Virus record (IMG/VR): IMGVR_UViG_3300028840_003924
Span: 62,001 to 126,000 of that record
DNA length: 64,000 nt
Source of the DNA: a virus
Direction: 5' to 3' (one strand)
Part shown: piece after piece, positions 1-64,000 of the stretch
Layout of the letters: every line of letters begins with the position of its first letter
Numbering within the stretch: the stretch's first letter is position 1
The notes under the pieces: generated by a model
Told to the model about the DNA's origin: nothing
What the model saw: the letters and a program-made list of their open reading frames with translations, nothing else
The model's database searches: none
Translations under genes and position numbers: made by a program

Positions 1-129
1 ACCAATAAGGTCAGACAGGACGTTGCTTTTCTTCGCATCGTCAAATGAACAGCTAAATTCGGGTTGTTTGGCCAACCAAGATTTGAACTCGAAAATCGAA
101 AAACTAGGGTCCTTGCTAGGTCTGTTCAT
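1..129 (-). CDS. Partial unknown protein, runs off the left edge
   Basis: An open frame of 43 codons starts at an ATG whose complement is at 127-129 and continues out of the window. A GGAG lies 7 nt upstream on the minus strand. The visible start reads MNRPSKDPSFSIFEFKSWL, a short charged/aromatic N-terminus. It overlaps the end of the next minus-strand gene by 14 nt, as is common in this operon. No family is recognised from so little sequence. Confidence 0.6.
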   Translation of the reverse strand, partial: MNRPSKDPSFSIFEFKSWLAKQPEFSCSFDDAKKSNVLSDLIG

Positions 130-982
130 CAAAAAACTCCAAAAGACTATCCGCTTCTATATAGGGTGCGTTGTCATAATTCGGGCCACTTGAGTGATCG
201 GCAATTTTGATATCCAGGTCTTCTTGATCCTTCAACCAGTGGAATAAGCCACCAATCACCTCGTGCGTAACAGCATGTTGCGGATACATCCAGAGATTAT
301 TTGGTAAGCTAACCGCTGCTGGACGCTCGTCTCGAAATGCATCATCGCAGCAAAATAGCGCCAGTCGCCTGACTTTACACCTTCGAGCCAAGCAAATAGC
401 TCCGCATATTGGATTTCGATAATCGTCAAGTAGATGTGATATACCCATTTTCGTCCCAAATGCTTTATTCCCCGTGGGAACATAGTAAAAGCATGTGCCC
501 TTGTACCGTTTGATGAACTTGGGATAAGTTCTTACGGAGCAAACACATCGGGGCCTATAAGTGTGTAAGGGGAGATAAGACATGCATTGCTGATAGGGGT
601 TGTTGACGAAGTAGAAATCCATCCGGCGCTTTACTATACCTTCACTATCGACGTGCCACTTTGCCAAACTTCGGTTCGTACCAATAATGCACACATCTGC
701 TGGTAGCTTGTGCAACAAGTCTCTCTCTTCATTGAACCGATAACCGTCTGAGACAATCAAAACTTTGGACAACGTAGGCAGAAACTCTGAACCAATTTCT
801 GGAATGTGCTGACTACGGATGTCAATCTCATTCTCCATCAGAAACTTATATTCAGACCGATCTATGAATCGATTTAGATCAACCGGCGAACACTTCTGGT
901 TGAAATCACGTACCCATAAACCGCTCTTCGTGAGAAGGTAGTTGTTACGATTACGATGTCTCTTAATGAGAAGCTTTGACAT
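116..982 (-). CDS. Unknown protein, possible MptE/DUF115-like nucleotide-sugar fold
   Basis: This is a 288-residue soluble protein without a signal peptide. Around residues 70-110 a hydrophobic strand (KVLIVSDGY) is followed by a second one (DVCIIGTNRSLAKW). That arrangement resembles the Rossmann-like core of MptE/DUF115 proteins and related phage glycan enzymes. It contains many Cys and Arg residues in the middle. It is last but one in a minus-strand run with virion genes, so it may be a structural accessory or glycan-related protein. The family assignment is a guess from strand pattern; the gene itself is well supported by length and context. Confidence 0.5.
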   Translation of the reverse strand: MSKLLIKRHRNRNNYLLTKSGLWVRDFNQKCSPVDLNRFIDRSEYKFLMENEIDIRSQHIPEIGSEFLPTLSKVLIVSDGYRFNEERDLLHKLPADVCIIGTNRSLAKWHVDSEGIVKRRMDFYFVNNPYQQCMSYLPLHTYRPRCVCSVRTYPKFIKRYKGTCFYYVPTGNKAFGTKMGISHLLDDYRNPICGAICLARRCKVRRLALFCCDDAFRDERPAAVSLPNNLWMYPQHAVTHEVIGGLFHWLKDQEDLDIKIADHSSGPNYDNAPYIEADSLLEFFDEQT

Positions 983-1008
983 GATCTAACTTAGTAACCA
1001 AGAGGTAA

Positions 1009-3339
1009 TTAGGGTTTGCAGGGCACCAAAGCGAAGCAGTATTGGCCATCTTCCCCTTCACTCATTAGTTTACTGGTATCCAACTGTATTTTGACTTCAG
1101 CAGGCTCGACAACGAAGGTGAGGTCTTCCGGGTTCTCTACCCGAAGTGGGATATGGTCAGGTATACCCTCAACACTAATTGTGCTCACCATTCCTTCCAC
1201 CTCAATGACGGATGGAATGTCATGCTCAACTTGGATCACGGTCGGCACATTTGCCGCATCGATACTAAGAATACGAGGAGCATCGCCCCATTCCACTGGC
1301 AGATTATTGGGTAGCGAACTGGCGTCAACCTGTATCATTGGCCATTCGGATGGCACCTGGACTTGGATTTCAGACGGCATCCTTTCGACGCCCCGCACGT
1401 CAATGATACTCGGAATGGTGGGGCTGTCCAAAGTGATCTTTGTAGGCAAATCATGTTCAAGCTGTACAGGCGAGATTTTGGGGACCTCAAGTTGAATCCT
1501 TGACGGAATACCTGTTATATCGTAATCGACTCCGACACCCGGCTGGGCTAGGGCAATGTCTTCGTCAAAGTCATAATAACCATCTTCCACAAGCTTACGC
1601 ATAAAGGGCTGCATCGCTGCGCCGCCGCCACCTGTTGCACTGGAGCACTGGCATGTCACCTCGCAACTGATGATCGGGGGGCTACCCCATTCTATCGAAA
1701 TAGCCGATGGGAAATCGCAACACCCCTCTATACTGATTACAGACGGTAGATCACAACCCACCAAACTGATGACATCAGGTAAATTATCTTGCACGATAAT
1801 CGGATTGGGAATGTTGTCATTAACACTAAGTGTGTAAGACAACCCATCTTTTACACTGATTGTGTAGCTCAAGCCACTATAGACACTGATCGTCCCCTTC
1901 CCCGAGACCAGCCCCGAAACCTGGACCACACTGGGTATTCCATCCAAGACGGAAATTGTGTAAGACAAGCCATCTTTCACAGAGATGGTCGTTGGGATAT
2001 CATGACTGACGCTAACAGTAACGTCAACGTCAACGCTTACACTAACTTCAGCCGAGATGGTGGATGGAATACTGTCAACGACACTGATCACTGATGGCAA
2101 GTTGTCAACCACCCTGATTTCGGAGGGGATATTTACGCTCCCAAAGGCGATCTCCGAGGGGATATCCACAGGCCCAAAACTGATTACAGACGGTATATCA
2201 ACGGGGCCAAAACTGATAATGGACGGTATGTCAACGGGCCCAAAACTGATTACAGACGGTATATCGAGCGATGGTACGAAACTGATCACAGAGGGAATAT
2301 CCAGAGGCGGCACTATGCTGATTACACTGGGGATGTCGCCTATGAGCGAAATCGTAGTTGGTATCTCAGGTGTAATGCTGATAACCGATGGAATCGGCGG
2401 AATAATACTGATGACGCTAGGTACGTTAATGTCAATGTTGAAGCTCGGTATTGACACTCCAAAACCGCCTTCGATTTCAATCGGAGGCAAAACAATGGGC
2501 GGAAGTGGTGGTGGCTCCGGAATGCTTACCGGTGGTAAATCAAATGGAGGAATGTCGATAGATGGAATCGGAATAATGACATTCTCGTCCGGTGGTGGTA
2601 CTTCGGGTTCTAACTCTTCCGTCCGCTGCGCAGCACTCTGAACGATTTCACATGTCGGCGTCTTGACCGTTATAATAGGATCAACACTATTGAATGTCTC
2701 GCCCGTAGGGTACAACTTCTGCCCGTCAGCGGCAGTTGATGTTGTGGTCCCGTCTCCAAAGTCAATGCGAAATTCCGAGAACTCACCATCAACATTCACT
2801 TGATACTCAATGAGGACGCCTTCGCAGGTGTCTACCGATACTACTTGGTAGGCAAACTGAATCTCGGGGCAACCACCATCATCAGGGCAGTCATCAACAT
2901 CCAACTCATCCAAACAACAAATCAGGTTGTCTTCTTCATCACAAACACCACCAAGATATTCCTCCACCTGGATGATCCCCAACGCCAGTTGGTTGTGATG
3001 CTCAGCAATTACATAACTTCGGATATCCGTGTTCTCTATGTTGAATATGGTTTCGTCACCACCAAGATTCCTAACGCAATCCTTGAGAGTGATAACCTTC
3101 CCATATGCATTCTTCTCAACAGAGTCGTAATACAGAAGTTCGCCAGAAATGTTCGCAAAGCCATTGTCTCCCCAAATATCCTCCTGGTCAGAGCGTACCG
3201 GACGTATTGAAATCTCACCAGCCCACGGCTGGTTATCAGCAGTGATTACCGTCTCCGTCGTGTTGTACACGAGGAAGAGCGTGTAGTCGCTGTCGAGTGC
3301 GTCCGGATAAACAGGGACTGGAGGGAAATTAACTGGCAT
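1009..3339 (-). CDS. Large repetitive virion protein with IPSVIS 11-residue repeats
   Basis: A 776-residue protein with AGGAG upstream of its ATG. Residues 1-130 match the N-terminal module of the next two genes (YP-x-ALD-x-D near the start, then an AEHHN motif and an IEEYLGG helix). A short PKD-like segment with FGDGTTT follows at about 190-235, then a Pro-rich linker (250-290). From about 295 the chain is made of units of roughly 11 residues around (D/N)(I/L)PSVIS(F/I/V), over 25 in all, interrupted by a Gly/Cys-rich spacer (about 560-620). Such regular short beta units suggest an elongated fibre or beta-solenoid stalk. Likely role: a tail or capsid decoration fibre on the virion surface. 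Function is inferred; the repeats are directly visible. Confidence 0.65.
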   Translation of the reverse strand: MPVNFPPVPVYPDALDSDYTLFLVYNTTETVITADNQPWAGEISIRPVRSDQEDIWGDNGFANISGELLYYDSVEKNAYGKVITLKDCVRNLGGDETIFNIENTDIRSYVIAEHHNQLALGIIQVEEYLGGVCDEEDNLICCLDELDVDDCPDDGGCPEIQFAYQVVSVDTCEGVLIEYQVNVDGEFSEFRIDFGDGTTTSTAADGQKLYPTGETFNSVDPIITVKTPTCEIVQSAAQRTEELEPEVPPPDENVIIPIPSIDIPPFDLPPVSIPEPPPLPPIVLPPIEIEGGFGVSIPSFNIDINVPSVISIIPPIPSVISITPEIPTTISLIGDIPSVISIVPPLDIPSVISFVPSLDIPSVISFGPVDIPSIISFGPVDIPSVISFGPVDIPSEIAFGSVNIPSEIRVVDNLPSVISVVDSIPSTISAEVSVSVDVDVTVSVSHDIPTTISVKDGLSYTISVLDGIPSVVQVSGLVSGKGTISVYSGLSYTISVKDGLSYTLSVNDNIPNPIIVQDNLPDVISLVGCDLPSVISIEGCCDFPSAISIEWGSPPIISCEVTCQCSSATGGGGAAMQPFMRKLVEDGYYDFDEDIALAQPGVGVDYDITGIPSRIQLEVPKISPVQLEHDLPTKITLDSPTIPSIIDVRGVERMPSEIQVQVPSEWPMIQVDASSLPNNLPVEWGDAPRILSIDAANVPTVIQVEHDIPSVIEVEGMVSTISVEGIPDHIPLRVENPEDLTFVVEPAEVKIQLDTSKLMSEGEDGQYCFALVPCKP
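2120..2300 (-). repeat. 33-bp tandem repeats encoding DIPSVISFGPV units
   Basis: Near-identical 33-nt units recur here; the plus strand shows GGCCCAAAACTGATTACAGA and close variants several times. Each unit encodes 11 residues of the virion protein. The repeats flanking this block are the same at protein level but more diverged in DNA, so this block looks like the most recently expanded part. Confidence 0.8.
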
Positions 3340-3370
3340 TTTGCTCCTACTATCTCAACCCGTATGTATG

Positions 3371-5527
3371 CTAAAACACAGTCATAATAAACTGTTCGTT
3401 GCTCGTTGGCCTGCTCCCTAATGAACTAAAGGTCAAGTCAATTTCGTTGAACTTAATGAAGGCATTTGCGCTGTAGTCGTAAGACAAGTACGCTCGACGG
3501 TCTCCATCCGAAGCGGCCCGTAGTGTTTGCGAAGTATCAGCATAGCCATCAATGTTCGCATCCTGTAGTGAACGGAATGAAGCCGCTCCGACACCCGGCC
3601 CCCCTGATGTCCAAACATTCGTGTTGGGGTCATACGCCGAAACCTCACCCGAATTGTTGAATACATACACACCGCCCGAGAGAGGCACCATCTCCATCTC
3701 TGTTCGTGCCGTCCCAGCGATATCGAGTAACTTGCGAACATCCGTGGCCACGTCAGATAGCGTACCTTCTGTCCTGTAGAAGTTCCTAATTCTGAAGAAG
3801 CCGCCAGGACCAGCATCGTTACGAGCGAAGAAACCATTTTCGCCTTGGAAACAACCACGGTACGTCGCAGGTGCCGAATCGGCATACGTCAATAATTCGT
3901 CTGCCCCGTTTATGAAGTTCGAGGCATCATAAGTTGACGTAGTCGTTGTCAGGGTGCTGAGGTTGTGTCGGAATCGCTCCAAGCTAATGTCCGTTGGCGA
4001 ACCCGTAATCGTATCGTGCCCGAAGATAATGTAGATGGCGTCCGGACTACTGAAAGTAAACCAGTTCCAGAACTTCGTCTGCGTCTCCCCGATAGCCAAC
4101 CCAGCGGATGACCACGTTTCGTTGAATGGCTCGAACTGTTTGTAGCGTATAGTTGAGGAGTCTTCAGCCCAGGATAGAATTGCTTGGCCCCTATCTCCCG
4201 AGGCCGTCAAACCCTTCGGAGCCAACCCAGCATTGCGTAAGAAGATATCCCGTTGGTACGTTTGGTTGGGGTAACCCGACATGAACGAGTAGTCCCTTGT
4301 GACGCTAAGCTCTGGCATCACCTCAGATTTGAACGTTTCGCTCGTCAACCCGAACTCGTAAGTCCGAAGGTTCTTCGTGATCGACAATGTTCCCTTCGGT
4401 GAATCAAAAGCTAGGAGCCACAAATTTGTCTGCTCGACTACGTTTACGGCATCCTCCAGCGTAGTAATTCGGTAGGCACCTAACTCCGTATCCACCCTCA
4501 AAACAACATCATAGATACCCCCGACAGAATATAAGGCGGTCGTGAGTGGTGCGCTTTGGTGGGTTAGGTCATCGTTCAATATCCAGGTGTATTCCACAAC
4601 TGGGTCTTCCGTTTGTTCGCCATTATCGGTAGCTTCGATGTTAACCACAGTGTCCGTGCGAACCTTCGTCGGAGCTACGAGGAAACTGGCTTCATCAGGC
4701 GCAGGCGCTCTAGCTGTAAAGAACTCGGGGAGTGTCACCGTATCTCGACCGAATGGGTTTCCAACGGTCAATGTCACGTCATACTTACCCGGTGTGAAAT
4801 AGGTGTGCGTGGCCCGTCGATCATCCTCTGATGGGTCTTGAAGTGTGGCACAAGGCACAGCGCCGACAGCAATCGGCGTTAAAGTGGGTGTCGGCGATGT
4901 AGATACCGATATTCCCGATATTGAAGGACCAGAGATCACACCACCGCCGTCCCCAAAGTCCCACACCCAGGATGTTGGGTAGCGAAAGCTTACATCTGTG
5001 AAGTTGACGGTCGCTGGCACAATACCGATTGTCTTATCGGCTGTGAACCACGCCCGTGGTGTTAACACTAACCGCCTAAGGAAGTTCAACCGCCCGGTAA
5101 GAGTGTCGCCGTATGGCAATACATCAATTTGGCCCTTCACGCCAACAAACTCTTCAATAGCAATGAGGGCGTCTTTGATGGAATTGTGGTGGTCTGCGTA
5201 GACATTCATCGTCACATTTGTGAAACCTTTGAGCTTCGTCACGTCCTCAAAATTTGGCATGATTTCAAGGCTGTCGAAAGTGGTATCCGTATGTGAGCCG
5301 TAATAGAAGGACGTTCCCCTTACCTCCGGTTCGTTACACTGTTCGGTTAGGGTAATGATGCCGGTAGGCGGGAATCTATCCATAACGCCCGGATCAGCGG
5401 AAACGGTAATAGATGTGTCACCAGGGTTGTAGTCCTCTATGAGAACTGCTCGTAGAGAATCATGAACGACAAACAGATTGTCGTCAGTATCGAGTACTTC
5501 GGGATATGTCGTACCTGAGGGAATCAT
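3371..5527 (-). CDS. Virion protein with PKD domains and Kelch-like C-terminus
   Basis: A 718-residue protein whose ATG overlaps the stop of the upstream gene (TAATG). The N-terminal about 150 residues are the same module as in both neighbours (YPEVLDTDDNLFVV, ADHHNSIKDALIAIEEFVG). A first PKD domain lies at about 165-270 with WVWDFGDGGG and THTYFTPGKYDVTLTV, and a second at about 280-365 (YSVGGIYDVVLRV). The C-terminal half has beta-rich stretches including a Kelch-like SGGVYVFNNSGEVSAYDP. PKD and propeller folds on phage particles are usually exposed and bind host surfaces or glycans. Likely a tail-fibre or decoration protein. Confidence 0.65.
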   Translation of the reverse strand: MIPSGTTYPEVLDTDDNLFVVHDSLRAVLIEDYNPGDTSITVSADPGVMDRFPPTGIITLTEQCNEPEVRGTSFYYGSHTDTTFDSLEIMPNFEDVTKLKGFTNVTMNVYADHHNSIKDALIAIEEFVGVKGQIDVLPYGDTLTGRLNFLRRLVLTPRAWFTADKTIGIVPATVNFTDVSFRYPTSWVWDFGDGGGVISGPSISGISVSTSPTPTLTPIAVGAVPCATLQDPSEDDRRATHTYFTPGKYDVTLTVGNPFGRDTVTLPEFFTARAPAPDEASFLVAPTKVRTDTVVNIEATDNGEQTEDPVVEYTWILNDDLTHQSAPLTTALYSVGGIYDVVLRVDTELGAYRITTLEDAVNVVEQTNLWLLAFDSPKGTLSITKNLRTYEFGLTSETFKSEVMPELSVTRDYSFMSGYPNQTYQRDIFLRNAGLAPKGLTASGDRGQAILSWAEDSSTIRYKQFEPFNETWSSAGLAIGETQTKFWNWFTFSSPDAIYIIFGHDTITGSPTDISLERFRHNLSTLTTTTSTYDASNFINGADELLTYADSAPATYRGCFQGENGFFARNDAGPGGFFRIRNFYRTEGTLSDVATDVRKLLDIAGTARTEMEMVPLSGGVYVFNNSGEVSAYDPNTNVWTSGGPGVGAASFRSLQDANIDGYADTSQTLRAASDGDRRAYLSYDYSANAFIKFNEIDLTFSSLGSRPTSNEQFIMTVF

Positions 5528-6492
5528 TAAGTCACCACAATTTCATAGTCCACCGTTACCAACTGAATACTCTGATCGGCAAAAACCACAAGCACGCTGG
5601 GTTTGTAGGCACCTGCGGCAGAATACGTGTGTGTCGTTGAGTGGATGTTTGGATTCTCGAAAGTCTCTTGATTGCCATCGCCAAAGTTCCAGTGACGCAC
5701 GATAATGTCTCCATCCGTTTGGTCGACAAAATTGAATACTGTTGAAGTAGTGCCCATTTCGGGCGTTACGTAGAAAAAGCCAGGGGTCTTCGTGTTATCG
5801 ATTTGGATATAGTCCAATTTGTTGGTAACGCACTGTCCGCCTAATGAAGTTACAATGCGAAGCTGAACGCTAAAGTTCCCTTCGGAATTGTATGTATGTG
5901 TCGGGTTCCTTTCCGTCGACGTGCCGCCATCACCAAAGTCCCAAAGGTAACGAATCGCATCGGTGGTCGAAAAGTTCTGAAAGCGGACCTTCATCGGACT
6001 CGACCCCCGTCGAGGCCAAGCTCGGAAAAGGGCTCGGGGAGAAAGGAATTTTGCCTCCAAAGTGGTCAGCCGATGGTTATATGAACCCTCAGCAGGGTCG
6101 TCACTTGTTCCCAAGTAGTTCTCAATGTTCAGAATGGCATCCTTGATAGCGTTATGATGCTCAGCCATCACGGCGTTACCAACAGACGTACCAATGGACC
6201 AACTGTTCTGTCTGGACCCCGCAAAGCCTCGCTTCAAGTCTTTGAAGACCCCAGTAGTCTTCTCTCCATAGTACATAAGCTCGTCACCCACCCGTAACAA
6301 ACCCTTGTCAGGAAACTTACTCGTGTCACCAACTACCAAGTAACTCCCATTGTACGTTAAGCTTTGCGTCAGTTCGGTCTCAGCATTATTACGAACCGCA
6401 TATAACTCATCGGTGCTGTCGATTGCTTCTGGAAAGACGGATAAATCGCCCGTTACATACCCATCATCCAAGCTGCTCAGTCTGTCGGCCAT
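5527..6492 (-). CDS. Virion protein with two PKD domains
   Basis: A 321-residue protein. The ATG at 6492 is preferred over an in-frame TTG 6 nt upstream because AGGGAG sits about 9 nt before it. The N-terminal module (FPEAIDSTDELYAV, AEHHNAIKDAILNIENYLG) is shared with the two downstream proteins. PKD domain 1 is at about 155-235 (LWDFGDGGTSTERNPTHTY) and PKD 2 at about 240-320 (HWNFGDGNQETF, THTYSAAGAY). It starts inside the end of the upstream gene (29-nt overlap), so the two are probably translationally coupled. Probable surface-exposed virion protein. Confidence 0.7.
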   Translation of the reverse strand: MADRLSSLDDGYVTGDLSVFPEAIDSTDELYAVRNNAETELTQSLTYNGSYLVVGDTSKFPDKGLLRVGDELMYYGEKTTGVFKDLKRGFAGSRQNSWSIGTSVGNAVMAEHHNAIKDAILNIENYLGTSDDPAEGSYNHRLTTLEAKFLSPRALFRAWPRRGSSPMKVRFQNFSTTDAIRYLWDFGDGGTSTERNPTHTYNSEGNFSVQLRIVTSLGGQCVTNKLDYIQIDNTKTPGFFYVTPEMGTTSTVFNFVDQTDGDIIVRHWNFGDGNQETFENPNIHSTTHTYSAAGAYKPSVLVVFADQSIQLVTVDYEIVVT

Positions 6493-7150
6493 CTTCAATT
6501 TCTCCCTGTGTATCTACGTCCGCCTCGGTGTTTTCCCGATTACCAAGTGCTTCTTGGCGGTGTTTGATCAGTTGTCGGATGGTGTCTTTGACCGGGAGCC
6601 CCTCTGGCATGGCATAGATACTCTTGAGGACCTCTGGTTCTGGCGGATTACCTAACAGAAGGCGGGTCTCGATCTCCTGCGTCAGTCGGGCATTCCAATA
6701 CTCACCCTGCACTTCCAAAGAATCCCAGTCTTTCGGCTCCTCGATCTCACATAGTTTCTCAAAGAGGCCGATAAGGAAGTTCGCCTCCTCCTCTTTCCCA
6801 CGAAGCTTCTGTTTGAAGTCCTCGATCTGGTAGTCGATAACCTTCATCTTGCGTCGAGCATTCCGAATATTGATCTGCTCGACCTCATTCAACTGATCTG
6901 GATGCCGGTTCTGCTTGATCTCCTCGATCCGCAACTCTTCGATACGGTAGTTGTCGTAAGATTCTTCAATCATCGTTAGAAACGATTCAATCTCATCTTT
7001 CCTTACAATCAACTCATTCTTACAAGCCTGCATTTTCGACTGCACGGTTGGTTCTTTTCCAATCACGAAGTATTGAAGTTGAAAGAAGCTATGACGCTGA
7101 CGACGACCCTCCGGGGCTAGCTCGTCGATTTTCTTGGACAATTCATTCAT
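6464..7150 (-). CDS. Coiled-coil protein of unknown function
   Basis: 228 residues, rich in Glu, Lys, Gln and Arg. Long heptad-like helices span about 40-140. There is no membrane segment. AAGGAG lies 5 nt before the ATG. It is the first gene of the leftward virion unit, only about 50 nt from the divergent HNH gene, so its promoter must lie in or near 7151-7199. It may be a structural scaffold or chaperone for the fibre-like proteins that follow; no family is recognised. Confidence 0.6.
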   Translation of the reverse strand: MNELSKKIDELAPEGRRQRHSFFQLQYFVIGKEPTVQSKMQACKNELIVRKDEIESFLTMIEESYDNYRIEELRIEEIKQNRHPDQLNEVEQINIRNARRKMKVIDYQIEDFKQKLRGKEEEANFLIGLFEKLCEIEEPKDWDSLEVQGEYWNARLTQEIETRLLLGNPPEPEVLKSIYAMPEGLPVKDTIRQLIKHRQEALGNRENTEADVDTQGEIEDGRQTEQLG

Positions 7151-7199
7151 GTTTACTCCTTGTTATGCCGATATACCTATTAGAGGAACTAGTGACAAA

Positions 7200-8027
7200 A
7201 TGGCATATAAAAAGAAACCAATCCCTACAGGGGTGAAATACCATAAACTCACGGTTATCAGTGAAGTCGAGAATACACGAGGTGACAAGAAACGATATGT
7301 CGCTGTGGAATGTGAATGCGGATCAACCAAAGTAGTTAGATGGGATATGCTCAAATCTGGCGGAACAAAATCATGCGGCTGCCTTGTTTCCAAGAACGCT
7401 AAACGACAAGCAAGAGGGATGGCTTTAGCTAGCGCCCAAAAACGACAATCGCACAATATTGCCTCCTGCCTAGGTAAGAAGTATCACAAGCTCACCATTA
7501 TTGCCCCTTACAAACATCCGAAACAAAAGTGTAGTTGGGGTGTTGTGCAATGCGACTGTGGAACGATTTTCAAAGCTAACCTTGCCAGAGTTAAGCATGG
7601 CCGACTCAAATCGTGCGGTTGTTTGGCATATGATAACGCCATCGATTACGTTAGTGAGGTGGATGGAGAACAACTCAAATGCTTCGGCGGTCGTGGCGGC
7701 TACCAACGAATCTCATCCGGAAAAAACAATGGTCGCTCTCTCATCCACAGACACGAAGCAGACAAGGTATACGAGCGGATTTACGGCACTAATTTACCCA
7801 ACAAGGCATGCGTTCATCATATCGACTCCGTGACAAGTAACAATCGCCTCGATAACTTATGCGTGTTTGAGGGTAATGGTGAACATAAAAGGTATCACAG
7901 AGCATTTGATAAGGCCGCTTACCAATTCCTGAGAGACAATGAGCTTTTGGATGATTTCTACAACCGTTTTCCCGATTTGCAACCCCGTACTTTGAGAGAC
8001 ATGTTAAATGACAGTAAACAAAAATGA
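7200..8027 (+). CDS. HNH homing-type endonuclease with two zinc-binding repeats
   Basis: The ATG at 7200 gives a 275-residue protein. Two tandem four-Cys units come first, each of the form CxCG about 20 residues before SCGC (VECECGS...SCGCLV, then VQCDCGT...SCGCLA), each led by a YHKLT(V/I)I strand. The C-terminal third has an HNH_3-type core: CVHHIDSVTSNNRLDNL with a later HKRYH. Enzymes of this layout are mobile, free-standing endonucleases that cut phage DNA and spread between phages. It sits divergently at the edge of the virion block, which fits an inserted mobile gene. A longer reading from 7134 lacks a good ribosome site. Confidence 0.85.
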   Translation: MAYKKKPIPTGVKYHKLTVISEVENTRGDKKRYVAVECECGSTKVVRWDMLKSGGTKSCGCLVSKNAKRQARGMALASAQKRQSHNIASCLGKKYHKLTIIAPYKHPKQKCSWGVVQCDCGTIFKANLARVKHGRLKSCGCLAYDNAIDYVSEVDGEQLKCFGGRGGYQRISSGKNNGRSLIHRHEADKVYERIYGTNLPNKACVHHIDSVTSNNRLDNLCVFEGNGEHKRYHRAFDKAAYQFLRDNELLDDFYNRFPDLQPRTLRDMLNDSKQK

Positions 8028-8559
8028 TAAGGTAAACGAAACGGGGGCATTGAAAGGTGCGAAAATGTACCTATCACTGCCCATTGAGCACACTAACGAG
8101 GGTGATAACGATTGGCGACCAGAAGTCAAACACCACTTGACAGAAAGTTTTGGGATTGATGTCTTTGATCCTCTGGCCGACGAAAAGCAGAAGCGAGCTA
8201 CGGTGCTTAGGGCGGCGATGGAAAAGGAAGATTTCGATCAGGTAGAAGAAATTGCAACCGCTTTTGTTAAAAAGGACCTAGGAAAGATTGATAGAAGCGA
8301 CTTCTTAATTGCCTACAACCCAAAGGGTGTGCCTACGACTGGCGTACCCTGTGAGGTTCACCACGCCGTTCAACTGAAAAAACCAGTCATGATTGTTTGC
8401 CCAGACGGCAAGCGGGCGGCGTCACTTTGGTACTGGGGTTATATTCGACACGAGTACATCTTTGGATCGTGGGCAGATTTGTACGAATATTTGGAAGAAG
8501 TTGATCAGTTTAAGCATCGTGACAATCACCGGTGGTGGTTCGTTTACAGAATGGTGTAG
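8008..8559 (+). CDS. Nucleoside 2-deoxyribosyltransferase-like protein
   Basis: 183 residues; the first 20 overlap the HNH gene, and an internal Met at 8065 is an alternative start. KMYLSLPIEH at about 20-29 resembles the first strand and YLxxP motif of the 2-deoxyribosyltransferase/DUF4406 fold. RSDFLIAYNP and GVPCEVHHAVQLKKPVMIV at about 100-130 match the later part of that fold, where a Glu in a G-x-x-x-E helix is catalytic. Such phage proteins are linked to nucleotide salvage or NAD-type metabolite handling. Family-level call is fairly good; the substrate is unknown. Confidence 0.55.
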   Translation: MTVNKNDKVNETGALKGAKMYLSLPIEHTNEGDNDWRPEVKHHLTESFGIDVFDPLADEKQKRATVLRAAMEKEDFDQVEEIATAFVKKDLGKIDRSDFLIAYNPKGVPTTGVPCEVHHAVQLKKPVMIVCPDGKRAASLWYWGYIRHEYIFGSWADLYEYLEEVDQFKHRDNHRWWFVYRMV

Positions 8560-8571
8560 GATAATCACACC

Positions 8572-8853
8572 ATGAAACTACCCAAGAAACCACCACGACC
8601 CTACACCCAATGCAAACTCTGCAAAGGGAATGCACAGGAAATGGTCTACATCCCTAAGAAGTTCGCCAAGAAAGACAACGTCCTCAAGATCAAGAGGAAC
8701 GGTGTCTGGGATGACCACTGGGTTGTCACTGAGGTCCACGGAGAAGTCGACGAAACCGTCTTAGATGGTATTCGTCGACTTTGGAAGAAACACCGGCAGC
8801 ATACAGATGTTGTCAAAGGCACATTTAAGAAGCCAGAAGGAGAAGAAGAATGA
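8572..8853 (+). CDS. Small basic protein with a CxxC pair
   Basis: 93 residues, strongly basic, with QCKLCKGN near residue 15 and a charged C-terminus. The stop overlaps the next ATG (ATGATG), so it is coupled to the following gene. One CxxC alone could bind half a zinc site or form a disulfide. No family recognised. Confidence 0.5.
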   Translation: MKLPKKPPRPYTQCKLCKGNAQEMVYIPKKFAKKDNVLKIKRNGVWDDHWVVTEVHGEVDETVLDGIRRLWKKHRQHTDVVKGTFKKPEGEEE

Positions 8854-9170
8854 TGTTCAAAAATATCATGTACTTCGTAGTGACACTTGCCGCAGCTATT
8901 TGCTTGATGATATACGTGCTTAAAGCCTTTGACGGCACCACAACCATCCAACTTCCAGGTGAGATTCCTCAGTACTGGCATAGGCAAGACGAGCGAACCA
9001 TCATTATCATCGGCCACGACCCCGAGATGCATAATTCTCTCACCGGATGTATCGCCCCAGGTCGCAAACACGGTCATTGGAGAATCTATACATTCCGAGA
9101 TCAAGAGGCGTATGAGAGGGTTGCTGATCACGCTAAGACGGCGGTCCACAAAGCCTTCCCCTCAGAATAG
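8850..9170 (+). CDS. Small membrane-anchored protein
   Basis: 106 residues with a single hydrophobic segment at about 5-24 (MYFVVTLAAAICLMIYVL), followed by a soluble domain of about 80 residues. GGAGAAGAAG precedes the ATG. Probably an inner-membrane protein with the C-terminal domain outside the cytoplasm. No family recognised; conserved neighbours do not indicate a role. Confidence 0.5.
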   Translation: MMFKNIMYFVVTLAAAICLMIYVLKAFDGTTTIQLPGEIPQYWHRQDERTIIIIGHDPEMHNSLTGCIAPGRKHGHWRIYTFRDQEAYERVADHAKTAVHKAFPSE

Positions 9171-9193
9171 CCATATCTCTACTTTACTAAGGT

Positions 9194-9961
9194 ATGAAAT
9201 GGGTTAATGAGCTATATGAGGGCGACTGCGTTGAACTGATGATCCGGATGCCAAAAGATCATGTCGATCTGGCAATCACATCGCCGCCATATGACGATCT
9301 TCGTTCTTATCATAACAATCTTCACGTACCCACCGTCGCCTTCTGTCTCCATCGAGTTCTAAAGCCGGGCGGTATCGTTGTATGGGTTACCGGAGACAAG
9401 ACACACAAGGGAAGTGAAACGCTCTCTTCCTTCAAGCATGCCATTGCTTTCAAAGAAGCTGGTTTCAATGTTCATGACACCATGATCTATGCGAAAGAAA
9501 ATCCAATCCCCATGAATCATAATCGCTACGAACAGGTCTTCGAGTACATGTTCGTCTTCGCAAAAGGGAAACCCAAGACTTTCAATCCTATCCGCACCCC
9601 AATCACATCTCCCCGCCCGGAGCAGCAGGATGTACACCATACTAAGAATTACCAACGTGGAAACAAGAAGAGGGGTCACAATACCACCAAGATTAAGGGT
9701 AACATCTGGAGTTACAAAGTAGGGCTGCATTGCTCCACAAAGGACGTTGAAGCCTTCCAACACCCCGCAATTTTCCCAGACCAACTGGCCGAAGATCACA
9801 TTTTGTCATGGACAGAGCCGGGCGACCTCGTGCTTGATCCCATGTGCGGCAGCGGCACTTCCTGCAAAATGGCCGTAAAACACGGGCGAAAGTACCTCGG
9901 ATTCGATATTGAGTCTCGCTTTGTCGAGTTGGCAAGGCAGCGAATTTTATCCGTAAAGTGA
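9194..9961 (+). CDS. DNA methyltransferase (N4-cytosine or N6-adenine, beta order)
   Basis: 255 residues. The catalytic motif TSPPYDDL lies at about 29-36, and the SAM-binding motif DPMCGSGT at about 213-220, near the C-terminus. That order (catalytic before SAM motif) is the beta class; SPPY is typical of N4-cytosine enzymes and also of some adenine enzymes. A variable middle region (about 115-175) would act as target recognition. No partner restriction enzyme is seen, so it is likely an orphan methylase protecting phage DNA or marking it for other phage functions. It lies just upstream of a ParB-like gene. Confidence 0.85.
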   Translation: MKWVNELYEGDCVELMIRMPKDHVDLAITSPPYDDLRSYHNNLHVPTVAFCLHRVLKPGGIVVWVTGDKTHKGSETLSSFKHAIAFKEAGFNVHDTMIYAKENPIPMNHNRYEQVFEYMFVFAKGKPKTFNPIRTPITSPRPEQQDVHHTKNYQRGNKKRGHNTTKIKGNIWSYKVGLHCSTKDVEAFQHPAIFPDQLAEDHILSWTEPGDLVLDPMCGSGTSCKMAVKHGRKYLGFDIESRFVELARQRILSVK

Positions 9962-9982
9962 TTTGCGCCGAAATTGCTATTG

Positions 9983-10011
9983 TGGCAAATTTGATTTTTG
10001 GATACAACAGA
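9983..10011 (+). promoter_or_regulatory. Possible weak promoter before the ParB-like gene
   Basis: The 115-nt gap 9962-10076 separates the methylase and ParB-like genes. TTGTGG, a 17-nt AT-rich spacer and TACAAC form a partial sigma-70 match, with a strong AGGAGG at 10062-10068 before the ATG. The match is weak and could be chance. Confidence 0.25.
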
Positions 10012-10076
10012 GCATAGTAACTTTTTATCCAACGGAGCCACAATGGGCTCTTCCACTCTTTTAGGAGGACCGTTGC

Positions 10077-11387
10077 ATGTCCAAAACAGCACGTTCAGCA
10101 GGTCGAAGTACGAGGAGCAAACAGAAGTCACACATTTTGAAGATCGCTCAAAAGCGGGCCAAAGTTAGAGTCGTATCACCACAGCCAATGGATTTAGCAG
10201 ACATTTCGTCGGCGGACCTCAAATCCTTGGACGCTACAAGCAAAGTCTTGGAGTTCTTGGGAGGCGAACCCGTTGAGAGCAAAACGGTACAAGTTCCTGT
10301 CGACAAATTGGTCGTCAAAACGGATAACCCACGAACCATTTGTCTGTGTGCCGACGACAAGCCCGCAACGGAAGCGGAAATCAAAAATCTTCTGCTCAAT
10401 CACGATGTTGCAAACCTTATACTACAACTGGCCCACAATGGTGGACTTCCCGAACCGATTGTCGGTGTTGCCGAGAAGAAAGGCAAAGTCTCTGTTCTGG
10501 ACGGTAACCGGCGAGCAGTTGCCTCCAAAGTCCTTCTTGGTCAAATTCCCATCCCAAATGAGTGGCCAAAAGGGATTCGAGAAGAAATTGAGGAAGCAAA
10601 AAAGAATGGCTTTCCTCCGAAGGTTCCGGTGAAGGTTTTCACAAAAATTACCCGATTTCAACAACAAGCCTTCTTGGCAATCAAGCATTGTTCGGGTGAC
10701 CGCAAGTGGCCATCTATCGCAAAGGGGGGATTTGCTTACAACATCCTTTGCGAGAGGAGCAAGATGAAGCTCACTTGTAACAAGATCGCCGATCTACGCA
10801 CAATCTGGTCGGAACTTAAGAAAACAAGCCAAGAACAGCTAAAAGCCATTGCTTTGATCTGCGGTACACAAGTCAGTTGCTTGCGGAACTATATCATGGC
10901 CTATGTCGCCAATAGCCTGTACTGTGGAATGTTCAAGGTGGACGACCAACGGGAGCGATTCACCTATTTCGCCAAATTCTACGGCTGGAAATGGGCCCGA
11001 GATATGGCCGAGGGTAAGCAACCCACTATGCGAGACAACGGAGAAACCGTGGACATCCTCGCACCCGACCCAGAAATCGAAGCGAAATTCATGGATTGGA
11101 TCGCTCGAAAGATTATCACGGATTGCTGCCAAGTCGACATTCTGGATACAATTCTCGGCGACGAGCGACTGGTGAAGGAGATGGAAGAAAACGGCATGGC
11201 CAAAGCTTGGGACCTCTACAAACGTGTTCGGGAACCAGCCGTCATCTATGATGATGCCATTGCGTGTATTGAAAATCTCACACCAACAGCTATCAAGGCA
11301 AAGGACGCAAAGGATATGCGTACCAGCCTGAAATTGCTCAAAGAAACGATCAGAGCTTTTGAGAAAAAGCTTGGGAAGCCACTTTAA
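10077..11387 (+). CDS. ParB/Srx-fold nuclease-like DNA-binding protein
   Basis: 436 residues with an ideal AGGAGG ribosome site. A basic tail (1-40) precedes a ParB-N-like domain at about 75-165: VPVDKLVVKTDNPRT, then a helix region ending PEPIVGV, and VSVLDGNRRAVASKVL, which corresponds to the conserved G-x-RR-x-x-A motif of ParB proteins. In this fold that segment binds CTP or carries a nuclease centre. The remaining 270 residues are helical with no clear HTH. Roles in other phages include genome segregation, transcription control and DNA modification. Being next to a methylase suggests action on phage DNA. Function at family level only. Confidence 0.65.
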   Translation: MSKTARSAGRSTRSKQKSHILKIAQKRAKVRVVSPQPMDLADISSADLKSLDATSKVLEFLGGEPVESKTVQVPVDKLVVKTDNPRTICLCADDKPATEAEIKNLLLNHDVANLILQLAHNGGLPEPIVGVAEKKGKVSVLDGNRRAVASKVLLGQIPIPNEWPKGIREEIEEAKKNGFPPKVPVKVFTKITRFQQQAFLAIKHCSGDRKWPSIAKGGFAYNILCERSKMKLTCNKIADLRTIWSELKKTSQEQLKAIALICGTQVSCLRNYIMAYVANSLYCGMFKVDDQRERFTYFAKFYGWKWARDMAEGKQPTMRDNGETVDILAPDPEIEAKFMDWIARKIITDCCQVDILDTILGDERLVKEMEENGMAKAWDLYKRVREPAVIYDDAIACIENLTPTAIKAKDAKDMRTSLKLLKETIRAFEKKLGKPL

Positions 11388-11446
11388 CCTACGAGAGGGG
11401 CTACTCAATACCCCCTCAGAACCCCTGAGAGCCACTGTAGCGCAAA

Positions 11447-11486
11447 ACAACCGCCCACAGGACTCTTGAGTCCTGTGGGCGGTTGT
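11447..11486. terminator. 19-bp perfect hairpin between convergent genes
   Basis: ACAACCGCCCACAGGACTC is followed by TT and its exact reverse complement. It lies between the plus-strand ParB-like gene and the minus-strand glycosyltransferase-like gene, so it can end transcription from both sides, though there is no U-tract. The rest of the 124-nt gap shows nothing else clear. Confidence 0.7.
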
Positions 11487-11511
11487 GGCTCTATACGGGC
11501 CTCTCAGGGTC

Positions 11512-12042
11512 TCACATGACCTTTACTCCATGAATGGCTTTGAACTTATAACCTCTCTCCACAGCTTCATAAGCCCACTTGAGTTTGACCTTCTCTAGGT
11601 CTTCGCTCACCTCGTCCATCTTACCGATTTCCTTGATCGCTTTCTTGTGCAGCAGGATGCCGTTCATCGAGCCTTCATAAAACGTCACCCTACCGTCTAC
11701 GATGGGGAAGAGGATGTCCTTTTCGTTATCCACAAAGACCACATATCGGCGGTAGAACAGCGGGCGTATGAAGGAACCGGCGAAGATGACAAAATTCCAA
11801 TCACATCCGGTCTTTTCCAATCCTTTATTGATGAGGGAGGTGTAGGTGCTGCCACCCCGGATGGTCTTGCAGACCTCTTTCATCTCATCGAGTTCTGCCT
11901 TCTTCGTCTCTTTGGGAACGACGCATAAGCAAGGAACGTCGTGGTACTTGCCAATAGACCTAATGGTGCCACGAAGACCATTGATATTTCGCTCCGGACA
12001 GAGGATTACGAACCCAAAGTCCAGCTTCTTGACTTCATACAT
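11512..12042 (-). CDS. GT-A-like glycosyltransferase domain protein
   Basis: Start taken at the ATG of MYEVKKLDFGFVIL (12042), giving 176 residues; a longer frame would run into the upstream virion gene. FVILCPERNINGLRGTIRSI at the start, a middle TSLINKGLEKTGCDW and the later NGILLHKKAIKEIG resemble family-2-like transferases found in T4-type phages. The usual DxD is not obvious, so it may be inactive or a divergent enzyme. Located at the downstream end of the tail operon. Confidence 0.5.
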   Translation of the reverse strand: MYEVKKLDFGFVILCPERNINGLRGTIRSIGKYHDVPCLCVVPKETKKAELDEMKEVCKTIRGGSTYTSLINKGLEKTGCDWNFVIFAGSFIRPLFYRRYVVFVDNEKDILFPIVDGRVTFYEGSMNGILLHKKAIKEIGKMDEVSEDLEKVKLKWAYEAVERGYKFKAIHGVKVM

Positions 12043-12067
12043 ATCTTTACTCGTTCTAAGCGGGTGC

Positions 12068-12814
12068 TTAGGTTGTTGGTCGGTCGAAATCGATTCTGAG
12101 AGTGTCACTGGACGCTTTCGCCTTATTGAGTGTGAAAACACCAGTGTCCGGATCGGTTTCTGTGTAGTAAAACCCAGCAATCATAGTTGGGCCTTTGGTT
12201 AGTCTTAGGCCACCCATGTACACCCTTAGGCTACCTGCTGTGTACGGTGTATTAGAGGATGATGTCTTGAAAATCATATCCCCCGACACATGCACGGGCG
12301 TAACATCGTAGCTTTTTACGGTTATCAGGGATTTCGAGAAGGTCGTATCAGCTTGAACCTCCCCAGTTCCTAGTTCTACCCGCCATGCCACCGTGTCTGA
12401 ATCAACAAGACTGACGGTATTTGCAAAATCGGGCCATGTCAGGGTGGCCGAAACGGTTGCGATTTCCACTGACAGGTTCGTAGCGGCGCTGTCTACAAGG
12501 CTGAGCTTAGATCGCTCGGCATCTGTCATTCTAATGTAGCCACCCTCGTCCAAATGCTCCGCAATACTGTGGAGCGCCTCATCGACGGCGATGGTCTTTA
12601 ATGATCCATTTGCCTCCAAAGACTGGTTCAGTCTATTCGACAGGCTCCCCGCCGTCCCAACGGATTCCTCAATATCGTTCTGGTTGATGTCTACTTGGGC
12701 ATTAACCAGGAACATCTGCGTATTGATCCCCTCAATAGGCAGATTGTCATAGTAGTAATGATAGGGTTGCAACGCCTCGTAGCGTGGAATTGGCACAGAG
12801 TCCAGATTTGGCAT
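12068..12814 (-). CDS. Tail/baseplate-associated virion protein
   Basis: 248 residues. The N-terminus (RYEALQPYHYYYDNLPI, then FLVNAQVDINQNDI and SLSNRLNQSLEANGSLK) is of a type seen in fibre-like proteins of large myoviruses, where it attaches the protein to the baseplate. The C-terminal half is beta-rich with many Thr and Ser. It belongs to the minus-strand tail operon. Specific role unknown; a short fibre or baseplate appendage is likely. Confidence 0.5.
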   Translation of the reverse strand: MPNLDSVPIPRYEALQPYHYYYDNLPIEGINTQMFLVNAQVDINQNDIEESVGTAGSLSNRLNQSLEANGSLKTIAVDEALHSIAEHLDEGGYIRMTDAERSKLSLVDSAATNLSVEIATVSATLTWPDFANTVSLVDSDTVAWRVELGTGEVQADTTFSKSLITVKSYDVTPVHVSGDMIFKTSSSNTPYTAGSLRVYMGGLRLTKGPTMIAGFYYTETDPDTGVFTLNKAKASSDTLRIDFDRPTT

Positions 12815-12836
12815 TGTCTACTCCTTGTATCGGCTT

Positions 12837-13208
12837 CTAGCCCTTCAATCTTGAGTTTTTCTTCTTAAAGAAGTCGTCTTCTTCACCGAAAGCGATGTTT
12901 GGAGCAAACTGACGGCGTGTAGACGGGATCGTCATTCGCTTGAAAAGGGCCACGTCGGCTGTGGTTGTCCCCACTTCATTGACCATATCTGGGTCTCGCT
13001 CTTTGAGCCATTCTTCAAAATGTGTATGTTCCTTTTTCACTGGTAACCCCTTCTCTTTTGTCTTGGCGAATTTCCTGAGGTCTTTCTTCCCCATGCTTTG
13101 GTACATCTCTTTGGCCGAACCCCTCAGTTCAGAGGGATCAAACTCGCCTTTCTTGGCAGCATATGCCATACCTGCTGCTTTTCGTTGTTTCTTTGATACT
13201 GCTGGCAT
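12837..13208 (-). CDS. DUF3008-like small basic protein
   Basis: 123 residues. MPAVSKKQRKAAGMAYAAKK, SELRGSAKEMYQSM and FAKTKEKGLP match the pattern of DUF3008 (PxVSxxQ start, SxKxMxxSM, FAxTKxKGLP). The domain occurs in phages and bacteria and its function is not known. The basic N-terminus could bind nucleic acid. The C-terminal 60 residues are an extra, less conserved extension. Confidence 0.65.
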   Translation of the reverse strand: MPAVSKKQRKAAGMAYAAKKGEFDPSELRGSAKEMYQSMGKKDLRKFAKTKEKGLPVKKEHTHFEEWLKERDPDMVNEVGTTTADVALFKRMTIPSTRRQFAPNIAFGEEDDFFKKKNSRLKG

Positions 13209-13209
13209 G

Positions 13210-13311
13210 TTAGATAATCTTCTTTGGGTTAATAATCTTCTGCTTACTCTCTTTAAGTTTCTTTTGAGCGACTTGTTTCAGCTTATTCAGTTCTGCGTTG
13301 ATATTCGCCAT
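13210..13311 (-). CDS. 33-residue basic peptide
   Basis: A short reading frame in the gap between two tail-operon genes, starting MANINAELNKLKQVAQ and ending after KII. AGGAT lies about 9 nt before the ATG, the frame fills the gap tightly and the composition is Lys/Asn/Ile-rich and helical. Coding status is inferred from spacing and ribosome site. Confidence 0.5.
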   Translation of the reverse strand: MANINAELNKLKQVAQKKLKESKQKIINPKKII

Positions 13312-13329
13312 ATCGTATATATCCTATGA

Positions 13330-13944
13330 TTAGAGAAACGTCACTCGCCAGTTGATGGTCAGTTGCATGGATGCCGTCTTGTTCAAGTCTGGGAAGGTTA
13401 CCATGCTGTAGAGGTCACCACTCTTCATCACCAATGCCATTTCGTTGATTGGATGGCCAACCGCTTCATCAAAACCTACAACCGAAGTGAGGATAGCTGT
13501 CGTCGGCCCGGAAGGATCAATGGAAGAGATAACGTTCTTCGTGAGGAGCGTCGTCCCAAACAAACCATTTCTCGTTTCCTCAACGAACTTAGCCGTACCG
13601 CCCGTAGCACCACCAGAACCAAAGATCATCGATTCTATGTAGAAGTCGTAAGGATCAGCTACCTCATTGGCCAGACTACTTGCTAACGCTATCTTTCCGT
13701 TGCGCAGGATCGTGTTCGGCGTCTTGTGGACCTCTGTCGAGCCATCCGTGTACTCCACGATGACCTCTACGTCGCCACGACCCTTTACCTTGGTGCTCGG
13801 ACTCGTTATATTGCTCACCTTCTCTTGGACCATGTTGCGTAGCGTCTGCTTTGCGTCATCTCGTTCCAAAACTAGGCTCAATTCTTCGTCCGAAATGTCC
13901 TCAGGAGTGAGCATCTCTCTCCATGTCTCAAAATTGCTATGCAT
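13330..13944 (-). CDS. Tail fibre-like virion protein
   Basis: 204 residues. A helical N-terminus (1-60) is followed by a beta domain with VIVEYTDGST, NTILRNGKIALASSLAN, a Gly-rich MIFGSGGATGG and EMALVMKSGD. This NTILNxG...LA pattern recurs in phage tail-fibre or receptor-binding families. Its stop and the next start are adjacent in the operon, directly downstream of the baseplate proteins, which fits a baseplate-proximal fibre. Confidence 0.55.
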   Translation of the reverse strand: MHSNFETWREMLTPEDISDEELSLVLERDDAKQTLRNMVQEKVSNITSPSTKVKGRGDVEVIVEYTDGSTEVHKTPNTILRNGKIALASSLANEVADPYDFYIESMIFGSGGATGGTAKFVEETRNGLFGTTLLTKNVISSIDPSGPTTAILTSVVGFDEAVGHPINEMALVMKSGDLYSMVTFPDLNKTASMQLTINWRVTFL

Positions 13945-13945
13945 G

Positions 13946-16873
13946 CTAATCTTTCCAATCTATCTCTATAGTTACACCTTCGCCTTGCGATTGTATGTCC
14001 ATATTTCCCTCATCTGAATTGAGTAAGTTCGCAAGCATTGACATCGGTGTCATCGTTTCAATTTCAATATCCACTACGTCATTGTTCCGCCTGTCGACAA
14101 ATGAAAGCGTATCACCGTGGATAGTTACAGGCACTTTCGTGAACTGGTGAATCTCAAAACTTACAGCAGTTCCACTGAGACCCCACATTTTCTTCGGAGT
14201 TGAAAGCGTAATCGTAGTACCGTCGATCTCCAGAATCTCGTGATACTTGCCACCAATCAAAACTAGGAAATTCTCCTTGAACTGACTGTTCTCAAGAAGT
14301 GGCCCCAACCAGTTAGCACCATTGGATATGGATAGGCCAGTTTCGTAGTTGGTCGGACTGGTATCTAACGTCAGTCCACGCACGTCTAGGTAACCTACAG
14401 CCTCGTCGATCAGCCGCCTGAAGACCTCTGCGCTCGTCACGCCCATTGATCCGAAAGTCCAACCGGTAATCAGGAAGTTCTCGTCGTCAATGAACTCACG
14501 AATCTCGTATTGGACGCCACCAATGCGAATATAGTCTCCAACGTTCACTTGGTATTTCGTTCTGAAGTCCGTACCACCATCAATCCGGCCTCGTCGACCT
14601 ACCGCTATGCGACCAGTTGTGCTGGGGTCGCCAACAGATACATCCAAATCTGTCTTCAACTGGTAAGTGATGTTCGACCTATCCTTCAAGTCGCCCCAAC
14701 TAGCCAGAATCAAAGAATCGTTAGGCAACGTCTCGTCAATAAGATAAGTGCCCGCCACCACCGAAGGTGCCGTAACCTCAATCTTCCAGCCAGGAGCCAC
14801 GTTGTTGTGACGGAAATCTACGTCCTCGTCAGTGAAGGTGAAAAGATTGTCCTCAGTGATGCTCGTCACCGTCCCATCAAAAAGCTCATTCGATAACCTG
14901 AAAGGGAACGCAGCAGTATTGAGAGGCCAACCAATCGTGTCGGGAACACCCTGCACAATGTCCACAATCATATTTTGAGGATTCGTCACCTTGTACTCGC
15001 CCCCATCTGGACCCGATAGGATTTCCAAAAGATTGTCCGTTGTATCCAAACCAGAAACGGTGACATCAAACGTCACGCCAGGGGAGTAAAGTACAATAGC
15101 GTCATTCAAGCCACTACCGCTGCCTGTGGCAGCGGTAGTGGCGGTGGCGGTGGCGTTGCGGCGTACTGCGACTGAATCTTCGAGTCCATGCTTGATAACC
15201 CTTGTAAAGATGTCCTGACCGTTGGTCAGAACATCTTCTGGTGTTAGTTGCATGAGTATTTCCACTTCTTCTTGTTGCGGGGTTACATTCTCATTAACTC
15301 CTGCTTGATAGGTGAGCGAGTTCACGAACATGTGGAAGGGTTTGTATTCTTCGATTACATTCTCAATTTCCTCAACACGGGCATCTGTGATATTTTCGAT
15401 TTCTACATCGATATTCACCATGCTACTGATACAACAAGAACATTCATCTAAGAAAGCCTTATCCATATCACAAGGATCGGTCGAATCCCTTAATGAACCG
15501 TTATATTCCTCCATATTATAGATGTTTTCGCTGAATGGAAACTCGGTACGGACACGTCCCCAAACGACGAGAGGTTGTGTTGGGTGACGTGTGGGGCAAA
15601 TCACATCGAACATCGTATCCGTCTCTTCGATCAATCTTACATTCCAGTTCTTTGGAGGGTAAGTTACATCGGCTTCATCTCGCTGATCCGCCAGTGGAAG
15701 CGAGCGGATATATGCTTCTATAGTGGGATCGATGATGGGCCCAATCTTATAGACGATTCGCACGATATCACCATCCACCAATGCAATAGGTGTAGGTGCC
15801 GTCTCACCTGTCCAGGTTAAGACGTAAACGGCATCGTCTGCATCGTAGGTGATTTCGCCATAGTCACTGGCCGTTAATGTCGTGTAAGTAGATGAGCCAT
15901 TAGGTCGGAGGTAAAGCTCAAAATCAGAGGTATCGTAAACACTCTTTGCTAGTTCAAATTCGGTTTGATCATCAGTGACGGTGAAGGCTTCCTGCCATGT
16001 AGCCGACGAGGTAACTTGCCAGAATTGGGTAAGATTATTCAATGTGGCCGCTGATTGGGCTAACGCTTCCCTCAACCCCGCCAAGGTACCTTTTCTTTTG
16101 AAGAGCGGAATTGCTCGTTTGATTTGCCGCCGCCATAGTGTGACATCATCGGATCGCAAGCTCAGATTGAATAGGTTCGACAGATACAATATCATTCGCT
16201 CGTGAATGGCGTTTGCGTCCTGTAAGTCGACCATTTGATTTGCAAGGTCTTCGAGAACAACAAAACCATTAGCCAGTGCTGTGTTGAATCTATCCAGAAT
16301 ATCCGGCGTGAGGTCACCAGGAGCTATCTTTAGTTTCAAGTATTCCGGAAGATACCGTTCAAGCAGAGTGGGATACTTATCGGGATCGGTGATATGAGTG
16401 GGAACTGCCGTATTCGAGGCTGTGTCTGACGCCAACTCAAACGTGACGGACTGTCGCATCAAGTCCCCGGCGATAATTGGCGTCCACGACCAACAGAGGA
16501 TATAGTCACCCTCTCTTGCAAACTCCGGTACCCAGGTAATCTCGAAAGTACCTGTTGAAACCTTCGTAGCTATCGCCATATCCGTATCGGTGGATAGCCA
16601 AGCGGGGTCAATATCCGTTCCAAATGTCTTTGCGACAGTCGCTTGGTTGAAGTAACTTGACAGAACCAAGTCGTCGCCCTCATCAACCTCAATGGTCTTG
16701 TCGAGTCGAAGTGTCTTATCTGTAGTGAACTCTCTTGCGAGGAAATAGACGGTAACCTGATCTAACTTGTATGGATCAATCAGATTTCCATCAGCATCTG
16801 TTGTCGTAACTTCCAACAGAATTGTGTCACTGGTTTTCGGCGATTCGTCTATTCTTACTGGTTCTGTTGGCAT
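13946..16873 (-). CDS. Baseplate wedge protein, tail protein I/gp7-like
   Basis: 975 residues. Beta-rich N-terminus (1-155), then at about 165-270 a helical domain with LLERYLPEYLKL, ERMILYLSNLFNL and RAIPLFKRKGTLAGLREAL; the last resembles the KGT helix of P2 tail protein I and T4 wedge proteins that connect fibres to the baseplate. The remaining 700 residues are beta domains separated by Gly/Ser/Thr linkers, one of which (ATATATTAATGSGSG) is encoded by a 15-bp inverted repeat. Directly downstream of the gp6/baseplate-J-like gene, the usual order in contractile tails. Confidence 0.7.
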   Translation of the reverse strand: MPTEPVRIDESPKTSDTILLEVTTTDADGNLIDPYKLDQVTVYFLAREFTTDKTLRLDKTIEVDEGDDLVLSSYFNQATVAKTFGTDIDPAWLSTDTDMAIATKVSTGTFEITWVPEFAREGDYILCWSWTPIIAGDLMRQSVTFELASDTASNTAVPTHITDPDKYPTLLERYLPEYLKLKIAPGDLTPDILDRFNTALANGFVVLEDLANQMVDLQDANAIHERMILYLSNLFNLSLRSDDVTLWRRQIKRAIPLFKRKGTLAGLREALAQSAATLNNLTQFWQVTSSATWQEAFTVTDDQTEFELAKSVYDTSDFELYLRPNGSSTYTTLTASDYGEITYDADDAVYVLTWTGETAPTPIALVDGDIVRIVYKIGPIIDPTIEAYIRSLPLADQRDEADVTYPPKNWNVRLIEETDTMFDVICPTRHPTQPLVVWGRVRTEFPFSENIYNMEEYNGSLRDSTDPCDMDKAFLDECSCCISSMVNIDVEIENITDARVEEIENVIEEYKPFHMFVNSLTYQAGVNENVTPQQEEVEILMQLTPEDVLTNGQDIFTRVIKHGLEDSVAVRRNATATATTAATGSGSGLNDAIVLYSPGVTFDVTVSGLDTTDNLLEILSGPDGGEYKVTNPQNMIVDIVQGVPDTIGWPLNTAAFPFRLSNELFDGTVTSITEDNLFTFTDEDVDFRHNNVAPGWKIEVTAPSVVAGTYLIDETLPNDSLILASWGDLKDRSNITYQLKTDLDVSVGDPSTTGRIAVGRRGRIDGGTDFRTKYQVNVGDYIRIGGVQYEIREFIDDENFLITGWTFGSMGVTSAEVFRRLIDEAVGYLDVRGLTLDTSPTNYETGLSISNGANWLGPLLENSQFKENFLVLIGGKYHEILEIDGTTITLSTPKKMWGLSGTAVSFEIHQFTKVPVTIHGDTLSFVDRRNNDVVDIEIETMTPMSMLANLLNSDEGNMDIQSQGEGVTIEIDWKD
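15110..15142. repeat. 15-bp perfect inverted repeat inside the wedge gene
   Basis: GCCACTACCGCTGCC, loop TGT, then the exact reverse complement. It encodes part of a Gly/Ser/Thr/Ala linker. Same design (3-nt loop) as other hairpins in this window. Confidence 0.8.
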
Positions 16874-16875
16874 GA

Positions 16876-18429
16876 CTATTCATACGAAAAGGTGATTGTT
16901 ATGTTGTCGGGCCGAATAATTTCGTAGTACTGGGCCGTTACGATGGAACCAGAATTGTCCGGATCGGCAGTTACGAATGTGATATCACTTCGTTTGATTT
17001 CCGAGATGTCCGACAAAGCCTTCACAATATCAGCATCCTTAAGGTCATCACCGTAATCCCAACGATTCAAATCGAAGAACGCAGCAGTGCGTGTCTCTGC
17101 CCTTACCTGTACTTCCTCTTGGAACTTCTTGAAGAACTTGTCCATCGTCAATTCGGCAATTACGTCAACCTCAATCACTTCGCCGTCCTTAATACAAACG
17201 TGATCCGTGATCATCTTCTTCTCATCCAACTCTTCGGAAAGGGCAACCTTTAATCCATCGCTGGCCTGTTCTAAGCCACCTTCGTCATTTCTGGCGAGCA
17301 CGAAGAGGTCGATAACGTTCCCCGAACATCCATGGTTTCTCAAGACCGCTGTCGACTTTCCAATTTGACCTTGGTAAGATGTCACAAACTGGTCTGCCAG
17401 CGTCTTGTAATCGTCGCCCGTGACCGCCCGATCCTGTGTCCTTAGGTATGGCGGAAGCTTCAGGCGGATGTCGGTAATCGTGTCACCGTTGTAACCGCCC
17501 GTAGCTCGTGTGTAGTTTGTTATTTCCACGGGTACGGAAATGGCGAAGCCTGTCACTTCAAACGGAAGACTCTGGAGAACCGCATTCGTCACAATGTTTC
17601 CAATGACACCACCACCTTGACGATACGTAACCTCAATAGATGAGCCGCTCGGCGGAATCGCCCCTGCCCGGTTATTGCCGAAGATGATGAATGCCTGCCA
17701 TGTGGAATCAAACTCAACACGATACTCTCGCCTGGGCTCCGAGTCTGTGAAGTACTCCACCTGTTCCCATCGCACCCCGTCTACATCTACACGAACACTA
17801 TCGTACAAGACAGGAATTTCAGTGAGTGTATAACTCTGATTTTGCGACCCGTCGCTCGTAAAGGTGATAACCCTCGTGTTACCCTCCACGCCAACAATAG
17901 ACGTGTTAGAGAAGTTACCCGCAGGAATGATGATATCCTCATCGAAGATCGGTTCGTTGTCCTCGTCGGCGGGGAACAACTCAAATGTCATTGGTGTATC
18001 ATTCGCTACAACATTGATGGACACCGGCGTCGGCATAATCAGGTCCGTGTCAAGTAGACTTCCAAGGGTCGCAGAGAAGTTCGCCTTTGCCGCTATCGGT
18101 GGTGTGGGGGTGAAGCCAACCAACTTTGATAAACGAAAGGCATTCTCGATCTCCCCAACAGTGTCGATGAAAATCTCATTGGCAATCTGGTCCATCTTGT
18201 AGGACAGCATGTCAGCGATAAACGCCCAGTTCTCGATCAACAAAATCGCTAAAGATGACTCGACGAAATCATTGAAATCATCCGGAAAACTCTCTTCGAT
18301 GAATTGAATCAAACGAGTTTTCATAGACCAGAAGTCTTGATTCGTGTAGTTCAAATTGAATTGCGCAGGCGTCCGAATGTCTTGTGACTCCGAAATAGGC
18401 ACCGACTCTAAGTTGCAGTTTATTGTCAT
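16876..18429 (-). CDS. Baseplate wedge protein, gp6/baseplate-J-like
   Basis: 517 residues. The N-terminal helical domain (about 25-115: TNQDFWSMKTRLIQFIEESF, DFVESSLAILLIENWAFIADMLSYKMDQIANE, FRLSKLVGFTP) is the typical start of gp6/J family proteins, which form the ring of the baseplate. ATGGYNGDTITDIRLKLP and RAVTGDDYKTLA at about 310-345 match the family's second conserved block. Neighbours gp25-like and gp7-like support the call. Acts in the virion; triggers sheath contraction with gp25 and gp53. Confidence 0.85.
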   Translation of the reverse strand: MTINCNLESVPISESQDIRTPAQFNLNYTNQDFWSMKTRLIQFIEESFPDDFNDFVESSLAILLIENWAFIADMLSYKMDQIANEIFIDTVGEIENAFRLSKLVGFTPTPPIAAKANFSATLGSLLDTDLIMPTPVSINVVANDTPMTFELFPADEDNEPIFDEDIIIPAGNFSNTSIVGVEGNTRVITFTSDGSQNQSYTLTEIPVLYDSVRVDVDGVRWEQVEYFTDSEPRREYRVEFDSTWQAFIIFGNNRAGAIPPSGSSIEVTYRQGGGVIGNIVTNAVLQSLPFEVTGFAISVPVEITNYTRATGGYNGDTITDIRLKLPPYLRTQDRAVTGDDYKTLADQFVTSYQGQIGKSTAVLRNHGCSGNVIDLFVLARNDEGGLEQASDGLKVALSEELDEKKMITDHVCIKDGEVIEVDVIAELTMDKFFKKFQEEVQVRAETRTAAFFDLNRWDYGDDLKDADIVKALSDISEIKRSDITFVTADPDNSGSIVTAQYYEIIRPDNITITFSYE

Positions 18430-18430
18430 T

Positions 18431-18745
18431 CTAATCTCCGAACTTCTTCACGAACTCTTCATACGTCATGCTTTCGAGAAATTGGTAAACCAGCACGTCG
18501 TCATCGTGATCGTAACTTGATGCTTCACCTTCGAGGACATAAACACCTATGCGACTATGCCTCGCCGGTCGTTGCTTAAAGATATGACTTCCCAAAGGTC
18601 TCTTCCGAGGTAGTTTTCCGACCTCCAAATAAGACATTCTAGGAGGAATATCCGTATTCAGCGTTACGACACAACTCTCTAAACCATCTGCCGGGCCACC
18701 GATGTATTTGGCTTCAAACTCGTAACCAAACCCTTCAAACTCCAT
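18431..18745 (-). CDS. Small unknown protein with a GGPADG motif
   Basis: 104 residues; EAKYIGGPADGLE near residue 12 is a motif common in small phage and bacterial proteins of unknown role. No membrane segment. Wedged between gp25-like and gp6-like genes with 1-4 nt spacing, so it is co-expressed with baseplate parts but may be a passenger. Confidence 0.55.
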   Translation of the reverse strand: MEFEGFGYEFEAKYIGGPADGLESCVVTLNTDIPPRMSYLEVGKLPRKRPLGSHIFKQRPARHSRIGVYVLEGEASSYDHDDDVLVYQFLESMTYEEFVKKFGD

Positions 18746-18749
18746 GTAA

Positions 18750-19169
18750 TTATCCCCCTGCTAATGGAACTTCTAAGAGAAGCTCCTTAATTTCCTTTAT
18801 GTTCTCCGGGTCGAGGAAGGAAATGCGTATCAACAATATCGATTCCCGCTGCGTGAGGTCGTCGGCGACATCGAGGTCATCTTCATTAGGGGTTAGCTGA
18901 ATTTGAATGTCCTGAATCACCACCCTCGGCTCCCAAGCAGTCAGTTGCTGTGCTATTCTGGTTCTCACCGACTCAACGGTGAAACTATCGGCAGGCTCAA
19001 AAAGGAAATCATTGAGACCCGTGCCGAATCCCGGCAACATCACCCTCTCACCCGGATGTGTTAGTAATAGAGCAAGCATATCGGACTTTATCTGGGCCGT
19101 TCCTTGCTGAACATGGAAATAACCTCGTGCGTGAGGTTGAATCGGATAAGGCATACCAGCAAATCTCAT
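18750..19169 (-). CDS. Baseplate wedge protein gp25-like
   Basis: 139 residues, the usual size for this family. GTAQIKSDMLALLLTHPGERVMLPGFGTGLNDFLFEP, spread over about residues 23-60, contains the conserved TxxGERVMxPxFG core, followed by RIAQQLTAWEPRV. gp25 joins gp6 and gp53 in the inner baseplate and starts sheath assembly. Placement next to gp6-like and spike genes agrees. Highly confident family call. Confidence 0.92.
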   Translation of the reverse strand: MRFAGMPYPIQPHARGYFHVQQGTAQIKSDMLALLLTHPGERVMLPGFGTGLNDFLFEPADSFTVESVRTRIAQQLTAWEPRVVIQDIQIQLTPNEDDLDVADDLTQRESILLIRISFLDPENIKEIKELLLEVPLAGG

Positions 19170-19183
19170 TTTGTCTCATTCTC

Positions 19184-21274
19184 CTATAGGGTTGCCACTG
19201 TTCCCGCACCCGCACTAGCGGCACCCACACCTGCGGCACCCGCACCTGCGGCACCCAACCCAGTACAAGTTGGGAACCAACCCATTATGGGCACAACCGA
19301 CGTAGCTTCATCTGATGCTGAAACGAAAACTCTATCACTTATAGTTAGTCCACAAGGACCCCAACAGGCTACCGGCATAAAGCATGGCACCGTGTTTGGC
19401 CCCAACTCCACCGAGTCACAATCGAGACCAGCGCCCAGAGCAATAATGTCGTCTGCGAAGTGAACCTCTACCCCACTCTTATAGAAATACACCTCATTAG
19501 CCATGTGGAAATCACTCTCGGTTACAAAGGTTATTTTCGACGCCGGGTAACCAGGAAAGTCCTTAATTCCCACCTGTTCTACCCAAATATCAGTACTAAC
19601 ACCTATGTAGTAACCACCAGATTTGAGAAGAATGAAACCGGGATCACTTGGTGGTGATTCTTGCATTCTGAATAGGTGTGGGCCATGCTCATTCTTCTTC
19701 TGCGGAGACATCAACTCAATGAACTGACCTTCCGCATCGCCATCTTGGTTATTGTCATCTCGCATCAAAAGCTGCAAGCCATAACCCGTTTTCAAAGCGA
19801 CATAGGCTTTATCAGCGTTAGCTGTTGGCTCACCCCCCTCTTTACGGTCGGGCGGCTTGTTATCGACACCCTCGTCAACCATCATCAAGCTGTGCTTCGA
19901 TGTACTCTCAATCTTGATGTGACGAAATTCGCCACCCTTTTTGCTCGATAAGGTGTGATCATTCAACTCGACTCGATGCCCAGCAGCGGTAACAATCTGA
20001 ATGCCATTCGGTTCAAATTCCGGGTCTGACTGGTGGATGAAATCGCCTGATCGAATGTTCGGCTCATCCTCGGCATCACCCAATTTGATCATGTGACCCG
20101 TTGCACTCTTCATGTACATCTTGCCGTAGAACTTATTTTCACAGCCGAATGGGAAAGGTGCTGTTCCCCGCTCCCAGTTCGGTATTCCCTCTGGCTCACT
20201 CACTTCATCGTCCATGACAAAAACGTGACCACTGATTGAGGAAAGAAAAACCCCCGTTTGCTTCAAGATGCATTTATTGTTTTGAGGTGTACACGGACCC
20301 CTAAAGGCTCTTACTTCACTCTCGTGCTTGAATAGTTGATTCTCACATTCAATTTCCGCATAATCACCACACATTGGTGGCTGCCTTACCTTACGGCAGT
20401 CTTCATCGTCACCAATAAACGGGTCAGAACACGCTATCCCACTCCCAGGCCCACCACTAGCATTAGGACCGCACTCGCAAGCCTTTGGATTGACATGCTG
20501 TGCCGCTGCATGCATGTGGTCGTCCCACATGAGAAACGTGTGGCCACCACTAGAACCCAATTCCAAGTGTGTGAAACGCTGATTACAATAGTAATTGCCA
20601 TCATCGAACTTCAGACGATGTTTCCCCGGCGTCTTGATCTCATAGATATGAGAAGGCGTCACCTTGAGAAGAGCTTCCGTGTCCTGCTCAAAAGACTTGA
20701 GGTCATCGAAATCCTTAATGTTGTAGTTCTCCGTATTAGACGGAGGTAGTACTTGCGACTCATCATTCTTTCCAACGAAGTAACCGTTACGATGACCTTG
20801 GTGGATGCATTCATACTCGGGAACGCCGACATTCCAACTATGTGGTGGTTCCCCACGGTTTCTCGTCCAAGTGGTCCCCACGTAGTAAGGCAAATGGCGG
20901 TCACCATTCTCGAAAATAATGCAAACCGTGGAACCTGCGGGAGGGACCCATAAGGCCCCAGAGTCATCAAAGCCACTCAGTGTGGAGATTGGCCATGCCC
21001 ACGGAAGAGAATCAACTGGTGTTTCTTTTGGCGAAATGGCTGGGTGATAGAAACGAATACGACCCTGAGCCCATGGGTCCTTCGTATCAATACAAAGAGC
21101 TAAATGTAAACCATAAAGAGCTTCACTCTGAGTGTCCAAAACCCAGTTCTTTTTCAAAGCAGATTGAACTGCTTGAAGGGTGTTGTACGCAAACTCACTA
21201 AACGTATCCTCTACGCTTGTAAGTCGTTCATCAATTTCAAAGACCCTTTTGAGAGTGTCATTAACCCATTTCAT
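19184..21274 (-). CDS. Baseplate spike/hub protein, gp5-like OB fold
   Basis: Start at the ATG of MKWVNDTLKRV (21274), which has GGAGGAG just upstream; 696 residues. An OB-fold domain at about 50-150 reads GLHLALCIDTKDPWAQGRIRFYHP, DSLPWAWPISTLSG, GSTVCIIFENGDRHLPYYVG, matching the gp5/VgrG N-terminal barrel. The middle (200-600) holds repeated HxFxMxD beta units (GHTFLMWDD, GHVFVMDDE, GHMIKLGDA, GHRVELND), likely a gp5-like beta-helix needle. The C-terminus is an unusual Gly/Ala-rich tail (AAGAGAAGVGAASAGAGT). No lysozyme domain is visible. Confidence 0.75.
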   Translation of the reverse strand: MKWVNDTLKRVFEIDERLTSVEDTFSEFAYNTLQAVQSALKKNWVLDTQSEALYGLHLALCIDTKDPWAQGRIRFYHPAISPKETPVDSLPWAWPISTLSGFDDSGALWVPPAGSTVCIIFENGDRHLPYYVGTTWTRNRGEPPHSWNVGVPEYECIHQGHRNGYFVGKNDESQVLPPSNTENYNIKDFDDLKSFEQDTEALLKVTPSHIYEIKTPGKHRLKFDDGNYYCNQRFTHLELGSSGGHTFLMWDDHMHAAAQHVNPKACECGPNASGGPGSGIACSDPFIGDDEDCRKVRQPPMCGDYAEIECENQLFKHESEVRAFRGPCTPQNNKCILKQTGVFLSSISGHVFVMDDEVSEPEGIPNWERGTAPFPFGCENKFYGKMYMKSATGHMIKLGDAEDEPNIRSGDFIHQSDPEFEPNGIQIVTAAGHRVELNDHTLSSKKGGEFRHIKIESTSKHSLMMVDEGVDNKPPDRKEGGEPTANADKAYVALKTGYGLQLLMRDDNNQDGDAEGQFIELMSPQKKNEHGPHLFRMQESPPSDPGFILLKSGGYYIGVSTDIWVEQVGIKDFPGYPASKITFVTESDFHMANEVYFYKSGVEVHFADDIIALGAGLDCDSVELGPNTVPCFMPVACWGPCGLTISDRVFVSASDEATSVVPIMGWFPTCTGLGAAGAGAAGVGAASAGAGTVATL

Positions 21275-21281
21275 GCTCCTC

Positions 21282-23024
21282 CTATTGCATTCGTGCGCCG
21301 CTCGCATTACCTCCCAGCAACTTATCCCAGTCAATCGTTGAGCCGGGTGCCGGTAGGGTCAGTTTTAGAGTAGTAGTATACGACCCAGGTTTGATATCAT
21401 GATGTATACCGAAGACATACCACTTGAAGTTACTGAAACTCTCGTTGCAAGTCGAGTTAGCTAAAGACCCGGTGGTACCAGAAGGCACCCACTCCGGGCA
21501 ACCACCAGGAGCCGCAGGGCCAATTTCGGTGCTAATTAAACCACTTGATGTCCGACGAGTTTGAACAGTACCTGCCTGTAAGAAGAATGGGTTGATCACG
21601 ATAAGCGATACATGAGCCTGCTTCATCACAAAAGGATGATCTAAAGTGGGGTCTCCTTGTATTCTCAATTCAGCAGTGATTGGTTCATAATTTCGGTTCG
21701 CTCGGGTATGCTTACTATCCGCCTCCATAACAGCATTTCCAGCATTATCGGTCCCGTGTATTCTCACGGAGCCGTCATCCGCAGCTACAATACTAAGAAG
21801 GCCACCTCGGCTTTCTTCTTGACAAGCATCGTTTAGCTTTGCATCGTTATGATCCTTTTGTTTCAAACCCCTAGCGGTAGTTCTATCATGGTGACCACCC
21901 GTGTTCGCCGCCCACATGAAACTCCACTTAACCTGCGGGTTAAACTCAATTACCGGACTGCAATAACCACCATTGACAATGTACGTACCAAGATGATTAT
22001 TACCAACCTTACCCGTAGCACGACTTACTGTTTCGCTGGGTTTTGGTGACCCGTCTTCCCAAATTGCAATCGTTGGGTCTGGGTCTGTATCATGCCACTC
22101 AAATCGTACACCCTTGTCATTCTTGGTCACGGCCCCAGCCATAGAAATCCAATGCTTCGCAGCTTTGTATGCCGCCAAACCTTTGGAATCATAGGGTCTC
22201 TTGTAATCCTGCTTCCAAAACTCCTTGGCAGTTTTTTGTTCGTGCTTGCCGGTACTTGCATTTCGCCAGTGATATTGAACCTTAGCTGGTGGACAACCCG
22301 CAGCGAACAACTGATCTAAAGCATCTCCTAAGGCAACCGGTTCCTTATCAGTACCAACGATCACGTTAGTGGTACCTTCGAGCCCGATCTTCATCTGGTC
22401 AACAGCTTGCAAAACAAATGTGTAACCCTTGTCGAACTTCACGTCCACCTTAATGAGAAGAAAATGATGAAGGCTGCTCCTACTTTGCTTTTTGGGCGAC
22501 CCCCCATTACAGGTGCTAAACTGCCAGCCAAACTGCACGATCACCTGATACTTCTGGCCAGCCTCCGACATATTACTCATCATCTTGGTGAAAAATTTGT
22601 GGAAAGCACCACCCTCTTCGTCCATAATTGAGATGACGACACCCGAACCGTTATCTTGACCGTATTGAAACGATTTGATTACAGCCTTGTTCTGAAACCG
22701 TCTCGATGATTGATTTGAAACGGATATGGTATCATTCGTTCCCGCTACCCGTACTTCAACCCATGGAGCGAGTACCTCTGCATCAAGGGGCTTCTTTACC
22801 GAACCCTCCTTTCCGTTGGCACTAAATCTCTGGCCGCATGAATAGGATAGGCATGAAAAACTCCCCGATTCCGAACCAAAGGTAAGCGCACCGGCACCAC
22901 CACCAGCCCAATTTGGTGGTCGGTCACCATGATTTACTCCCCATTTATCCGGACCTACGCCACCAGCACCTACCTTACCCCCATTGCCTCTTGCTGCTGC
23001 GCCTCGATTCACGCCATCAACCAT
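21282..23024 (-). CDS. Baseplate hub protein, gp27-like
   Basis: 580 residues. A Gly-rich N-terminus (1-50) precedes a beta-domain region with EVLAPWVEVRVAGTNDTISV and KAVIKSFQYGQDNGSGVVISI, then HHFLLIKVDVKFDKGYTFVLQAVDQ and an extended C-terminal part. Size, position directly upstream of the gp5-like spike and beta layout fit the gp27/gpD-type hub that holds the spike and joins the tube. Sequence identity to named families is low; the call relies on order and size. Confidence 0.6.
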   Translation of the reverse strand: MVDGVNRGAAARGNGGKVGAGGVGPDKWGVNHGDRPPNWAGGGAGALTFGSESGSFSCLSYSCGQRFSANGKEGSVKKPLDAEVLAPWVEVRVAGTNDTISVSNQSSRRFQNKAVIKSFQYGQDNGSGVVISIMDEEGGAFHKFFTKMMSNMSEAGQKYQVIVQFGWQFSTCNGGSPKKQSRSSLHHFLLIKVDVKFDKGYTFVLQAVDQMKIGLEGTTNVIVGTDKEPVALGDALDQLFAAGCPPAKVQYHWRNASTGKHEQKTAKEFWKQDYKRPYDSKGLAAYKAAKHWISMAGAVTKNDKGVRFEWHDTDPDPTIAIWEDGSPKPSETVSRATGKVGNNHLGTYIVNGGYCSPVIEFNPQVKWSFMWAANTGGHHDRTTARGLKQKDHNDAKLNDACQEESRGGLLSIVAADDGSVRIHGTDNAGNAVMEADSKHTRANRNYEPITAELRIQGDPTLDHPFVMKQAHVSLIVINPFFLQAGTVQTRRTSSGLISTEIGPAAPGGCPEWVPSGTTGSLANSTCNESFSNFKWYVFGIHHDIKPGSYTTTLKLTLPAPGSTIDWDKLLGGNASGARMQ

Positions 23025-23032
23025 AATCCTCC

Positions 23033-23362
23033 TTAAAACCCTGTTAATGCCGGAATGCGTATCGTAAGACCAGCTTTGTAATGAAAGACATCACTGAAAC
23101 TATTTGCTTCCATTATCTGCCACCAATAATCCGGTGTGTTGTAAGCGTACAACGAAGTGATGTCGGGCCGGTATTCTTCACCGGGTGTAATGATTGAAAC
23201 CAAATCATCAATAGTAGTCTCTTTTAGCTGCCTCTTGTAAATCTCAAACGTGATAATGCGATCATCGCCCCGCAATAGTACATCGGAACTCATATACCGA
23301 CTTGTCGTTGGTACAAAGTCACTTTGTTGTGCATTTGGTATAACTTCTACAGGAACTGCCAT
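23033..23362 (-). CDS. LysM-type baseplate protein, gp53-like
   Basis: 109 residues. TSRYMSSDVLLRGDD at about 20-35, ITPGEEYRPDITSLYAYNTPDYWWQIMEANSF at about 62-93 and a final GLTIRIPAL match the small LysM/gp53-type wedge proteins, which clamp gp6/gp25 rings together. Sits between hub and tube-proximal genes as in other contractile tails. Confidence 0.7.
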   Translation of the reverse strand: MAVPVEVIPNAQQSDFVPTTSRYMSSDVLLRGDDRIITFEIYKRQLKETTIDDLVSIITPGEEYRPDITSLYAYNTPDYWWQIMEANSFSDVFHYKAGLTIRIPALTGF

Positions 23363-23983
23363 TTACTGTCCTTGTTTTAAGATTCTATCTTGGTTTGGAA
23401 GCGAATTAGTTTGTGACCCAGGCGTAGAAGTGTACACAACGTGCCACGAAGTATTCACTTGGAAGTAGACTGGGTACATGTTTCGGGTATCGATGGGAAC
23501 CCACGCCACATTTGTGGGGTAGCTGACACTGTAATTCTCAAGAACGGCACACACAGTTCCATCTGTACCTGTCGGTGTTCCACCACCAACAGGCCCTCCT
23601 AGCAATGACCCAAATCGCAACTTACAAACAGGAGGGGGTTTATACGGAGTGCCTTCTCTGGGATAAACCGCACTTTGTATCGCCCATAAGTTTGATCGAT
23701 TTTCCTCTAAATCGGTCCACTTAATAGATAAGAAATGTAACCGCACGGTGACAATCCGATTATCGCTATGCGAATACGTTTTAATCGGATTTGAACGACC
23801 AATGATCGAAGTATCCGCATAACTCGCCTTTTTCGTGTCTGTTACTTCGGGGAGAATCTTCAATTCAATAACAACTGGCCCGCCACCGTTACTAGGAACA
23901 CTGATTGTAAAATCCTTGCCTAGTGGTCTTAGATCACCACCAAGTCGCTCCGTGGCTAACGGCAACTGGGTCGACATAACCAT
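23363..23983 (-). CDS. Tail tube/baseplate connector protein
   Basis: The start is placed at 23983 (GAGG 5 nt upstream); 23977 is as good, and a longer frame from 24097 would overlap the tape measure end by 49 nt. 206 residues. YSHSDNRIVTVRLHFLS, LWAIQSAVYPREGTPYKPPPVCKLRFGSLL and VICV-like VCAVLENYSVSYP resemble the phage proteins that sit between tube and hub and are often paired with a LysM/gp53 gene. Directly downstream of the tape measure gene. Confidence 0.6.
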   Translation of the reverse strand: MVMSTQLPLATERLGGDLRPLGKDFTISVPSNGGGPVVIELKILPEVTDTKKASYADTSIIGRSNPIKTYSHSDNRIVTVRLHFLSIKWTDLEENRSNLWAIQSAVYPREGTPYKPPPVCKLRFGSLLGGPVGGGTPTGTDGTVCAVLENYSVSYPTNVAWVPIDTRNMYPVYFQVNTSWHVVYTSTPGSQTNSLPNQDRILKQGQ

Positions 23984-24048
23984 AAGTGCCTCATATTTCA
24001 AAAGGAAGGTTTCAGTATATAGGAGCGCCACCGTTCTATTTACCGGGA

Positions 24049-27000
24049 CTAGCCGGGTCGTGGTGGCACGGGTCCGTGGGAGGGCAATGCCGTCCACGCA
24101 CCGTCAGGTTGGCCAAAGCCGTACAGGCTTCCTCTAGGTACTTTTCTAGGCCGGGGGTCCCCCGGCTCGATTTGTGAGTCGTACATATTTGGCGGCGTCT
24201 TGTCGATGAACTCAATGAACCGTCGCAGATCGTCAGCCAACTGCTTCAACCACTTCACCGACTCATCGGTGTTCTTTCGCATACCTTTCAATTCTCGCTT
24301 GGTCGCTTCTGTCTCAGGTTTGGAATCTGCAACTCGCCTCTCTCGCAGCTTGCCGCCCATGGTCTTTGTTGCACCATCTTCACCAGGAACTCTGGGGGAA
24401 ATCATAGTTCCCACTGGTAAACCCGCAGCGCTACCTGTCAATGGAATCACCGACTTGGCACGTTTATCTTCACGGCGTCCCATCTCAGCCCCAACAGCCG
24501 CACCGATAACGGCCCCCACGGGCCCACCAAGAAGCATACCAGCTACAGCCCCTGCCGCACCATACTTAAGCGAGCGAATACCTTTGCTGCTACCTTTCAC
24601 TTCCATTGCTTGGTAACGGAATTGCTGTAATTGTGTTAAATGAATCCTAGTCAATAAGGACACCACCCGTTCGCCAGCGCTTTTCGCTTGACCCGTCTTT
24701 GCTGGGAAGCCGAATATTTCGTTCTTGTCGACCTTGGCTAGTCCGCCCTTTGTAACGACGCCTCCGGTGTCAAGACTCTGAACCTTAGCGATGTTCTTCG
24801 TCGCCTTTTCAAACTCTTGGAGAGACGTACCAAACATTCGTTGGACGTATAGACTCTTTTCCGTTCTATCCTCCATCGCTCGTATTTGTGACACCTCTCG
24901 TGCAGTAGGTGCGGTGAACCCTCTTTGAGCAAAAATGTCTTTCTTGCGACGAGTCGATTTGTCTTTCGCCTTATCTCCGGTGACGAATAAATTGGCTATC
25001 CATTTAGTCCAACTTCCCTGTGGTCCGAGATGCTTCTTGAAAACGCCAAATGTTAAAGCATTAAGCCCTCCCGTAGCTAACCCCGCAGCCCCAGCAGTAA
25101 GCCTCATCCCGGTAGTTACCTTCTCTTGTTCTACGCCGAAAATATCAGCAGCGTTAGCAGCGGCACCGAAAGCATTAGTAATCTGGCCTATGGGACCGGG
25201 TATCCTTTGCAAAACATTCGTGATCGAGTCGGCATTATCCACAAACCATTTCCGTAACGGAGACCCCTCTTTAGTTGCAATCTTATAGATTTGTCCACCG
25301 GCACCCAATGCTGCGCCAATAGCAGTACCAATTCCGGGCGCAATCATAGTTCCGATCAATGCTCCTGAGGCGGCTGCGCCACCAACACCAATAGCTTCAT
25401 TCAACGCCGTTCCTTGTTTTGCCCCAACCATCGAACCAAGCATACTTTCGGTGCGAGTACCTCCGGTAAGTACACCAAGTACTGCCGATTCGATCTTTCC
25501 CCCTACGCCCTCACCCTTTGCCAAACCAACTCTCTGGGCCTCAGCTTTTTCAATCTCAGCTTGTGTGGCACCTTGTTCACGGAGTAATTTAACCCGTTCA
25601 TTAGCTGCGTTGGCTTCCATCACGCCCATCGCACCGCCCATAACCGCCATCATTGCCGGACCCAGGTATTTCAGCGTAGCCCCAGCAACGCCCTTCACAG
25701 CAGCCCCAGCCCCTAGTTTTTGTGCTGTAGCCAAACCTTTAGTAGAACCGCCGACTAGTTGTAAACCCCCGGCACCGGCACCGGCTCCACCTAACCTTTG
25801 TGCTGTCATCAAACCTTTGGTAGAACCACCAACTAATTGTAATCCACCACCGCCACCTCGAATCATAGTTCCTGTTTTCAAACCCGCAGCGCTACCTGCC
25901 AACGGAATCACCGACTTAGCAGCACCGCCGCCTCTAATCATAGTTCCTACTGGTAAACCCGCAGCGGTACCTGCCAATGGGATTACAGACCTAGCGCCAC
26001 CCATAGCACGGGCTCCACCAGCAACACCAGCAACACGACCAACCCGACCCATACCACGACCACCTAAGGCACTCGACAAAGATATTTGCCTTAACAGCCC
26101 GATCATAGTCATTCGTTGAATCCTACCTTGCATATCATTCGTGTAGATGCTACCGGGTGTAGACGCCTTCAGGAACAAGCCCCTTACGCTCATACCCATC
26201 TCTCTCACGACTGGCATCAAACCCCAGAGGAATCGGGCGAGGGCAATACCTTGCAACACTAAAGTCGAAAGGGAACCAACCATAATCCCTAATGGCGCTA
26301 GCCATATTGCCATTTTTGACATCCACCAACCAAATGAATCTTGCAACATACCCTGGATTCTATTAAGGTACCTAGCTGAACGTTCTGTGGGGTTTTGTAA
26401 TGACTGAGCAGCCATTTCCGATTTCGATATAGAATTATCGATAGCCTCCCTCAAGTCACCTAACTGCTTCTCTCGCTTTTGCGGATTCTGTATCGCCATG
26501 ATTCTGCTAAGGTTCTCAGGTGTGAATTGGTCAACTTCACCAACCTCACCCGCCCACGCACCTGCGGCCATAGCAGCGTCACGAGCTTGTTGTGCTGCTG
26601 CCATTTGGGCTTCCATACCCATCCGCTGAACAGCCTCTTGGCGATCCGCAGCGGAAATCCTCGAAAGATGTGCCCTCGCCTCAGTCTCACTACCGAACTT
26701 ATTTTGCTCTACCAACAGTGTCGCCAACGAATCAACCGAGTTGGTGAAGCCTTTATCCATGGCTTTAGATGCTTCGGCGAACATGAGAGATGCTCTTTCT
26801 AAATCGAGATTCGCCTTTTCAACATCAGTCATATACTTGGTACGCTTCTCTTCAAGCTCCTTCAAACGATCAGCAAAACTCATATTTGCTCTATTGGCAG
26901 CTTCCTGTATCGTACCCAGCTTTCCGACACTCATCTTAAAGGTTGCTTGGGCTTGTAAATCTAATTGCGAAATGAGTGCAGAAGCTTCTTTGTATTCGGT

Positions 27001-28923
27001 AGTATGTCTCCCAAACTTTTCAGTGACCTTGAATAGATCGTTGATGTTAGCAACTTCGAGACGCCTGTCTCCTAATGATTGGGAGAATCGTCGACCAAAA
27101 TCGGTAATCTGACTACCGAAATACTCATCAATGACCTCTCCTCTTTTTTCAAATAGTTGTTCCATGAGGTCTTCACTTCGACCTACTACTCCACTTGCAA
27201 TTTCCTCAAAAGTGAAACCAGCCTTCTCACCAGCCTTTAGAAGCAAAAGGGCTGTCCCAGGACCCTGTTGTAACGCCTTGATGAAATTGTCACTTCCTTT
27301 AGTTAGGAGGTCCAACGACTCACCCATTTCACCTTCGACACCAAGTTTCTGCGCCTCTCCTACCAATCTACTCAAATGACCCGCTGCTTCAGCGGACTCT
27401 CCCCCTATATCACGCAAGTTGATAAGCAACTTTTCGGTAGCCTTGGCAGCTTCAAGTAAGTTCTCACCCACGAGGCCGGTAGTCTTCGCAGTATGTTGGA
27501 TTTCCCGGTTTACCATGCCCATCTCTGTGGTGCTGAGCTTCAAGTGCATTTTCCACTTCCGCATCATCTCGGCGGTTTGCTCAGCATCGGAATTTATCAT
27601 GGTTGAAAGTTTAAGAGCCCCTAGTGCCATCTTGTTGGCCACCTTAGCATCTTTGATACCGGCACGAACTATCTTGGTACGGGTCTTCAGTACCGTGTTA
27701 TAGTCTTTGCCAGTTCGATAGATTGCTTCCCTCGAAAGCACGGAGCGTTCAATATCCGAACTCAATTCACCTTGCACAAATCTTGTTAGTCTAATCTCAC
27801 GCAGATATTCAGCTTGACTCTTTATGGCCTTCTCAACACTGAAAGCTCCCTCTATATCAACAGCAATAAGAGCCGCTGTCCATTTTCGGACACCCTCGTC
27901 CAGTCCTTTGAGAATTTCTTCCCATCTCGATGCGACTATTGTTTGTGTCCTCGAATGGACTAAGGCTAATTCATTGGCTTTTTCGAGGTGATCAAGATAT
28001 GCCTTCATGGCCTGATCACGATTTTCACCCTCATCGGACATAGCAAGCTGATTTTCAAGATGCTTCAGTTGAGCCTTATGTCGCTTACTGTAGAATTGTT
28101 CTAATTGGCTGGAGAGAACGATAGCTTTCTTCTGACTCTCATTAGTGTCTTTGTGATCACCCAGCCAATCCGCAAGAATTTTCTTGGTTATGCTTTTTGA
28201 TTGGTTTAATCTTGCGATATGAAGTTGAAGTGCCTTATTCCATTTCTCCATACCATCCGCAGCCAGCATTTCCTGCTCTAGGACTTCTTCATGAGTACCC
28301 TTAAACTCCTCCATCAAATCATTAGCTTCCTCCATACTGGCTGTGCTAACGGCACCGGTTAAGACATCCGCAGGTGTCGGAGTTGGCCCAGCGGGTGCCC
28401 CTCCAGGTTTCGGCCTACCTGGGGCCGATGCTGCCATGCTGGCACTGAGTTCGCCGAACTTGCTTTGAAGTTGACCTAGGAGCTTAACCATCTCCTCGGC
28501 GAGCTTTTCAAGTCCTTTGTTCTTCGTAGCAACAGTATGCTCAGATGCAAGATTAGCAAGCCCCCTTGCAGCGTCTTTCCCTAATGCTTTCTCCACACCC
28601 TTTTCAACACTCGCTTCCACATCACTTATAGAGAGGTCTTTGATCGCTGTACTTTTCTTACTAGGGGCTCGAAGCTCCAAACTTTTGGCCATTTCCATGG
28701 TCTTCTTCTGGGCCTTTTCCAAGTCTTCGAGCTTCTTGTTCATACCCTCGACGGCCTTCACAGCCTCGCCCATAGTCTTAGTCAGTTCTTCATTTTGCTT
28801 CTGCCCCTTCTCCATACTATCGGTGAGTTTTTTGACAATCTCAGACTCCTTAGACCTTCCTGTCGGGCCTAATAAATCCTGACGACTCAATGTCACTTCT
28901 TCTCCACGATAGTCAGTTGGCAT
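24049..28923 (-). CDS. Tail tape measure protein
   Basis: 1624 residues, the longest virion protein here. Residues 1-900 are almost wholly helical and coiled-coil. A hydrophobic stretch lies at about 915-960 (WMSKMAIWLAPLGIMVGS, then LVLQGIALARFLWGLMP), followed by Gly/Ala-rich segments with internal repeats: SVIPLAG(T/S)AAGL three times and GGLQLVGGSTKGL twice. These features, with the length and position before the hub genes, are typical of tape measure proteins that set tail length and form part of the ejection path. At about 1.5 angstrom per residue the tail would be near 240 nm. Confidence 0.9.
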   Translation of the reverse strand: MPTDYRGEEVTLSRQDLLGPTGRSKESEIVKKLTDSMEKGQKQNEELTKTMGEAVKAVEGMNKKLEDLEKAQKKTMEMAKSLELRAPSKKSTAIKDLSISDVEASVEKGVEKALGKDAARGLANLASEHTVATKNKGLEKLAEEMVKLLGQLQSKFGELSASMAASAPGRPKPGGAPAGPTPTPADVLTGAVSTASMEEANDLMEEFKGTHEEVLEQEMLAADGMEKWNKALQLHIARLNQSKSITKKILADWLGDHKDTNESQKKAIVLSSQLEQFYSKRHKAQLKHLENQLAMSDEGENRDQAMKAYLDHLEKANELALVHSRTQTIVASRWEEILKGLDEGVRKWTAALIAVDIEGAFSVEKAIKSQAEYLREIRLTRFVQGELSSDIERSVLSREAIYRTGKDYNTVLKTRTKIVRAGIKDAKVANKMALGALKLSTMINSDAEQTAEMMRKWKMHLKLSTTEMGMVNREIQHTAKTTGLVGENLLEAAKATEKLLINLRDIGGESAEAAGHLSRLVGEAQKLGVEGEMGESLDLLTKGSDNFIKALQQGPGTALLLLKAGEKAGFTFEEIASGVVGRSEDLMEQLFEKRGEVIDEYFGSQITDFGRRFSQSLGDRRLEVANINDLFKVTEKFGRHTTEYKEASALISQLDLQAQATFKMSVGKLGTIQEAANRANMSFADRLKELEEKRTKYMTDVEKANLDLERASLMFAEASKAMDKGFTNSVDSLATLLVEQNKFGSETEARAHLSRISAADRQEAVQRMGMEAQMAAAQQARDAAMAAGAWAGEVGEVDQFTPENLSRIMAIQNPQKREKQLGDLREAIDNSISKSEMAAQSLQNPTERSARYLNRIQGMLQDSFGWWMSKMAIWLAPLGIMVGSLSTLVLQGIALARFLWGLMPVVREMGMSVRGLFLKASTPGSIYTNDMQGRIQRMTMIGLLRQISLSSALGGRGMGRVGRVAGVAGGARAMGGARSVIPLAGTAAGLPVGTMIRGGGAAKSVIPLAGSAAGLKTGTMIRGGGGGLQLVGGSTKGLMTAQRLGGAGAGAGGLQLVGGSTKGLATAQKLGAGAAVKGVAGATLKYLGPAMMAVMGGAMGVMEANAANERVKLLREQGATQAEIEKAEAQRVGLAKGEGVGGKIESAVLGVLTGGTRTESMLGSMVGAKQGTALNEAIGVGGAAASGALIGTMIAPGIGTAIGAALGAGGQIYKIATKEGSPLRKWFVDNADSITNVLQRIPGPIGQITNAFGAAANAADIFGVEQEKVTTGMRLTAGAAGLATGGLNALTFGVFKKHLGPQGSWTKWIANLFVTGDKAKDKSTRRKKDIFAQRGFTAPTAREVSQIRAMEDRTEKSLYVQRMFGTSLQEFEKATKNIAKVQSLDTGGVVTKGGLAKVDKNEIFGFPAKTGQAKSAGERVVSLLTRIHLTQLQQFRYQAMEVKGSSKGIRSLKYGAAGAVAGMLLGGPVGAVIGAAVGAEMGRREDKRAKSVIPLTGSAAGLPVGTMISPRVPGEDGATKTMGGKLRERRVADSKPETEATKRELKGMRKNTDESVKWLKQLADDLRRFIEFIDKTPPNMYDSQIEPGDPRPRKVPRGSLYGFGQPDGAWTALPSHGPVPPRPG

Positions 28924-28931
28924 AAGTTATT

Positions 28932-29579
28932 CTACGCTCCCATAGGTGGCCGTGTGGCGGGCGTTCCTGGTATTGTTGCTGGGCGTGGAGCGGTAGGAGG
29001 TATTCCTGGTTTAGCTCCTGGCACTGGCGTTGCAGCACCCCGTGCCATTTCTTCGGCAGTTGGGTTTACTTGTCGCTGGAGTTGTTGTCGGATCATATCT
29101 CGTATCAGCTTCATTTCCTGCGGGTTCGTGCGGGTTCGACCTTCAAGACTCGGTAATAACTGGGTACGTATCTGATTGCAGTCGAGAAAGTGAATCTTCC
29201 GAAGGCCGATTTTCTTATACGTCCGAAAAGCGTTAACTATATAGGGATCGGGTTTGATGAATTTGTAGTCAAACTGACTGTTCCCGCAGTAGGTCAAAAT
29301 CAAATTGCGGACGTAGTTGTACGTCAGGTAGTGGAGATTGACACCTTTAATCCGATCTGGTAAAACCCTCGTCACAAGAATCAGTGGACTGGCATCATGT
29401 TTCCAGAACAGGTACTGACAACTAACGAGTGTCCCCCGCTGTAACCGGTTGATTGGCATGAACGGTAGCCAGTTCAATAGCCTTGAAAAGAAGCCGGGTT
29501 GTTGTTGCGGTTGCGGCTTTTGTGCCTGCCGACCAAAAAGTGCTGGTTGTTTTCCTTCAGGTCTACCAAAAAGTGGCAT
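28932..29579 (-). CDS. Conserved phage protein, probable virion/tail assembly
   Basis: 215 residues. A Gln/Pro-rich N-terminus (1-30) precedes a domain with SPLILVTRVLPDRIKGVNLHYLTYNYVR and a YKFIKPDPYIVNAFRTYKKIGL stretch at about 65-135. Proteins with a GVNLHYLT motif recur in T4-like phages. The C-terminus (160-215) is Pro/Ala/Thr-rich and disordered. It is first in the tail operon, upstream of the tape measure gene. Role unknown. Confidence 0.55.
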   Translation of the reverse strand: MPLFGRPEGKQPALFGRQAQKPQPQQQPGFFSRLLNWLPFMPINRLQRGTLVSCQYLFWKHDASPLILVTRVLPDRIKGVNLHYLTYNYVRNLILTYCGNSQFDYKFIKPDPYIVNAFRTYKKIGLRKIHFLDCNQIRTQLLPSLEGRTRTNPQEMKLIRDMIRQQLQRQVNPTAEEMARGAATPVPGAKPGIPPTAPRPATIPGTPATRPPMGA

Positions 29580-29609
29580 GTTCTCTCCGGATGAGCGTAC
29601 ATACTACAT

Positions 29610-29870
29610 ATGAGAGACTACGACCAATTCTTTGAAGCGAAAACCACTGACACTCGATATATGAATGCGATTGTTTCGCTTGCCGCAGCAATAGCCGGGG
29701 TCTTCAAACGCTACTCCAGAGGCACCCGCAAGACGGCTTGGCGGGCAATATCAACTGGTCAGGGCAAAAAGGAAGTTGAAAGGTTGCTCCTCAACCCAGA
29801 CCTTCCCGTCACGAGGTTCCGAAGGATCACGAGGCGAAACTTCAAGGAATGGATGGCCGAGGAGCGTTAA
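29610..29870 (+). CDS. Small basic protein of unknown function
   Basis: 86 residues, strongly basic in the second half (TRFRRITRRNFKEWM). No membrane segment. It starts 31 nt from the divergent tail operon; the ribosome site is weak. Possibly nucleic-acid binding from charge alone. Confidence 0.5.
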   Translation: MRDYDQFFEAKTTDTRYMNAIVSLAAAIAGVFKRYSRGTRKTAWRAISTGQGKKEVERLLLNPDLPVTRFRRITRRNFKEWMAEER

Positions 29871-29954
29871 TTCCCCCTCTTATGCGGTATGAACTACCAC
29901 TAAAGTAGTAAGATAAACCGTATTTTCCGAATTTTTGCCAAATTGGACATTGGG

Positions 29955-29966
29955 TTGTGCTATACT
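29955..29966 (+). promoter_or_regulatory. Extended -10 promoter
   Basis: TTGTGCTATACT carries TGC-TATACT, a strong extended -10 element. The same string recurs before the gene at 36842, with a similar AT-rich upstream region (TTTTTGC, AAATTGG). No good -35 at 17 nt, which extended -10 promoters do not need. It lies 42 nt before the ATG at 30008. The rest of 29871-30007 shows nothing else. Confidence 0.6.
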
Positions 29967-30007
29967 CCTAGTGGAAGAGTAAACAAATCCTCTACTGGAG
30001 ACAAACA

Positions 30008-30760
30008 ATGTTCACCGCACGCAACAATGACGCTCCCTTCCCTGGTGCCGAAGCGGGGAAAGTCGCCGACAACATCGTCCACTTCCTTCGTGGTATAATC
30101 ATCCTGGGTGTCCTCGTGATCGGCATCCCACTGTCGATAGTGATCACGTTCTCTCGAAGTGCCATTCTCCGAGTGTGCAATGACACGACTGTGCGCATCG
30201 TGGAACTCAACCCGAACCTCTACAAGGTAAGCGAATACCCGCTTCTCGAATCCGAAGACACACCCTGTTACGCCATCGTTGGTTCCTATGAGGAAGCCGA
30301 AGACTGGTTGTTAGAACGAGGCTACCACTGTCGAACAATAACAACCCGCTACACAGGCGATTGGCACAAATACAACAACACGGCAGACAAGACATTCGCC
30401 GTCAAAGGTGAACCGGGCTCTCCGTATGAGTCCGTGATCATGCTAATCACAGATTACGGTGATGATTACCCCCACTTTGTTCCTTTCCGCTACGAGGAAA
30501 AGGAACAGCCAGTGGACTTCGCACGTTTTCATCGGACACCGATTGACGTGAACACAGCGTTTGAGCTTGGTTACTACTCAACGCACTTCGATGATCCCGG
30601 CTGGTTTCTCCGGTGTACAGGCGCAGTGGAATGGCCAAGAGGAATCTACTATGCCGAAACTTACGAAGAGGAAAACGAAGAGATCGCCAAGCAAGCTGCT
30701 TTCACAACGGCTAACCGAGAGGCATCTCTCGAAGATAAGCTAAACCTTATCGATTTTTGA
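30008..30760 (+). CDS. Membrane-anchored protein with acidic tail
   Basis: 250 residues with GGAG upstream. One hydrophobic segment at about 24-45 (LRGIIILGVLVIGIPLSIVI). A soluble domain follows (50-215) with several Tyr/Trp-rich stretches (GYYSTHFDDPGWFLRC) and an acidic Glu-rich end. It has its own promoter and ends 14 nt inside a convergent gene. No family recognised; likely acts at the inner membrane. Confidence 0.55.
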   Translation: MFTARNNDAPFPGAEAGKVADNIVHFLRGIIILGVLVIGIPLSIVITFSRSAILRVCNDTTVRIVELNPNLYKVSEYPLLESEDTPCYAIVGSYEEAEDWLLERGYHCRTITTRYTGDWHKYNNTADKTFAVKGEPGSPYESVIMLITDYGDDYPHFVPFRYEEKEQPVDFARFHRTPIDVNTAFELGYYSTHFDDPGWFLRCTGAVEWPRGIYYAETYEEENEEIAKQAAFTTANREASLEDKLNLIDF

Positions 30761-31232
30761 TGTCATAGACTTGGTTTGCGTAGTCAGTGCCAGTAGACCT
30801 CATCTTCACCGACCCCATGGGATCAATTATGGGGTTTTCTTTTTCGGCTTTCGCTGATCGCTCGAAGAACTCTTTCAACTCTTGAACGATAGCCTGGACA
30901 ATCTCCTCACCCTTCTTCTGGTCGTCCATATCATCTTCACCCAAGAGGTCTTCAAACATCTTCTCAACCGGAACGGCATAAGCTCTTCCATAAGGTTCGG
31001 TGTCCTGACGATTTTGAATACGATAAGCTACCTCGCCACCAATCTCGTACATACGCACGCCCTCAAACGGGAGGTTGAAATCAGCAGGGTTCTTGATAAA
31101 CAGGTGCGGGTCACCACCTGATTTCAACTGGTCTACCACCTCAAAACCGCCCTTTTCAAGGACTCGCTTAACGAGGTCCAGGTGCTTACGAGATTCACGT
31201 TCCTTTTTGTCTACAAACTCTTGAAATTGCAT
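30747..31232 (-). CDS. Conserved phage protein of unknown function
   Basis: The ATG at 31232 overlaps the stop of the preceding gene (TAATG) and has GGAGG 5 nt upstream; 161 residues. A helical N-terminus is followed by SGGDPHLFIKNPADFNLPF, EGVRMYEIGGEVAYRIQ and PYGRAYAVPVEKMFEDLL (about 40-110). The C-terminal 50 residues are acidic helices. No membrane segment. Probably made together with the next two upstream genes; the block may encode minor virion or assembly proteins. Confidence 0.55.
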   Translation of the reverse strand: MQFQEFVDKKERESRKHLDLVKRVLEKGGFEVVDQLKSGGDPHLFIKNPADFNLPFEGVRMYEIGGEVAYRIQNRQDTEPYGRAYAVPVEKMFEDLLGEDDMDDQKKGEEIVQAIVQELKEFFERSAKAEKENPIIDPMGSVKMRSTGTDYANQVYDIKNR

Positions 31233-32503
31233 TAACACCTCCGTAAGAGCATTTCAACGGTACTCGGTACACAACGCATGATATCAACGAGGTCACTAGG
31301 ATTACCCTGGTAAGGCACGGAATGATACCACATACCCGGCATACCACCGGACAACTCCTGCAATGTGTCCGTTGTAGCTGTTAGGTATAGTACGCCGTCC
31401 CTCTGTTCCATGAACGGAACGTCTTTAGAACTAACGCTTCCCCCAGGTCCCATTTCACCACTTTCGCCCTTGTAGTTGATAGCGTAACCAAATAGCGGTA
31501 TGATCGCCCCATCATCATCAATCATTGCGTCACGGAACTCACCCTTTTTCTTCCGAACAACGAGCTTACCTTCCTTGTAACCAGCCCGTAAACCTTCAGC
31601 GATATCCCACGCAAATGCGTGAACCTCACCACTATCGGGTTCAATGATATGGATCAGGTAGGCACGCATATTGTATTTCGTCGCAATCGACTCCAGACAA
31701 ACACGTCGCCGTAGCACAATCTTTTCCTCGGGCGAACCATTCTGTAAACGATCCAACTCCGGGTCCGAAAGAAACTTCTCTGGATCATCCTCTTGAAGCA
31801 TCCACTTACCAACGGTGATATCACCAAACCTCGTGAAACAACGTGTGGATATATCGATTGAATAGTCACGAGCGGGGTAAATCAGATCAGGCTTCACGCT
31901 TCCGACACCACGTTGAATGGAGCCGGTCAGGGCAGCGATGTAACGACGATGAAGCTCTCCCTTGAAGCCACCCTGACCAGCAAGCTTGATGAAGATCGTT
32001 TGTAACATCGGATACGCCTCCAATGTGTTCATGATATGCTGCATGACAGAAACGCCTGGGTTGTTCCGGTCAAGCTCTTCGCTGATCTTCTTCCTTATCT
32101 CCTTGGATGCCTTGTCAATGTTCGCATCCTGTCGCAACAGCAGAATCTGAAAGTTGTCCTCCACAAACCTACGCTCGGCGGCATCCAACTTACGATCCCT
32201 CACCTGACTGATCGCATTCAACATCTCGTTTGCATCACCCTTGATGGCAAGGTCGTAGAACTGCCGACGCCATGTGTGAAAATCATCAGTATCATCACTG
32301 ATATCGGCCATGTCCGGAGCTTCCGGTTCTGGGCCCACAGGGGGCCCGCCCGCAGGCTCTTCTGGCGCAGGGCCCGCAGCACTAGGATCAGTCGCAAGGC
32401 CCATAGGGCTCATCGTAGGGTCCTGAGCGGGTGGTCCTAGATCGGGAGCATCCGTCAAACCACCTTGTTCGAGCCATGTCTTGATATTGTTCAAATTACT
32501 CAT
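31232..32503 (-). CDS. Unknown 423-residue protein, Pro/Gly-rich N-terminus
   Basis: Residues 18-65 are a disordered Pro/Ala/Gly segment. The rest has helices at 75-190 and a mixed domain with YPARDYSIDISTRCFTRFGD and YKEGKLVVRKKKGEFRDAMID, ending VPSTVEMLLRRC. Overlaps the upstream gene by 8 nt and the downstream one by 1 nt, so the three form one unit. No known enzyme motif seen. Large phages often have such proteins in the virion; here that is only inference. Confidence 0.55.
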   Translation of the reverse strand: MSNLNNIKTWLEQGGLTDAPDLGPPAQDPTMSPMGLATDPSAAGPAPEEPAGGPPVGPEPEAPDMADISDDTDDFHTWRRQFYDLAIKGDANEMLNAISQVRDRKLDAAERRFVEDNFQILLLRQDANIDKASKEIRKKISEELDRNNPGVSVMQHIMNTLEAYPMLQTIFIKLAGQGGFKGELHRRYIAALTGSIQRGVGSVKPDLIYPARDYSIDISTRCFTRFGDITVGKWMLQEDDPEKFLSDPELDRLQNGSPEEKIVLRRRVCLESIATKYNMRAYLIHIIEPDSGEVHAFAWDIAEGLRAGYKEGKLVVRKKKGEFRDAMIDDDGAIIPLFGYAINYKGESGEMGPGGSVSSKDVPFMEQRDGVLYLTATTDTLQELSGGMPGMWYHSVPYQGNPSDLVDIMRCVPSTVEMLLRRC

Positions 32504-32966
32504 TCTCTGGTGACTCCATTTCTTGTGCCATCTTGATCAGTTTGCGTACGTTGGGATTAGGTTTGGAAACCTCGTACTTATTGTTCTGTTGGTAAGCGTA
32601 TACCTCTGACTTTGTTGCACGCTCTTTCATCTTCAGCCGAGTCCAGAGGTCCAAAACTTTGATCATTTGGTTTACCCCATCATTTTTCAGCTTCAGAAGA
32701 TTCACCAACCCTTCTTTCGTGGCAGAACTAGGATCGCCCTCGTTCAATACCATCTCGCAAAAATCCAGGTATCGTTCATGCGCCTCTTCCCTATCTTCCT
32801 TAATGCAGGAAATGGCGTCTTCGTAGTAACTCACGACCTGTTCGTCAGGGATCAAATCAGTAGATTCCTTTGGCTGCTCGACCATTGACGTTTGTTCGTT
32901 TTTCGCAACCAGCTTTGTCGACTCTTCGTTACCCTGTGGTTTTGTTTCTTTATCTGTTTTTGCCAT
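32496..32966 (-). CDS. Unknown helical protein
   Basis: The start is taken at the ATG of MAKTDKETKPQGNEE (32966), since a longer frame would run through the divergent promoter region into the next gene; 156 residues. Charged disordered N-terminus (1-45), then helices. No ribosome site stands out. First gene of the three-gene minus unit. No family recognised. Confidence 0.5.
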   Translation of the reverse strand: MAKTDKETKPQGNEESTKLVAKNEQTSMVEQPKESTDLIPDEQVVSYYEDAISCIKEDREEAHERYLDFCEMVLNEGDPSSATKEGLVNLLKLKNDGVNQMIKVLDLWTRLKMKERATKSEVYAYQQNNKYEVSKPNPNVRKLIKMAQEMESPENE

Positions 32967-33013
32967 AATACCAAGTATATAGAGATACGAGAGGCTCTTT
33001 CTTGGGGAATTGA

Positions 33014-33424
33014 ATGGACGAAACACTATTTCGGGAAGTCACCCAATCCATCAAAGCGGTTTTCGATCTGACCGCACGGGTGGACGAGCGTGTCAAAATG
33101 CTCGTTGAAAAGCAAACGCAAATCGACAGCAAAATAGAAGCTCTGGCCCTCCAACACACCGACCTCGTGACTAAGGTTGGTATATTAGAGTCCCGAAACG
33201 AAAAAGAGTTCAAAGACCAACTCACCAGATTCGAGGATGATATCAAAGAGGCATCGGATGACCTCAAAGAATTTGACCAGAGACTCTATCATGTTGAGAG
33301 GTCAACTTCCACGAGCGAGAACAGGTGGAAAAGCGTCTATCAGTTCATCCGTGACACTATATGGGTCGTAATCGTGTGTTACCTGCTCTACAAACTGAAC
33401 CTAACACCACCACCGTTGCCATAA
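33014..33424 (+). CDS. Coiled-coil protein with C-terminal membrane anchor
   Basis: 136 residues. A long charged coiled coil (about 5-105) is followed by a hydrophobic segment at about 113-129 (IRDTIWVVIVCYLLYKL) and a Pro-rich end. Tail-anchored topology with the coil in the cytoplasm is likely. Such small anchored coils in phages include holin- or spanin-associated proteins, but nothing here proves a lysis role. Confidence 0.55.
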   Translation: MDETLFREVTQSIKAVFDLTARVDERVKMLVEKQTQIDSKIEALALQHTDLVTKVGILESRNEKEFKDQLTRFEDDIKEASDDLKEFDQRLYHVERSTSTSENRWKSVYQFIRDTIWVVIVCYLLYKLNLTPPPLP

Positions 33425-33425
33425 C

Positions 33426-34220
33426 ATGTTCAAAGATTGGTTAGTTCAAGAAGAAACGCATAAAAACAACATCATCAAAGTCGATGTCTTCGATTTTGAT
33501 GACACGCTGGTATTCACGCCCAGCGCCAAGAAAGCCAAAGACATCCTACACAAGCATAACGTCAAAGCCGCCATCGAGGGGACGGATATGATCCGTCCCC
33601 TCGATGGCCATTGCTTCTACTACGCCTACCAATCATTGGAGCCGCCTTTGGTTCCAGAACCGTGCCCCTGTTCCATGTTGAACCAAGGTGTCGCACAACA
33701 ATTCTACGCTTCTGCTGGCGATCCTAGGCGAATGACGGTCATTCTTACAGGCCGACCACCACATCTGGAAAAACACATCCGGCGTATCCTGGGAGACTTC
33801 AAGATGGAACCGAATCGTCTGGTCACCGTGCCCGTGACAAGTAGTACATTGCCAAAGAAGATCGAAGTGATTGCCCGGCTGCTCGACGAGTTCCCCAGTA
33901 CCGAAGAGGTGGAGATGTGGGATGATCGGGGTCCGCTGAAAGCCAAGCTCTATAACAAACCTGAAGAGAACCATATTAGTGAGTTCCGCAAGTTCCTCAC
34001 CACCTTCAACAGCTACCGTGGCGAGAAACCTATCAAGTTCAAGATCAATGAGGTACCACCTCGTGATGTCACTGCATCACAACTGTTCCAGCAGTATGCA
34101 ACCCAAGTAGGAAAAGAGCAGAAAGAGCGGAAGGAAAAGGCTAAGGAGAAGAAGAAAAAAGCCAAAGCGAAGAAGGCTGAGACTAAGAAGACCAAACCTA
34201 AGGCTAAGAGCAAGAAGTAA
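33426..34220 (+). CDS. HAD-superfamily protein, Swiss-Army-knife RNA repair type
   Basis: 264 residues. VDVFDFDDTLVFTP at about 19-32 holds the DxD nucleophile pair (D23, D25). TVILTGRPPHLEKHIRRIL at about 100-118 is HAD motif II, and EMWDDRG at about 158-164 the acidic motif IV. This matches the HAD domain found alone or in RNA-repair 'Swiss Army knife' proteins (5'-3' end healing); the C-terminal 35 residues are a Lys-rich tail likely to bind nucleic acid. Phages use such enzymes to heal tRNA cut by host defence. An 18-bp inverted repeat lies inside the gene. Confidence 0.7.
   Translation: MFKDWLVQEETHKNNIIKVDVFDFDDTLVFTPSAKKAKDILHKHNVKAAIEGTDMIRPLDGHCFYYAYQSLEPPLVPEPCPCSMLNQGVAQQFYASAGDPRRMTVILTGRPPHLEKHIRRILGDFKMEPNRLVTVPVTSSTLPKKIEVIARLLDEFPSTEEVEMWDDRGPLKAKLYNKPEENHISEFRKFLTTFNSYRGEKPIKFKINEVPPRDVTASQLFQQYATQVGKEQKERKEKAKEKKKKAKAKKAETKKTKPKAKSKK
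33570..33608. repeat. 18-bp perfect inverted repeat inside the HAD gene
   Basis: GCCATCGAGGGGACGGAT, loop ATG, then the exact reverse complement. It encodes AIEGTDMIRPLDG between HAD motifs I and II. One of the longest perfect hairpins in the window and lies fully in coding sequence. Confidence 0.85.
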
Positions 34221-34253
34221 ACCACCTCCTGCGGCTTAGCCGCAGGAGGTGGT
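34221..34253. terminator. 15-bp hairpin after the HAD gene
   Basis: ACCACCTCCTGCGGC, loop TTA, exact reverse complement, starting right after the stop codon. It lies between convergent genes, so it may stop transcription from both. No U-tract follows. The remaining gap to 34331 has nothing clear. Confidence 0.65.
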
Positions 34254-34331
34254 GGTAGCTACAACCTAATATAGGAGGGTTGTGTGTGTGCTCTGACTCT
34301 TCTCTGGCGAGAAACAGCCAGCATCATTGTA

Positions 34332-34694
34332 TCATTCATCGTCTTCTTCGACGCACAGACCTTTTACTGCCGAATAATCTACACAACCTCGTTTCCGGCC
34401 ATCAGCCGAGAACCTATATGATTGATAGTCGGGTCCAAAGACAATAGGTCCACTGATGAACACTCGCTGACCGACCTCTAGGCCATGTTCTTTTGGAACA
34501 CGAGGGCCAATGCCGAGTACATATGCCTCGTTAACACGAACTTCGGTTGTTCCTGGCAGGTCCAAGTTGGTGCCCATCGTCTCTTGCGCAGACAGCACCT
34601 CGACGTAGACATTCGTTCCCAGCGGGCTAACATCGGCGATTTTGGGTACAGAACTAAGTCCACCACCGTTACCACCATAGATCAATTCTGACAT
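34332..34694 (-). CDS. GroES-like co-chaperonin (gp31 type)
   Basis: 120 residues. Residues 22-80 read VSPLGTNVYVEVLSAQE, then LDLPGTTEVRVNEAYVLGIGP and VGQRVFISG, matching the cpn10 pattern (PLGDRVxVxxxxxE, a mobile-loop-like GTNLDLPG, GxVxxVGxG, GDxVxF). Phage gp31-type co-chaperonins replace host GroES to fold the capsid protein in GroEL. The C-terminal 40 residues, with SYRFSADGRKRGCVDYSAVKGL, form an extension. Call is moderate since identity is low. Confidence 0.55.
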   Translation of the reverse strand: MSELIYGGNGGGLSSVPKIADVSPLGTNVYVEVLSAQETMGTNLDLPGTTEVRVNEAYVLGIGPRVPKEHGLEVGQRVFISGPIVFGPDYQSYRFSADGRKRGCVDYSAVKGLCVEEDDE

Positions 34695-34725
34695 AGTATT
34701 CTCCTTCTTTATCTAAGGAGAGTAA

Positions 34726-34893
34726 CTATTTGTCAAATTGCAACAGAAGAAACCCGATGGCAACTTTCATGTAACCGCTTAGGTTTCGTAACACACCATC
34801 TTTGATACTGCTTGGTGGTCTGAGGAAAAGCAAGTCCACGAAATCAAGGAATGCCCAGACGAAGAAAGCCAATGCTATTAGTGGGTAGATCAT
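34726..34893 (-). CDS. 55-residue small membrane protein
   Basis: The frame starts MIYPLIALAFFVWAFLDF and ends at a TAG at 34726-34728. It has a hydrophobic segment at 2-24 and a second at about 42-51 (MKVAIGFLLL). GGTAG precedes the ATG weakly. It fills the gap upstream of the GroES-like gene. Coding status inferred from composition and position. Confidence 0.5.
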   Translation of the reverse strand: MIYPLIALAFFVWAFLDFVDLLFLRPPSSIKDGVLRNLSGYMKVAIGFLLLQFDK

Positions 34894-34955
34894 TCTACCG
34901 TTATAATACCGTTGAGTTCCTAATTCCAGATCAGTTTCTGGCGCATAGATAATGT

Positions 34956-35198
34956 ATGTTGATGAGCTACCAACAATGGCATGAGTTCAATTATGGTTCG
35001 ACGAGCTACGACCAAGCTTTGCGACGGGCACAGTACATCCAACCTATCTTCAGGGTGCTAGGCTCCGGTATCACGCAGGCGGGTCTTCAGCAGGTGGACC
35101 CAATGAAATCCACCTTGCACGGAAAGGAAAAGAAGCCAGCAGATAACAGCCCGGCTTCCCGACTTTTCGGTTTTTCTCGTAAAAAGCCTAAAGAGTAG
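34956..35198 (+). CDS. Small unknown protein
   Basis: 80 residues; Tyr/Gln-rich N-terminus (YQQWHEFNYGSTSYDQAL) and a basic C-terminus. Two possible starts (34956, 34962). No membrane segment. No family recognised. Divergent from the small membrane gene upstream. Confidence 0.45.
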   Translation: MLMSYQQWHEFNYGSTSYDQALRRAQYIQPIFRVLGSGITQAGLQQVDPMKSTLHGKEKKPADNSPASRLFGFSRKKPKE

Positions 35199-35200
35199 AC

Positions 35201-35244
35201 CACCTCTTTGCCGATCTTCTCTTTAGGGAAGATACTAAGAGGTG
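35201..35244 (+). promoter_or_regulatory. Hairpin that sequesters a ribosome-binding site
   Basis: CACCTCTT pairs with AAGAGGTG, and inside it ATCTTCTC pairs with GGGAAGAT around a TTTA loop. The 3' arm AAGAGGTG is the ribosome site of the gene starting at 35249. The fold could end upstream transcription or control translation of that gene. Confidence 0.55.
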
Positions 35245-35248
35245 ATTT

Positions 35249-35587
35249 ATGCCAACTCCAGATGAAAATGCCGTTCCGATTGCGATTGAAGACATGGACG
35301 ACGCCACGGTGCGAGAGGTCAGGCAAATTGTCAACAAGGAAGTCGAGCGACGATGCAAGGCGTGGTTCGACCAGATTTGCGTTCCCAACAATGTAACAGA
35401 GCTTGAGAGGGCCGTCATTGCCATGATGGTTGCCAGAATAAAGCAGCGGAAGATTGAACGTAAGTTGCTCGATCTTAATAAACGTGTAAATGAACTGCGT
35501 GATCCGGAGGCCGCTGGTGAGCGACACGGCACATGCCATGTGATAGCTGACCATCTCGTAGAGTTCTGTGCTAAATTCGGAGGTTGA
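35249..35587 (+). CDS. Unknown helical protein
   Basis: 112 residues, mostly helix (about 10-90) with three Cys. AAGAGGTG lies 5 nt before the ATG but in a hairpin stem. Stop overlaps the next start. It shares a transcription unit with the HTH-like protein that follows. No family recognised. Confidence 0.5.
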   Translation: MPTPDENAVPIAIEDMDDATVREVRQIVNKEVERRCKAWFDQICVPNNVTELERAVIAMMVARIKQRKIERKLLDLNKRVNELRDPEAAGERHGTCHVIADHLVEFCAKFGG

Positions 35588-36048
35588 TGATGGATATTGA
35601 TCGTAGCGAACTGGAGATGGTGATCGAATTGATCGAAGAGGACGGTCCATTGGATAGCCTCACCGATCTTTACTACGCCATCAATGATGCTATGAGCCTT
35701 GATGTCAGCCATGCTACCCTCAAGAACCGCATCGATAAGTGGGGGATATCGCTTAAAACGAAGGCAAGCAGAGGCCGCAAGCCGGATGCCGAGGAGGATT
35801 TAAGCCTCTACGCCGTCCCAAGAGAGTTGCCCATACACACGCCAGCCGGGGCCTGCCCTTACAAACTAAAGGGGATAGACTCCGAGACGGTAGCGGAGTG
35901 GGTGAAGAAGGTTCAGGCTTTCGGGGCTGAAAAGGGGCTGCGATATTTGGCTCCCGCCTTCATTTACTTCTCACGAGAGTTCTACGAAATCTTCAGCGAC
36001 GAGTATGAAACTGTGAAAAGCCATGTCCGGGCATTGCTGAAGGCTTAG
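35587..36048 (+). CDS. Possible HTH DNA-binding protein with AT-hook-like motif
   Basis: 153 residues from 35587 (35590 is an equally good start; GGAGG lies just upstream). LTDLYYAINDAMSLDVSHATLKNRIDKWGI (about 20-52) has helix-turn-helix character, and SRGRKPD just after it (about 60) resembles an AT hook. The C-terminal part is helical. It could regulate phage transcription; no specific family recognised. Convergent with the next gene, overlapping 4 nt. Confidence 0.45.
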   Translation: MMDIDRSELEMVIELIEEDGPLDSLTDLYYAINDAMSLDVSHATLKNRIDKWGISLKTKASRGRKPDAEEDLSLYAVPRELPIHTPAGACPYKLKGIDSETVAEWVKKVQAFGAEKGLRYLAPAFIYFSREFYEIFSDEYETVKSHVRALLKA

Positions 36049-36326
36049 TCGAGCAATTTGCGTAGCATATCAAATGCCTCGCAGGCAAGTGTCATCTGGT
36101 CATCTGCCAGTGCGTCGGTCTTCTCAAGAGCCTTGTTCAGCAGTTCCATCTCTTCCTTCCGCTCCTCAGCGATCTTACCCATCTCGTTCTTATCAGCAAT
36201 CCTATGACGGTTGCGATACAATGTTGACTGGGCGAGGAAATCCTCGTACTGTTGCATAGCCTTATTCAGCTTTGTCAGGTTGTGATAGAACTGAGCTACC
36301 TTTTCTTTCTTTGTTAAACGGGGCAT
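36045..36326 (-). CDS. Small helical protein
   Basis: 93 residues, all helix, Lys/Glu/Met-rich, with AGGAG before the ATG. Convergent with the upstream plus-strand gene. No family recognised. Confidence 0.5.
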   Translation of the reverse strand: MPRLTKKEKVAQFYHNLTKLNKAMQQYEDFLAQSTLYRNRHRIADKNEMGKIAEERKEEMELLNKALEKTDALADDQMTLACEAFDMLRKLLD

Positions 36327-36355
36327 AATATCTCCTGTTAGATACCATCATATAG

Positions 36356-36736
36356 TCAGTGCCAGCAAATTCTCACCTTGTCATCTTGCTCAGCTTCGGT
36401 AAATTCTACAGAAACGCCATCAACAACCAGAACATCATAACCACGCTTCAGATATTCGGCTTTGATATCTTCACGAAAGGCATCCTCCGCTAGGATGTTA
36501 CCTACCAAAGCGACATTTATATCTCGTTGATTGGCCAAGTGCTGACGAAGACCCGGAATGGGGTTGGTGAACAGCGCAGCCACCCGACCCAAACCCTCCG
36601 GGCACCAGATGGCCAGATTTTCCGAAAAAGCATCAAGGTCGGTATGCTTCCATGCCGATAACTCTGAAGGGAGGTCCTCCAAGGGGCCTCTGAACAGAAC
36701 GGCAGTATGGCGGTTCTGGAATACGTTGTAGTTCAT
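36356..36736 (-). CDS. Unknown 126-residue protein
   Basis: Mixed alpha/beta with NVALVGNILAEDAF and YDVLVVDGVSVEF in the second half. No signal, no membrane segment. No clear ribosome site; TATAAAT lies just before the ATG, so the transcript may be leaderless or start there. No family recognised. Confidence 0.5.
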   Translation of the reverse strand: MNYNVFQNRHTAVLFRGPLEDLPSELSAWKHTDLDAFSENLAIWCPEGLGRVAALFTNPIPGLRQHLANQRDINVALVGNILAEDAFREDIKAEYLKRGYDVLVVDGVSVEFTEAEQDDKVRICWH

Positions 36737-36787
36737 GATTTATACTAGTTTTTGCGGCTAAAATTGGTGTAGGTCGTATGGTCGGTT

Positions 36788-36798
36788 TGTGCTATACT
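36788..36798 (+). promoter_or_regulatory. Extended -10 promoter for the membrane-protein cluster
   Basis: TGTGCTATACT repeats the element at 29955-29966, preceded in both by GG(T)TT. It lies 43 nt before the ATG at 36842, with AAGGAG at 36830-36835. It probably drives the run of overlapping genes 36842-38744. Confidence 0.6.
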
Positions 36799-36841
36799 AT
36801 GGGTAGACAATTCTCGAATCTCCCACAACAAGGAGTTTGTG

Positions 36842-37123
36842 ATGGAAACTGCGACCCTCTATAAACTAATTATCTTGGGAATCGCTCTGGCGGCCTTCTT
36901 CTTCCACGACAGCAATCGCTTTCGCCACCGAATCCGGTGGTCGTTGTACACGGCGACGGCGCTGATGACCGTCCTGTTTTTCAACCAGTACGGATTTTTC
37001 AGCATGTTTCACCCTGCCATCTGTCTCGGCGGCGGTATCGGGCTGGCCTGGGTCGTTCACACCGGCGTCCCATCGCTTTTGAAACGTTACGCACCAAAGT
37101 GGTACTGGGGTAAACTGCGATGA
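36842..37123 (+). CDS. Small integral membrane protein
   Basis: ATG at 36842 preferred over GTG 3 nt before; AAGGAG is 6 nt upstream. 93 residues with three hydrophobic segments: about 5-21 (LYKLIILGIALAAFFF), 35-50 (TATALMTVLFFNQYGFF) and 55-70 (AICLGGGIGLAWVV). Stop overlaps the next ATG (ATGA). First gene of a membrane-protein operon. Function unknown. Confidence 0.6.
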   Translation: METATLYKLIILGIALAAFFFHDSNRFRHRIRWSLYTATALMTVLFFNQYGFFSMFHPAICLGGGIGLAWVVHTGVPSLLKRYAPKWYWGKLR

Positions 37124-37590
37124 CAATCCTTCCAGGTTGGGACATTATATGGCAGTGGGTTCGTGACCGTTTCGACGAGACGGAGTTCGCCTGCTTTAGT
37201 GGAATCGCCGTGATGCTAACCATCGGAGCCGTAGCACTCTGGTGGGTCATTGCAGAAGACCAACAGAATCGACGGGCCCGACAAGCAATCGAAGACTCAG
37301 CGGTCAATCGGTACGTCGTCATTGACGCACTAGAGGTAGACCTGATAGGTCCAAAGAATGGCGGCGAGCTTACCACAAAGAGAATTGCTTTTTGTACCGA
37401 CCTGGAGACCGGCGAGACTTTTCATTACATTGCCACATGGCGTATCGAGGGAGAGGATGTCGGTCGCAAACACGTTATTACAACCAAACAGTTCCCAGAC
37501 ACAGGCCCACCAACAATCGTCGATATCGAGCATGTCGATAAAGACAGGGTTTGGTATCGGGATGGCGAGTTGGTTCACTTAGGGGAATGA
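37120..37590 (+). CDS. Membrane-anchored protein with beta-rich domain
   Basis: 156 residues. Hydrophobic segment at about 25-45 (CFSGIAVMLTIGAVALWWVI), then a soluble domain (55-156) with VIDALEVDLIGP and TGETFHYIATW. The layout of anchor plus small beta domain recurs in the proteins at 38394, 41157 and 42024. ATGA overlaps at both ends. Function unknown. Confidence 0.55.
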   Translation: MTILPGWDIIWQWVRDRFDETEFACFSGIAVMLTIGAVALWWVIAEDQQNRRARQAIEDSAVNRYVVIDALEVDLIGPKNGGELTTKRIAFCTDLETGETFHYIATWRIEGEDVGRKHVITTKQFPDTGPPTIVDIEHVDKDRVWYRDGELVHLGE

Positions 37591-38045
37591 AAATGATGAA
37601 CGTTGACAAAATGAAAGAGGCGAACCGTATCGTGCGGACGGTGTTGTTTTTTGTCTCCCTGGCCCTCGCTATGTTGTTTTTCACATGGGGTTTCACGAGC
37701 TACCTTTACCACTGTCGGCAAGCGAAGGTAACGCCGCCCACCGTAGGCAGGCAGATTGTAACTGAGCGGTTTCAGGCGTGGCGGGATACCTGCCAAACGA
37801 ACTCAAGAAACTTCACCCACTTATGGGCTCGGGGCTGGACGAAGGACCGGGAGCAGTTAGTCGAACTCCGTCGCCTTGAAATTGCAGCGGAACACCTTCA
37901 GCTAATCCAGTTGCTGAAGATGGCCCGCTCCGAAAACCCCGACGAGTTCATCATCGACGTAGAAGCCGACATGGAGGCCGAGGCGAACAAACTCAAAGCC
38001 GAAGCGGATAAGTTGGCGAAGGAATTTGACAATGTTCGAGAATGA
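37587..38045 (+). CDS. Membrane-anchored helical protein
   Basis: 152 residues from the ATG overlapping the previous stop. Hydrophobic segment at about 15-38 (TVLFFVSLALAMLFFTWGF), then a charged helical domain with a long coiled stretch EADMEAEANKLKAEADKLAK at about 125-148. A single-pass protein whose coil probably pairs with another protein. Family unknown. Confidence 0.55.
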   Translation: MKMMNVDKMKEANRIVRTVLFFVSLALAMLFFTWGFTSYLYHCRQAKVTPPTVGRQIVTERFQAWRDTCQTNSRNFTHLWARGWTKDREQLVELRRLEIAAEHLQLIQLLKMARSENPDEFIIDVEADMEAEANKLKAEADKLAKEFDNVRE

Positions 38046-38397
38046 TCCCGAAGTCATTTCGTTAGGCCGTATGGCCATCTTCTTCTTGCCAATCAAGAAG
38101 CTGCGCCAAGTTTGTGGAGAGCAAACACACGAGTCGGCCATCGATAAGGAATTGATTGCCCGCTACGAAGGGCTCAGCAAGATCACCGGTCACGTCGAAG
38201 GCTGTTACCGAATGAAATCCGAGATCGTCGACGACGATCATGTGAGATATGAAGTCAGCTTCCTAGGCAAGAACAAAGTTATCGAGTTCGTAGAGTTCCT
38301 GAAAGAAGTATGCCGCCGACTTGGTGAGGAGAGCATTTACCTCACGATGGGCGAAAAATCATACTTGGTACAACCAAAAGAGAGAGGTGAGTCATGA
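38032..38397 (+). CDS. Unknown soluble protein in a membrane operon
   Basis: 121 residues from the ATG at 38032 (AAGGAA upstream), overlapping the previous gene by 14 nt. Alpha/beta with no membrane segment. VSFLGKNKVIEFVEFLKEVC and SIYLTMGEKSYLVQ are the most regular parts. No family recognised. Confidence 0.5.
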   Translation: MFENDPEVISLGRMAIFFLPIKKLRQVCGEQTHESAIDKELIARYEGLSKITGHVEGCYRMKSEIVDDDHVRYEVSFLGKNKVIEFVEFLKEVCRRLGEESIYLTMGEKSYLVQPKERGES

Positions 38398-38744
38398 ACG
38401 AAAACGATTGGCTTATTGTGGGCATGATTGTGATCGTTGGAGCTATAGTAGTTGCCATCCCCTTCATCATCTGTTTCACAGGGGGCAAAACGATGGAGAT
38501 CACCGTTGACCGATACGAGATATTGGATGAACACGTCGTTTTCTATCTGGAGGACGGCGGTGCCCTCAGGGTTAGGGCGGGTTGCGGTGAGACCTTCACC
38601 TTTCCACTCCACAAAAAGGTAAGGTTGACAACAAACGGGTTCGGGCGCATTACGGGGATTACCCACCTGAGCGACCCCTTCGAGCCAAAGATCGATTTGG
38701 GAAATGTCGATACCCCACTTATTGCTGGGGAAAACTCACCTTGA
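38394..38744 (+). CDS. Membrane-anchored small beta-domain protein
   Basis: 116 residues with a good AGAGAGGTGAG. Hydrophobic segment at about 7-27 (LIVGMIVIVGAIVVAIPFII), then a beta domain with VDRYEILDEHVVFYLEDGG and KVRLTTNGFGRITGI. It resembles in layout the proteins at 41157 and 42024. ATGA overlap with the upstream gene. Function unknown. Confidence 0.55.
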   Translation: MNENDWLIVGMIVIVGAIVVAIPFIICFTGGKTMEITVDRYEILDEHVVFYLEDGGALRVRAGCGETFTFPLHKKVRLTTNGFGRITGITHLSDPFEPKIDLGNVDTPLIAGENSP

Positions 38745-38769
38745 CCTGATTCTGCATTTCGGCGATACT
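38741..38769 (+). promoter_or_regulatory. Sigma-70-like promoter
   Basis: TTGACC, 17-nt spacer, GATACT, in the 81-nt gap before the gene at 38826. The -35 matches 5 of 6, the -10 4 of 6. Confidence 0.5.
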
Positions 38770-38825
38770 GTTCGTATTCTCCGGAAAGGAAGCCAATATC
38801 TTTTCTCCCCAAGGGTGGATAGGGT

Positions 38826-39335
38826 ATGGATAAGCAGAGTGCGAAAGAGGTCCTCGCTATAGCCGAGGAATTGTATAGGCAGTCACCTGATTTGGGTACG
38901 TTCTTCCGTGAAATCTTCGGTGTCGGGGGCGCTGTGTGCAGCAAATTCCCTACCCTAGATGAGCGGGAGGAGTTCCACAAAACGGAAGAGTATGGGCATA
39001 TTCGGGCGATGATGGCCAAGTTGAACCCAAACACGGCCAGTGAACCCAACCATACCCTTACCATCCGGTGTTCCAAGCGACAGCATACTAAGTTCCGGGC
39101 GGAAGCCATGGGATTCTATATCAGTATGAACAAGTTGGCGATTTTCAAGCTCCAACAACCCGTTGACGCCGACCTCCTCGGTGCCATATCCGAAGAGAAA
39201 GCAATCAGCATCCGACTACCCAAAAGCCTCCACGAAACGCTCAAGAGAGAGGCCGTTGATTGGAATACGAGTATGAACAAGTTGGCTGTTGCCAAGTTGA
39301 TCAAACCTATTGATCGAAATTTGATCCTCAAATAA
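38826..39335 (+). CDS. Tandem ribbon-helix-helix (HicB/Arc-like) regulator
   Basis: 169 residues. Two RHH units lie side by side: about 77-112 (TLTIRCSKRQHTKFRAEAMG, then SMNKLAIFKL) and about 128-160 (ISIRLPKSLHETLKREAV, then SMNKLAVAKL). The second matches HicB/Arc-type RLPxxLHxxLKxEA patterns well. RHH domains normally bind DNA as dimers; two in one chain would give a single-chain dimer. N-terminal 75 residues are an unknown helical domain. It has its own promoter, so it is a likely phage transcription regulator or antitoxin-type repressor. No adjacent HicA toxin is seen. Confidence 0.65.
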   Translation: MDKQSAKEVLAIAEELYRQSPDLGTFFREIFGVGGAVCSKFPTLDEREEFHKTEEYGHIRAMMAKLNPNTASEPNHTLTIRCSKRQHTKFRAEAMGFYISMNKLAIFKLQQPVDADLLGAISEEKAISIRLPKSLHETLKREAVDWNTSMNKLAVAKLIKPIDRNLILK

Positions 39336-39345
39336 GGAGTGAGTT

Positions 39346-39852
39346 ATGGAACCCGCTTATCAACATGCTTTGGAGACGGGGGCGATTGTCGTCGTCGTTG
39401 CATTCGTCGTCGTTATCCTTTTGTGTAAAGTTCGCAGCGCCCTTTGTGCAGAGCAGGAAGAAAGGACTTTCACCCGGTACGCCATGATGGCTGGAGGTTT
39501 GGCTACCATCGTCACCGTGTGCGTCTTAGGCGCACACCTACCGCCAGTCGACGGTGTCGTGAAGCACGACCAAATACGAAAAGACCTGTGCTCCTTGCGA
39601 GGGTGGTACGTCGCTTCCACCACTGACGCCATGTGGGAGTCTGACGAAGAACGTATGAAGTTGGCCGAAGACCTGGGAGAGAGACTTCTCGAAGTCGAAC
39701 AGAGCTACGCCAACTTCATCCAAGAGACGGATGACGACTACCTTCAACAACAACTGTACGTCCGCATGTGGGTGTACAGCGTGCTCACCTTCCTTGGTGT
39801 CGGTGGCCTCGGTACGCTGTTATATGGTTTGATCCTCTGCGAAAGACTCTGA
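39346..39852 (+). CDS. Three-segment membrane protein
   Basis: 168 residues. Hydrophobic segments at about 8-28 (GAIVVVVAFVVVILLCKV), 45-65 (MAGGLATIVTVCVLGAHL) and 140-163 (VYSVLTFLGVGGLGTLLYGLI), with an acidic helical loop (70-138) between the last two. AAGGAGTGAG before the ATG. The TVCVLGAHL segment is coded by a short stem with a TTA loop. Function unknown. Confidence 0.55.
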   Translation: MEPAYQHALETGAIVVVVAFVVVILLCKVRSALCAEQEERTFTRYAMMAGGLATIVTVCVLGAHLPPVDGVVKHDQIRKDLCSLRGWYVASTTDAMWESDEERMKLAEDLGERLLEVEQSYANFIQETDDDYLQQQLYVRMWVYSVLTFLGVGGLGTLLYGLILCERL

Positions 39853-39869
39853 GAATAAGGCGGCAATCC

Positions 39870-40601
39870 ATGAGATGCCCCTTTTGCTGGACCCCATACA
39901 ATGAACAGGAGCGTCTGAAGTATTTCCCATTTTGTTCTCATTGGTGTCGCTTGAATGGCCTTAAGTGTGCCATGACACCTGACGATGACGACCTTGAACT
40001 GCGAAACAAAGCGAGAAAGGCTACGTTGAGCAGAAGTGATACGCTAGATGAACTCTATCTGAGTGAAGTTAATTTGGAGAATCCCATGTACGACGGTGTT
40101 GAAAATCATGGCAAAGCCTGTAGCTTGGATGTGGATATGAGTAAAGCCATCCGAGATGCTGCGGTACATTGCCGGGATGTTTGCGCACGGGAGCACATCA
40201 AAGCAACCGACCGGCATGAACGAGTCGGACTCTTCGTCACATCATTGCGACACCGTTGCAGTCTCTACACGGATCGTAACCTCAATCGGTATCTTTCCAA
40301 AAATATATGCAACAAGGCAATCTGGTACGACGCTGGTATCTTAGATAAACCTCTGGCCCAAAAGCTCGTCCCTACTTGCGACGTGGGTTGTTACGGTAAT
40401 ATGAACTTAGATCGACTTAAGAGGTGGATTATGGTCGCAAAAATTGTCCCACTCGAAACAGAAGAGGCGGAAATCGACGCACTCATCACCGAAGCGAAAA
40501 CTGACCTTGCTGAATTGAGGCAACTTGATACAATACTTGATGACAACGCCACGCAATCAGAACGGTTAGCAGAAGAATTAACTGTCCTGCTGGCTGACTG
40601 A
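39870..40601 (+). CDS. Zinc-ribbon protein of unknown function
   Basis: ATG at 39870 with AAGG about 9 nt upstream; 243 residues. CPFCWTPYNEQ at residues 3-13 and FCSHWC at about 21-26 form a four-Cys zinc ribbon of the type in small zinc-binding proteins. The middle has several Cys (ACSLD, HCRDVCA, RCSLYT, ICNKA, CDVGC), and the C-terminal 60 residues are helical. No enzyme motif. Possibly nucleic-acid binding. Confidence 0.5.
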   Translation: MRCPFCWTPYNEQERLKYFPFCSHWCRLNGLKCAMTPDDDDLELRNKARKATLSRSDTLDELYLSEVNLENPMYDGVENHGKACSLDVDMSKAIRDAAVHCRDVCAREHIKATDRHERVGLFVTSLRHRCSLYTDRNLNRYLSKNICNKAIWYDAGILDKPLAQKLVPTCDVGCYGNMNLDRLKRWIMVAKIVPLETEEAEIDALITEAKTDLAELRQLDTILDDNATQSERLAEELTVLLAD

Positions 40602-40634
40602 CCAACCCAAACCCGGAGAGAACAGGAGTATCGT

Positions 40635-41000
40635 ATGGCACAATCAAATCCACGGGAAATACTGGAGGCCCTTTTGGGTAAGGATGCCCTATCGAAAAAC
40701 CCTAATGCCGAAATCTTCAAGGAGGCGCTGGCCGAGATTACCGAAGGCCAGAAGGAGGCGAAGAAGAAGATCGTGAAGACAAAGGTGGAGGAAGCACTAA
40801 AGCTCCTTGCCGAAAGGGACAAACTGGAGAAGGAGACCAAGGGGAAGATCGCCAAGATCGACAAAACCTTGGGGAAACTCATCAAGGCCATCGATAGCAT
40901 GTCCAAAGGGGAATGCCATTGCCAAGGGAAATGTGAGGAGGGAGCAGCGCCCGCCGAAGAGGGTCAAGCTGAGGCCGAGAACCCCGGTGCCGAAGGTTAG
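40635..41000 (+). CDS. Lys/Glu-rich coiled-coil protein with Cys cluster
   Basis: 121 residues. Highly charged coiled coil at about 28-92, then GECHCQGKCEEG (about 94-105), a compact Cys/His cluster able to bind metal, and an acidic Ala/Glu tail. Good ribosome site upstream (GGAG). Abundant-protein-like composition; role unknown. Followed by a strong terminator. Confidence 0.5.
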   Translation: MAQSNPREILEALLGKDALSKNPNAEIFKEALAEITEGQKEAKKKIVKTKVEEALKLLAERDKLEKETKGKIAKIDKTLGKLIKAIDSMSKGECHCQGKCEEGAAPAEEGQAEAENPGAEG

Positions 41001-41027
41001 GCGCTTAAGGCTATCGACGCAAGCTAC

Positions 41028-41071
41028 GAAACCCACCACCCCGCACAGCGGGGTGGTGGGTTTCTTTTTTT
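41028..41071 (+). terminator. Rho-independent terminator
   Basis: GAAACCCACCACCCCGC, loop ACA, exact reverse complement (17 bp), then a run of seven T on the plus strand. Ends the transcript of the coiled-coil gene upstream. Confidence 0.9.
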
Positions 41072-41084
41072 GGGGGAATCCATC

Positions 41085-41113
41085 TTGACAGATGTCGACA
41101 AGGGGTGTAAAGG
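41085..41113 (+). promoter_or_regulatory. Sigma-70-like promoter
   Basis: TTGACA, 17-nt spacer, TAAAGG, just after the terminator and 43 nt before the next ATG. The -35 is a perfect match. Confidence 0.6.
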
Positions 41114-41156
41114 ATAGGGAGTCAACCAAGATTCTGCTCACACGGAGGCCACTCTC

Positions 41157-41561
41157 ATGTCCGACAAGGTAATCGCTACCCTTATGGTTGTGGGCGCTCT
41201 TACCGTCTTCACCTTGCTGCTCACTCCGACCATCTACTACAGCTTTACGTGGAAAGAGATCGGCTATGTCGAGAGCGTTGAGGCGACCGTCACCAGAGAT
41301 CGCAGTATAAAGCAAGTCAAGATGGTGACGATCCACATGGAGAACAGCGAGAAGAGGCGAATCAAAATGCCGATGGGCGTTCACATTCAAGCTGGCTACT
41401 GGTACATCTTTGATTTCGCTCGCAATCCGGGCGGTGGCCTCCGTATCGAGAAGTACCAGAAGATCGAAGATAAGAGTTTCAAACCACCACTCATCGATAC
41501 TATCACGGAACCTATTTCATTAGAGGAGGAATCTCATGTCGGGGGAGAGGCTGGAAGATAG
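41157..41561 (+). CDS. Membrane-anchored small beta-domain protein
   Basis: 134 residues; GGAGG upstream. Hydrophobic segment at about 5-27 (VIATLMVVGALTVFTLLLTP). The soluble part has VESVEATVTRD, VKMVTIHMENSEKRRIKMP and AGYWYIFDFARNPGGGLRI. The string (W/Y)xxGxxYIFxFA is shared with the lipoprotein at 42024, so the two are paralogues with different anchors. Acts outside the cytoplasmic membrane. Unknown role. Confidence 0.6.
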   Translation: MSDKVIATLMVVGALTVFTLLLTPTIYYSFTWKEIGYVESVEATVTRDRSIKQVKMVTIHMENSEKRRIKMPMGVHIQAGYWYIFDFARNPGGGLRIEKYQKIEDKSFKPPLIDTITEPISLEEESHVGGEAGR

Positions 41562-42012
41562 GTCGTTGCTTCAAGTCCAATTACGAATCGCACGGGGGGA
41601 ACTTAAGGCGCAATCGGTGGATATTGAATGTCCAAAGTGCCATAAGAGTATGCCCAATCAATGTAAGAAATGCGGACATATCCTGGTCCCATCACTCAGG
41701 ACGTTTCCGCAACATGCGACGGGCATTATCACGCCCGACGATGGCTGGGTGGCTGTCCACGAGACCTTCGGCGGGATGCTTCCACTGAAAGGAGGCAAGT
41801 TGGACGAGTTAGTCGATCCTGGTCTTCGAGCTAAGATTGCTTACGAGCAATATCATTATGCGGAGATGATGGAGCATCTTCACAACGGTCTCCAACCTCA
41901 AATCCGGTTGGTGACCTATGAGATGGTCCCAAGACCTCTCATGGAAAACGATAAGGATCACGGCGTCATCATGATCGAGGGAAAGAAAACAAGAACCCAG
42001 AGGAACCTTTAG
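41536..42012 (+). CDS. Zinc-ribbon protein
   Basis: 158 residues; starts within the end of the previous gene with GGAGGA upstream. CPKCHKSMPNQCKKCGHIL at about 33-51 is a CxxC-CxxC zinc ribbon. The rest is alpha/beta without a membrane segment. It could bind nucleic acid or protein; no family recognised. Confidence 0.55.
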   Translation: MSGERLEDRSLLQVQLRIARGELKAQSVDIECPKCHKSMPNQCKKCGHILVPSLRTFPQHATGIITPDDGWVAVHETFGGMLPLKGGKLDELVDPGLRAKIAYEQYHYAEMMEHLHNGLQPQIRLVTYEMVPRPLMENDKDHGVIMIEGKKTRTQRNL

Positions 42013-42023
42013 GAGGTTACGCC

Positions 42024-42581
42024 ATGCGATACATGTTGATTGTGCTTACAGCCTGTCTGCTGGCGGGTTGTAAGGAGGATGTTATTGGCACCGTACTCAA
42101 AGTCGATCAAGTGATCATCAAAAGTGATCAAAACAATTTGACTGAATACGATGTCATTACGGTTCAAACTGATAGCGGCGAGGAAGAGCAGTACTATCGG
42201 GTCGCAACCGGATTTGAGTGGAAGATCGGTAGCCGGTACATCTTTAAGTTCGCCGACAGTAAAGTCAATGGTTGCCCAAGGATTAACCACCTTCACGAAA
42301 CAACGGCCCAAATCCTCGATGAGGACGAGAAGGTCGCCGAGGTGGAGTTCACCGAGATTCCTCTTGAGGAAACGGAAGCCGAAAAGGAAGAGGAGGAAGA
42401 GGAAGCGATCTCTCATATCGATAAGCTTGATCTGAAGTGCGAGGAGCTTAATGACCGGTTTCAGTGTCTCAGACTTGCTTTGCAACAATTATACAATCAT
42501 CAAGCCATTGAAATCGAGAAACTCAAACTCCAAGTAAAAGCTCTACAAGAACAAAATGAACAAGCACACTATAGACATTAG
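42024..42581 (+). CDS. Lipoprotein with beta domain and coiled-coil tail
   Basis: 185 residues. Signal peptide MRYMLIVLTACLLAGCKED with lipobox LLAGC (Cys 16), so it is a lipid-anchored protein; Lys-Glu-Asp after Cys leaves sorting open. Residues 20-95 are a beta domain with EWKIGSRYIFKFADS, like the membrane protein at 41157. An acidic stretch (115-135) and a coiled coil (137-178) follow. Phage lipoproteins often block superinfection or act in lysis; neither is shown here. AGGAGG precedes the ATG. Confidence 0.65.
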   Translation: MRYMLIVLTACLLAGCKEDVIGTVLKVDQVIIKSDQNNLTEYDVITVQTDSGEEEQYYRVATGFEWKIGSRYIFKFADSKVNGCPRINHLHETTAQILDEDEKVAEVEFTEIPLEETEAEKEEEEEEAISHIDKLDLKCEELNDRFQCLRLALQQLYNHQAIEIEKLKLQVKALQEQNEQAHYRH

Positions 42582-43675
42582 TACGGCGTAATCAAGTCAC
42601 CACTCTGAAGAACGTAGGGCTCAATCGTAATCTGATCTGGTTCGGTGTTCGCACCCGTGTACGTGAACAACGTCAACTTCGCTGCATCGCCCACTTCTGC
42701 GCCCGCAGGATACTCGATCTTCCGAGTCACTCGGTTACTTCCGTCTACCACGTTGCTGGTGAAGAGATAGGTGGGCGAAGCACCTTGAAGCAACTCGTAG
42801 TCATCTCTCACGTCCGCTGCTGTATACCCTAAGCTATTACCACGGAAGTCTACGGCATTGTTGATTACGTCCTGCTCAACACCCGTCATCCAGACACCAC
42901 GGGTACCACCTTGGGTTGTTGTATCAACAGCGACACTGAAAGTATCCGCCGTCAGCACGGTTGCCGTGCGGGTACCATCCAAAGTCGCATCCGTATCACT
43001 GTTGGCAATCAAGATTGAATCCCCAGTGGTCAATCCGTGGTTCGTTGATGTAATCACACCGGGGTTCGCCGACGTACAACTCTCAATCAGATGACCCAAC
43101 GGTATCAGTTTGGTCACCGACGCCGGGTAGGTGTGAATGGAACCAACAATATGCCTCAGGTAGTACCAGGGTAGTTCGCACACGCCCGCATGCTGGTTGA
43201 ACCGGAGGAGCGTCTCTGCACCACCGTTGGCAATGAAGAAGATCATCTCAGTGTTGCTGTGCAACGTACTACGAATGATTACACGGCTCTCAGGACCACT
43301 TGTAGCTTGTGTTCCATCAAAACTCGTTATCGAAGCCTCAAAGCGGCTTGCGAAGAGATCATCGGCGTTCAAAGCTGCGATAATTTCTGCCGGGGTGACG
43401 GCGGTTACCACAGCGGCTGAGGCTGCTACATTGATCGTTAGGTTTGCAAACAGGTTGAGGTTTGGTCCGTGAGCAAAGGTGATCGTCAGGTTACTCGTCG
43501 GATTTCCATCCGCATCATTTCCCGACATATCAAACGGGCCCTTCACCCAGGTCATCACAATATCGGCACCACGACCTTTATTGGCTGGGCAATCATAGTT
43601 CTGGATATACTTCCGGTCGTCTACCAGTGACGGACCTTTGAAATCTTCGGCAAATGGGTTCTGAAAAAACGGCAT
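42578..43675 (-). CDS. Virion structural protein, isolated on the minus strand
   Basis: 365 residues. The N-terminus reads FFQNPFAEDFKG, DDRKYIQNYDCPANKGRGADIV and GPFDMSGNDADGN (about 4-60). This NP...DR...CPANxGRG...GPxDxSGND pattern occurs in virion proteins of large myoviruses. The remainder is beta-rich with ITSTNHGLTTGDSILIANSD, a repeat-like TNHGLxxGD unit of phage fibre and decoration proteins. It is 10 kb from the other virion genes and surrounded by plus-strand accessory genes. Confidence 0.65.
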   Translation of the reverse strand: MPFFQNPFAEDFKGPSLVDDRKYIQNYDCPANKGRGADIVMTWVKGPFDMSGNDADGNPTSNLTITFAHGPNLNLFANLTINVAASAAVVTAVTPAEIIAALNADDLFASRFEASITSFDGTQATSGPESRVIIRSTLHSNTEMIFFIANGGAETLLRFNQHAGVCELPWYYLRHIVGSIHTYPASVTKLIPLGHLIESCTSANPGVITSTNHGLTTGDSILIANSDTDATLDGTRTATVLTADTFSVAVDTTTQGGTRGVWMTGVEQDVINNAVDFRGNSLGYTAADVRDDYELLQGASPTYLFTSNVVDGSNRVTRKIEYPAGAEVGDAAKLTLFTYTGANTEPDQITIEPYVLQSGDLITPY

Positions 43676-43766
43676 ACCTGTTTCCTTCTGGCTATCTATT
43701 CACACCTAGTTGCAGATACGAAGCCTCCACACGGGCGTTGCATATGATATATAAGCCTGTGCAAAG

Positions 43767-43800
43767 AAAAACCACCCGGCGAAAACGCCGGGTGGTTTTT
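43767..43800. terminator. Bidirectional terminator
   Basis: AAAAACCACCCGGCG, loop AAAA, exact reverse complement ending in TTTTT. A-tract and T-tract flank the 10-bp GC stem, so it works both ways; it separates two minus-strand genes. Confidence 0.85.
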
Positions 43801-43828
43801 CAAATAGCCGAAAGGCATAGACATTTCG

Positions 43829-44227
43829 TCACTTATTAACCACCGAAAGTATCTTTTTGGCCATAGCAAATGGTTCGACCGCTGGCTCCTCTGCCAGGAT
43901 GCTCATCACATCGATAACTTCGGGGCAGTATTCGTCCATATCATGCTCATCCATGAAGCGAATTTTCTTGTTCAGGTCCACAAGCGACTCGCTGATTTCA
44001 TCCCGTGCCTCTTCAAGCTGCTTTCTGGTCACACTGACCACTTGACAATCCTTTGCAAAGAGATTATTACCTTCCCAATCCTTATCTAGGGCTTTCGCTT
44101 TTAACGTATTGCCGTCATCTGAGGCATACGTAACTTCGTACACCTTGCCCACAATGTAGCTGCTGCTATTGGAGTTCCTGATCGGGCGTACTAGGTTTCC
44201 GGGCTGAATTTTAACCTTCTGAAACAT
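43829..44227 (-). CDS. Unknown protein with SH3/KOW-like N-terminus
   Basis: Start at ATG 44227 with AAGGAGG upstream; 132 residues. PGNLVRPIRNS, YIVGKVYEVTYASDDGNTLKAK at about 8-45 look like a small beta barrel (SH3/KOW-like). The C-terminal 80 residues are acidic helices. Minus strand with its terminator at 43767. No family recognised. Confidence 0.5.
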   Translation of the reverse strand: MFQKVKIQPGNLVRPIRNSNSSSYIVGKVYEVTYASDDGNTLKAKALDKDWEGNNLFAKDCQVVSVTRKQLEEARDEISESLVDLNKKIRFMDEHDMDEYCPEVIDVMSILAEEPAVEPFAMAKKILSVVNK

Positions 44228-44281
44228 CGTCTTCCTCCTTATTCCTAGTATCGGTTTGCAGGGCCTCAAACTTTAGTGATA

Positions 44282-44310
44282 TTGCACCAGCGATCTTTTT
44301 TTCCTAAAAT
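44282..44310 (+). promoter_or_regulatory. Sigma-70-like promoter for the M16 protease gene
   Basis: TTGCAC, 17-nt spacer, TAAAAT (5 of 6), 34 nt before the ATG at 44345, with AGGAG in between. Confidence 0.65.
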
Positions 44311-44344
44311 GGGGCGTCAACCAAGCCCGCAGAAGGAGATTACC

Positions 44345-45571
44345 ATGAAGATGTTCGAGTCCAAGGGATTTCGTGTTCTCCATATTCCCACTAACGGCCC
44401 CAGTGATATCGTCAATGCCCGCATTGTGGTCAACGTCGGAGCGGCCTATGAGCCGCCCGACTCATACGGAGCGGCCCACTTTCTGGAGCACATGTTCTAC
44501 AAGGGTACTCCCAAGTGGAATTGGAGGGATTTGAATCTCTTGACATCGAAACTCGGCAATGCCAATGCATACACGAGCCACATGCGCACGGCCTTCTACT
44601 TAAGCTTTCGCCGCAAGGATTTGGCCCTGGCCATCGAGGTCCTGACCGACATTCTCTTCAACGCCACGCTGTGTGAAGAAGAATTTACGAAAGAAAGGGA
44701 CGTGATCATCGAGGAGTTCCACGCCGGTCAGGCCGACCCACTCATCTTCTTCTTCGGTCAACTTTACACCGATACCTTCGGCGAAAACTACGGCCACCCG
44801 GTCATCGGTAACGAGGACAGCCTCAAGGCAATGACCACCGACAAGCTCCGCAACATTTGGCAATACTATAACCCCAGCAACCTGATCATTTCGGTGGCTG
44901 GGAACGTCGAAGAGGACGAAGTTAAGGATGTCCTCGAAAGGTACCTCCCTGAAAAAGAGCCAGTGGTCGCAACAGGGAATGCCCCTGAGTTCAACTGGGA
45001 GAACTACGACTTCAACCACATCTCCAAACAAGCCGTCATTGCCTTTACGGTAAGGGGCATCACCGGCAGAGAAGAGATCGAAAGGAACTTTGTTGCGGAC
45101 ATCTTCTGCAACGGCCTCGCCGGGCGACAACATTCGCTACTCTACAACCGGATGCGAGAAGAGTTGGGTCTGTGTTACCAAATCGACTCTTACCACACAG
45201 CCAACGAACTGTACGGCGTAACAATCCTCTTCTGCTTGCTCGATGAAAAAAACGTCGAACAAGCTACCGAAGAGATCAACGCTATGATCGACAAGATAGT
45301 TGAAGAGGGCTTCAGCGACGAGTTGCTCGAAACGTGCAAAGCCAACTACCTCTTCCAATTCGGTTGTCGATTGGAGACGAGTCGAGGTACCAACCAAATC
45401 GCCGACAGTTTCTTCTCGATTGGCGACTACCCGTTTGCCAAGTTGATCGATCCCGAGGAACGAAGTAGGGCGATTGACAGCCTCACCAACGACCACATCA
45501 CAGAGTATGCCAACGAGTTCTTCGGCAAGCACATCCCCAGAAAAATCCTCCGTATGACCGAACAGAAGTAA
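44345..45571 (+). CDS. M16-family zinc metalloprotease
   Basis: 408 residues from the ATG with AGGAG upstream. The inverted zinc motif HFLEH is at residues 45-49 (H45, E48, H49), and the third ligand at E124 in ERDVIIEEF, the right distance of 74 residues between. C-terminal M16_C signatures follow: SLLYNRMREELGLCYQIDS at about 261-279. Length matches single-unit bacterial M16 peptidases. Such enzymes cut short unfolded peptides in a closed chamber and usually act as homo- or hetero-dimers. Rare in phages; here it has its own promoter and overlaps the NADAR gene by 1 nt, suggesting joint expression. Substrate unknown; no signal peptide, so cytoplasmic. Confidence 0.88.
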   Translation: MKMFESKGFRVLHIPTNGPSDIVNARIVVNVGAAYEPPDSYGAAHFLEHMFYKGTPKWNWRDLNLLTSKLGNANAYTSHMRTAFYLSFRRKDLALAIEVLTDILFNATLCEEEFTKERDVIIEEFHAGQADPLIFFFGQLYTDTFGENYGHPVIGNEDSLKAMTTDKLRNIWQYYNPSNLIISVAGNVEEDEVKDVLERYLPEKEPVVATGNAPEFNWENYDFNHISKQAVIAFTVRGITGREEIERNFVADIFCNGLAGRQHSLLYNRMREELGLCYQIDSYHTANELYGVTILFCLLDEKNVEQATEEINAMIDKIVEEGFSDELLETCKANYLFQFGCRLETSRGTNQIADSFFSIGDYPFAKLIDPEERSRAIDSLTNDHITEYANEFFGKHIPRKILRMTEQK

Positions 45572-46059
45572 TGCTTCAACCAATCACCTACTTTCGTGGG
45601 AAGAACTTCTTCCTTTCCAACTCCTTCCCCATCAAGGTGAAGTATCAAGGCCGGATGTATCCCAGCGCCGAACATGCCTTTCAAGCGGTTAAGACATTCA
45701 ACGACAAGGAGCGAGCTTGGATTGCCGCAGCCACTGGGCCCGGCTTCGCAAAACAGCGAGGAAGGCAAGTAGAACTGCGCCAAGATTGGGACCATGTGAA
45801 AATCCCTTTGATGGATGCAATCGTGCGGGAGAAGTTTGCATCGTATTCGCTTCTGACGGCGATGCTCGTGGCCACGTTGGACCGAGAACTGATTCATGGG
45901 AATGTTTGCGGCGACACCTACTGGGGGGTATGTGCTGGCGAAGGAAAGAACCTGCTGGGGCGAATCCTGATGACGGTTCGCCGGGATTTGAACATGTCGG
46001 TAGGGCTCCTGATCAGAATGCAGGAAAAAGGCTTCAAAACCCGTGAAAAGTCGCAATAA
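45571..46059 (+). CDS. NADAR-family protein
   Basis: 162 residues, typical length. ITYFRGKNFFLSNSFP at about 5-20, YPSAEHAFQAVK at about 30-41 and the later GDTYWGVCAGEGKNLLGRILM (about 115-135) match NADAR/YbiA (FLSNxY, YxSxEHxxQxxK, DxxWGxGxxGxNxLGxxLM). The conserved Glu in SAEH is expected to be catalytic. Family members cleave N-glycosidic bonds of ribosyl compounds, and some remove ADP-ribose from nucleic acid, which can counter ADP-ribosylating defence toxins. The ATG overlaps the M16 stop (TAATG). Confidence 0.88.
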   Translation: MLQPITYFRGKNFFLSNSFPIKVKYQGRMYPSAEHAFQAVKTFNDKERAWIAAATGPGFAKQRGRQVELRQDWDHVKIPLMDAIVREKFASYSLLTAMLVATLDRELIHGNVCGDTYWGVCAGEGKNLLGRILMTVRRDLNMSVGLLIRMQEKGFKTREKSQ

Positions 46060-46220
46060 ACTGCTATTGGTGATTTCGGCGTTTTGGGGTATCCTTACCC
46101 TAATTGAAAAGGACCCGATATGCCCCGCTACCCACCTTAACCTTGACCATCACCTGTTTACCCCGCTCCATGAGGAGTTGGGGCTTACCCGTTTTTCCCT
46201 GTTTCAGAAAAGGTTTTCAC

Positions 46221-46700
46221 ATGAGTCAGACCCAAGAACCCCAACAGCCCGATAGGATGATCAACTCGGGCAGCGGTAAAACGATTGTGACATGCATCGT
46301 CGCTTTTGCCGCCATCCTCATCGTCGTCGCTCTGTTCCGACACTTCGGCGAGAAAGAACCGGAGGTCTCTCCGACGACGGAGACGCAGACCACGACGACC
46401 GAGGGTGAAACCACAGAAGGTACGACGGAAACTCCCACTACCGGCACGGAGACCACCACCGAGACTCCGACGACCGGCGAGACTCCAACGGAGACGACTC
46501 CAACGGAGACGACTCCAACGACTCCAACGGAGACGGAGACGACCCCGACGACTCCAACGGAGACGGAGACCACTCCGACGACGCCCACCGGGACTACGGA
46601 TACCTCGGTGCCCGCTCCTGTGATTTCACCCGCCGCAGGGACACCAGAAACTACAACTGGAGGCACGACAACTGAGCCGACCTCCCCAAGTACGCCGTAA
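46221..46700 (+). CDS. Anchored Thr/Glu/Pro-rich mucin-like protein
   Basis: 159 residues; AAAGG 7 nt upstream. Hydrophobic segment at about 19-40 (KTIVTCIVAFAAILIVVALF), then about 100 residues of low-complexity Thr/Pro/Glu repeats (TTPTETETTPTTPTETE) with a few Gly. Topology: short cytoplasmic N-terminus, long extended outer stalk. A candidate for O-glycosylation or cell-surface shielding. The upstream 161-nt gap (46060-46220) holds no convincing gene. Confidence 0.55.
   Translation: MSQTQEPQQPDRMINSGSGKTIVTCIVAFAAILIVVALFRHFGEKEPEVSPTTETQTTTTEGETTEGTTETPTTGTETTTETPTTGETPTETTPTETTPTTPTETETTPTTPTETETTPTTPTGTTDTSVPAPVISPAAGTPETTTGGTTTEPTSPSTP
46430..46590 (+). repeat. Tandem GAGAC/GACTCCAAC repeats
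   Basis: Imperfect units around GACTCCAACGGAGAC and GGAGACGGAGAC recur through this stretch and encode the TTPTETE repeats. Replication slippage is the likely source. Confidence 0.75.
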
Positions 46701-46726
46701 GTTGTCCAGTTTCACCGTCCCCAAAC

Positions 46727-46757
46727 CGCCCACCTGCCGCTTTGCGGCAGGTGGGCG
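46727..46757 (+). terminator. 14-bp hairpin before the next gene
   Basis: CGCCCACCTGCCGC, loop TTT, exact reverse complement. It follows the Thr-rich gene, so it is a terminator candidate without a U-tract; its 3' arm also carries the AGGTGG that could serve as ribosome site for the gene at 46766. Confidence 0.65.
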
Positions 46758-46765
46758 TTACTACT

Positions 46766-47014
46766 ATGAACCTAGAACAAGTTGAACGATGGTTTGATGG
46801 CGCAGGGTTCAAACTCGATAACACCCTGCTTTGGTCCTTATACAAATCACTCCTCGCTGCCTCCATCGGTCACAGGGTTGTTCACAAATTTGAGCGATGT
46901 AAAAGCGACCCAAACGTACCAGGAGGGCTTGTCCGATTGCCGCCACTCGCCGACGACGAACTACCGCCATTCGATTGGGAGTACGAACTGATCAAGATAG
47001 CGAAGAACTTGTAA
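46766..47014 (+). CDS. Small unknown protein coupled to a methyltransferase
   Basis: 82 residues; start at the second Met with AGGTGG in the hairpin arm upstream. Helical, with ELPPFDWEYELIKIA at the end. Stop overlaps the next ATG (TAATG). Function unknown. Confidence 0.5.
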   Translation: MNLEQVERWFDGAGFKLDNTLLWSLYKSLLAASIGHRVVHKFERCKSDPNVPGGLVRLPPLADDELPPFDWEYELIKIAKNL

Positions 47015-47655
47015 TGTACACAAACTTGAAGAACTCCGTACTCGTGACGGCTCTCGAAGAACTCGTGGGGACGATAGAGAGTGACGCCTGCTCGATCTTG
47101 GCGAGCGGCAAGGTAGTTGGCGAAGGTATCGACTATCACAAATCTTATGGATTTGTTCCCTTCAACGTCACGAGCTTCATAGAGACGATGGTGGCCGTAG
47201 TTAGGCACATCCGAAAGCAGGGTTGCAATCCATGGGACTTTACATTTCTGGATGCAGGTTGTGGTATCGGAACGAAGCTCATCCTTGCCGAGTCCATGGG
47301 ATTCCCCGCTATTGGTTTGGAAATCGACCAGAAGATGATCCGACGAGCGAAGAGGCAATACGGCATCCGGAGCCTCAAAGTCTCCAAGGGGAGAATATTT
47401 CGATCCGCCCGCACACCAGTCATCGTCAATCAGGACGTTTTGAAGCACCACTACGACCACTATGGCGTCATCTTCTTCTACTGCCCGTTTCGGAATGACG
47501 AGTTGGAGAGCGAGTTCGAGCAACGGGTCTACGAACAAATGTTGCCCGGTTCTTACGTCATCCCCAGAATGCACCAAAGCGAACTTCCGCAGAGCATAAA
47601 ACCCATCGACAATCGTAGTCGAGTTTACTGGAAACCAAAGAGGAGGAGATCATGA
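47014..47655 (+). CDS. SAM-dependent methyltransferase, paralogue of 63041
   Basis: 213 residues. FLDAGCGIGTKLILAESMGFPAIGLEIDQKMIRRAKR, around 82-118, holds class-I motif I (DAGCGIGTK) and the acidic loop end of motif II (GLEID). DHYGVIFFYCPF at about 150-161 is the motif IV region. The same strings occur in the protein at 63041 (DAGCGCGTKLVLA, GLEIDRKLVRRAKR, VVFFYRPF). Substrate unknown; the short chain suggests a small-molecule or protein/RNA target rather than DNA. Confidence 0.75.
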   Translation: MYTNLKNSVLVTALEELVGTIESDACSILASGKVVGEGIDYHKSYGFVPFNVTSFIETMVAVVRHIRKQGCNPWDFTFLDAGCGIGTKLILAESMGFPAIGLEIDQKMIRRAKRQYGIRSLKVSKGRIFRSARTPVIVNQDVLKHHYDHYGVIFFYCPFRNDELESEFEQRVYEQMLPGSYVIPRMHQSELPQSIKPIDNRSRVYWKPKRRRS

Positions 47656-47951
47656 ACTGGCAAGCCATCTTTACCGATCCGATGACGTATATCCTCTGGT
47701 ACGTCGTGTCCCTGTTGGTGGGCGCTCCTGTTTTCCGACACGCTTTCAAAAAAGCCAAAGTGCCGAAACACTACAGCGGCGAAAACAACTATGCCGAGAT
47801 GTACGCCAGAGTCATCACGCTCTTAGTCTTCTCGCCCGTCACCGTTCCGGCCTACCTCATTATTTATTGGTTTCTCTGGCGGTGTTTGTTCAAGCCCGGA
47901 GCAGAATACATTCTGCCTGACTACGCACGATTACCAGAGGGGGAAGAGTGA
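47652..47951 (+). CDS. Two-segment membrane protein
   Basis: 99 residues with GGAG upstream and a 4-nt overlap with the gene before. Hydrophobic segments at about 12-27 (YILWYVVSLLVGAPVF) and 52-77 (VITLLVFSPVTVPAYLIIYWFL). Function unknown. It starts the run of anchored proteins to 56987. Confidence 0.55.
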   Translation: MNWQAIFTDPMTYILWYVVSLLVGAPVFRHAFKKAKVPKHYSGENNYAEMYARVITLLVFSPVTVPAYLIIYWFLWRCLFKPGAEYILPDYARLPEGEE

Positions 47952-47953
47952 CC

Positions 47954-48352
47954 ATGGAGTTTTGCATTATAACCGCTATCGTCATTGGGCTGATCCTCTG
48001 GGCGATCTTCTCGCCAACAAAGAAGCCAGAGAAGCCAAACCCCGATGTCGGGAAGTCACCGCAGCAGTTGATCTTCGAGAGTTACCTCGACAACATCTTC
48101 GCATATCTCGACAACAAGAAGATGGTGAAGAACCCATACACCGGCGAGTACGAAGACCCCAGCGAAACCTTCATGCGGGAGATCGAAGAGGGTATCGGTG
48201 TTCCCGAACAAGGCGCTGACGACTTCAGACGATCCATGGCTGCCTTCGTTGCCATGACTGTTCAACATAAAGGGTCTGAGGCCCTCACATGGCATTCTAA
48301 CTCCGACATGGAGAAAGCCATTAACGCCTACATCGTGTTGTGTCGGCCATAA
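47954..48352 (+). CDS. Membrane-anchored PrkA-like segment
   Basis: 132 residues (a GTG 6 nt upstream is an alternative start). A hydrophobic anchor lies at about 1-20 (MEFCIITAIVIGLILWAIF). Residues 35-125 read LIFESYLDNIFAYLDNKKMV, NPYTGEYEDPSETFMREIEE, GIGVPEQGADDFRRSMAAF and end SDMEKAINAYI. This closely follows the part of PrkA-family Ser kinases after the AAA-like core (LFxxYLxNVxAY, NPxTGExxxPxExxMRxIEExIG, DFRxEI, HExLxxAIxxKLF). There is no P-loop or kinase domain, so it cannot be a kinase. It could compete with or tether host PrkA at the membrane. That role is inference. Confidence 0.65.
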   Translation: MEFCIITAIVIGLILWAIFSPTKKPEKPNPDVGKSPQQLIFESYLDNIFAYLDNKKMVKNPYTGEYEDPSETFMREIEEGIGVPEQGADDFRRSMAAFVAMTVQHKGSEALTWHSNSDMEKAINAYIVLCRP

Positions 48353-48362
48353 GGAACTTGTC

Positions 48363-49172
48363 ATGATCATTCTCAAAATCATCGTCTTCATCGTCGCCAT
48401 CGCCCTCATCGCCTGGGCCTGCGGTTTGCTCAAAAGGAAGAAGGTTTCAGCCTCCACCAGAGGAATGACCTTCCAAGAATACTTAGACAACTGTAAAACG
48501 CCACCAGAAGCGAAGGTGGAGGACGAGAAGTTTATGAAGGCCGTGAAGGGAGCGTTGGACAAGCCCCAGAAACCACTTGGTGCCAAAGAAATACAACAGC
48601 GAATCAGCGAATTGCAGAAGAAGCTTATAACCGACTACGGCTATATCCCTTGCGGTGTAGGCTCCCTCGCTCAAGATGATAAGAAGGAGGAACCCAAGGA
48701 CCCACAAGAGATCACCGAAGCCGACATCAATACTTGGGTCGAAGTGTCCTCCCCACGTATATATGAAGGAACATGGCAGCGAAGACAACTCGTAAAAATC
48801 AACGCCGGTCCAGGCGACTACCAATACAAAACGAAGCATCCATCCTATTCAAACAAGCCGGAGTATTGGGCTAATGCTCGGAAAACAAAAGAGCAAAAAC
48901 CAACCCCCAAGTGTCCTTCGTGCCGAGGGAACTCAATGCACTTTGGTTGTGACCTCTGTCACGGCTCAGGTTACCTGCCGGTCGGCCAACAGGCCATCGA
49001 CGAAAAGTTCATCGGTCACACAATCGAAGTCAAGCAGCAACACAACACCAAATGGGTGCGACGTGAGTTGGTAGAAATCCAACTAGACTCGCTCCTACCA
49101 TTCGTTTGCAAACCCAAAGAAGGACAAGGCGCACACCAGACAATCCGCTGGGGGGAAGCTCGTCCCTTATAG
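48363..49172 (+). CDS. Membrane protein with two IEVR/ARP domains and zinc knuckle
   Basis: 269 residues. Anchor at about 2-22 (IILKIIVFIVAIALIAWACGL), helical linker, then IEVR/ARP domain 1 at about 118-178 (WVEVSSP, TWQRRQLVKI, YWANARK), a DnaJ-like zinc knuckle CPSCRGNS...CDLCHGSGYLP at about 185-208, and domain 2 at about 216-269 (IGHTIEVK, KWVRRELVEI, RWGEARPL). FQEYLDN at about 40 echoes FESYLDN in the preceding protein. Same architecture as the giant protein downstream. The domain is SH3-like by pattern, not a named family I can cite. Confidence 0.65.
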   Translation: MIILKIIVFIVAIALIAWACGLLKRKKVSASTRGMTFQEYLDNCKTPPEAKVEDEKFMKAVKGALDKPQKPLGAKEIQQRISELQKKLITDYGYIPCGVGSLAQDDKKEEPKDPQEITEADINTWVEVSSPRIYEGTWQRRQLVKINAGPGDYQYKTKHPSYSNKPEYWANARKTKEQKPTPKCPSCRGNSMHFGCDLCHGSGYLPVGQQAIDEKFIGHTIEVKQQHNTKWVRRELVEIQLDSLLPFVCKPKEGQGAHQTIRWGEARPL

Positions 49173-49186
49173 AAGAGGTATGAACT

Positions 49187-52100
49187 ATGGACGCCACACA
49201 ATTCATCGCCATCGCCATCATTGCGCTCCTCGTATGGCTCCTCTACAAGAAGAGGAAGGCGAAACGGCTCGTTGCGAAAACGGACATCCCCTACCCAACC
49301 TCACCACCAGACCCCGAACTCGACCACTTGGTGGAGGAGTTCGATAAGTCATTCGAGAAGGGCATGGAATCCTGCTGTCAAATCGAAGGAATGCTCAAGG
49401 CAGCGAAAAAGAGTGGCACACCATTCGTCAAAACAGAACCGACCGTCGACGAGTCGCACATCGGAAAGATGATCGAAGTGCGTGGGACCATGAACCCACA
49501 CGACAACCAAGCAAAATGGAGATTGCGAAAGCTGTTCGAGATTGTCCCCGAGAAGGATGCCCCTTACGGGTGCGAAAACATATGTGCTTCGGGTGAAACC
49601 ATTTACTGGTGCGAAGCTCGACCCATCCAAGAAAAGAAACCCGAACCACCCCCAACGGTCGGCATAGCCAAGGATGACGAGTTCCCCATCGGCAGCCGAG
49701 TCATTGTCGATGAGCCTATCGCCGACTATCGCCGCCGTGGTAAGGTCACCGGAACAAGGGAGGGTGAACGTGCTGTTCGACTTGATGATAACGACTCCGA
49801 CCATTCCAAATTCTACCCGGTCAGTCGGCTAGAACTCGAAATGCTCCCCGAGGGAACGCCCGTCAAGATCGACAAAGGGAACAAAGAAGACGGCCCCAAA
49901 GAATCATTTTGGGCCAGCTTCGATGGGCTCACCGGGAAGGTTCGTCAAAGCAGAGAACTCGGATGTCACATCGATATGGATGGGCCTAACCCGCCACATC
50001 CCGGTGCCTATCTTAGTAGAAAACATCTTAGGGTTATCAGCAAGCCGCTGAAGTTTCCGGAAGTGTCCGTTGAAGAGTGCCTCATGGGTCATACGAGTGA
50101 TCCAGCATATCGGAAAATCAAAGTTGCGACCGAAGTCGACAGGTCCTTCATCGGCAAGATGATCGAAGTGCGAGGTATCGGAGAGAACGAAGTACGAGAA
50201 TGGCTCCAACGTAAACTGAAGCGGATTGAGGACCGAGAGCAGAACCGCTATGTTTGCGAGAACGCAGTCAATCCGAAGATCGATTCCCTATGGCACGAAG
50301 CCCGACCTCTTACGTGCGACAATGAGCCGATACTCTTAACCCACAAGGGAGACCGGGGTGAAGTGCGAGAGTGGCGTCTCCCAGGTGGTGCTTACCATCG
50401 GACAGATGGACCGGCGTTGATCCGCACCTACGACAAAGAGCAGACGTTCCAACTGGCAAGTAGAACTCCACGCAAAGATATCCGCTACGTCCGAGAAGAA
50501 GTGTGGTTCGACAATGGAAAGATGCACCGCAAAAACGCTCCTGCTCAAATTTTCTATGATGGCGATAAACGCATCGTTTACGCAGCATGGTGGGAAGGTG
50601 GAGAACAAACCCACGACAGCCTGTGTCGTAGCGACCGTGTGCGGGTTCAACAGGCCCACCGTGCCCAAAGAGAGGGAACGGTGAAGGGCATCTATGAGGA
50701 CAATTCGATCTTGGTCGAATGTACTGATGGTTCCACCGCAGGCGAATATCGACCAATCTATTCTCTCATCAACGGAAAGATCGACAATCCGTCCTACGGC
50801 TCCGTGGACGAATCGTTCATCGGTAAATGGATTGATGTCCGTGATACAAGGTCTTACGAAGGCACATGGCAACGGAGGAAACTTTTAGCTATCGACTCCG
50901 ATAGGTCCGAACACTATTATTGCCTGCATCCAAAGGGAGGCACCCTTACCACCAACTGGCCTGAAGCCCGACCGGCAAGTGAAAACAAGCCGACCGAAAA
51001 GTGTCCGCACTGTGAAACTCTCAAACGCCAAGCCGATTGTAAGCTTTGCTTCGGCGCAGCTTACTTGCCAGCAGGGCCAGGGCCTGTGCGGGAAGAGGTC
51101 AAAGAGGTTGAAGAAGTTGACGAATCCTACGTCGGCAAGATGATCGAGGTGCGGGCACTTGCAAGTAAAAACTGGGTCACGGTGGCCGACATCGGCAGGA
51201 TGATTGAAGTTCGGGATTACCCAGATCGCCCATGGCAGACAAGACAACTCGTCGACATTCGACCAGCATCCGCCTACCGTTACCAATGTAAAGATGACAA
51301 GATCGACGACGGTAAGAGGAGTTGGAGGTATGCCCGTCGAATCAAAGAGAAGGCACCACCAGGATGCTTAGGACCCAATACGTACCAGTACTACATCAAC
51401 AAGGAAGTAGAGGCTTCCGACGACGGGCAAGAATGGAAAGTGGTAGTGCTGACGCATTACCGAGAAGATTCCGACTACCCTTTCATAGCATGTAGAGATC
51501 ACACCAAATGGAGGTTCGCCCGACCAGAATGCCAGACCAAATGCCCCCAATGTGGAATTGCTATGTGCCACAGACCGGGCCATGAATGCGCCACTTGCCC
51601 CCAAATGGATCACTGTGCCAATCACGCCGAGGGTTGCACGTCGTGGGAAGTGGTCACCGAAGAACAAATCGGTAAGATGATCGAAGTGCGAGATCATCAC
51701 ACCCACGACTGGAATGAAAGGGAGTTGGTCGAAATCAACAAGGGCCAGTTCAGAGCTTACCTTTGTAAGAAGTTTGGCAACCCTCTCAGCACAGCCGAGT
51801 GGAAGTTCGCACGACTAATCAAAAAAGAGCCACCGAAGGGCCTGATTGGCAAACAACATATCGGCAAGATGATCGAGGTGCGTCAAGGTGATGGCGACGT
51901 ATGGGAACGCCGGAAGTTGCTCCGGTTCACTGATAAGGATGAATACGGACAAGGCGGCGTGCGACCCTACGTTTGCCAAGTTCCCGCCCAGAAGGTAGTG
52001 TCCCGATCAGAGCACTGTTGGATACAAGCCCGACCAATCGCAACCGGAACACCCTGTAGCCAAGCAGAGCCACCGGCCAAAAAGAAGCCCGAACACGTCT

Positions 52101-53251
52101 GTGGTTTACAAGGCTTCGGCCACAGCCTGAACGATGTGTGCCCAGCATGTGAAGCTCAGGCAAAGGAGTGGGAAGAGAAGAAAGAGAAGAGTACACCACC
52201 ACCGAAGCAGGAGGAGGCGGGCCAACCCATGGTTGGTGACAGTCCGCTGTTCTTGCTTGCCAGAGACCCAACCAACTTGAAGAAGACGAAGTGCGAATTT
52301 GGCGATTTGAATTGCTACGTCGAAGACGACTGCTTCCACAGGATGACCAGCTACCACCTTCCCGATGGCCGTTGCCATCGGGAAGATGGTGCGCCTGCAT
52401 ACAAGGCGTTTTACAGGGTCGGCTACGAGAAGGTTTCGACCCCACAAGGCGAACAACAATTCACTCTGGTTGTCCGATGGTACAAAGACGGCGTACCTCA
52501 TCGGGAAGACGGGCCAGCCGCCATCTGGTATCTCCACGGCAAAGAGGTACACAGAGAATACTATCTGGAAAACTGTTGTCTGGAAAGGTTCACTTGGGAG
52601 GTGCGTCGATCACTAGGCCACAGAAGTGTGGCATGCCATACAAATGATCGCTCGGAATGGCGGTTAGGAACTGCCGATGGACTGCTTCATCGCATTGAAG
52701 GGCCTGCTGTTGAATGGACTAACGGGCTGCACGAGTGGTGGCTCTTTGGAGTCCATGTGGCCGTAAAAGATCACAAAGAGTGGGTGAAGCTCCTCGAATG
52801 CGAAGGGTCGCAGAAGATTAAAGAGAATCTCCCCGTTTACGTTAAACAAAACCCGGAGATCGACCAAAGGATACCAAGGGAACGGAAGGAAGTGGTGGAC
52901 GAGTCAGTTGCCCACGGTTTCACGCCCGAAGAGATGAGACCTTACGTCGGCAAAGAAGTCGAAGTAAGAGAAGTCAGGAACAATAGGTGGTATCCTCGCA
53001 CACTAGTCAAGATCGAGGGTGACAAGCCTCCATTCGTCACCCCCGGAAACGCTCGTTGGTCATTCGCCCGACCGATCAAAGTGGTGGACGAATCCTTCAT
53101 CGGAAGGAGAATCGAAGTGAGAAACGATCCCGATGGTACGTGGTGGCTACGGGAACTTGTTTCAATCAACGCCAATGGGGAGTTTCTTTGCAAGGTGGAT
53201 CAGGGTACTTACCCATGGAAGTTCGCTCGGCCCATCCAAGAGACATCCTAA
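49187..53251 (+). CDS. Giant membrane-tethered mosaic, ten IEVR/ARP domains
   Basis: 1354 residues. N-terminal anchor at 5-20 (QFIAIAIIALLVWLLY), then IEVR/ARP domains at about (nt) 49444-49630, 50135-50310, 50808-50975, 51118-51186 (truncated), 51186-51345, 51386-51530 (divergent, EVEASDDGQEWK), 51655-51825, 51850-52040, 52935-53077 and 53088-53240. Each runs (H/F)IGKMIEVR, W-x-x-R-x-L-V-x-I, Y-x-C, W-x-x-ARPI. Between them are two KOW/SH3-like barrels (49675-50030), HRxDGPA repeats (50335-50600, 52250-52760), and zinc knuckles (CPHCETL...CKLC; CPQCGIAMC...CATC; VCPAC). A repeated adhesive or scaffold protein on the cytoplasmic side of the membrane is the simplest reading. No catalytic motif is seen. 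Confidence 0.7.
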   Translation: MDATQFIAIAIIALLVWLLYKKRKAKRLVAKTDIPYPTSPPDPELDHLVEEFDKSFEKGMESCCQIEGMLKAAKKSGTPFVKTEPTVDESHIGKMIEVRGTMNPHDNQAKWRLRKLFEIVPEKDAPYGCENICASGETIYWCEARPIQEKKPEPPPTVGIAKDDEFPIGSRVIVDEPIADYRRRGKVTGTREGERAVRLDDNDSDHSKFYPVSRLELEMLPEGTPVKIDKGNKEDGPKESFWASFDGLTGKVRQSRELGCHIDMDGPNPPHPGAYLSRKHLRVISKPLKFPEVSVEECLMGHTSDPAYRKIKVATEVDRSFIGKMIEVRGIGENEVREWLQRKLKRIEDREQNRYVCENAVNPKIDSLWHEARPLTCDNEPILLTHKGDRGEVREWRLPGGAYHRTDGPALIRTYDKEQTFQLASRTPRKDIRYVREEVWFDNGKMHRKNAPAQIFYDGDKRIVYAAWWEGGEQTHDSLCRSDRVRVQQAHRAQREGTVKGIYEDNSILVECTDGSTAGEYRPIYSLINGKIDNPSYGSVDESFIGKWIDVRDTRSYEGTWQRRKLLAIDSDRSEHYYCLHPKGGTLTTNWPEARPASENKPTEKCPHCETLKRQADCKLCFGAAYLPAGPGPVREEVKEVEEVDESYVGKMIEVRALASKNWVTVADIGRMIEVRDYPDRPWQTRQLVDIRPASAYRYQCKDDKIDDGKRSWRYARRIKEKAPPGCLGPNTYQYYINKEVEASDDGQEWKVVVLTHYREDSDYPFIACRDHTKWRFARPECQTKCPQCGIAMCHRPGHECATCPQMDHCANHAEGCTSWEVVTEEQIGKMIEVRDHHTHDWNERELVEINKGQFRAYLCKKFGNPLSTAEWKFARLIKKEPPKGLIGKQHIGKMIEVRQGDGDVWERRKLLRFTDKDEYGQGGVRPYVCQVPAQKVVSRSEHCWIQARPIATGTPCSQAEPPAKKKPEHVCGLQGFGHSLNDVCPACEAQAKEWEEKKEKSTPPPKQEEAGQPMVGDSPLFLLARDPTNLKKTKCEFGDLNCYVEDDCFHRMTSYHLPDGRCHREDGAPAYKAFYRVGYEKVSTPQGEQQFTLVVRWYKDGVPHREDGPAAIWYLHGKEVHREYYLENCCLERFTWEVRRSLGHRSVACHTNDRSEWRLGTADGLLHRIEGPAVEWTNGLHEWWLFGVHVAVKDHKEWVKLLECEGSQKIKENLPVYVKQNPEIDQRIPRERKEVVDESVAHGFTPEEMRPYVGKEVEVREVRNNRWYPRTLVKIEGDKPPFVTPGNARWSFARPIKVVDESFIGRRIEVRNDPDGTWWLRELVSINANGEFLCKVDQGTYPWKFARPIQETS
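52358..52385. repeat. 12-bp inverted repeat in the mosaic gene
   Basis: CTTCCCGATGGC, loop CGTT, exact reverse complement; encodes LPDGRCHRED of an HRxDGPA repeat. An outer CACC/GGTG pair follows after a small bulge, like the other hairpins. Confidence 0.7.
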
Positions 53252-53253
53252 CC

Positions 53254-53478
53254 ATGAAGAAACCAAAGAAGATTGGCATCTACCTCTGCACTTATCCTGA
53301 TGGCAAGCAGACATTGGAGGTCATCAATTACGATCCGGGGTTCCCCAGGCGTGACAAGGAATTGCGAGTTGTGACCCCAGAGGAAGAAGGCGACGGCGAA
53401 CCGCTCCACCACCCGTGTTTTAACGGGTGTAAATGGGAGGGCCCTTTGACGCCAAAAGACGTGAAAAAGTCATCTTGA
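53254..53478 (+). CDS. Small unknown protein
   Basis: 74 residues starting MKKPKKIGIYLCTYPDGKQT. Three Cys including CFNGCKWEG at about 54-62. It starts 2 nt after the mosaic gene's stop, so coupled expression is likely. No family recognised. Confidence 0.5.
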   Translation: MKKPKKIGIYLCTYPDGKQTLEVINYDPGFPRRDKELRVVTPEEEGDGEPLHHPCFNGCKWEGPLTPKDVKKSS

Positions 53479-53502
53479 CCCGAAATCGAGAAAGGAAGTA
53501 CA

Positions 53503-53850
53503 ATGCCCAAGTATAAGGTGATCCTAGAGGGGTGCGATAGCCGTATTTTCGAGGTAGCCGACGACTACGAGCCCAAAGGGGAGACCATCGTCGACACCTG
53601 GGAGGAAGCGAAGGAAAAGGTTTGTAACTACCTCCTTGAGGAAGCTGGTAGGAACATTCAGGCCCTTCGCCACTTCAACGACTGCAAGACCTTCGAGGAT
53701 CACAACGGTGCCCCAGCCGCCACTGTTTGGCCTCCACCACAAATGCATTTCGACACGATTGGCCAAGTCATGGAATGGCTTTACCCCAAAGACCCAGCCG
53801 AACCCGAAAATGAAAAGGAAGTCGACGGTGACGAGGAAAACAAAGGCTAG
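53503..53850 (+). CDS. Small protein related to the 62036 peptide
   Basis: 115 residues with AAAGGAAG upstream. KYKVILEGCDSRIFEVADDYEPKGETIVDT at about 3-32 matches KFKVTFEGHGQIEEVPDDYEP in the short protein at 62036, so the two share a first domain. A helical part and an acidic tail follow. Function unknown. Confidence 0.55.
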   Translation: MPKYKVILEGCDSRIFEVADDYEPKGETIVDTWEEAKEKVCNYLLEEAGRNIQALRHFNDCKTFEDHNGAPAATVWPPPQMHFDTIGQVMEWLYPKDPAEPENEKEVDGDEENKG

Positions 53851-54073
53851 TACTCGGCGATATCTTTGCGCCGGTCTGATCTGTTCTGCGATCTTGATGG
53901 TGACAGGTCTGGTCATCGGCCTGCTGGATGCCTGTATCTTTGAATGGGACGAGAGGTTGATGGGCGTCATCACCCTTTTCTATGTCGTCTCTTTCGTCTT
54001 TGTCACGTTCTTCTTTTGGCGCATTTGCCATTACGATTTCCAACGGTGGTTAGAAGAAAGGAAGATACAGTGA
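53810..54073 (+). CDS. Two-segment membrane protein
   Basis: 87 residues from ATG 53810, nested by 41 nt in the end of the previous gene. Basic start MKRKSTVTRKTKASTRR, hydrophobic segments at about 17-40 (YLCAGLICSAILMVTGLVIGLL) and 49-72 (MGVITLFYVVSFVFVTFFFW). ATG/GTGA overlap with the next gene. Function unknown. Confidence 0.55.
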   Translation: MKRKSTVTRKTKASTRRYLCAGLICSAILMVTGLVIGLLDACIFEWDERLMGVITLFYVVSFVFVTFFFWRICHYDFQRWLEERKIQ

Positions 54074-54918
54074 GTAAGAAGGTCACCAGAAAACACATCG
54101 GCAAAGTCGTTATGGTTCGGAACCATTCCGACAAGTGGAAGGAACGTAAGTTAATCGATCTTGATGGTGGTTCTGGATATCGTTATCGCTGTCAGGGTGG
54201 TGACGGCTGCGGGATATACTACTGGAAGTACGCCAAGCCGTTGAAGAAGAAAAAGAAGAAGTGCCCCATCACCGAAGAACACGTCGGTCAGTATATCCTT
54301 GTGCGGGACTACAAATGGGAGAGTTGGAAAGGCCGACAGTTGGTGCGCATTGCGAAAGGTGCCAAATCGCCCTTTGTTTGCAAGCGCCCAGGTAGTGAGA
54401 GCACAGAAACTTGGAAGCACGCCAAACTCGAAAAGAATCGTTCCGAGGTCACTCCGAGTCACATTGGTTCAACAGTTTACGTCTCTGACACTGGTGGTAG
54501 TGCTTGGTGTCGCCGGACACTGAGCGGGGTCAGGCCCGAGTCATCATACCCATACAGAACAGGCCGTAGCGGTTGCTGGCAACACGCCCGATTGGATCGG
54601 CCTGATGGTCCGCCCCCGACAAGAAAAGAGGCGAAAAAGGCTGTGGTGGAGAAAACTGAGGTAGAGCAAAACCAACCAACATCAGGAGGTGGGGTAGTTG
54701 CTCTTATTGTCCTTGCCGTCATCATAGTTGGCCTTGTCGCCGCTCTCTTTGGGTTTCTTGGTGGGACTGCGCTGTCCGTTCAAGAAGTCAAAGACTGGAA
54801 AAATTCATCCGCATATTGGGAGAACCAAGCCGACCTGCTCAACCAGCAGTTGGACTACCACACAAAGAAGAACAAACAAATCCCGTTACCAGAAATTCCT
54901 CAAGGAGAATCGCCATGA
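54070..54918 (+). CDS. Three IEVR/ARP domains plus membrane segment
   Basis: GTG start at 54070 overlapping the previous stop (GTGA) with AAGGAAG upstream; 282 residues. Domains at about 7-57 (HIGKVVMVR, KWKERKLIDL, YYWKYAKPL), 66-118 (HVGQYILVR, WKGRQLVRI, TWKHAKLE) and 125-173 (HIGSTVYVS, WCRRTL, WQHARL). A single membrane segment at about 208-235 (GVVALIVLAVIIVGLVAALFG) follows a charged linker, then a 45-residue tail. Here the domains are N-terminal and the anchor is near the C-terminus, the reverse of the other three proteins; in all, the domains are probably cytoplasmic. Confidence 0.65.
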   Translation: MSKKVTRKHIGKVVMVRNHSDKWKERKLIDLDGGSGYRYRCQGGDGCGIYYWKYAKPLKKKKKKCPITEEHVGQYILVRDYKWESWKGRQLVRIAKGAKSPFVCKRPGSESTETWKHAKLEKNRSEVTPSHIGSTVYVSDTGGSAWCRRTLSGVRPESSYPYRTGRSGCWQHARLDRPDGPPPTRKEAKKAVVEKTEVEQNQPTSGGGVVALIVLAVIIVGLVAALFGFLGGTALSVQEVKDWKNSSAYWENQADLLNQQLDYHTKKNKQIPLPEIPQGESP

Positions 54919-55475
54919 AGAAGTTACTCGTCGCCGGTGGCGCTGTTGTTGTCCTACTCATCTTTATCTTTTGCGTCTGCATCGGTACGGTGAACAGGGA
55001 GGTCACCCTTCGCACGGGCTTTGAAGCCTCCGAAAAGAACGTGACCATCTCCTTCGACAAGATGTGGAAGACGTTGGCCAACCAAGCCGAGATCAACGAG
55101 AAGTACAAGGACGACTTCAAGGACGTTGCGCCGGAACTTGTGGAAGCCCGCTACAAAGGCGGGACCGGCAAGCTCATGGCGTGGATTCAGGAACACAATC
55201 CCGAGTTCACCCCGGCCATGTACACGAAGCTGATGGACTCGGTCGCCCAAGAGCGAACCGTCTTCAACCGTGAGCAACAGAAGATGATCGACTACCACCG
55301 GGAGCACACTCAGTTCGTGCGCAAACCGGTCCAGAAGATGATCCTGGGAATGTTCGGTGATTCCTCCGAACTGACCATCTCGCTTATCACTTCCTCGAAA
55401 ACAGAGGACGTTGTCGCTACCGGCAAGGACGACGACGTGAATCTCTTTGACAAGAAGAAGCCGGAAAAGGAATGA
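54915..55475 (+). CDS. LemA-like membrane-anchored protein
   Basis: 186 residues from ATG 54915 with GGAG upstream (4-nt overlap with previous). Anchor at about 2-24 (KKLLVAGGAVVVLLIFIFCVCI), then a helical domain with NREVTLRTGFEASEKNVTIS, FDKMWKTLANQAEINEKYK and later ERTVFNREQQKMIDYHREH. The NxEVxLRxxxEAxxxNVxxSFDxMWK pattern occurs in phage proteins distantly like LemA. Function is unknown, but it recurs in large phages next to the membrane protein type at 55818. Confidence 0.6.
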   Translation: MKKLLVAGGAVVVLLIFIFCVCIGTVNREVTLRTGFEASEKNVTISFDKMWKTLANQAEINEKYKDDFKDVAPELVEARYKGGTGKLMAWIQEHNPEFTPAMYTKLMDSVAQERTVFNREQQKMIDYHREHTQFVRKPVQKMILGMFGDSSELTISLITSSKTEDVVATGKDDDVNLFDKKKPEKE

Positions 55476-55479
55476 GACG

Positions 55480-55821
55480 ATGCAAGCAATTCAACACGGA
55501 CGGTCTTGGGAAGCGCCGAGACGGGAAAACCTCATAAGGGTGGCAGACAAACTTTGTGCTGCCTCCTATGGGCTTCTTCACGGGACCGAGAAGGCTCGTT
55601 ATAGGTGCCTGAGTAACACCATCAACGAGTTTGAAGCGGTAGCGGGTGAGCAACCCCAAGTTCAAATGCGATCCTGGGAGACGCCGAACACCTTACAGAG
55701 GTTGGCTTACGGACTTCTCCATGCCGCTTGGACAATCATTCGTGGCCGACCAAACAACCGGTTCGCCGAACTGGAAGTCGCTATCCAGAAATACAGGAAG
55801 TTCCGAGAAGAAAACGAATGA
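55480..55821 (+). CDS. Small protein with internal duplication
   Basis: 113 residues; GGAATGAG before the ATG. RSWEAPRRENLIRVADKLCA at about 8-27 and RSWETPNTLQRLAYGLLHAA at about 65-84 are repeated, as is YGLLH, so two copies of one about 50-residue helical unit make up the protein. No membrane segment. Function unknown. Stop overlaps the next ATG. Confidence 0.55.
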   Translation: MQAIQHGRSWEAPRRENLIRVADKLCAASYGLLHGTEKARYRCLSNTINEFEAVAGEQPQVQMRSWETPNTLQRLAYGLLHAAWTIIRGRPNNRFAELEVAIQKYRKFREENE

Positions 55822-56987
55822 TCGTTTGGTTTTTACTCCTGATCCCCATTGTCACCGCCGCCGTCCTTTGGATCGGCTGGGCGCAAAAGGTGACATGGTG
55901 GGAACTGGCGGCACAATTAGGAGTTAGCTTCTTCATCGTTCTGATCGCCAAACTCTGTGTAGGGACCTTCCGCACGTCCGATCTCGAATACTGGACAGAG
56001 GTCGTCAATCAAGCCGAGTACCACGAGGCATGGACTGAACGATACACCACCACCGAAACCTATACGGATGGTAACGGCGACCTACAAACAAGAGTCGTCA
56101 CCCGCACCCGTCGACACCCGCCGTTCTGGCGACTGATCCTCTGTGACGGACGCAAGGTTAGCGTCAGTGAAAAGAAGTACAAACTGGTCGTTAGGCGGTT
56201 CGGCAACGAAAAGGAGGTAGACCTCAGCCATTGGGGACAATGCTCCTGGGGCGATGGTGACATGTACGTCACGAAATACAATGGCCCAAGAGAAAAGATG
56301 CTGACCGCCACCACAACACATCGATATACTAACAAGGTCCAGGTGTCAAAGAGTATCTTCAACTTCCCCGAATTAACCAAAGAGGATGTGGAGTTCTACC
56401 AACTCTTTGAATATCCCGGCGTTGGCGATCCCACAACGACACCCTGCATCCTGGGTACCTACTCAAAGAAGGCGGCGGCAGAGGAAGAGTTGCGACGATG
56501 TAACGCTGAACTTGGCAGGGCTAAACAGGTCCGCATGTGGATACTCATCTTCAAAAACCAACCGCTTGACGCTGGGGTCATGCAGGAAAGCTACTGGTGT
56601 GGTGGCAATAAGAATGAACTCGTTCTCTGCGTCGGCCTCGACGACGCAGAGAGCGTCCAGTGGGCTTACTGCTTTTCGTGGACCGAAGTCGAAAGTCTCA
56701 AGACCAGCGTGCGCAACTTCGTGCAAAGTCAAACCAAATTTGATGCCTACAAAACAAGCAAGCATATGGCAAAGGAAGCCAGCAGCCAATGGGTTCGGAA
56801 AGAGTTCGCCGACTTCAACTACCTGACCATCGAACCATCTGTGTGGGGTATGTGGATTGCTGGCGTCTTGATCTTCCTACTGAATGTCGGCATGGGCATC
56901 TGGATCGTACTTAATGAACACGAAGTATTGGAAGAGGGGGCCACCCCTTCTCGCCATCGCTATCGATCCTTCCGTCACTACCGATGA
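55818..56987 (+). CDS. Conserved phage integral membrane protein
   Basis: 389 residues from the overlapping ATGA. Hydrophobic segments at about 3-20 (VWFLLLIPIVTAAVLWIG), 30-50 (LAAQLGVSFFIVLIAKLCVG) and 340-362 (MWIAGVLIFLLNVGMGIWIV). The long middle domain has DLEYWTEVVNQAEYHEAWTE, a Thr-rich strand, and GDMYVTKYNGPRE, THRYTNKVQVSKSIFNFPEL. This type (YWxxxVxxAxYxExW, RYxNxVQxSxSxFNF) recurs in large phages. Role unknown; the LemA-like neighbour is often near it. Confidence 0.6.
   Translation: MIVWFLLLIPIVTAAVLWIGWAQKVTWWELAAQLGVSFFIVLIAKLCVGTFRTSDLEYWTEVVNQAEYHEAWTERYTTTETYTDGNGDLQTRVVTRTRRHPPFWRLILCDGRKVSVSEKKYKLVVRRFGNEKEVDLSHWGQCSWGDGDMYVTKYNGPREKMLTATTTHRYTNKVQVSKSIFNFPELTKEDVEFYQLFEYPGVGDPTTTPCILGTYSKKAAAEEELRRCNAELGRAKQVRMWILIFKNQPLDAGVMQESYWCGGNKNELVLCVGLDDAESVQWAYCFSWTEVESLKTSVRNFVQSQTKFDAYKTSKHMAKEASSQWVRKEFADFNYLTIEPSVWGMWIAGVLIFLLNVGMGIWIVLNEHEVLEEGATPSRHRYRSFRHYR
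56634..56662. repeat. 11-bp inverted repeat in the membrane-protein gene
   Basis: TCTCTGCGTCG, 7-nt loop GCCTCGA, CGACGCAGAGA. Encodes LCVGLDDAESV. Shorter than the main hairpin set and with a longer loop, so possibly chance. Confidence 0.5.
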
Positions 56988-56996
56988 GGATTTACC

Positions 56997-57254
56997 ATGT
57001 ACAAGGTGATCGAGTTCATGTTCGGGGGCGGCTCGTCAGCCCACTACGAATACTACATCCTTAACACTGAGGCTGATGGTGGCGAAACGATGTCTGATCT
57101 CAACGATAAATGGAAGCGGAGAAAAAGATCGTTTGATGGACGTTGGGTCATAATGCCCAACGGTAAACCCTACACATTCGCCCACAAACCAGATGCCGAT
57201 GCATTCGCCGCAGCACTTAACTTCGGGGCAACACAACTGGAGAATAAACCATGA
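56997..57254 (+). CDS. Small unknown protein
   Basis: 85 residues; basic middle (DKWKRRKRSFDGRWVI), alpha/beta, no membrane segment. Stop overlaps the next start. No family recognised. Confidence 0.5.
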   Translation: MYKVIEFMFGGGSSAHYEYYILNTEADGGETMSDLNDKWKRRKRSFDGRWVIMPNGKPYTFAHKPDADAFAAALNFGATQLENKP

Positions 57255-57469
57255 AGCAATCACTGATCGACAGTCTAGTTGGCCTTTCCTTTGATGACGC
57301 CACCGAGAAAATCAAGGAGAGCGGTTTCGACCTGATGGTTGTTGACGTGGGGGCGGTAATTACCGAAATTGCCCGTCCTAACATCATCATTGTGGGCGTA
57401 GAAAACCAAATGGTCAAAGAGGCTCGTGCCGGTGACCCTACACAACTGGAAACCGAACCGGAGCAATGA
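57251..57469 (+). CDS. Small I78/potato-inhibitor-like protein
   Basis: 72 residues. LVGLSFDDATEKIKESGF, DLMVVDVGAVIT and ARPNIIIVGVENQMVKEARAG follow the I78-type inhibitor layout (LxGxxxxxAxxxI, T...RPxRxxxxVxxxxVxxVxxG). These small folds bind serine proteases in bacteria and recur in phages. Without the usual conserved residues the call is tentative. The region also has a 12-nt palindrome CGGTAATTACCG. Confidence 0.4.
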   Translation: MKQSLIDSLVGLSFDDATEKIKESGFDLMVVDVGAVITEIARPNIIIVGVENQMVKEARAGDPTQLETEPEQ

Positions 57470-57708
57470 AGATCGAACTCGTAGCCCTACTCTTCATAGC
57501 CCTGATACTGAAAGGAGCCTTCCAAACCGGAGTCGGATGTAGTAGAGGCTACAAACCTCCAGACCAAGAAACGCTTCGTATCCACCAGGAAATGATACGA
57601 GCCCGAATGAACCGACAAAATCAACCTGTGATTATTCACAGATCGAATATGAGGAGAGCGAAAACGTTTCACTACCCACCACCACGTTTACGGACAAGCG
57701 TACCATGA
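57466..57708 (+). CDS. Small exported or anchored protein
   Basis: 80 residues; hydrophobic start MKIELVALLFIALILKGAF and then TGVGC at about 21-25, a possible but non-standard lipobox. Basic, Pro-rich C-terminus. Overlaps both neighbours by 4 nt. Function unknown. Confidence 0.5.
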   Translation: MKIELVALLFIALILKGAFQTGVGCSRGYKPPDQETLRIHQEMIRARMNRQNQPVIIHRSNMRRAKTFHYPPPRLRTSVP

Positions 57709-57902
57709 CAGCAGAAGGTCAAGCGGCAGCAATTCAATGGTATGAAGAAACCATTGACGAACTGCAAGCAACGTTGCTTCGGGCAACCCGAGAAGATGTC
57801 AGACAGTATATCACCCAACGGATCACGAAACTTAGAGCACATGTAAAGAAGCTGAAGGCCGTAGAGCCCTCCGAGCCTCGTGTGCTCGTTTTACAGACGT
57901 AG
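57705..57902 (+). CDS. Small helical protein
   Basis: 65 residues; one long amphipathic helix with WYEETIDELQATLLRATRED and a basic second half. No family recognised. Part of the overlapping gene run. Confidence 0.45.
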   Translation: MTAEGQAAAIQWYEETIDELQATLLRATREDVRQYITQRITKLRAHVKKLKAVEPSEPRVLVLQT

Positions 57903-57910
57903 GAAATCAA

Positions 57911-58267
57911 ATGCCATTCCAACTCGTAACACTCGACGTTCCCGGTGGCGAAGTCAAACGGGACAACGAGGTGTACGTCGTAGTAGACAACACCTTCCTC
58001 CAGAACCTCACCGTGAGCCAAACAACATTGCATCCCGGCCAATCCACCCAAGGCCACTCGCACGACGGCCTTGATGAAGTATACATCTTCATCAGCGGTC
58101 AAGGGCGAATGGAACTTGATGATGCACTGCTAGAGGTGAAGGCGGGAGATATGGTCCTAATCCCTGGTGGAACCTTCCATCGTGTTCACCAAGGCATGGA
58201 CATCCCCAGCAAAGACCTGATCTTCACCTGTATCTTCCAACAGTACGAAAGAGAAGAAGATAAATGA
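57911..58267 (+). CDS. Cupin-domain protein
   Basis: 118 residues. GHSHDGLDEVYIFISGQGRM at about 49-68 is cupin motif 1 (HxH...E...G) and GDMVLIPGGTFHRVHQ at about 78-93 motif 2 (G-x5-PxG-x2-H). The His and Glu residues could bind one metal. Single-domain cupins serve as small-molecule dioxygenases, isomerases or binding proteins; substrate unknown. Overlaps the bL12 gene by 4 nt. Confidence 0.8.
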   Translation: MPFQLVTLDVPGGEVKRDNEVYVVVDNTFLQNLTVSQTTLHPGQSTQGHSHDGLDEVYIFISGQGRMELDDALLEVKAGDMVLIPGGTFHRVHQGMDIPSKDLIFTCIFQQYEREEDK

Positions 58268-58662
58268 GCCAAACCACCACCACCGATTACCCGGATGACA
58301 TCCGGGTAATCGGTGATAAGATCGCTGGCCTTACATGCGCCGAGGCGCAAGAACTCAACGAGTACTTGAAGTACACCTACGGGATCGAACCACCGGCAAA
58401 GCCGACGCAATACCTCCCTGAAAAAGAAGAGGAGGTGGAACCCGACAAGCCCGACAGCTTCAAGGTTGTTCTCCAAAGCTACGGAGACAACAAGGTCAGC
58501 GTCATCAAGGTGATCCGTCAGATCACCGGCTTGGCGCTGAAAGCTGCCAGGGACTTCGTGAATGAGGTTCCCCAAGTAGTCAAGGAAGACTTGTCGAAAC
58601 CAGACGCCGAAGCCCTCAAAGAACAACTGGAGGTAGCTGGGGGTGTCGTTACATTAGAATAA
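58264..58662 (+). CDS. rplL: Ribosomal protein bL12 (L7/L12)
   Basis: 132 residues, near full length. N-terminal dimerisation part at about 10-48 (IRVIGDKIAGLTCAEAQELN, EYLKYTYGIEPPA), an acidic/Pro hinge (about 49-65: LPEKEEEVEPDKPD), and the C-terminal domain at about 66-132: FKVVLQSYGDNKVSVIKVIR, TGLALKAARDFVNEVP, KEDLSKPDAEALKEQLEVAG, GVVTLE. That follows bacterial bL12 (FxVxLxxxGxxKxxVIKxVRxxTGLxLKEAKxLVExxP, AExxKxxLExAG) closely. bL12 forms the ribosome stalk that recruits elongation factors; phage copies could enter host ribosomes. A 16-bp hairpin lies at the start of the gene. Confidence 0.88.
   Translation: MSQTTTTDYPDDIRVIGDKIAGLTCAEAQELNEYLKYTYGIEPPAKPTQYLPEKEEEVEPDKPDSFKVVLQSYGDNKVSVIKVIRQITGLALKAARDFVNEVPQVVKEDLSKPDAEALKEQLEVAGGVVTLE
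58281..58315. repeat. 16-bp perfect inverted repeat at the start of the bL12 gene
   Basis: CACCGATTACCCGGAT, loop GAC, then the exact reverse complement. It encodes TDYPDDIRVIGD, 6 codons after the start. At mRNA level it could slow early translation or terminate transcription; bases are CACC/GGTG. Confidence 0.85.
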
Positions 58663-58674
58663 AGGAAACAAACC

Positions 58675-59436
58675 ATGCAAATGGGATTAGAACAAGAGTT
58701 CTTCCTGGTCAACGGTGACGATCAGATAATCACGATACCAACCGGCAGCGGTTTGCCCCATGACGAGTGCGGTTGGCTACTTGAAGCCCGTGGCAAACCC
58801 TTCGGCAACATCACCGAAGCCGTCTTCAGCCTGAAAGCCGATGTGCATCGACTCGACCGGTCAATCATGAAAACCAACGCATCTACAAACCAACTACACC
58901 GAATGGTCGCCGAACCCTTCCGTACCATTCCACGTACTGTTCGGACAGCAGCCAGTCGCAACTATGCCAAAGGGTTGACCCATTACCAAAACCTTTACGG
59001 ATACCCACACCACAACTTGCCCGAAGGTGTCTTCGCCGCAGGTATCCATATCACCTTCAGCCAAATACGAACCGTCGCCACCAAGCACGGTGATGTGGAG
59101 TATTGCGAGAACTTCGATTGGCCCCGTCTCTTCCGAATGCTTGATGCCGAATTTACAACCGAGATCGCCAATGCCCGGCGTCTCCCCGGCTTCTACGAAA
59201 TAAAGAGTACCGGAATGGTCGAGTACAGATCATTACCGAACAACCTCGACCTGGAGGCGATCCCTGATCGAGTGACCGAGGTCTTCCGCCGCTGGGGGCG
59301 AAAAGAACCGGAAAACTACCTGCCGCCCGTAATCCCCAAAGAAGTTTTCGAGAGAGCGGTGGCGACCGAAGGTGGTAGCGGTTGCCCAAACTGCGGCTTC
59401 GATGCCGAGAGCGGACAATTCGCAGGGACACAGTAA
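58675..59436 (+). CDS. COOH-NH2 ligase-type amidoligase-like protein
   Basis: 253 residues. GLEQEFFLV at about 4-12 is the GxEPEFF-type start of phage COOH-NH2 ligases; SGLPHDECGWLLEARGKP (about 25-42), GVFAAGIHITFS (about 117-128) and STGMVEYRSLPN (about 182-193) fit the GxExR and GxHxHF metal-binding motifs of that amidoligase fold. Such enzymes use ATP to link amino or carboxyl groups to peptides or cell-wall parts. C-terminal CPNCGFD is an added half zinc motif. Substrate unknown. A gap of 12 nt to bL12. Confidence 0.6.
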   Translation: MQMGLEQEFFLVNGDDQIITIPTGSGLPHDECGWLLEARGKPFGNITEAVFSLKADVHRLDRSIMKTNASTNQLHRMVAEPFRTIPRTVRTAASRNYAKGLTHYQNLYGYPHHNLPEGVFAAGIHITFSQIRTVATKHGDVEYCENFDWPRLFRMLDAEFTTEIANARRLPGFYEIKSTGMVEYRSLPNNLDLEAIPDRVTEVFRRWGRKEPENYLPPVIPKEVFERAVATEGGSGCPNCGFDAESGQFAGTQ

Positions 59437-59439
59437 GAC

Positions 59440-59631
59440 ATGGAACGACAAACCCTTTTGTTGTTGCAAGAACGCACCAAAGAAGAACATGCGCTAGTGC
59501 TTCAAATGCTTCGCACATTACTACCAGATGGAAAGTTTAGCTTCTCGGCCAATGCGGGAGAACATGGCGGCTTTGTAACCGACGATCCGGAAACGTATCA
59601 GTACTGGAAATCACACTTAGGACTTTGGTAA
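59440..59631 (+). CDS. Small unknown protein
   Basis: 63 residues; helical N-terminus (LLLQERTKEEHALVLQMLRT), then ANAGEHGGFVTDDPETYQYW. Stop overlaps the next ATG. No family recognised. Confidence 0.45.
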   Translation: MERQTLLLLQERTKEEHALVLQMLRTLLPDGKFSFSANAGEHGGFVTDDPETYQYWKSHLGLW

Positions 59632-60245
59632 TGCCCATCTACGCAAAAGATCAACCGAAAGCAGAATACACCCCAGTACAATGCGTCGGCATGTACTGCG
59701 GACACCCCTCTTTCTTCCCAGAAGGGGAGGTCAAAGACCTGAAGACGTTGTTCGCCGATCTCGTGACAAGGGAATGGAGCAGCAGAGCAAATAGAGGCGT
59801 CCACGCATCCGCCCTCGGTTCGACATGGGTTATCGTCGTCTGGTGGAATGCAGGATGGGTCGAGTTCGGCTATGAAGCAGCAAAGGAAGTCATAGCCAAG
59901 TCCGACGTGAAGTTCGATGCAATTAAACCTATGCCGAATGAGAATGTAAAGCAAGGAACACCAAACCAATTCAGAGATACTACCCAAGAACCCTTAAATC
60001 CGGAATGGCTAATCCCCTCTTGTCTCGTTCTCGACAACCAGCAGCAAGAGCGACTGGCTAAATTTGTGGAAAAGTACCTGACACGAGAGATGATCGAGGC
60101 TGCGAGAGAAGAATCTTGTTCCCCAATTTCGCCCTTGGAGTTTCGCCTGCGAGATGGTAGCATTGTTGATATTGTCACCGCTCATATCGGCGACCACAAA
60201 TGCGACCTCACCCTGGATGATGAAGACAAGCTGGTCCCCGAATAA
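59631..60245 (+). CDS. Unknown 204-residue soluble protein
   Basis: ATG at 59631 in TAATG with the previous gene. QCVGMYCGHPSFFPEGEV at about 18-35, several Trp (VIVVWWNAGW) in the middle, and a beta C-terminus with VDIVTAHIGDHKCDLTLDDE. No membrane segment or signal. Family unknown. Confidence 0.5.
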   Translation: MPIYAKDQPKAEYTPVQCVGMYCGHPSFFPEGEVKDLKTLFADLVTREWSSRANRGVHASALGSTWVIVVWWNAGWVEFGYEAAKEVIAKSDVKFDAIKPMPNENVKQGTPNQFRDTTQEPLNPEWLIPSCLVLDNQQQERLAKFVEKYLTREMIEAAREESCSPISPLEFRLRDGSIVDIVTAHIGDHKCDLTLDDEDKLVPE

Positions 60246-60262
60246 CTAAGGAAAATAAAACC

Positions 60263-60856
60263 ATGAAACGTAGACACTTCATACTCTCCAGCGTCGTGAC
60301 AGCCATCGCCACCACCTTCGGCTGGAAGCCGAAGGTGGTGGCTGAAGAACCCGAACAACCTCGCCCTAGAAAGGGCGATATATGGAAATATCCAGAGACT
60401 GGCGATCTGATTGTGGTGGATAAAGTACGTCTCAAACTGGTTTTCTACCACTTCAAAAAACAACCAGACATCAAACGGGCCATGGCACCCTGGCAGTTTC
60501 GTGATACGTATGTATTCGTTAAACGGAAAGGCTCTGAAGATAACCCAAAGGGTCTGCCCGTTGTCCTGTTCGACGAGAAGGGGAAGATCATCAACGGAGA
60601 GGAACTGTTCAAAGACATCAACTGGACTGTCAAGCCGCCATTTTTTCATTCCGCCACTCGTCGGCGGCGTGCTTGGGTTCCCCAATTAACCCCTATGGCT
60701 CAAACTCGCTGCGCCGGGGCTTGTGTTTTCTGGGGTGAGGTCATGATGGAAAACTATTCGTGGGGACAAATCGATGTTGACCCCACGGAACATTCCGTGG
60801 TAGCCTACCGTTACGCAAGCCAAGAAGGTGTGACTAACCACGTCACTATCAACTAA
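60263..60856 (+). CDS. Tat-signal secreted protein, paralogue 1
   Basis: 197 residues. MKRRHFILSSVVTAIATTFG with twin Arg 3-4, a hydrophobic core and KVVAEEP as a plausible cleavage site (VVA-EE) looks like a twin-arginine signal. A conserved block follows at about 96-115 (PKGLPVVLFDEKGKIINGEE), then beta strands with TRCAGACVFWGE. Same order in the proteins at 61405 and 62196: signal, P-x-(G/N)L-x-V(V/I)xF block, C-x-V-W/WG strand, beta tail. Likely exported folded. Function unknown. Confidence 0.6.
   Translation: MKRRHFILSSVVTAIATTFGWKPKVVAEEPEQPRPRKGDIWKYPETGDLIVVDKVRLKLVFYHFKKQPDIKRAMAPWQFRDTYVFVKRKGSEDNPKGLPVVLFDEKGKIINGEELFKDINWTVKPPFFHSATRRRRAWVPQLTPMAQTRCAGACVFWGEVMMENYSWGQIDVDPTEHSVVAYRYASQEGVTNHVTIN
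60308..60342. repeat. 16-bp perfect hairpin inside the Tat-signal coding region
   Basis: GCCACCACCTTCGGCT, loop GGA, exact reverse complement. It encodes ATTFGWKPKVVA at the end of the signal peptide; the paralogue at 62196 has a similar hairpin at the same place. Confidence 0.85.
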
Positions 60857-60898
60857 CCATATAACCAGTTAATCGCCACTAACGTAAGGAGGGGTAAA

Positions 60899-61402
60899 AT
60901 GTCAGGGAACGTCATTTTCTTCATCGTCGCCAGCGTAACCATTGTTCTGTGGATCATCATCAGTGAAGTGAAGGCAAGACGCAAAAAAAGTGGAAAGATC
61001 ACCAACGACGACATCGGCAGACTCATCGAAGTGCGACAGAAAACATCGCAACAATGGAAGAAGCGGAAGCTCACCAACGTCAACAAAAGTGAACACCCCT
61101 ATACCTGTGAAGAGCCGGGGGATTTGCCCATCCACTGGCGACTCGCTCGACGGTGCAAGGAAACGGACGAGGTCGGCGATTACAACCCAGAGTCTGAAAA
61201 GAAAAACCCCAAAGGAACCGGAACCGTCGTGGGTGGCAAGCTGCTTAAGGGTGGCGAAATGATCGAGGTCCGGACCAGCACGGCACAGCGGTGGAAGAAA
61301 CGCAAGTTCCTAAGCTACCACGCCGAGTTGACTTCACCCTTCTACTGCGAAGAAGCTCCGGGTGAAGGGAAGTACTGGAAACTTGCCCGAAGGACTAAGT
61401 AA
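60899..61402 (+). CDS. Membrane protein with two IEVR/ARP domains
   Basis: 167 residues with AAGGAGG. Anchor at about 5-22 (VIFFIVASVTIVLWIIIS), then domain 1 at about 38-88 (DIGRLIEVR, QWKKRKLTNV, YTCEE, HWRLARRC) and domain 2 at about 117-166 (GEMIEVR, RWKKRKFLSY, FYCEE, YWKLARRT). This is the smallest IEVR/ARP protein in the window and shows the minimal layout. Lies between two of the Tat-signal paralogues. Confidence 0.7.
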   Translation: MSGNVIFFIVASVTIVLWIIISEVKARRKKSGKITNDDIGRLIEVRQKTSQQWKKRKLTNVNKSEHPYTCEEPGDLPIHWRLARRCKETDEVGDYNPESEKKNPKGTGTVVGGKLLKGGEMIEVRTSTAQRWKKRKFLSYHAELTSPFYCEEAPGEGKYWKLARRTK

Positions 61403-61404
61403 CC

Positions 61405-61797
61405 ATGAAACGCAGACACTTCACCTTATCCAACGCCATCGCAGCCATCGGTGCCGCCATTGGCGTGAAAGCAGAAAGGGCGAAAGGGAAAGGTCCTGGT
61501 AACAACCCAAAGAATCTGCCGGTTGTTAAGTTCAAGGAGAGCCTTCTCGCCATTGCAAACGAGAAGGAGCTATTCGAGTACGCAAGCAACCTCCCCGAAA
61601 ATAAGCCGATGGCATACGAAGGGGTCTTAAAATGCCGTGTGTGGGTCGATGTACCTACAAAAAATGATGAGGATGGGCCCTGGTGGGGCGAGACCGGCCT
61701 CGAAATGGAATACACGGCTTTCGACGAGTGGGGTACTGATGGCTTCTTCCTATACCGGGTCGATGAATCGATAGACTTTCCAGTTGCCCACATTTGA
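61405..61797 (+). CDS. Tat-signal secreted protein, paralogue 2
   Basis: 130 residues starting MKRRHFTLSNAIAAIGAAIG with twin Arg 3-4. PKNLPVVKFKESLLAIANEK at about 34-53 is the shared block, then CRVWVDVPTKND and WWGETGLEMEYTAFDEWG. No hairpin in its signal region. It begins 2 nt after the IEVR gene's stop. Function unknown. Confidence 0.55.
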   Translation: MKRRHFTLSNAIAAIGAAIGVKAERAKGKGPGNNPKNLPVVKFKESLLAIANEKELFEYASNLPENKPMAYEGVLKCRVWVDVPTKNDEDGPWWGETGLEMEYTAFDEWGTDGFFLYRVDESIDFPVAHI

Positions 61798-61838
61798 GGG
61801 CACTTTTTTTCTGTTTCTCTGTTTAAGGAGTGGGTGTG

Positions 61839-62036
61839 ATGCCACAAGGCAAGATTAAGAAGTTGATTACGGAAAAGGGATTTGGGTTCATCGAGGCGCA
61901 AGGTGGAGACATCTTCTTCCACCACTCGTCGCTCCAAGGTGTGACCATCGAAGAACTTTGTGAAGGCCAAGAAGTCGAATACGACAAAGGGAGTGGACCG
62001 AAAGGACCACGAGCCGAAAACATCAAGGTGCTGTAG
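61839..62036 (+). CDS. Cold-shock domain protein
   Basis: 65 residues from ATG 61839 (AAGGAG 8 nt upstream; a GTG 9 nt earlier is less likely). QGKIKKLITEKGFGFIEAQG holds RNP1 (KGFGFI) and DIFFHHSSL RNP2 (DIFFHH), followed by EGQEVEYD and GPRAENIKVL. Full cold-shock fold, binds single-stranded RNA/DNA and can melt hairpins. Phage-encoded CSPs may aid phage translation. Confidence 0.9.
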   Translation: MPQGKIKKLITEKGFGFIEAQGGDIFFHHSSLQGVTIEELCEGQEVEYDKGSGPKGPRAENIKVL

Positions 62037-62188
62037 TGTCAAAGTTCAAAGTAACCTTTGAAGGCCACGGTCAGATCGAGGAAGTTCCCGACGACTACGA
62101 GCCTAAAGAAGACGAAGAACTCGTCGATACGCACGAAGAGGGAGAAAGGGTGCTGATCCTTTCCATGTTGAGTGGCCTCCTACCCTAG
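62036..62188 (+). CDS. 50-residue truncated paralogue of the 53503 protein
   Basis: GTG start in TAGTG with the cold-shock gene; AAGGTG upstream. KFKVTFEGHGQIEEVPDDYE is like the start of the protein at 53503, but it stops after 50 codons (LLP). A tail of the domain and the later region are missing. It may be a degraded duplicate. Confidence 0.5.
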   Translation: MSKFKVTFEGHGQIEEVPDDYEPKEDEELVDTHEEGERVLILSMLSGLLP

Positions 62189-62195
62189 GTGAACC

Positions 62196-62660
62196 ATGAA
62201 ACGTAGAGTTTTTCTCGCAGGGGCAGCAGGGGCAGCCGTCACCACCACCTTGGGCGTCCCGCCCAAGGTGGTGGCTCGTGAAGCTCCCCAAAAGGAACCT
62301 GAAAACCCAGAAGGCTTAGCCGTCATCAAGTTCTCCAAAGACGGCAAGAAAGTCATCAACCTCAAAGAGATCATCGAACATGGAGGAACCCGAGATAACT
62401 TCTTCATGAGTCGAGATGATAAGATCGCTGGGCCAAACGGAATCTTTCTTGAGTGTGCCGTGTGGCTTCGCAAAAAAGATGCCATGGCGGACTGCTGCCG
62501 CCCCTACAATACACCCGGCCTGTATTGGGGTAAGGTAAAGATGCATTACGCTATCGCTGACGATTACGATGTTAGCTTCTATCTCCAAACAACCGAGGAG
62601 TCGCACGCAATCGACTTGCCAAATTTTGACACGGACTTCGAGGTCGACGAGGTTCGGTAG
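62196..62660 (+). CDS. Tat-signal secreted protein, paralogue 3
   Basis: 154 residues. MKRRVFLAGAAGAAVTTTLG is the most typical twin-arginine signal of the three, with KVVAREA as cleavage region. PEGLAVIKFSKDGKKVINLK at about 43-62 is the shared block, then ECAVWLRKKD and GLYWGKVKMHYAIADDYD. A coding hairpin lies at 62242-62274. Likely exported; function unknown. Confidence 0.6.
   Translation: MKRRVFLAGAAGAAVTTTLGVPPKVVAREAPQKEPENPEGLAVIKFSKDGKKVINLKEIIEHGGTRDNFFMSRDDKIAGPNGIFLECAVWLRKKDAMADCCRPYNTPGLYWGKVKMHYAIADDYDVSFYLQTTEESHAIDLPNFDTDFEVDEVR
62242..62274. repeat. 15-bp perfect hairpin inside Tat paralogue 3
   Basis: CCACCACCTTGGGCG, loop TCC, exact reverse complement. Encodes TTTLGVPPKVVA, the same signal-peptide spot as the hairpin at 60308. 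Hairpin bases CCACC/GGTGG recur. Confidence 0.85.
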
Positions 62661-62672
62661 TGTTAGGTCGAA

Positions 62673-62707
62673 CACCACCTCCCGCCGCATAGCGGCGGGA
62701 GGTGGTG
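62673..62707 (+). terminator. 16-bp hairpin between genes
   Basis: CACCACCTCCCGCCGC, loop ATA, exact reverse complement. Follows Tat paralogue 3; its 3' side runs into GGGAGG, the ribosome site of the gene at 62718. No U-tract, so it could terminate or control translation. Confidence 0.7.
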
Positions 62708-62717
62708 GGAGGGAACT

Positions 62718-63044
62718 ATGAAATTCAGTATTAGCGTGATGGGCACTGACGAGTTAGCGCCACAACAACTCGGTGCCGAAGACTTGTTCACAGCAGATGC
62801 GGGCGTGTACGCCTCTGAGCAGTACGAGGACTACTATGTGGTAGTCTTTCCCAACTGGAATACAGAAGAGGCTCCGGAGGCCGTGCTCGCTTTGAATATG
62901 GTGGGGCAGGAAGTTAAGGCTTTCGATCCCGGCGAGTTTGGTAACAACGACACCTTTGTAAGGGTCAACGCCGAGGTGAAGGTTGCCATCCAACTCAGCA
63001 AGATTGAACTGCCAGAGATCGAGTTTGAAGGAATCATGGAATGA
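62718..63044 (+). CDS. Unknown small beta protein
   Basis: 108 residues; GGGAGG upstream. FSISVMGTDELAPQQLGAED, then YYVVVFPNWNTEE, VGQEVKAFDPGEFGNNDTFV and a VKVAIQLSKIELPEIEFEG tail. No membrane segment. Overlaps the next gene by 4 nt. Family unknown. Confidence 0.5.
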   Translation: MKFSISVMGTDELAPQQLGAEDLFTADAGVYASEQYEDYYVVVFPNWNTEEAPEAVLALNMVGQEVKAFDPGEFGNNDTFVRVNAEVKVAIQLSKIELPEIEFEGIME

Positions 63045-63697
63045 GCAATTCACGGATCAGAGAATTAGACCGAAAGAACACGGACCTCCTGAGCGCCCTA
63101 ACCTTCCTCGTTGATGCTATCGAAAGAGAGCCGAAGGATAAGTGCGACTTTCGTCCAACCAAAGACTCTTACAGGTTCATCCCACTCAACATTCATTCCT
63201 TCATGGGAGCGATGGAGACGGTAGTTACCCATATGAAGAAACGTCGTGTCTTCGACAGAGACATCCCGAATCGCCCGCCACGGGGATATCCAACTTTCAT
63301 GGACGCCGGTTGCGGGTGTGGGACGAAGCTCGTTTTAGCAACTTCATTCGGCTTTGAATCTTACGGCTTAGAAATTGATCGCAAGCTGGTGCGCCGGGCG
63401 AAGAGGTTGTTCTCTGCGAATATCTCAGGCGATGACCATCACTTCCTTTCCAACCGTCACGGGCACATGCGATTGCCCCAGGTTATCACCAAGAATGTTC
63501 TCAACTGGGATTATAGTTCCTACGATGTGGTCTTCTTCTACCGCCCGTTTGAGGACCGTGAAAAGGAAGAGACCTTTGAGACGTTGGTCTACAGGCAGTT
63601 GGCGAAGGGAAGCTATGTGATCCCTGTCTATAGAGCACTGAACCCACCCGGTCGTTTCAAGCATCTGATGGGCGATGTCTTCTACAACCCGAAGTAA
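63041..63697 (+). CDS. SAM-dependent methyltransferase, paralogue of 47014
   Basis: 218 residues. MDAGCGCGTKLVLATSFGFE at about 86-105 is motif I; YGLEIDRKLVRRAKRLF follows. YDVVFFYRPF at about 162-171 is the motif IV area. Extensive similarity with the 47014 protein over the whole length, including the PLNIHSFMGAMETVVTHMKK / PFNVTSFIETMVAVVRHIRK block. The two may act as a heterodimer or on two substrates; substrate unknown. Confidence 0.75.
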   Translation: MSNSRIRELDRKNTDLLSALTFLVDAIEREPKDKCDFRPTKDSYRFIPLNIHSFMGAMETVVTHMKKRRVFDRDIPNRPPRGYPTFMDAGCGCGTKLVLATSFGFESYGLEIDRKLVRRAKRLFSANISGDDHHFLSNRHGHMRLPQVITKNVLNWDYSSYDVVFFYRPFEDREKEETFETLVYRQLAKGSYVIPVYRALNPPGRFKHLMGDVFYNPK

Positions 63698-63699
63698 TC

Positions 63700-63728
63700 T
63701 TGACTGAAGGCGAGCTAATGATTCTAAT
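63700..63728 (+). promoter_or_regulatory. Sigma-70-like promoter
   Basis: TTGACT, 17-nt spacer, TCTAAT: five of six in each box. It lies 27 nt before the ATG at 63756 of the gene running off the edge. Confidence 0.6.
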
Positions 63729-63755
63729 AGGGGAAAACTATGGATAGGTCTTCCG

Positions 63756-64000
63756 ATGCCGCCACCATACATCCTCTATCTCGACAACAAAGAGCAACAG
63801 GATCGCATTCCGACCCTGTACGGGACGATAGAGGCGTTGTGGAGTCATTTGGAGACGGTGAATGAGGGTTACCGCCGCAACTTCGGGAATGCCAACAACG
63901 GCAAAGCATGGATCGTAACGGACGCTTGTGCAAAAGGCACCCAAAAAGTTGACAAGACCGCCGCATATCGGATACTCCAAAAGCAAGGAACGATCAACCT
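63756..64000 (+). CDS. Partial unknown protein, runs off the right edge
   Basis: 81 codons open to the window end. Starts MPPPYILYLDNKEQQDR with GGATAGG upstream and its own promoter. Alpha/beta content, no membrane segment in the visible part. No family recognised. Confidence 0.55.
   Translation, partial: MPPPYILYLDNKEQQDRIPTLYGTIEALWSHLETVNEGYRRNFGNANNGKAWIVTDACAKGTQKVDKTAAYRILQKQGTIN

Follow-up and report, generated by a model that had tools for sequence, protein, structure and literature searches.

What domain is repeated in four neighboring membrane proteins of a phage genome, and what could strings of this domain accomplish on a membrane anchor? The locus lies in a window of 64,000 nucleotides, the whole stretch of DNA analyzed here, which corresponds to bases 62001-126000 of a virus record 136,132 bases long. 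The large, uncultured phage that carries these proteins is tailed and, judged from its genes, of the T4-like type; its terminase is ~29 to 44% identical to those of huge and T4-like phages, and baseplate and tape-measure genes are present in the same phage. A second contig of 94.7 kb shows 99.96 to 100% identity across bases 10-94,673 and ends short of the array region. Relatives sought by terminase amounted to this near-identical contig and one 17-kb fragment, neither of which covers the array.

All four proteins are encoded on the plus strand of the window. Protein A (269 residues, 48363-49172) consists of an N-terminal membrane helix (48366-48422), unit A1 (48711-48884), a CxxC cluster, and unit A2 (48996-49166). 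Protein B (1354 residues, 49187-53251) starts with a helix (49187-49243) and mixes nine complete units and a truncated one with three KOW-like barrels, five MORN-like repeats, and CxxC clusters. Unit B1 (49445-49624) is followed by two KOW-like barrels (49676-50038), unit B2 (50135-50308), a first block of MORN-like repeats (50357-50572), the third KOW-like barrel (50615-50770), and unit B3 (50804-50974), with a CxxC...CxxC cluster (51002-51052) 3' of the latter. The truncated copy B4 (51116-51178) comprises the first ~20 residues and runs straight into B5 (51176-51340); the divergent DGQEW copy B6 (51383-51526), B7 (51653-51817), and B8 (51845-52036) come next, and a second block of MORN-like repeats (52337-52738) precedes B9 (52934-53074) and B10 (53084-53233). 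Protein C (282 residues, 54070-54918, GTG start) carries units C1 (54082-54240), C2 (54268-54429), and C3 (54448-54594) ahead of its membrane helix (54694-54750) and a tail of ~55 residues. Protein D (167 residues, 60899-61402) has an N-terminal helix (60905-60961) and units D1 (60998-61153) and D2 (61226-61393). The initial annotation had counted 17 copies distributed as 2, 10, 3, and 2 over these proteins. The distribution stands, but because one of the ten copies in protein B is truncated, the window holds 16 complete units and 1 truncated unit.

To keep the profile noncircular, an HMM was built from the nine complete units of protein B alone. In proteins A, C, and D, it detected the units with i-E values of 4e-14 to 7e-6, against a best value of 0.057 among reversed open reading frames, which bears out the earlier description of four proteins built from a repeated unit. 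That description had placed the array within these four proteins, but five more units occur in two proteins beyond the window, so that the whole contig encodes 21 complete units and 1 truncated unit in six proteins. Protein E (903 residues, contig positions 127961-130672) combines 1 unit with 11 KOW-like barrels, and protein F (1020 residues, 130689-133751) carries 4 units along with 5 KOW-like barrels and 2 MORN-like repeats. With the protein B profile, the single unit of E was detected at 5e-9, and three units of F were detected at 4e-4, 0.008, and 0.05; the last (0.048) is indistinguishable from background because of the reversed-frame value, and this copy, together with the fourth unit of F, which was missed, depends on a wider profile. 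Next after F, gene G encodes MORN-like repeats only. G ends 237 bases and the last unit of F ~2.4 kb before the contig end; the array may therefore extend further, and the right end of the contig is probably incomplete.

Units are 47 to 64 residues long in the window and strongly diverged, with a median pairwise identity of 28% and a maximum of 48%. Their net charge is mixed (-2 to +7), and three aromatic positions, W20, Y/F36, and W50, are near-invariant. Proteins A and B have in common a block in which a CxxC cluster lies between two units (BLASTP E value of 3e-21). The companion barrels match KOW, ribosomal L21e, and RimP C-terminal SH3 profiles weakly (E values of 0.0004 to 0.005), the best Pfam KOW score being 18.2 bits for a cutoff of 22.3, with related SH3-like families likewise below their cutoffs. 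MORN_2 (PF07661) did not match the HREDGPA repeats at an E value of ≤1. "KOW-like" and "MORN-like" are thus descriptive labels only.

The unit proteins cluster in a membrane-protein-rich arm of the contig, within a large cluster of membrane genes that share one strand. By simple gene picking, an N-terminal helix is predicted for 10 of the 34 genes at contig positions 108 to 136 kb versus 6 of 122 elsewhere. A homologue of ribosomal protein bL12 is encoded in the same gene cluster. Promoter and terminator scans gave no more than the level of shuffled sequence, and a search of Rfam returned nothing.

Is the unit a known domain? Searches of Pfam, PHROGs, and PDB sequences with units and whole proteins gave chance-level matches only, and the unit therefore does not correspond to a well-characterized family in these collections. 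Relatives were found by scanning 2.9 million IMG/VR viral contigs with degenerate DNA patterns and filtering the matches by profile; about ten single-domain proteins, encoded on phage contigs unrelated to this one, were recovered in this way. The unit HMM matches L104, L067, L054, L080, L103, and L097 at 35 to 45 bits, and L078, L046, and L131 at 24, 18, and 17 bits; L124 and L126 match more weakly and were accepted on motif. The relatives fall into a DVGKMVEVR...WxFARIK group (L054, L067, L080, L097, L103, and L104) and an EVSxDGxxWxxRxF...WxYAR group (L046, L078, L131, L124, and L126), and they share with the units the invariant W..R.[LF] and W..[AI]R motifs. L046 matches the functionally unannotated family phrog_21026, whose model, run against this contig, matched none of the units, L046 being its only match. 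The last pattern scan (IGxxIEVR...W) yielded L104 and chance matches only.

The kinship with small single-domain phage proteins proposed in the initial annotation is thus borne out, as is the view of the array as an expanded, membrane-bound version of them, but to call such proteins common in phages goes further than the searches bear out. Besides the ten or so recovered from viral contigs, tblastn against INPHARED, with the whole of protein B or single units as queries, gave one weak match (E value of 0.07) and nothing better. The unit profile had no match at an E value of ≤1 in four records of huge or T4-like phages (1.4 Mb), and searches for related loci with the whole of protein B in viral contigs and with a second query (A3) in genome contigs returned none. 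No second multicopy array was found in the viral-contig pattern scans, which see just part of what exists. Nor was the unit detected in any of 1,389 sampled bacterial genomes from four phyla, a count obtained without a bacterial positive control, which suggests that the domain may be restricted to phages. The units of L067 and L054 lie within small proteins encoded among PD-(D/E)XK exonuclease, AAA_24, and DUF669 genes. In L104, the single-unit gene (4677-5069) lies directly 3' of a Tad2-like gene (4343-4624, Pfam E value of 4e-27); since Tad2 is a known Thoeris sponge, this adjacency, a single case, is a counter-defense lead.

A consistent fold emerged for the unit. AlphaFold2, supplied with 26 aligned units and relatives, modeled B7 with a pLDDT of 94.3 and a pTM of 0.77 as five strands in 60 residues (9-13, 21-28, 36-40, 43-50, and 52-55), which predicts an SH3-like barrel with high confidence; Tudor domains come closest to it in fold, and we read the barrel as Tudor-like. 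A model derived from five single-domain phage relatives, with the window sequences left out, has the same strand order (pLDDT of 84 for the best of five and 55 to 69 for the other four) and also ranks Tudor domains first in fold comparison. In the PDB comparison of B7, Tudor domains lead, with that of LBR on top (TM score of 0.68), followed by PHF20, TDRD3, and PSHCP. These matches are individually weak (best E value of 0.11, none at ≤0.001), as is usual for barrels this small; the fold class is therefore an argument from topology that does not imply Tudor function. No Tudor match was found by sequence in Pfam or PDB sequences. The full aromatic cage of Tudor domains, with its four or five aromatics, is not conserved. 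Judged from strand order, W20 alone, a tryptophan just before strand 2, falls at the barrel end where such cages form, and a methyl-reader function is therefore unsupported. The SH3-like/Tudor-like fold is a general-purpose binding barrel, and here the predicted fold points to binding on the inner side of the host membrane.

That location rests on how the proteins are anchored. By hydropathy alone, each of the six unit proteins has exactly one predicted membrane segment, which is N-terminal in all but C (residues 2-20, 1-19, and 3-21 in A, B, and D, respectively) and in C lies internally toward the C terminus (residues 209-227 of 282), in keeping with what had been described for the window proteins; hydropathy revealed no signal-peptide architecture. 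Net charge is ~0 before the N-terminal helix and +5, +6, +5, +3, and +5 just after it in A, B, D, E, and F, respectively. Because of this positive charge, the positive-inside rule places the modules of the N-terminally anchored proteins most likely on the cytoplasmic side. The proposal that all domains share this side thus agrees with the charges of A, B, and D, but in protein C, whose units precede the helix and which has no N-terminal signal, the flanking charges favor neither side.

The initial annotation had proposed a membrane-scaffold or decoy system, and both readings stand here as proposals. The one that we tentatively prefer, at somewhat less than even confidence, is that the unit proteins act as multivalent, membrane-tethered adaptors or scaffolds facing the cytoplasm. 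The unit would be a divergent offshoot of a domain carried by phages, which occurs singly in small proteins of other phages and which would have been multiplied in this phage to its 21 complete copies and 1 truncated copy in six proteins, and joined with KOW-like barrels, MORN-like repeats, and CxxC clusters. One helix per protein would tether these modules to the inner membrane, facing the cytoplasm. Many barrels, each binding weakly, would thus be held on a leash, and one or a few partners, possibly proteins of the phage or the host or else nucleic acid, would be gathered at the cytoplasmic surface of the host membrane during infection. We arrive at this reading because such barrels serve as binding modules and because a string of them on one tether gains avidity and raises the local concentration. 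A combinatorial membrane-surface system is conceivable but doubtful; anchored proteins put together from binding modules of three or four exchangeable kinds (Tudor-like and KOW-like barrels, MORN-like repeats, and zinc knuckles) would then coat the inner host membrane, organizing infection or disarming membrane-associated defense. Within reach of the searches made, no described phage system has this architecture.

The main rival of the adaptor reading, which we consider unlikely, is a counter-defense sponge or decoy, whose barrels would bind immune signals of the host or mimic what a host defense protein targets, and hold it at the membrane; multiplication of copies would raise capacity or evade variation. 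Known sponges such as Acb4, Tad1, and Tad2 are small phage proteins, the high divergence of the copies fits diversification, and one top viral fold match is labeled a Tad2-like domain protein. However, Tad2 structures are absent from the top 50 PDB fold matches, and published sponges assemble into soluble oligomers of defined form whose pockets lie between protomers, which a string of single barrels tethered to a membrane does not resemble. The adjacency of the L104 gene to a Tad2-like gene favors the sponge, but it is the only one, the other relatives lying among exonuclease, AAA, and DUF669 genes. Still less probable is superinfection exclusion or host takeover, with membrane proteins that would target the envelope machinery of the host from within the cytoplasm. 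The single anchors and the large same-strand membrane-gene cluster would suit it, and known superinfection-exclusion proteins of phages are frequently small and located in the membrane; yet they are single small proteins rather than modular arrays of 900 to 1350 residues, and the sequence suggests no DNA-injection target.

To a tether that brings nucleic acid or the translation machinery to the membrane through KOW-like, SH3-like, and zinc-knuckle modules, serving RNA, ribosomes, or RNA polymerase, we assign a low probability. The CxxC clusters, the weak KOW, L21e, and RimP matches of the companion barrels, and the bL12 homologue speak for such a tether, but the KOW matches lie below Pfam cutoffs, the proximity of bL12 may be incidental, and the mixed charge of the units implies no uniform basic surface. 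Neutral repeat expansion, with an array that grows by recombination and a copy number devoid of function, appears the least probable of these alternatives. The truncated copy and the block common to A and B would be expected from it, but the copies are old, as their median identity indicates, and yet retain W20, Y/F36, and W50, and 21 complete units stay open across more than 10 kb of phage genome.

The inhibitors for which phages are known are small and have a single domain. Long modular arrays of tiny barrels tethered to the membrane would act on the host differently and would stand closer to the scaffold proteins of eukaryotic cells. A predicted fold and a first profile are now at hand for a phage domain family unmatched or unnamed in Pfam and PHROGs, which makes its single-copy members testable, some of them adjoining recombination or Tad2-like genes.

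Among known systems, the single-domain phage relatives resemble the units in motif spacing, profile matches of up to 45 bits, and predicted strand order, but those inspected have one copy per protein and neither anchor nor array, whereas the proteins of this phage bear 1 to 10 copies, are anchored, and mix the unit with other modules. Tudor barrels (LBR, PHF20, TDRD3, SMN, and the bacterial PSHCP) share the predicted fold, with TM scores of 0.5 to 0.68, and the tryptophan before strand 2, but the units have no significant sequence match to them and do not conserve the full aromatic cage. Bacterial SH3 and chromo-like barrels occur in tandem, 2 to 14 and 2 to 6 per protein, respectively, and are described as secreted (PMC5906684). 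The chromo-like SH3-fold domains are likewise Tudor-like barrels, arranged in tandem and combined with other modules, but they are described as consistently secreted and as possessing an aromatic cage (PMC5906684), whereas the units are phage encoded, anchored, and probably cytoplasmic, and the cage is not conserved. The phage protein Nip, which inhibits an NAD-degrading defense system, has two predicted SH3-like domains and so, like the unit proteins, more than one; compared by description, it differs in having an HU-like dimerization domain where the unit proteins have an anchor and an array (PMC11984713). The Tad2 and Acb4 sponges are, like the units, small, beta-rich, and phage encoded, and a Tad2-like gene abuts the relative in L104, but they differ in the description of their folds and in their oligomer-dependent pockets, Tad2 not being among the top 50 PDB fold matches. 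The fold itself is known; what is new here is a phage-encoded, anchored, and presumably cytoplasmic array of it, combined with KOW-like and MORN-like modules.

Protein A is preceded directly upstream by another membrane-anchored protein (window 47948-48352), which carries a fragment of the PrkA serine kinase C-terminal domain (E 6.6e-18). Farther upstream, adjoining phage genes (window 44345-46059) specify an M16 peptidase and a NADAR-domain protein. The phage also encodes a homologue of ribosomal protein bL12 within the membrane-gene cluster (window 58264-58662; Pfam Ribosomal_L12, E 4.7e-25).

Three genes lie around protein D, on either side of it (window 60263-60856, 61405-61797, and 62196-62660), and their products share near-identical hydrophobic MKRRxF... 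starts followed by an NPxxLxVxxF motif. None of the three has a Pfam match; their starts look like twin-arginine export signals.

Additional HREDGPA (MORN-like) repeat proteins are encoded elsewhere in the same phage, at loci L013:9785-11896, L010:156-1208, and G000:C1:23388-23981, all without a match to PF07661 (MORN_2). Long insertions that look like candidate inteins, going by sequence features, interrupt a portal-like protein (L010:11321-13954) and a glycosyltransferase/methyltransferase-like protein (L011:13315-15615), both on the minus strand.

In the viral contig L104 (4343-5069), the gene for a single-copy relative of the unit lies directly 3' of a gene resembling Tad2, a Thoeris anti-defence gene.
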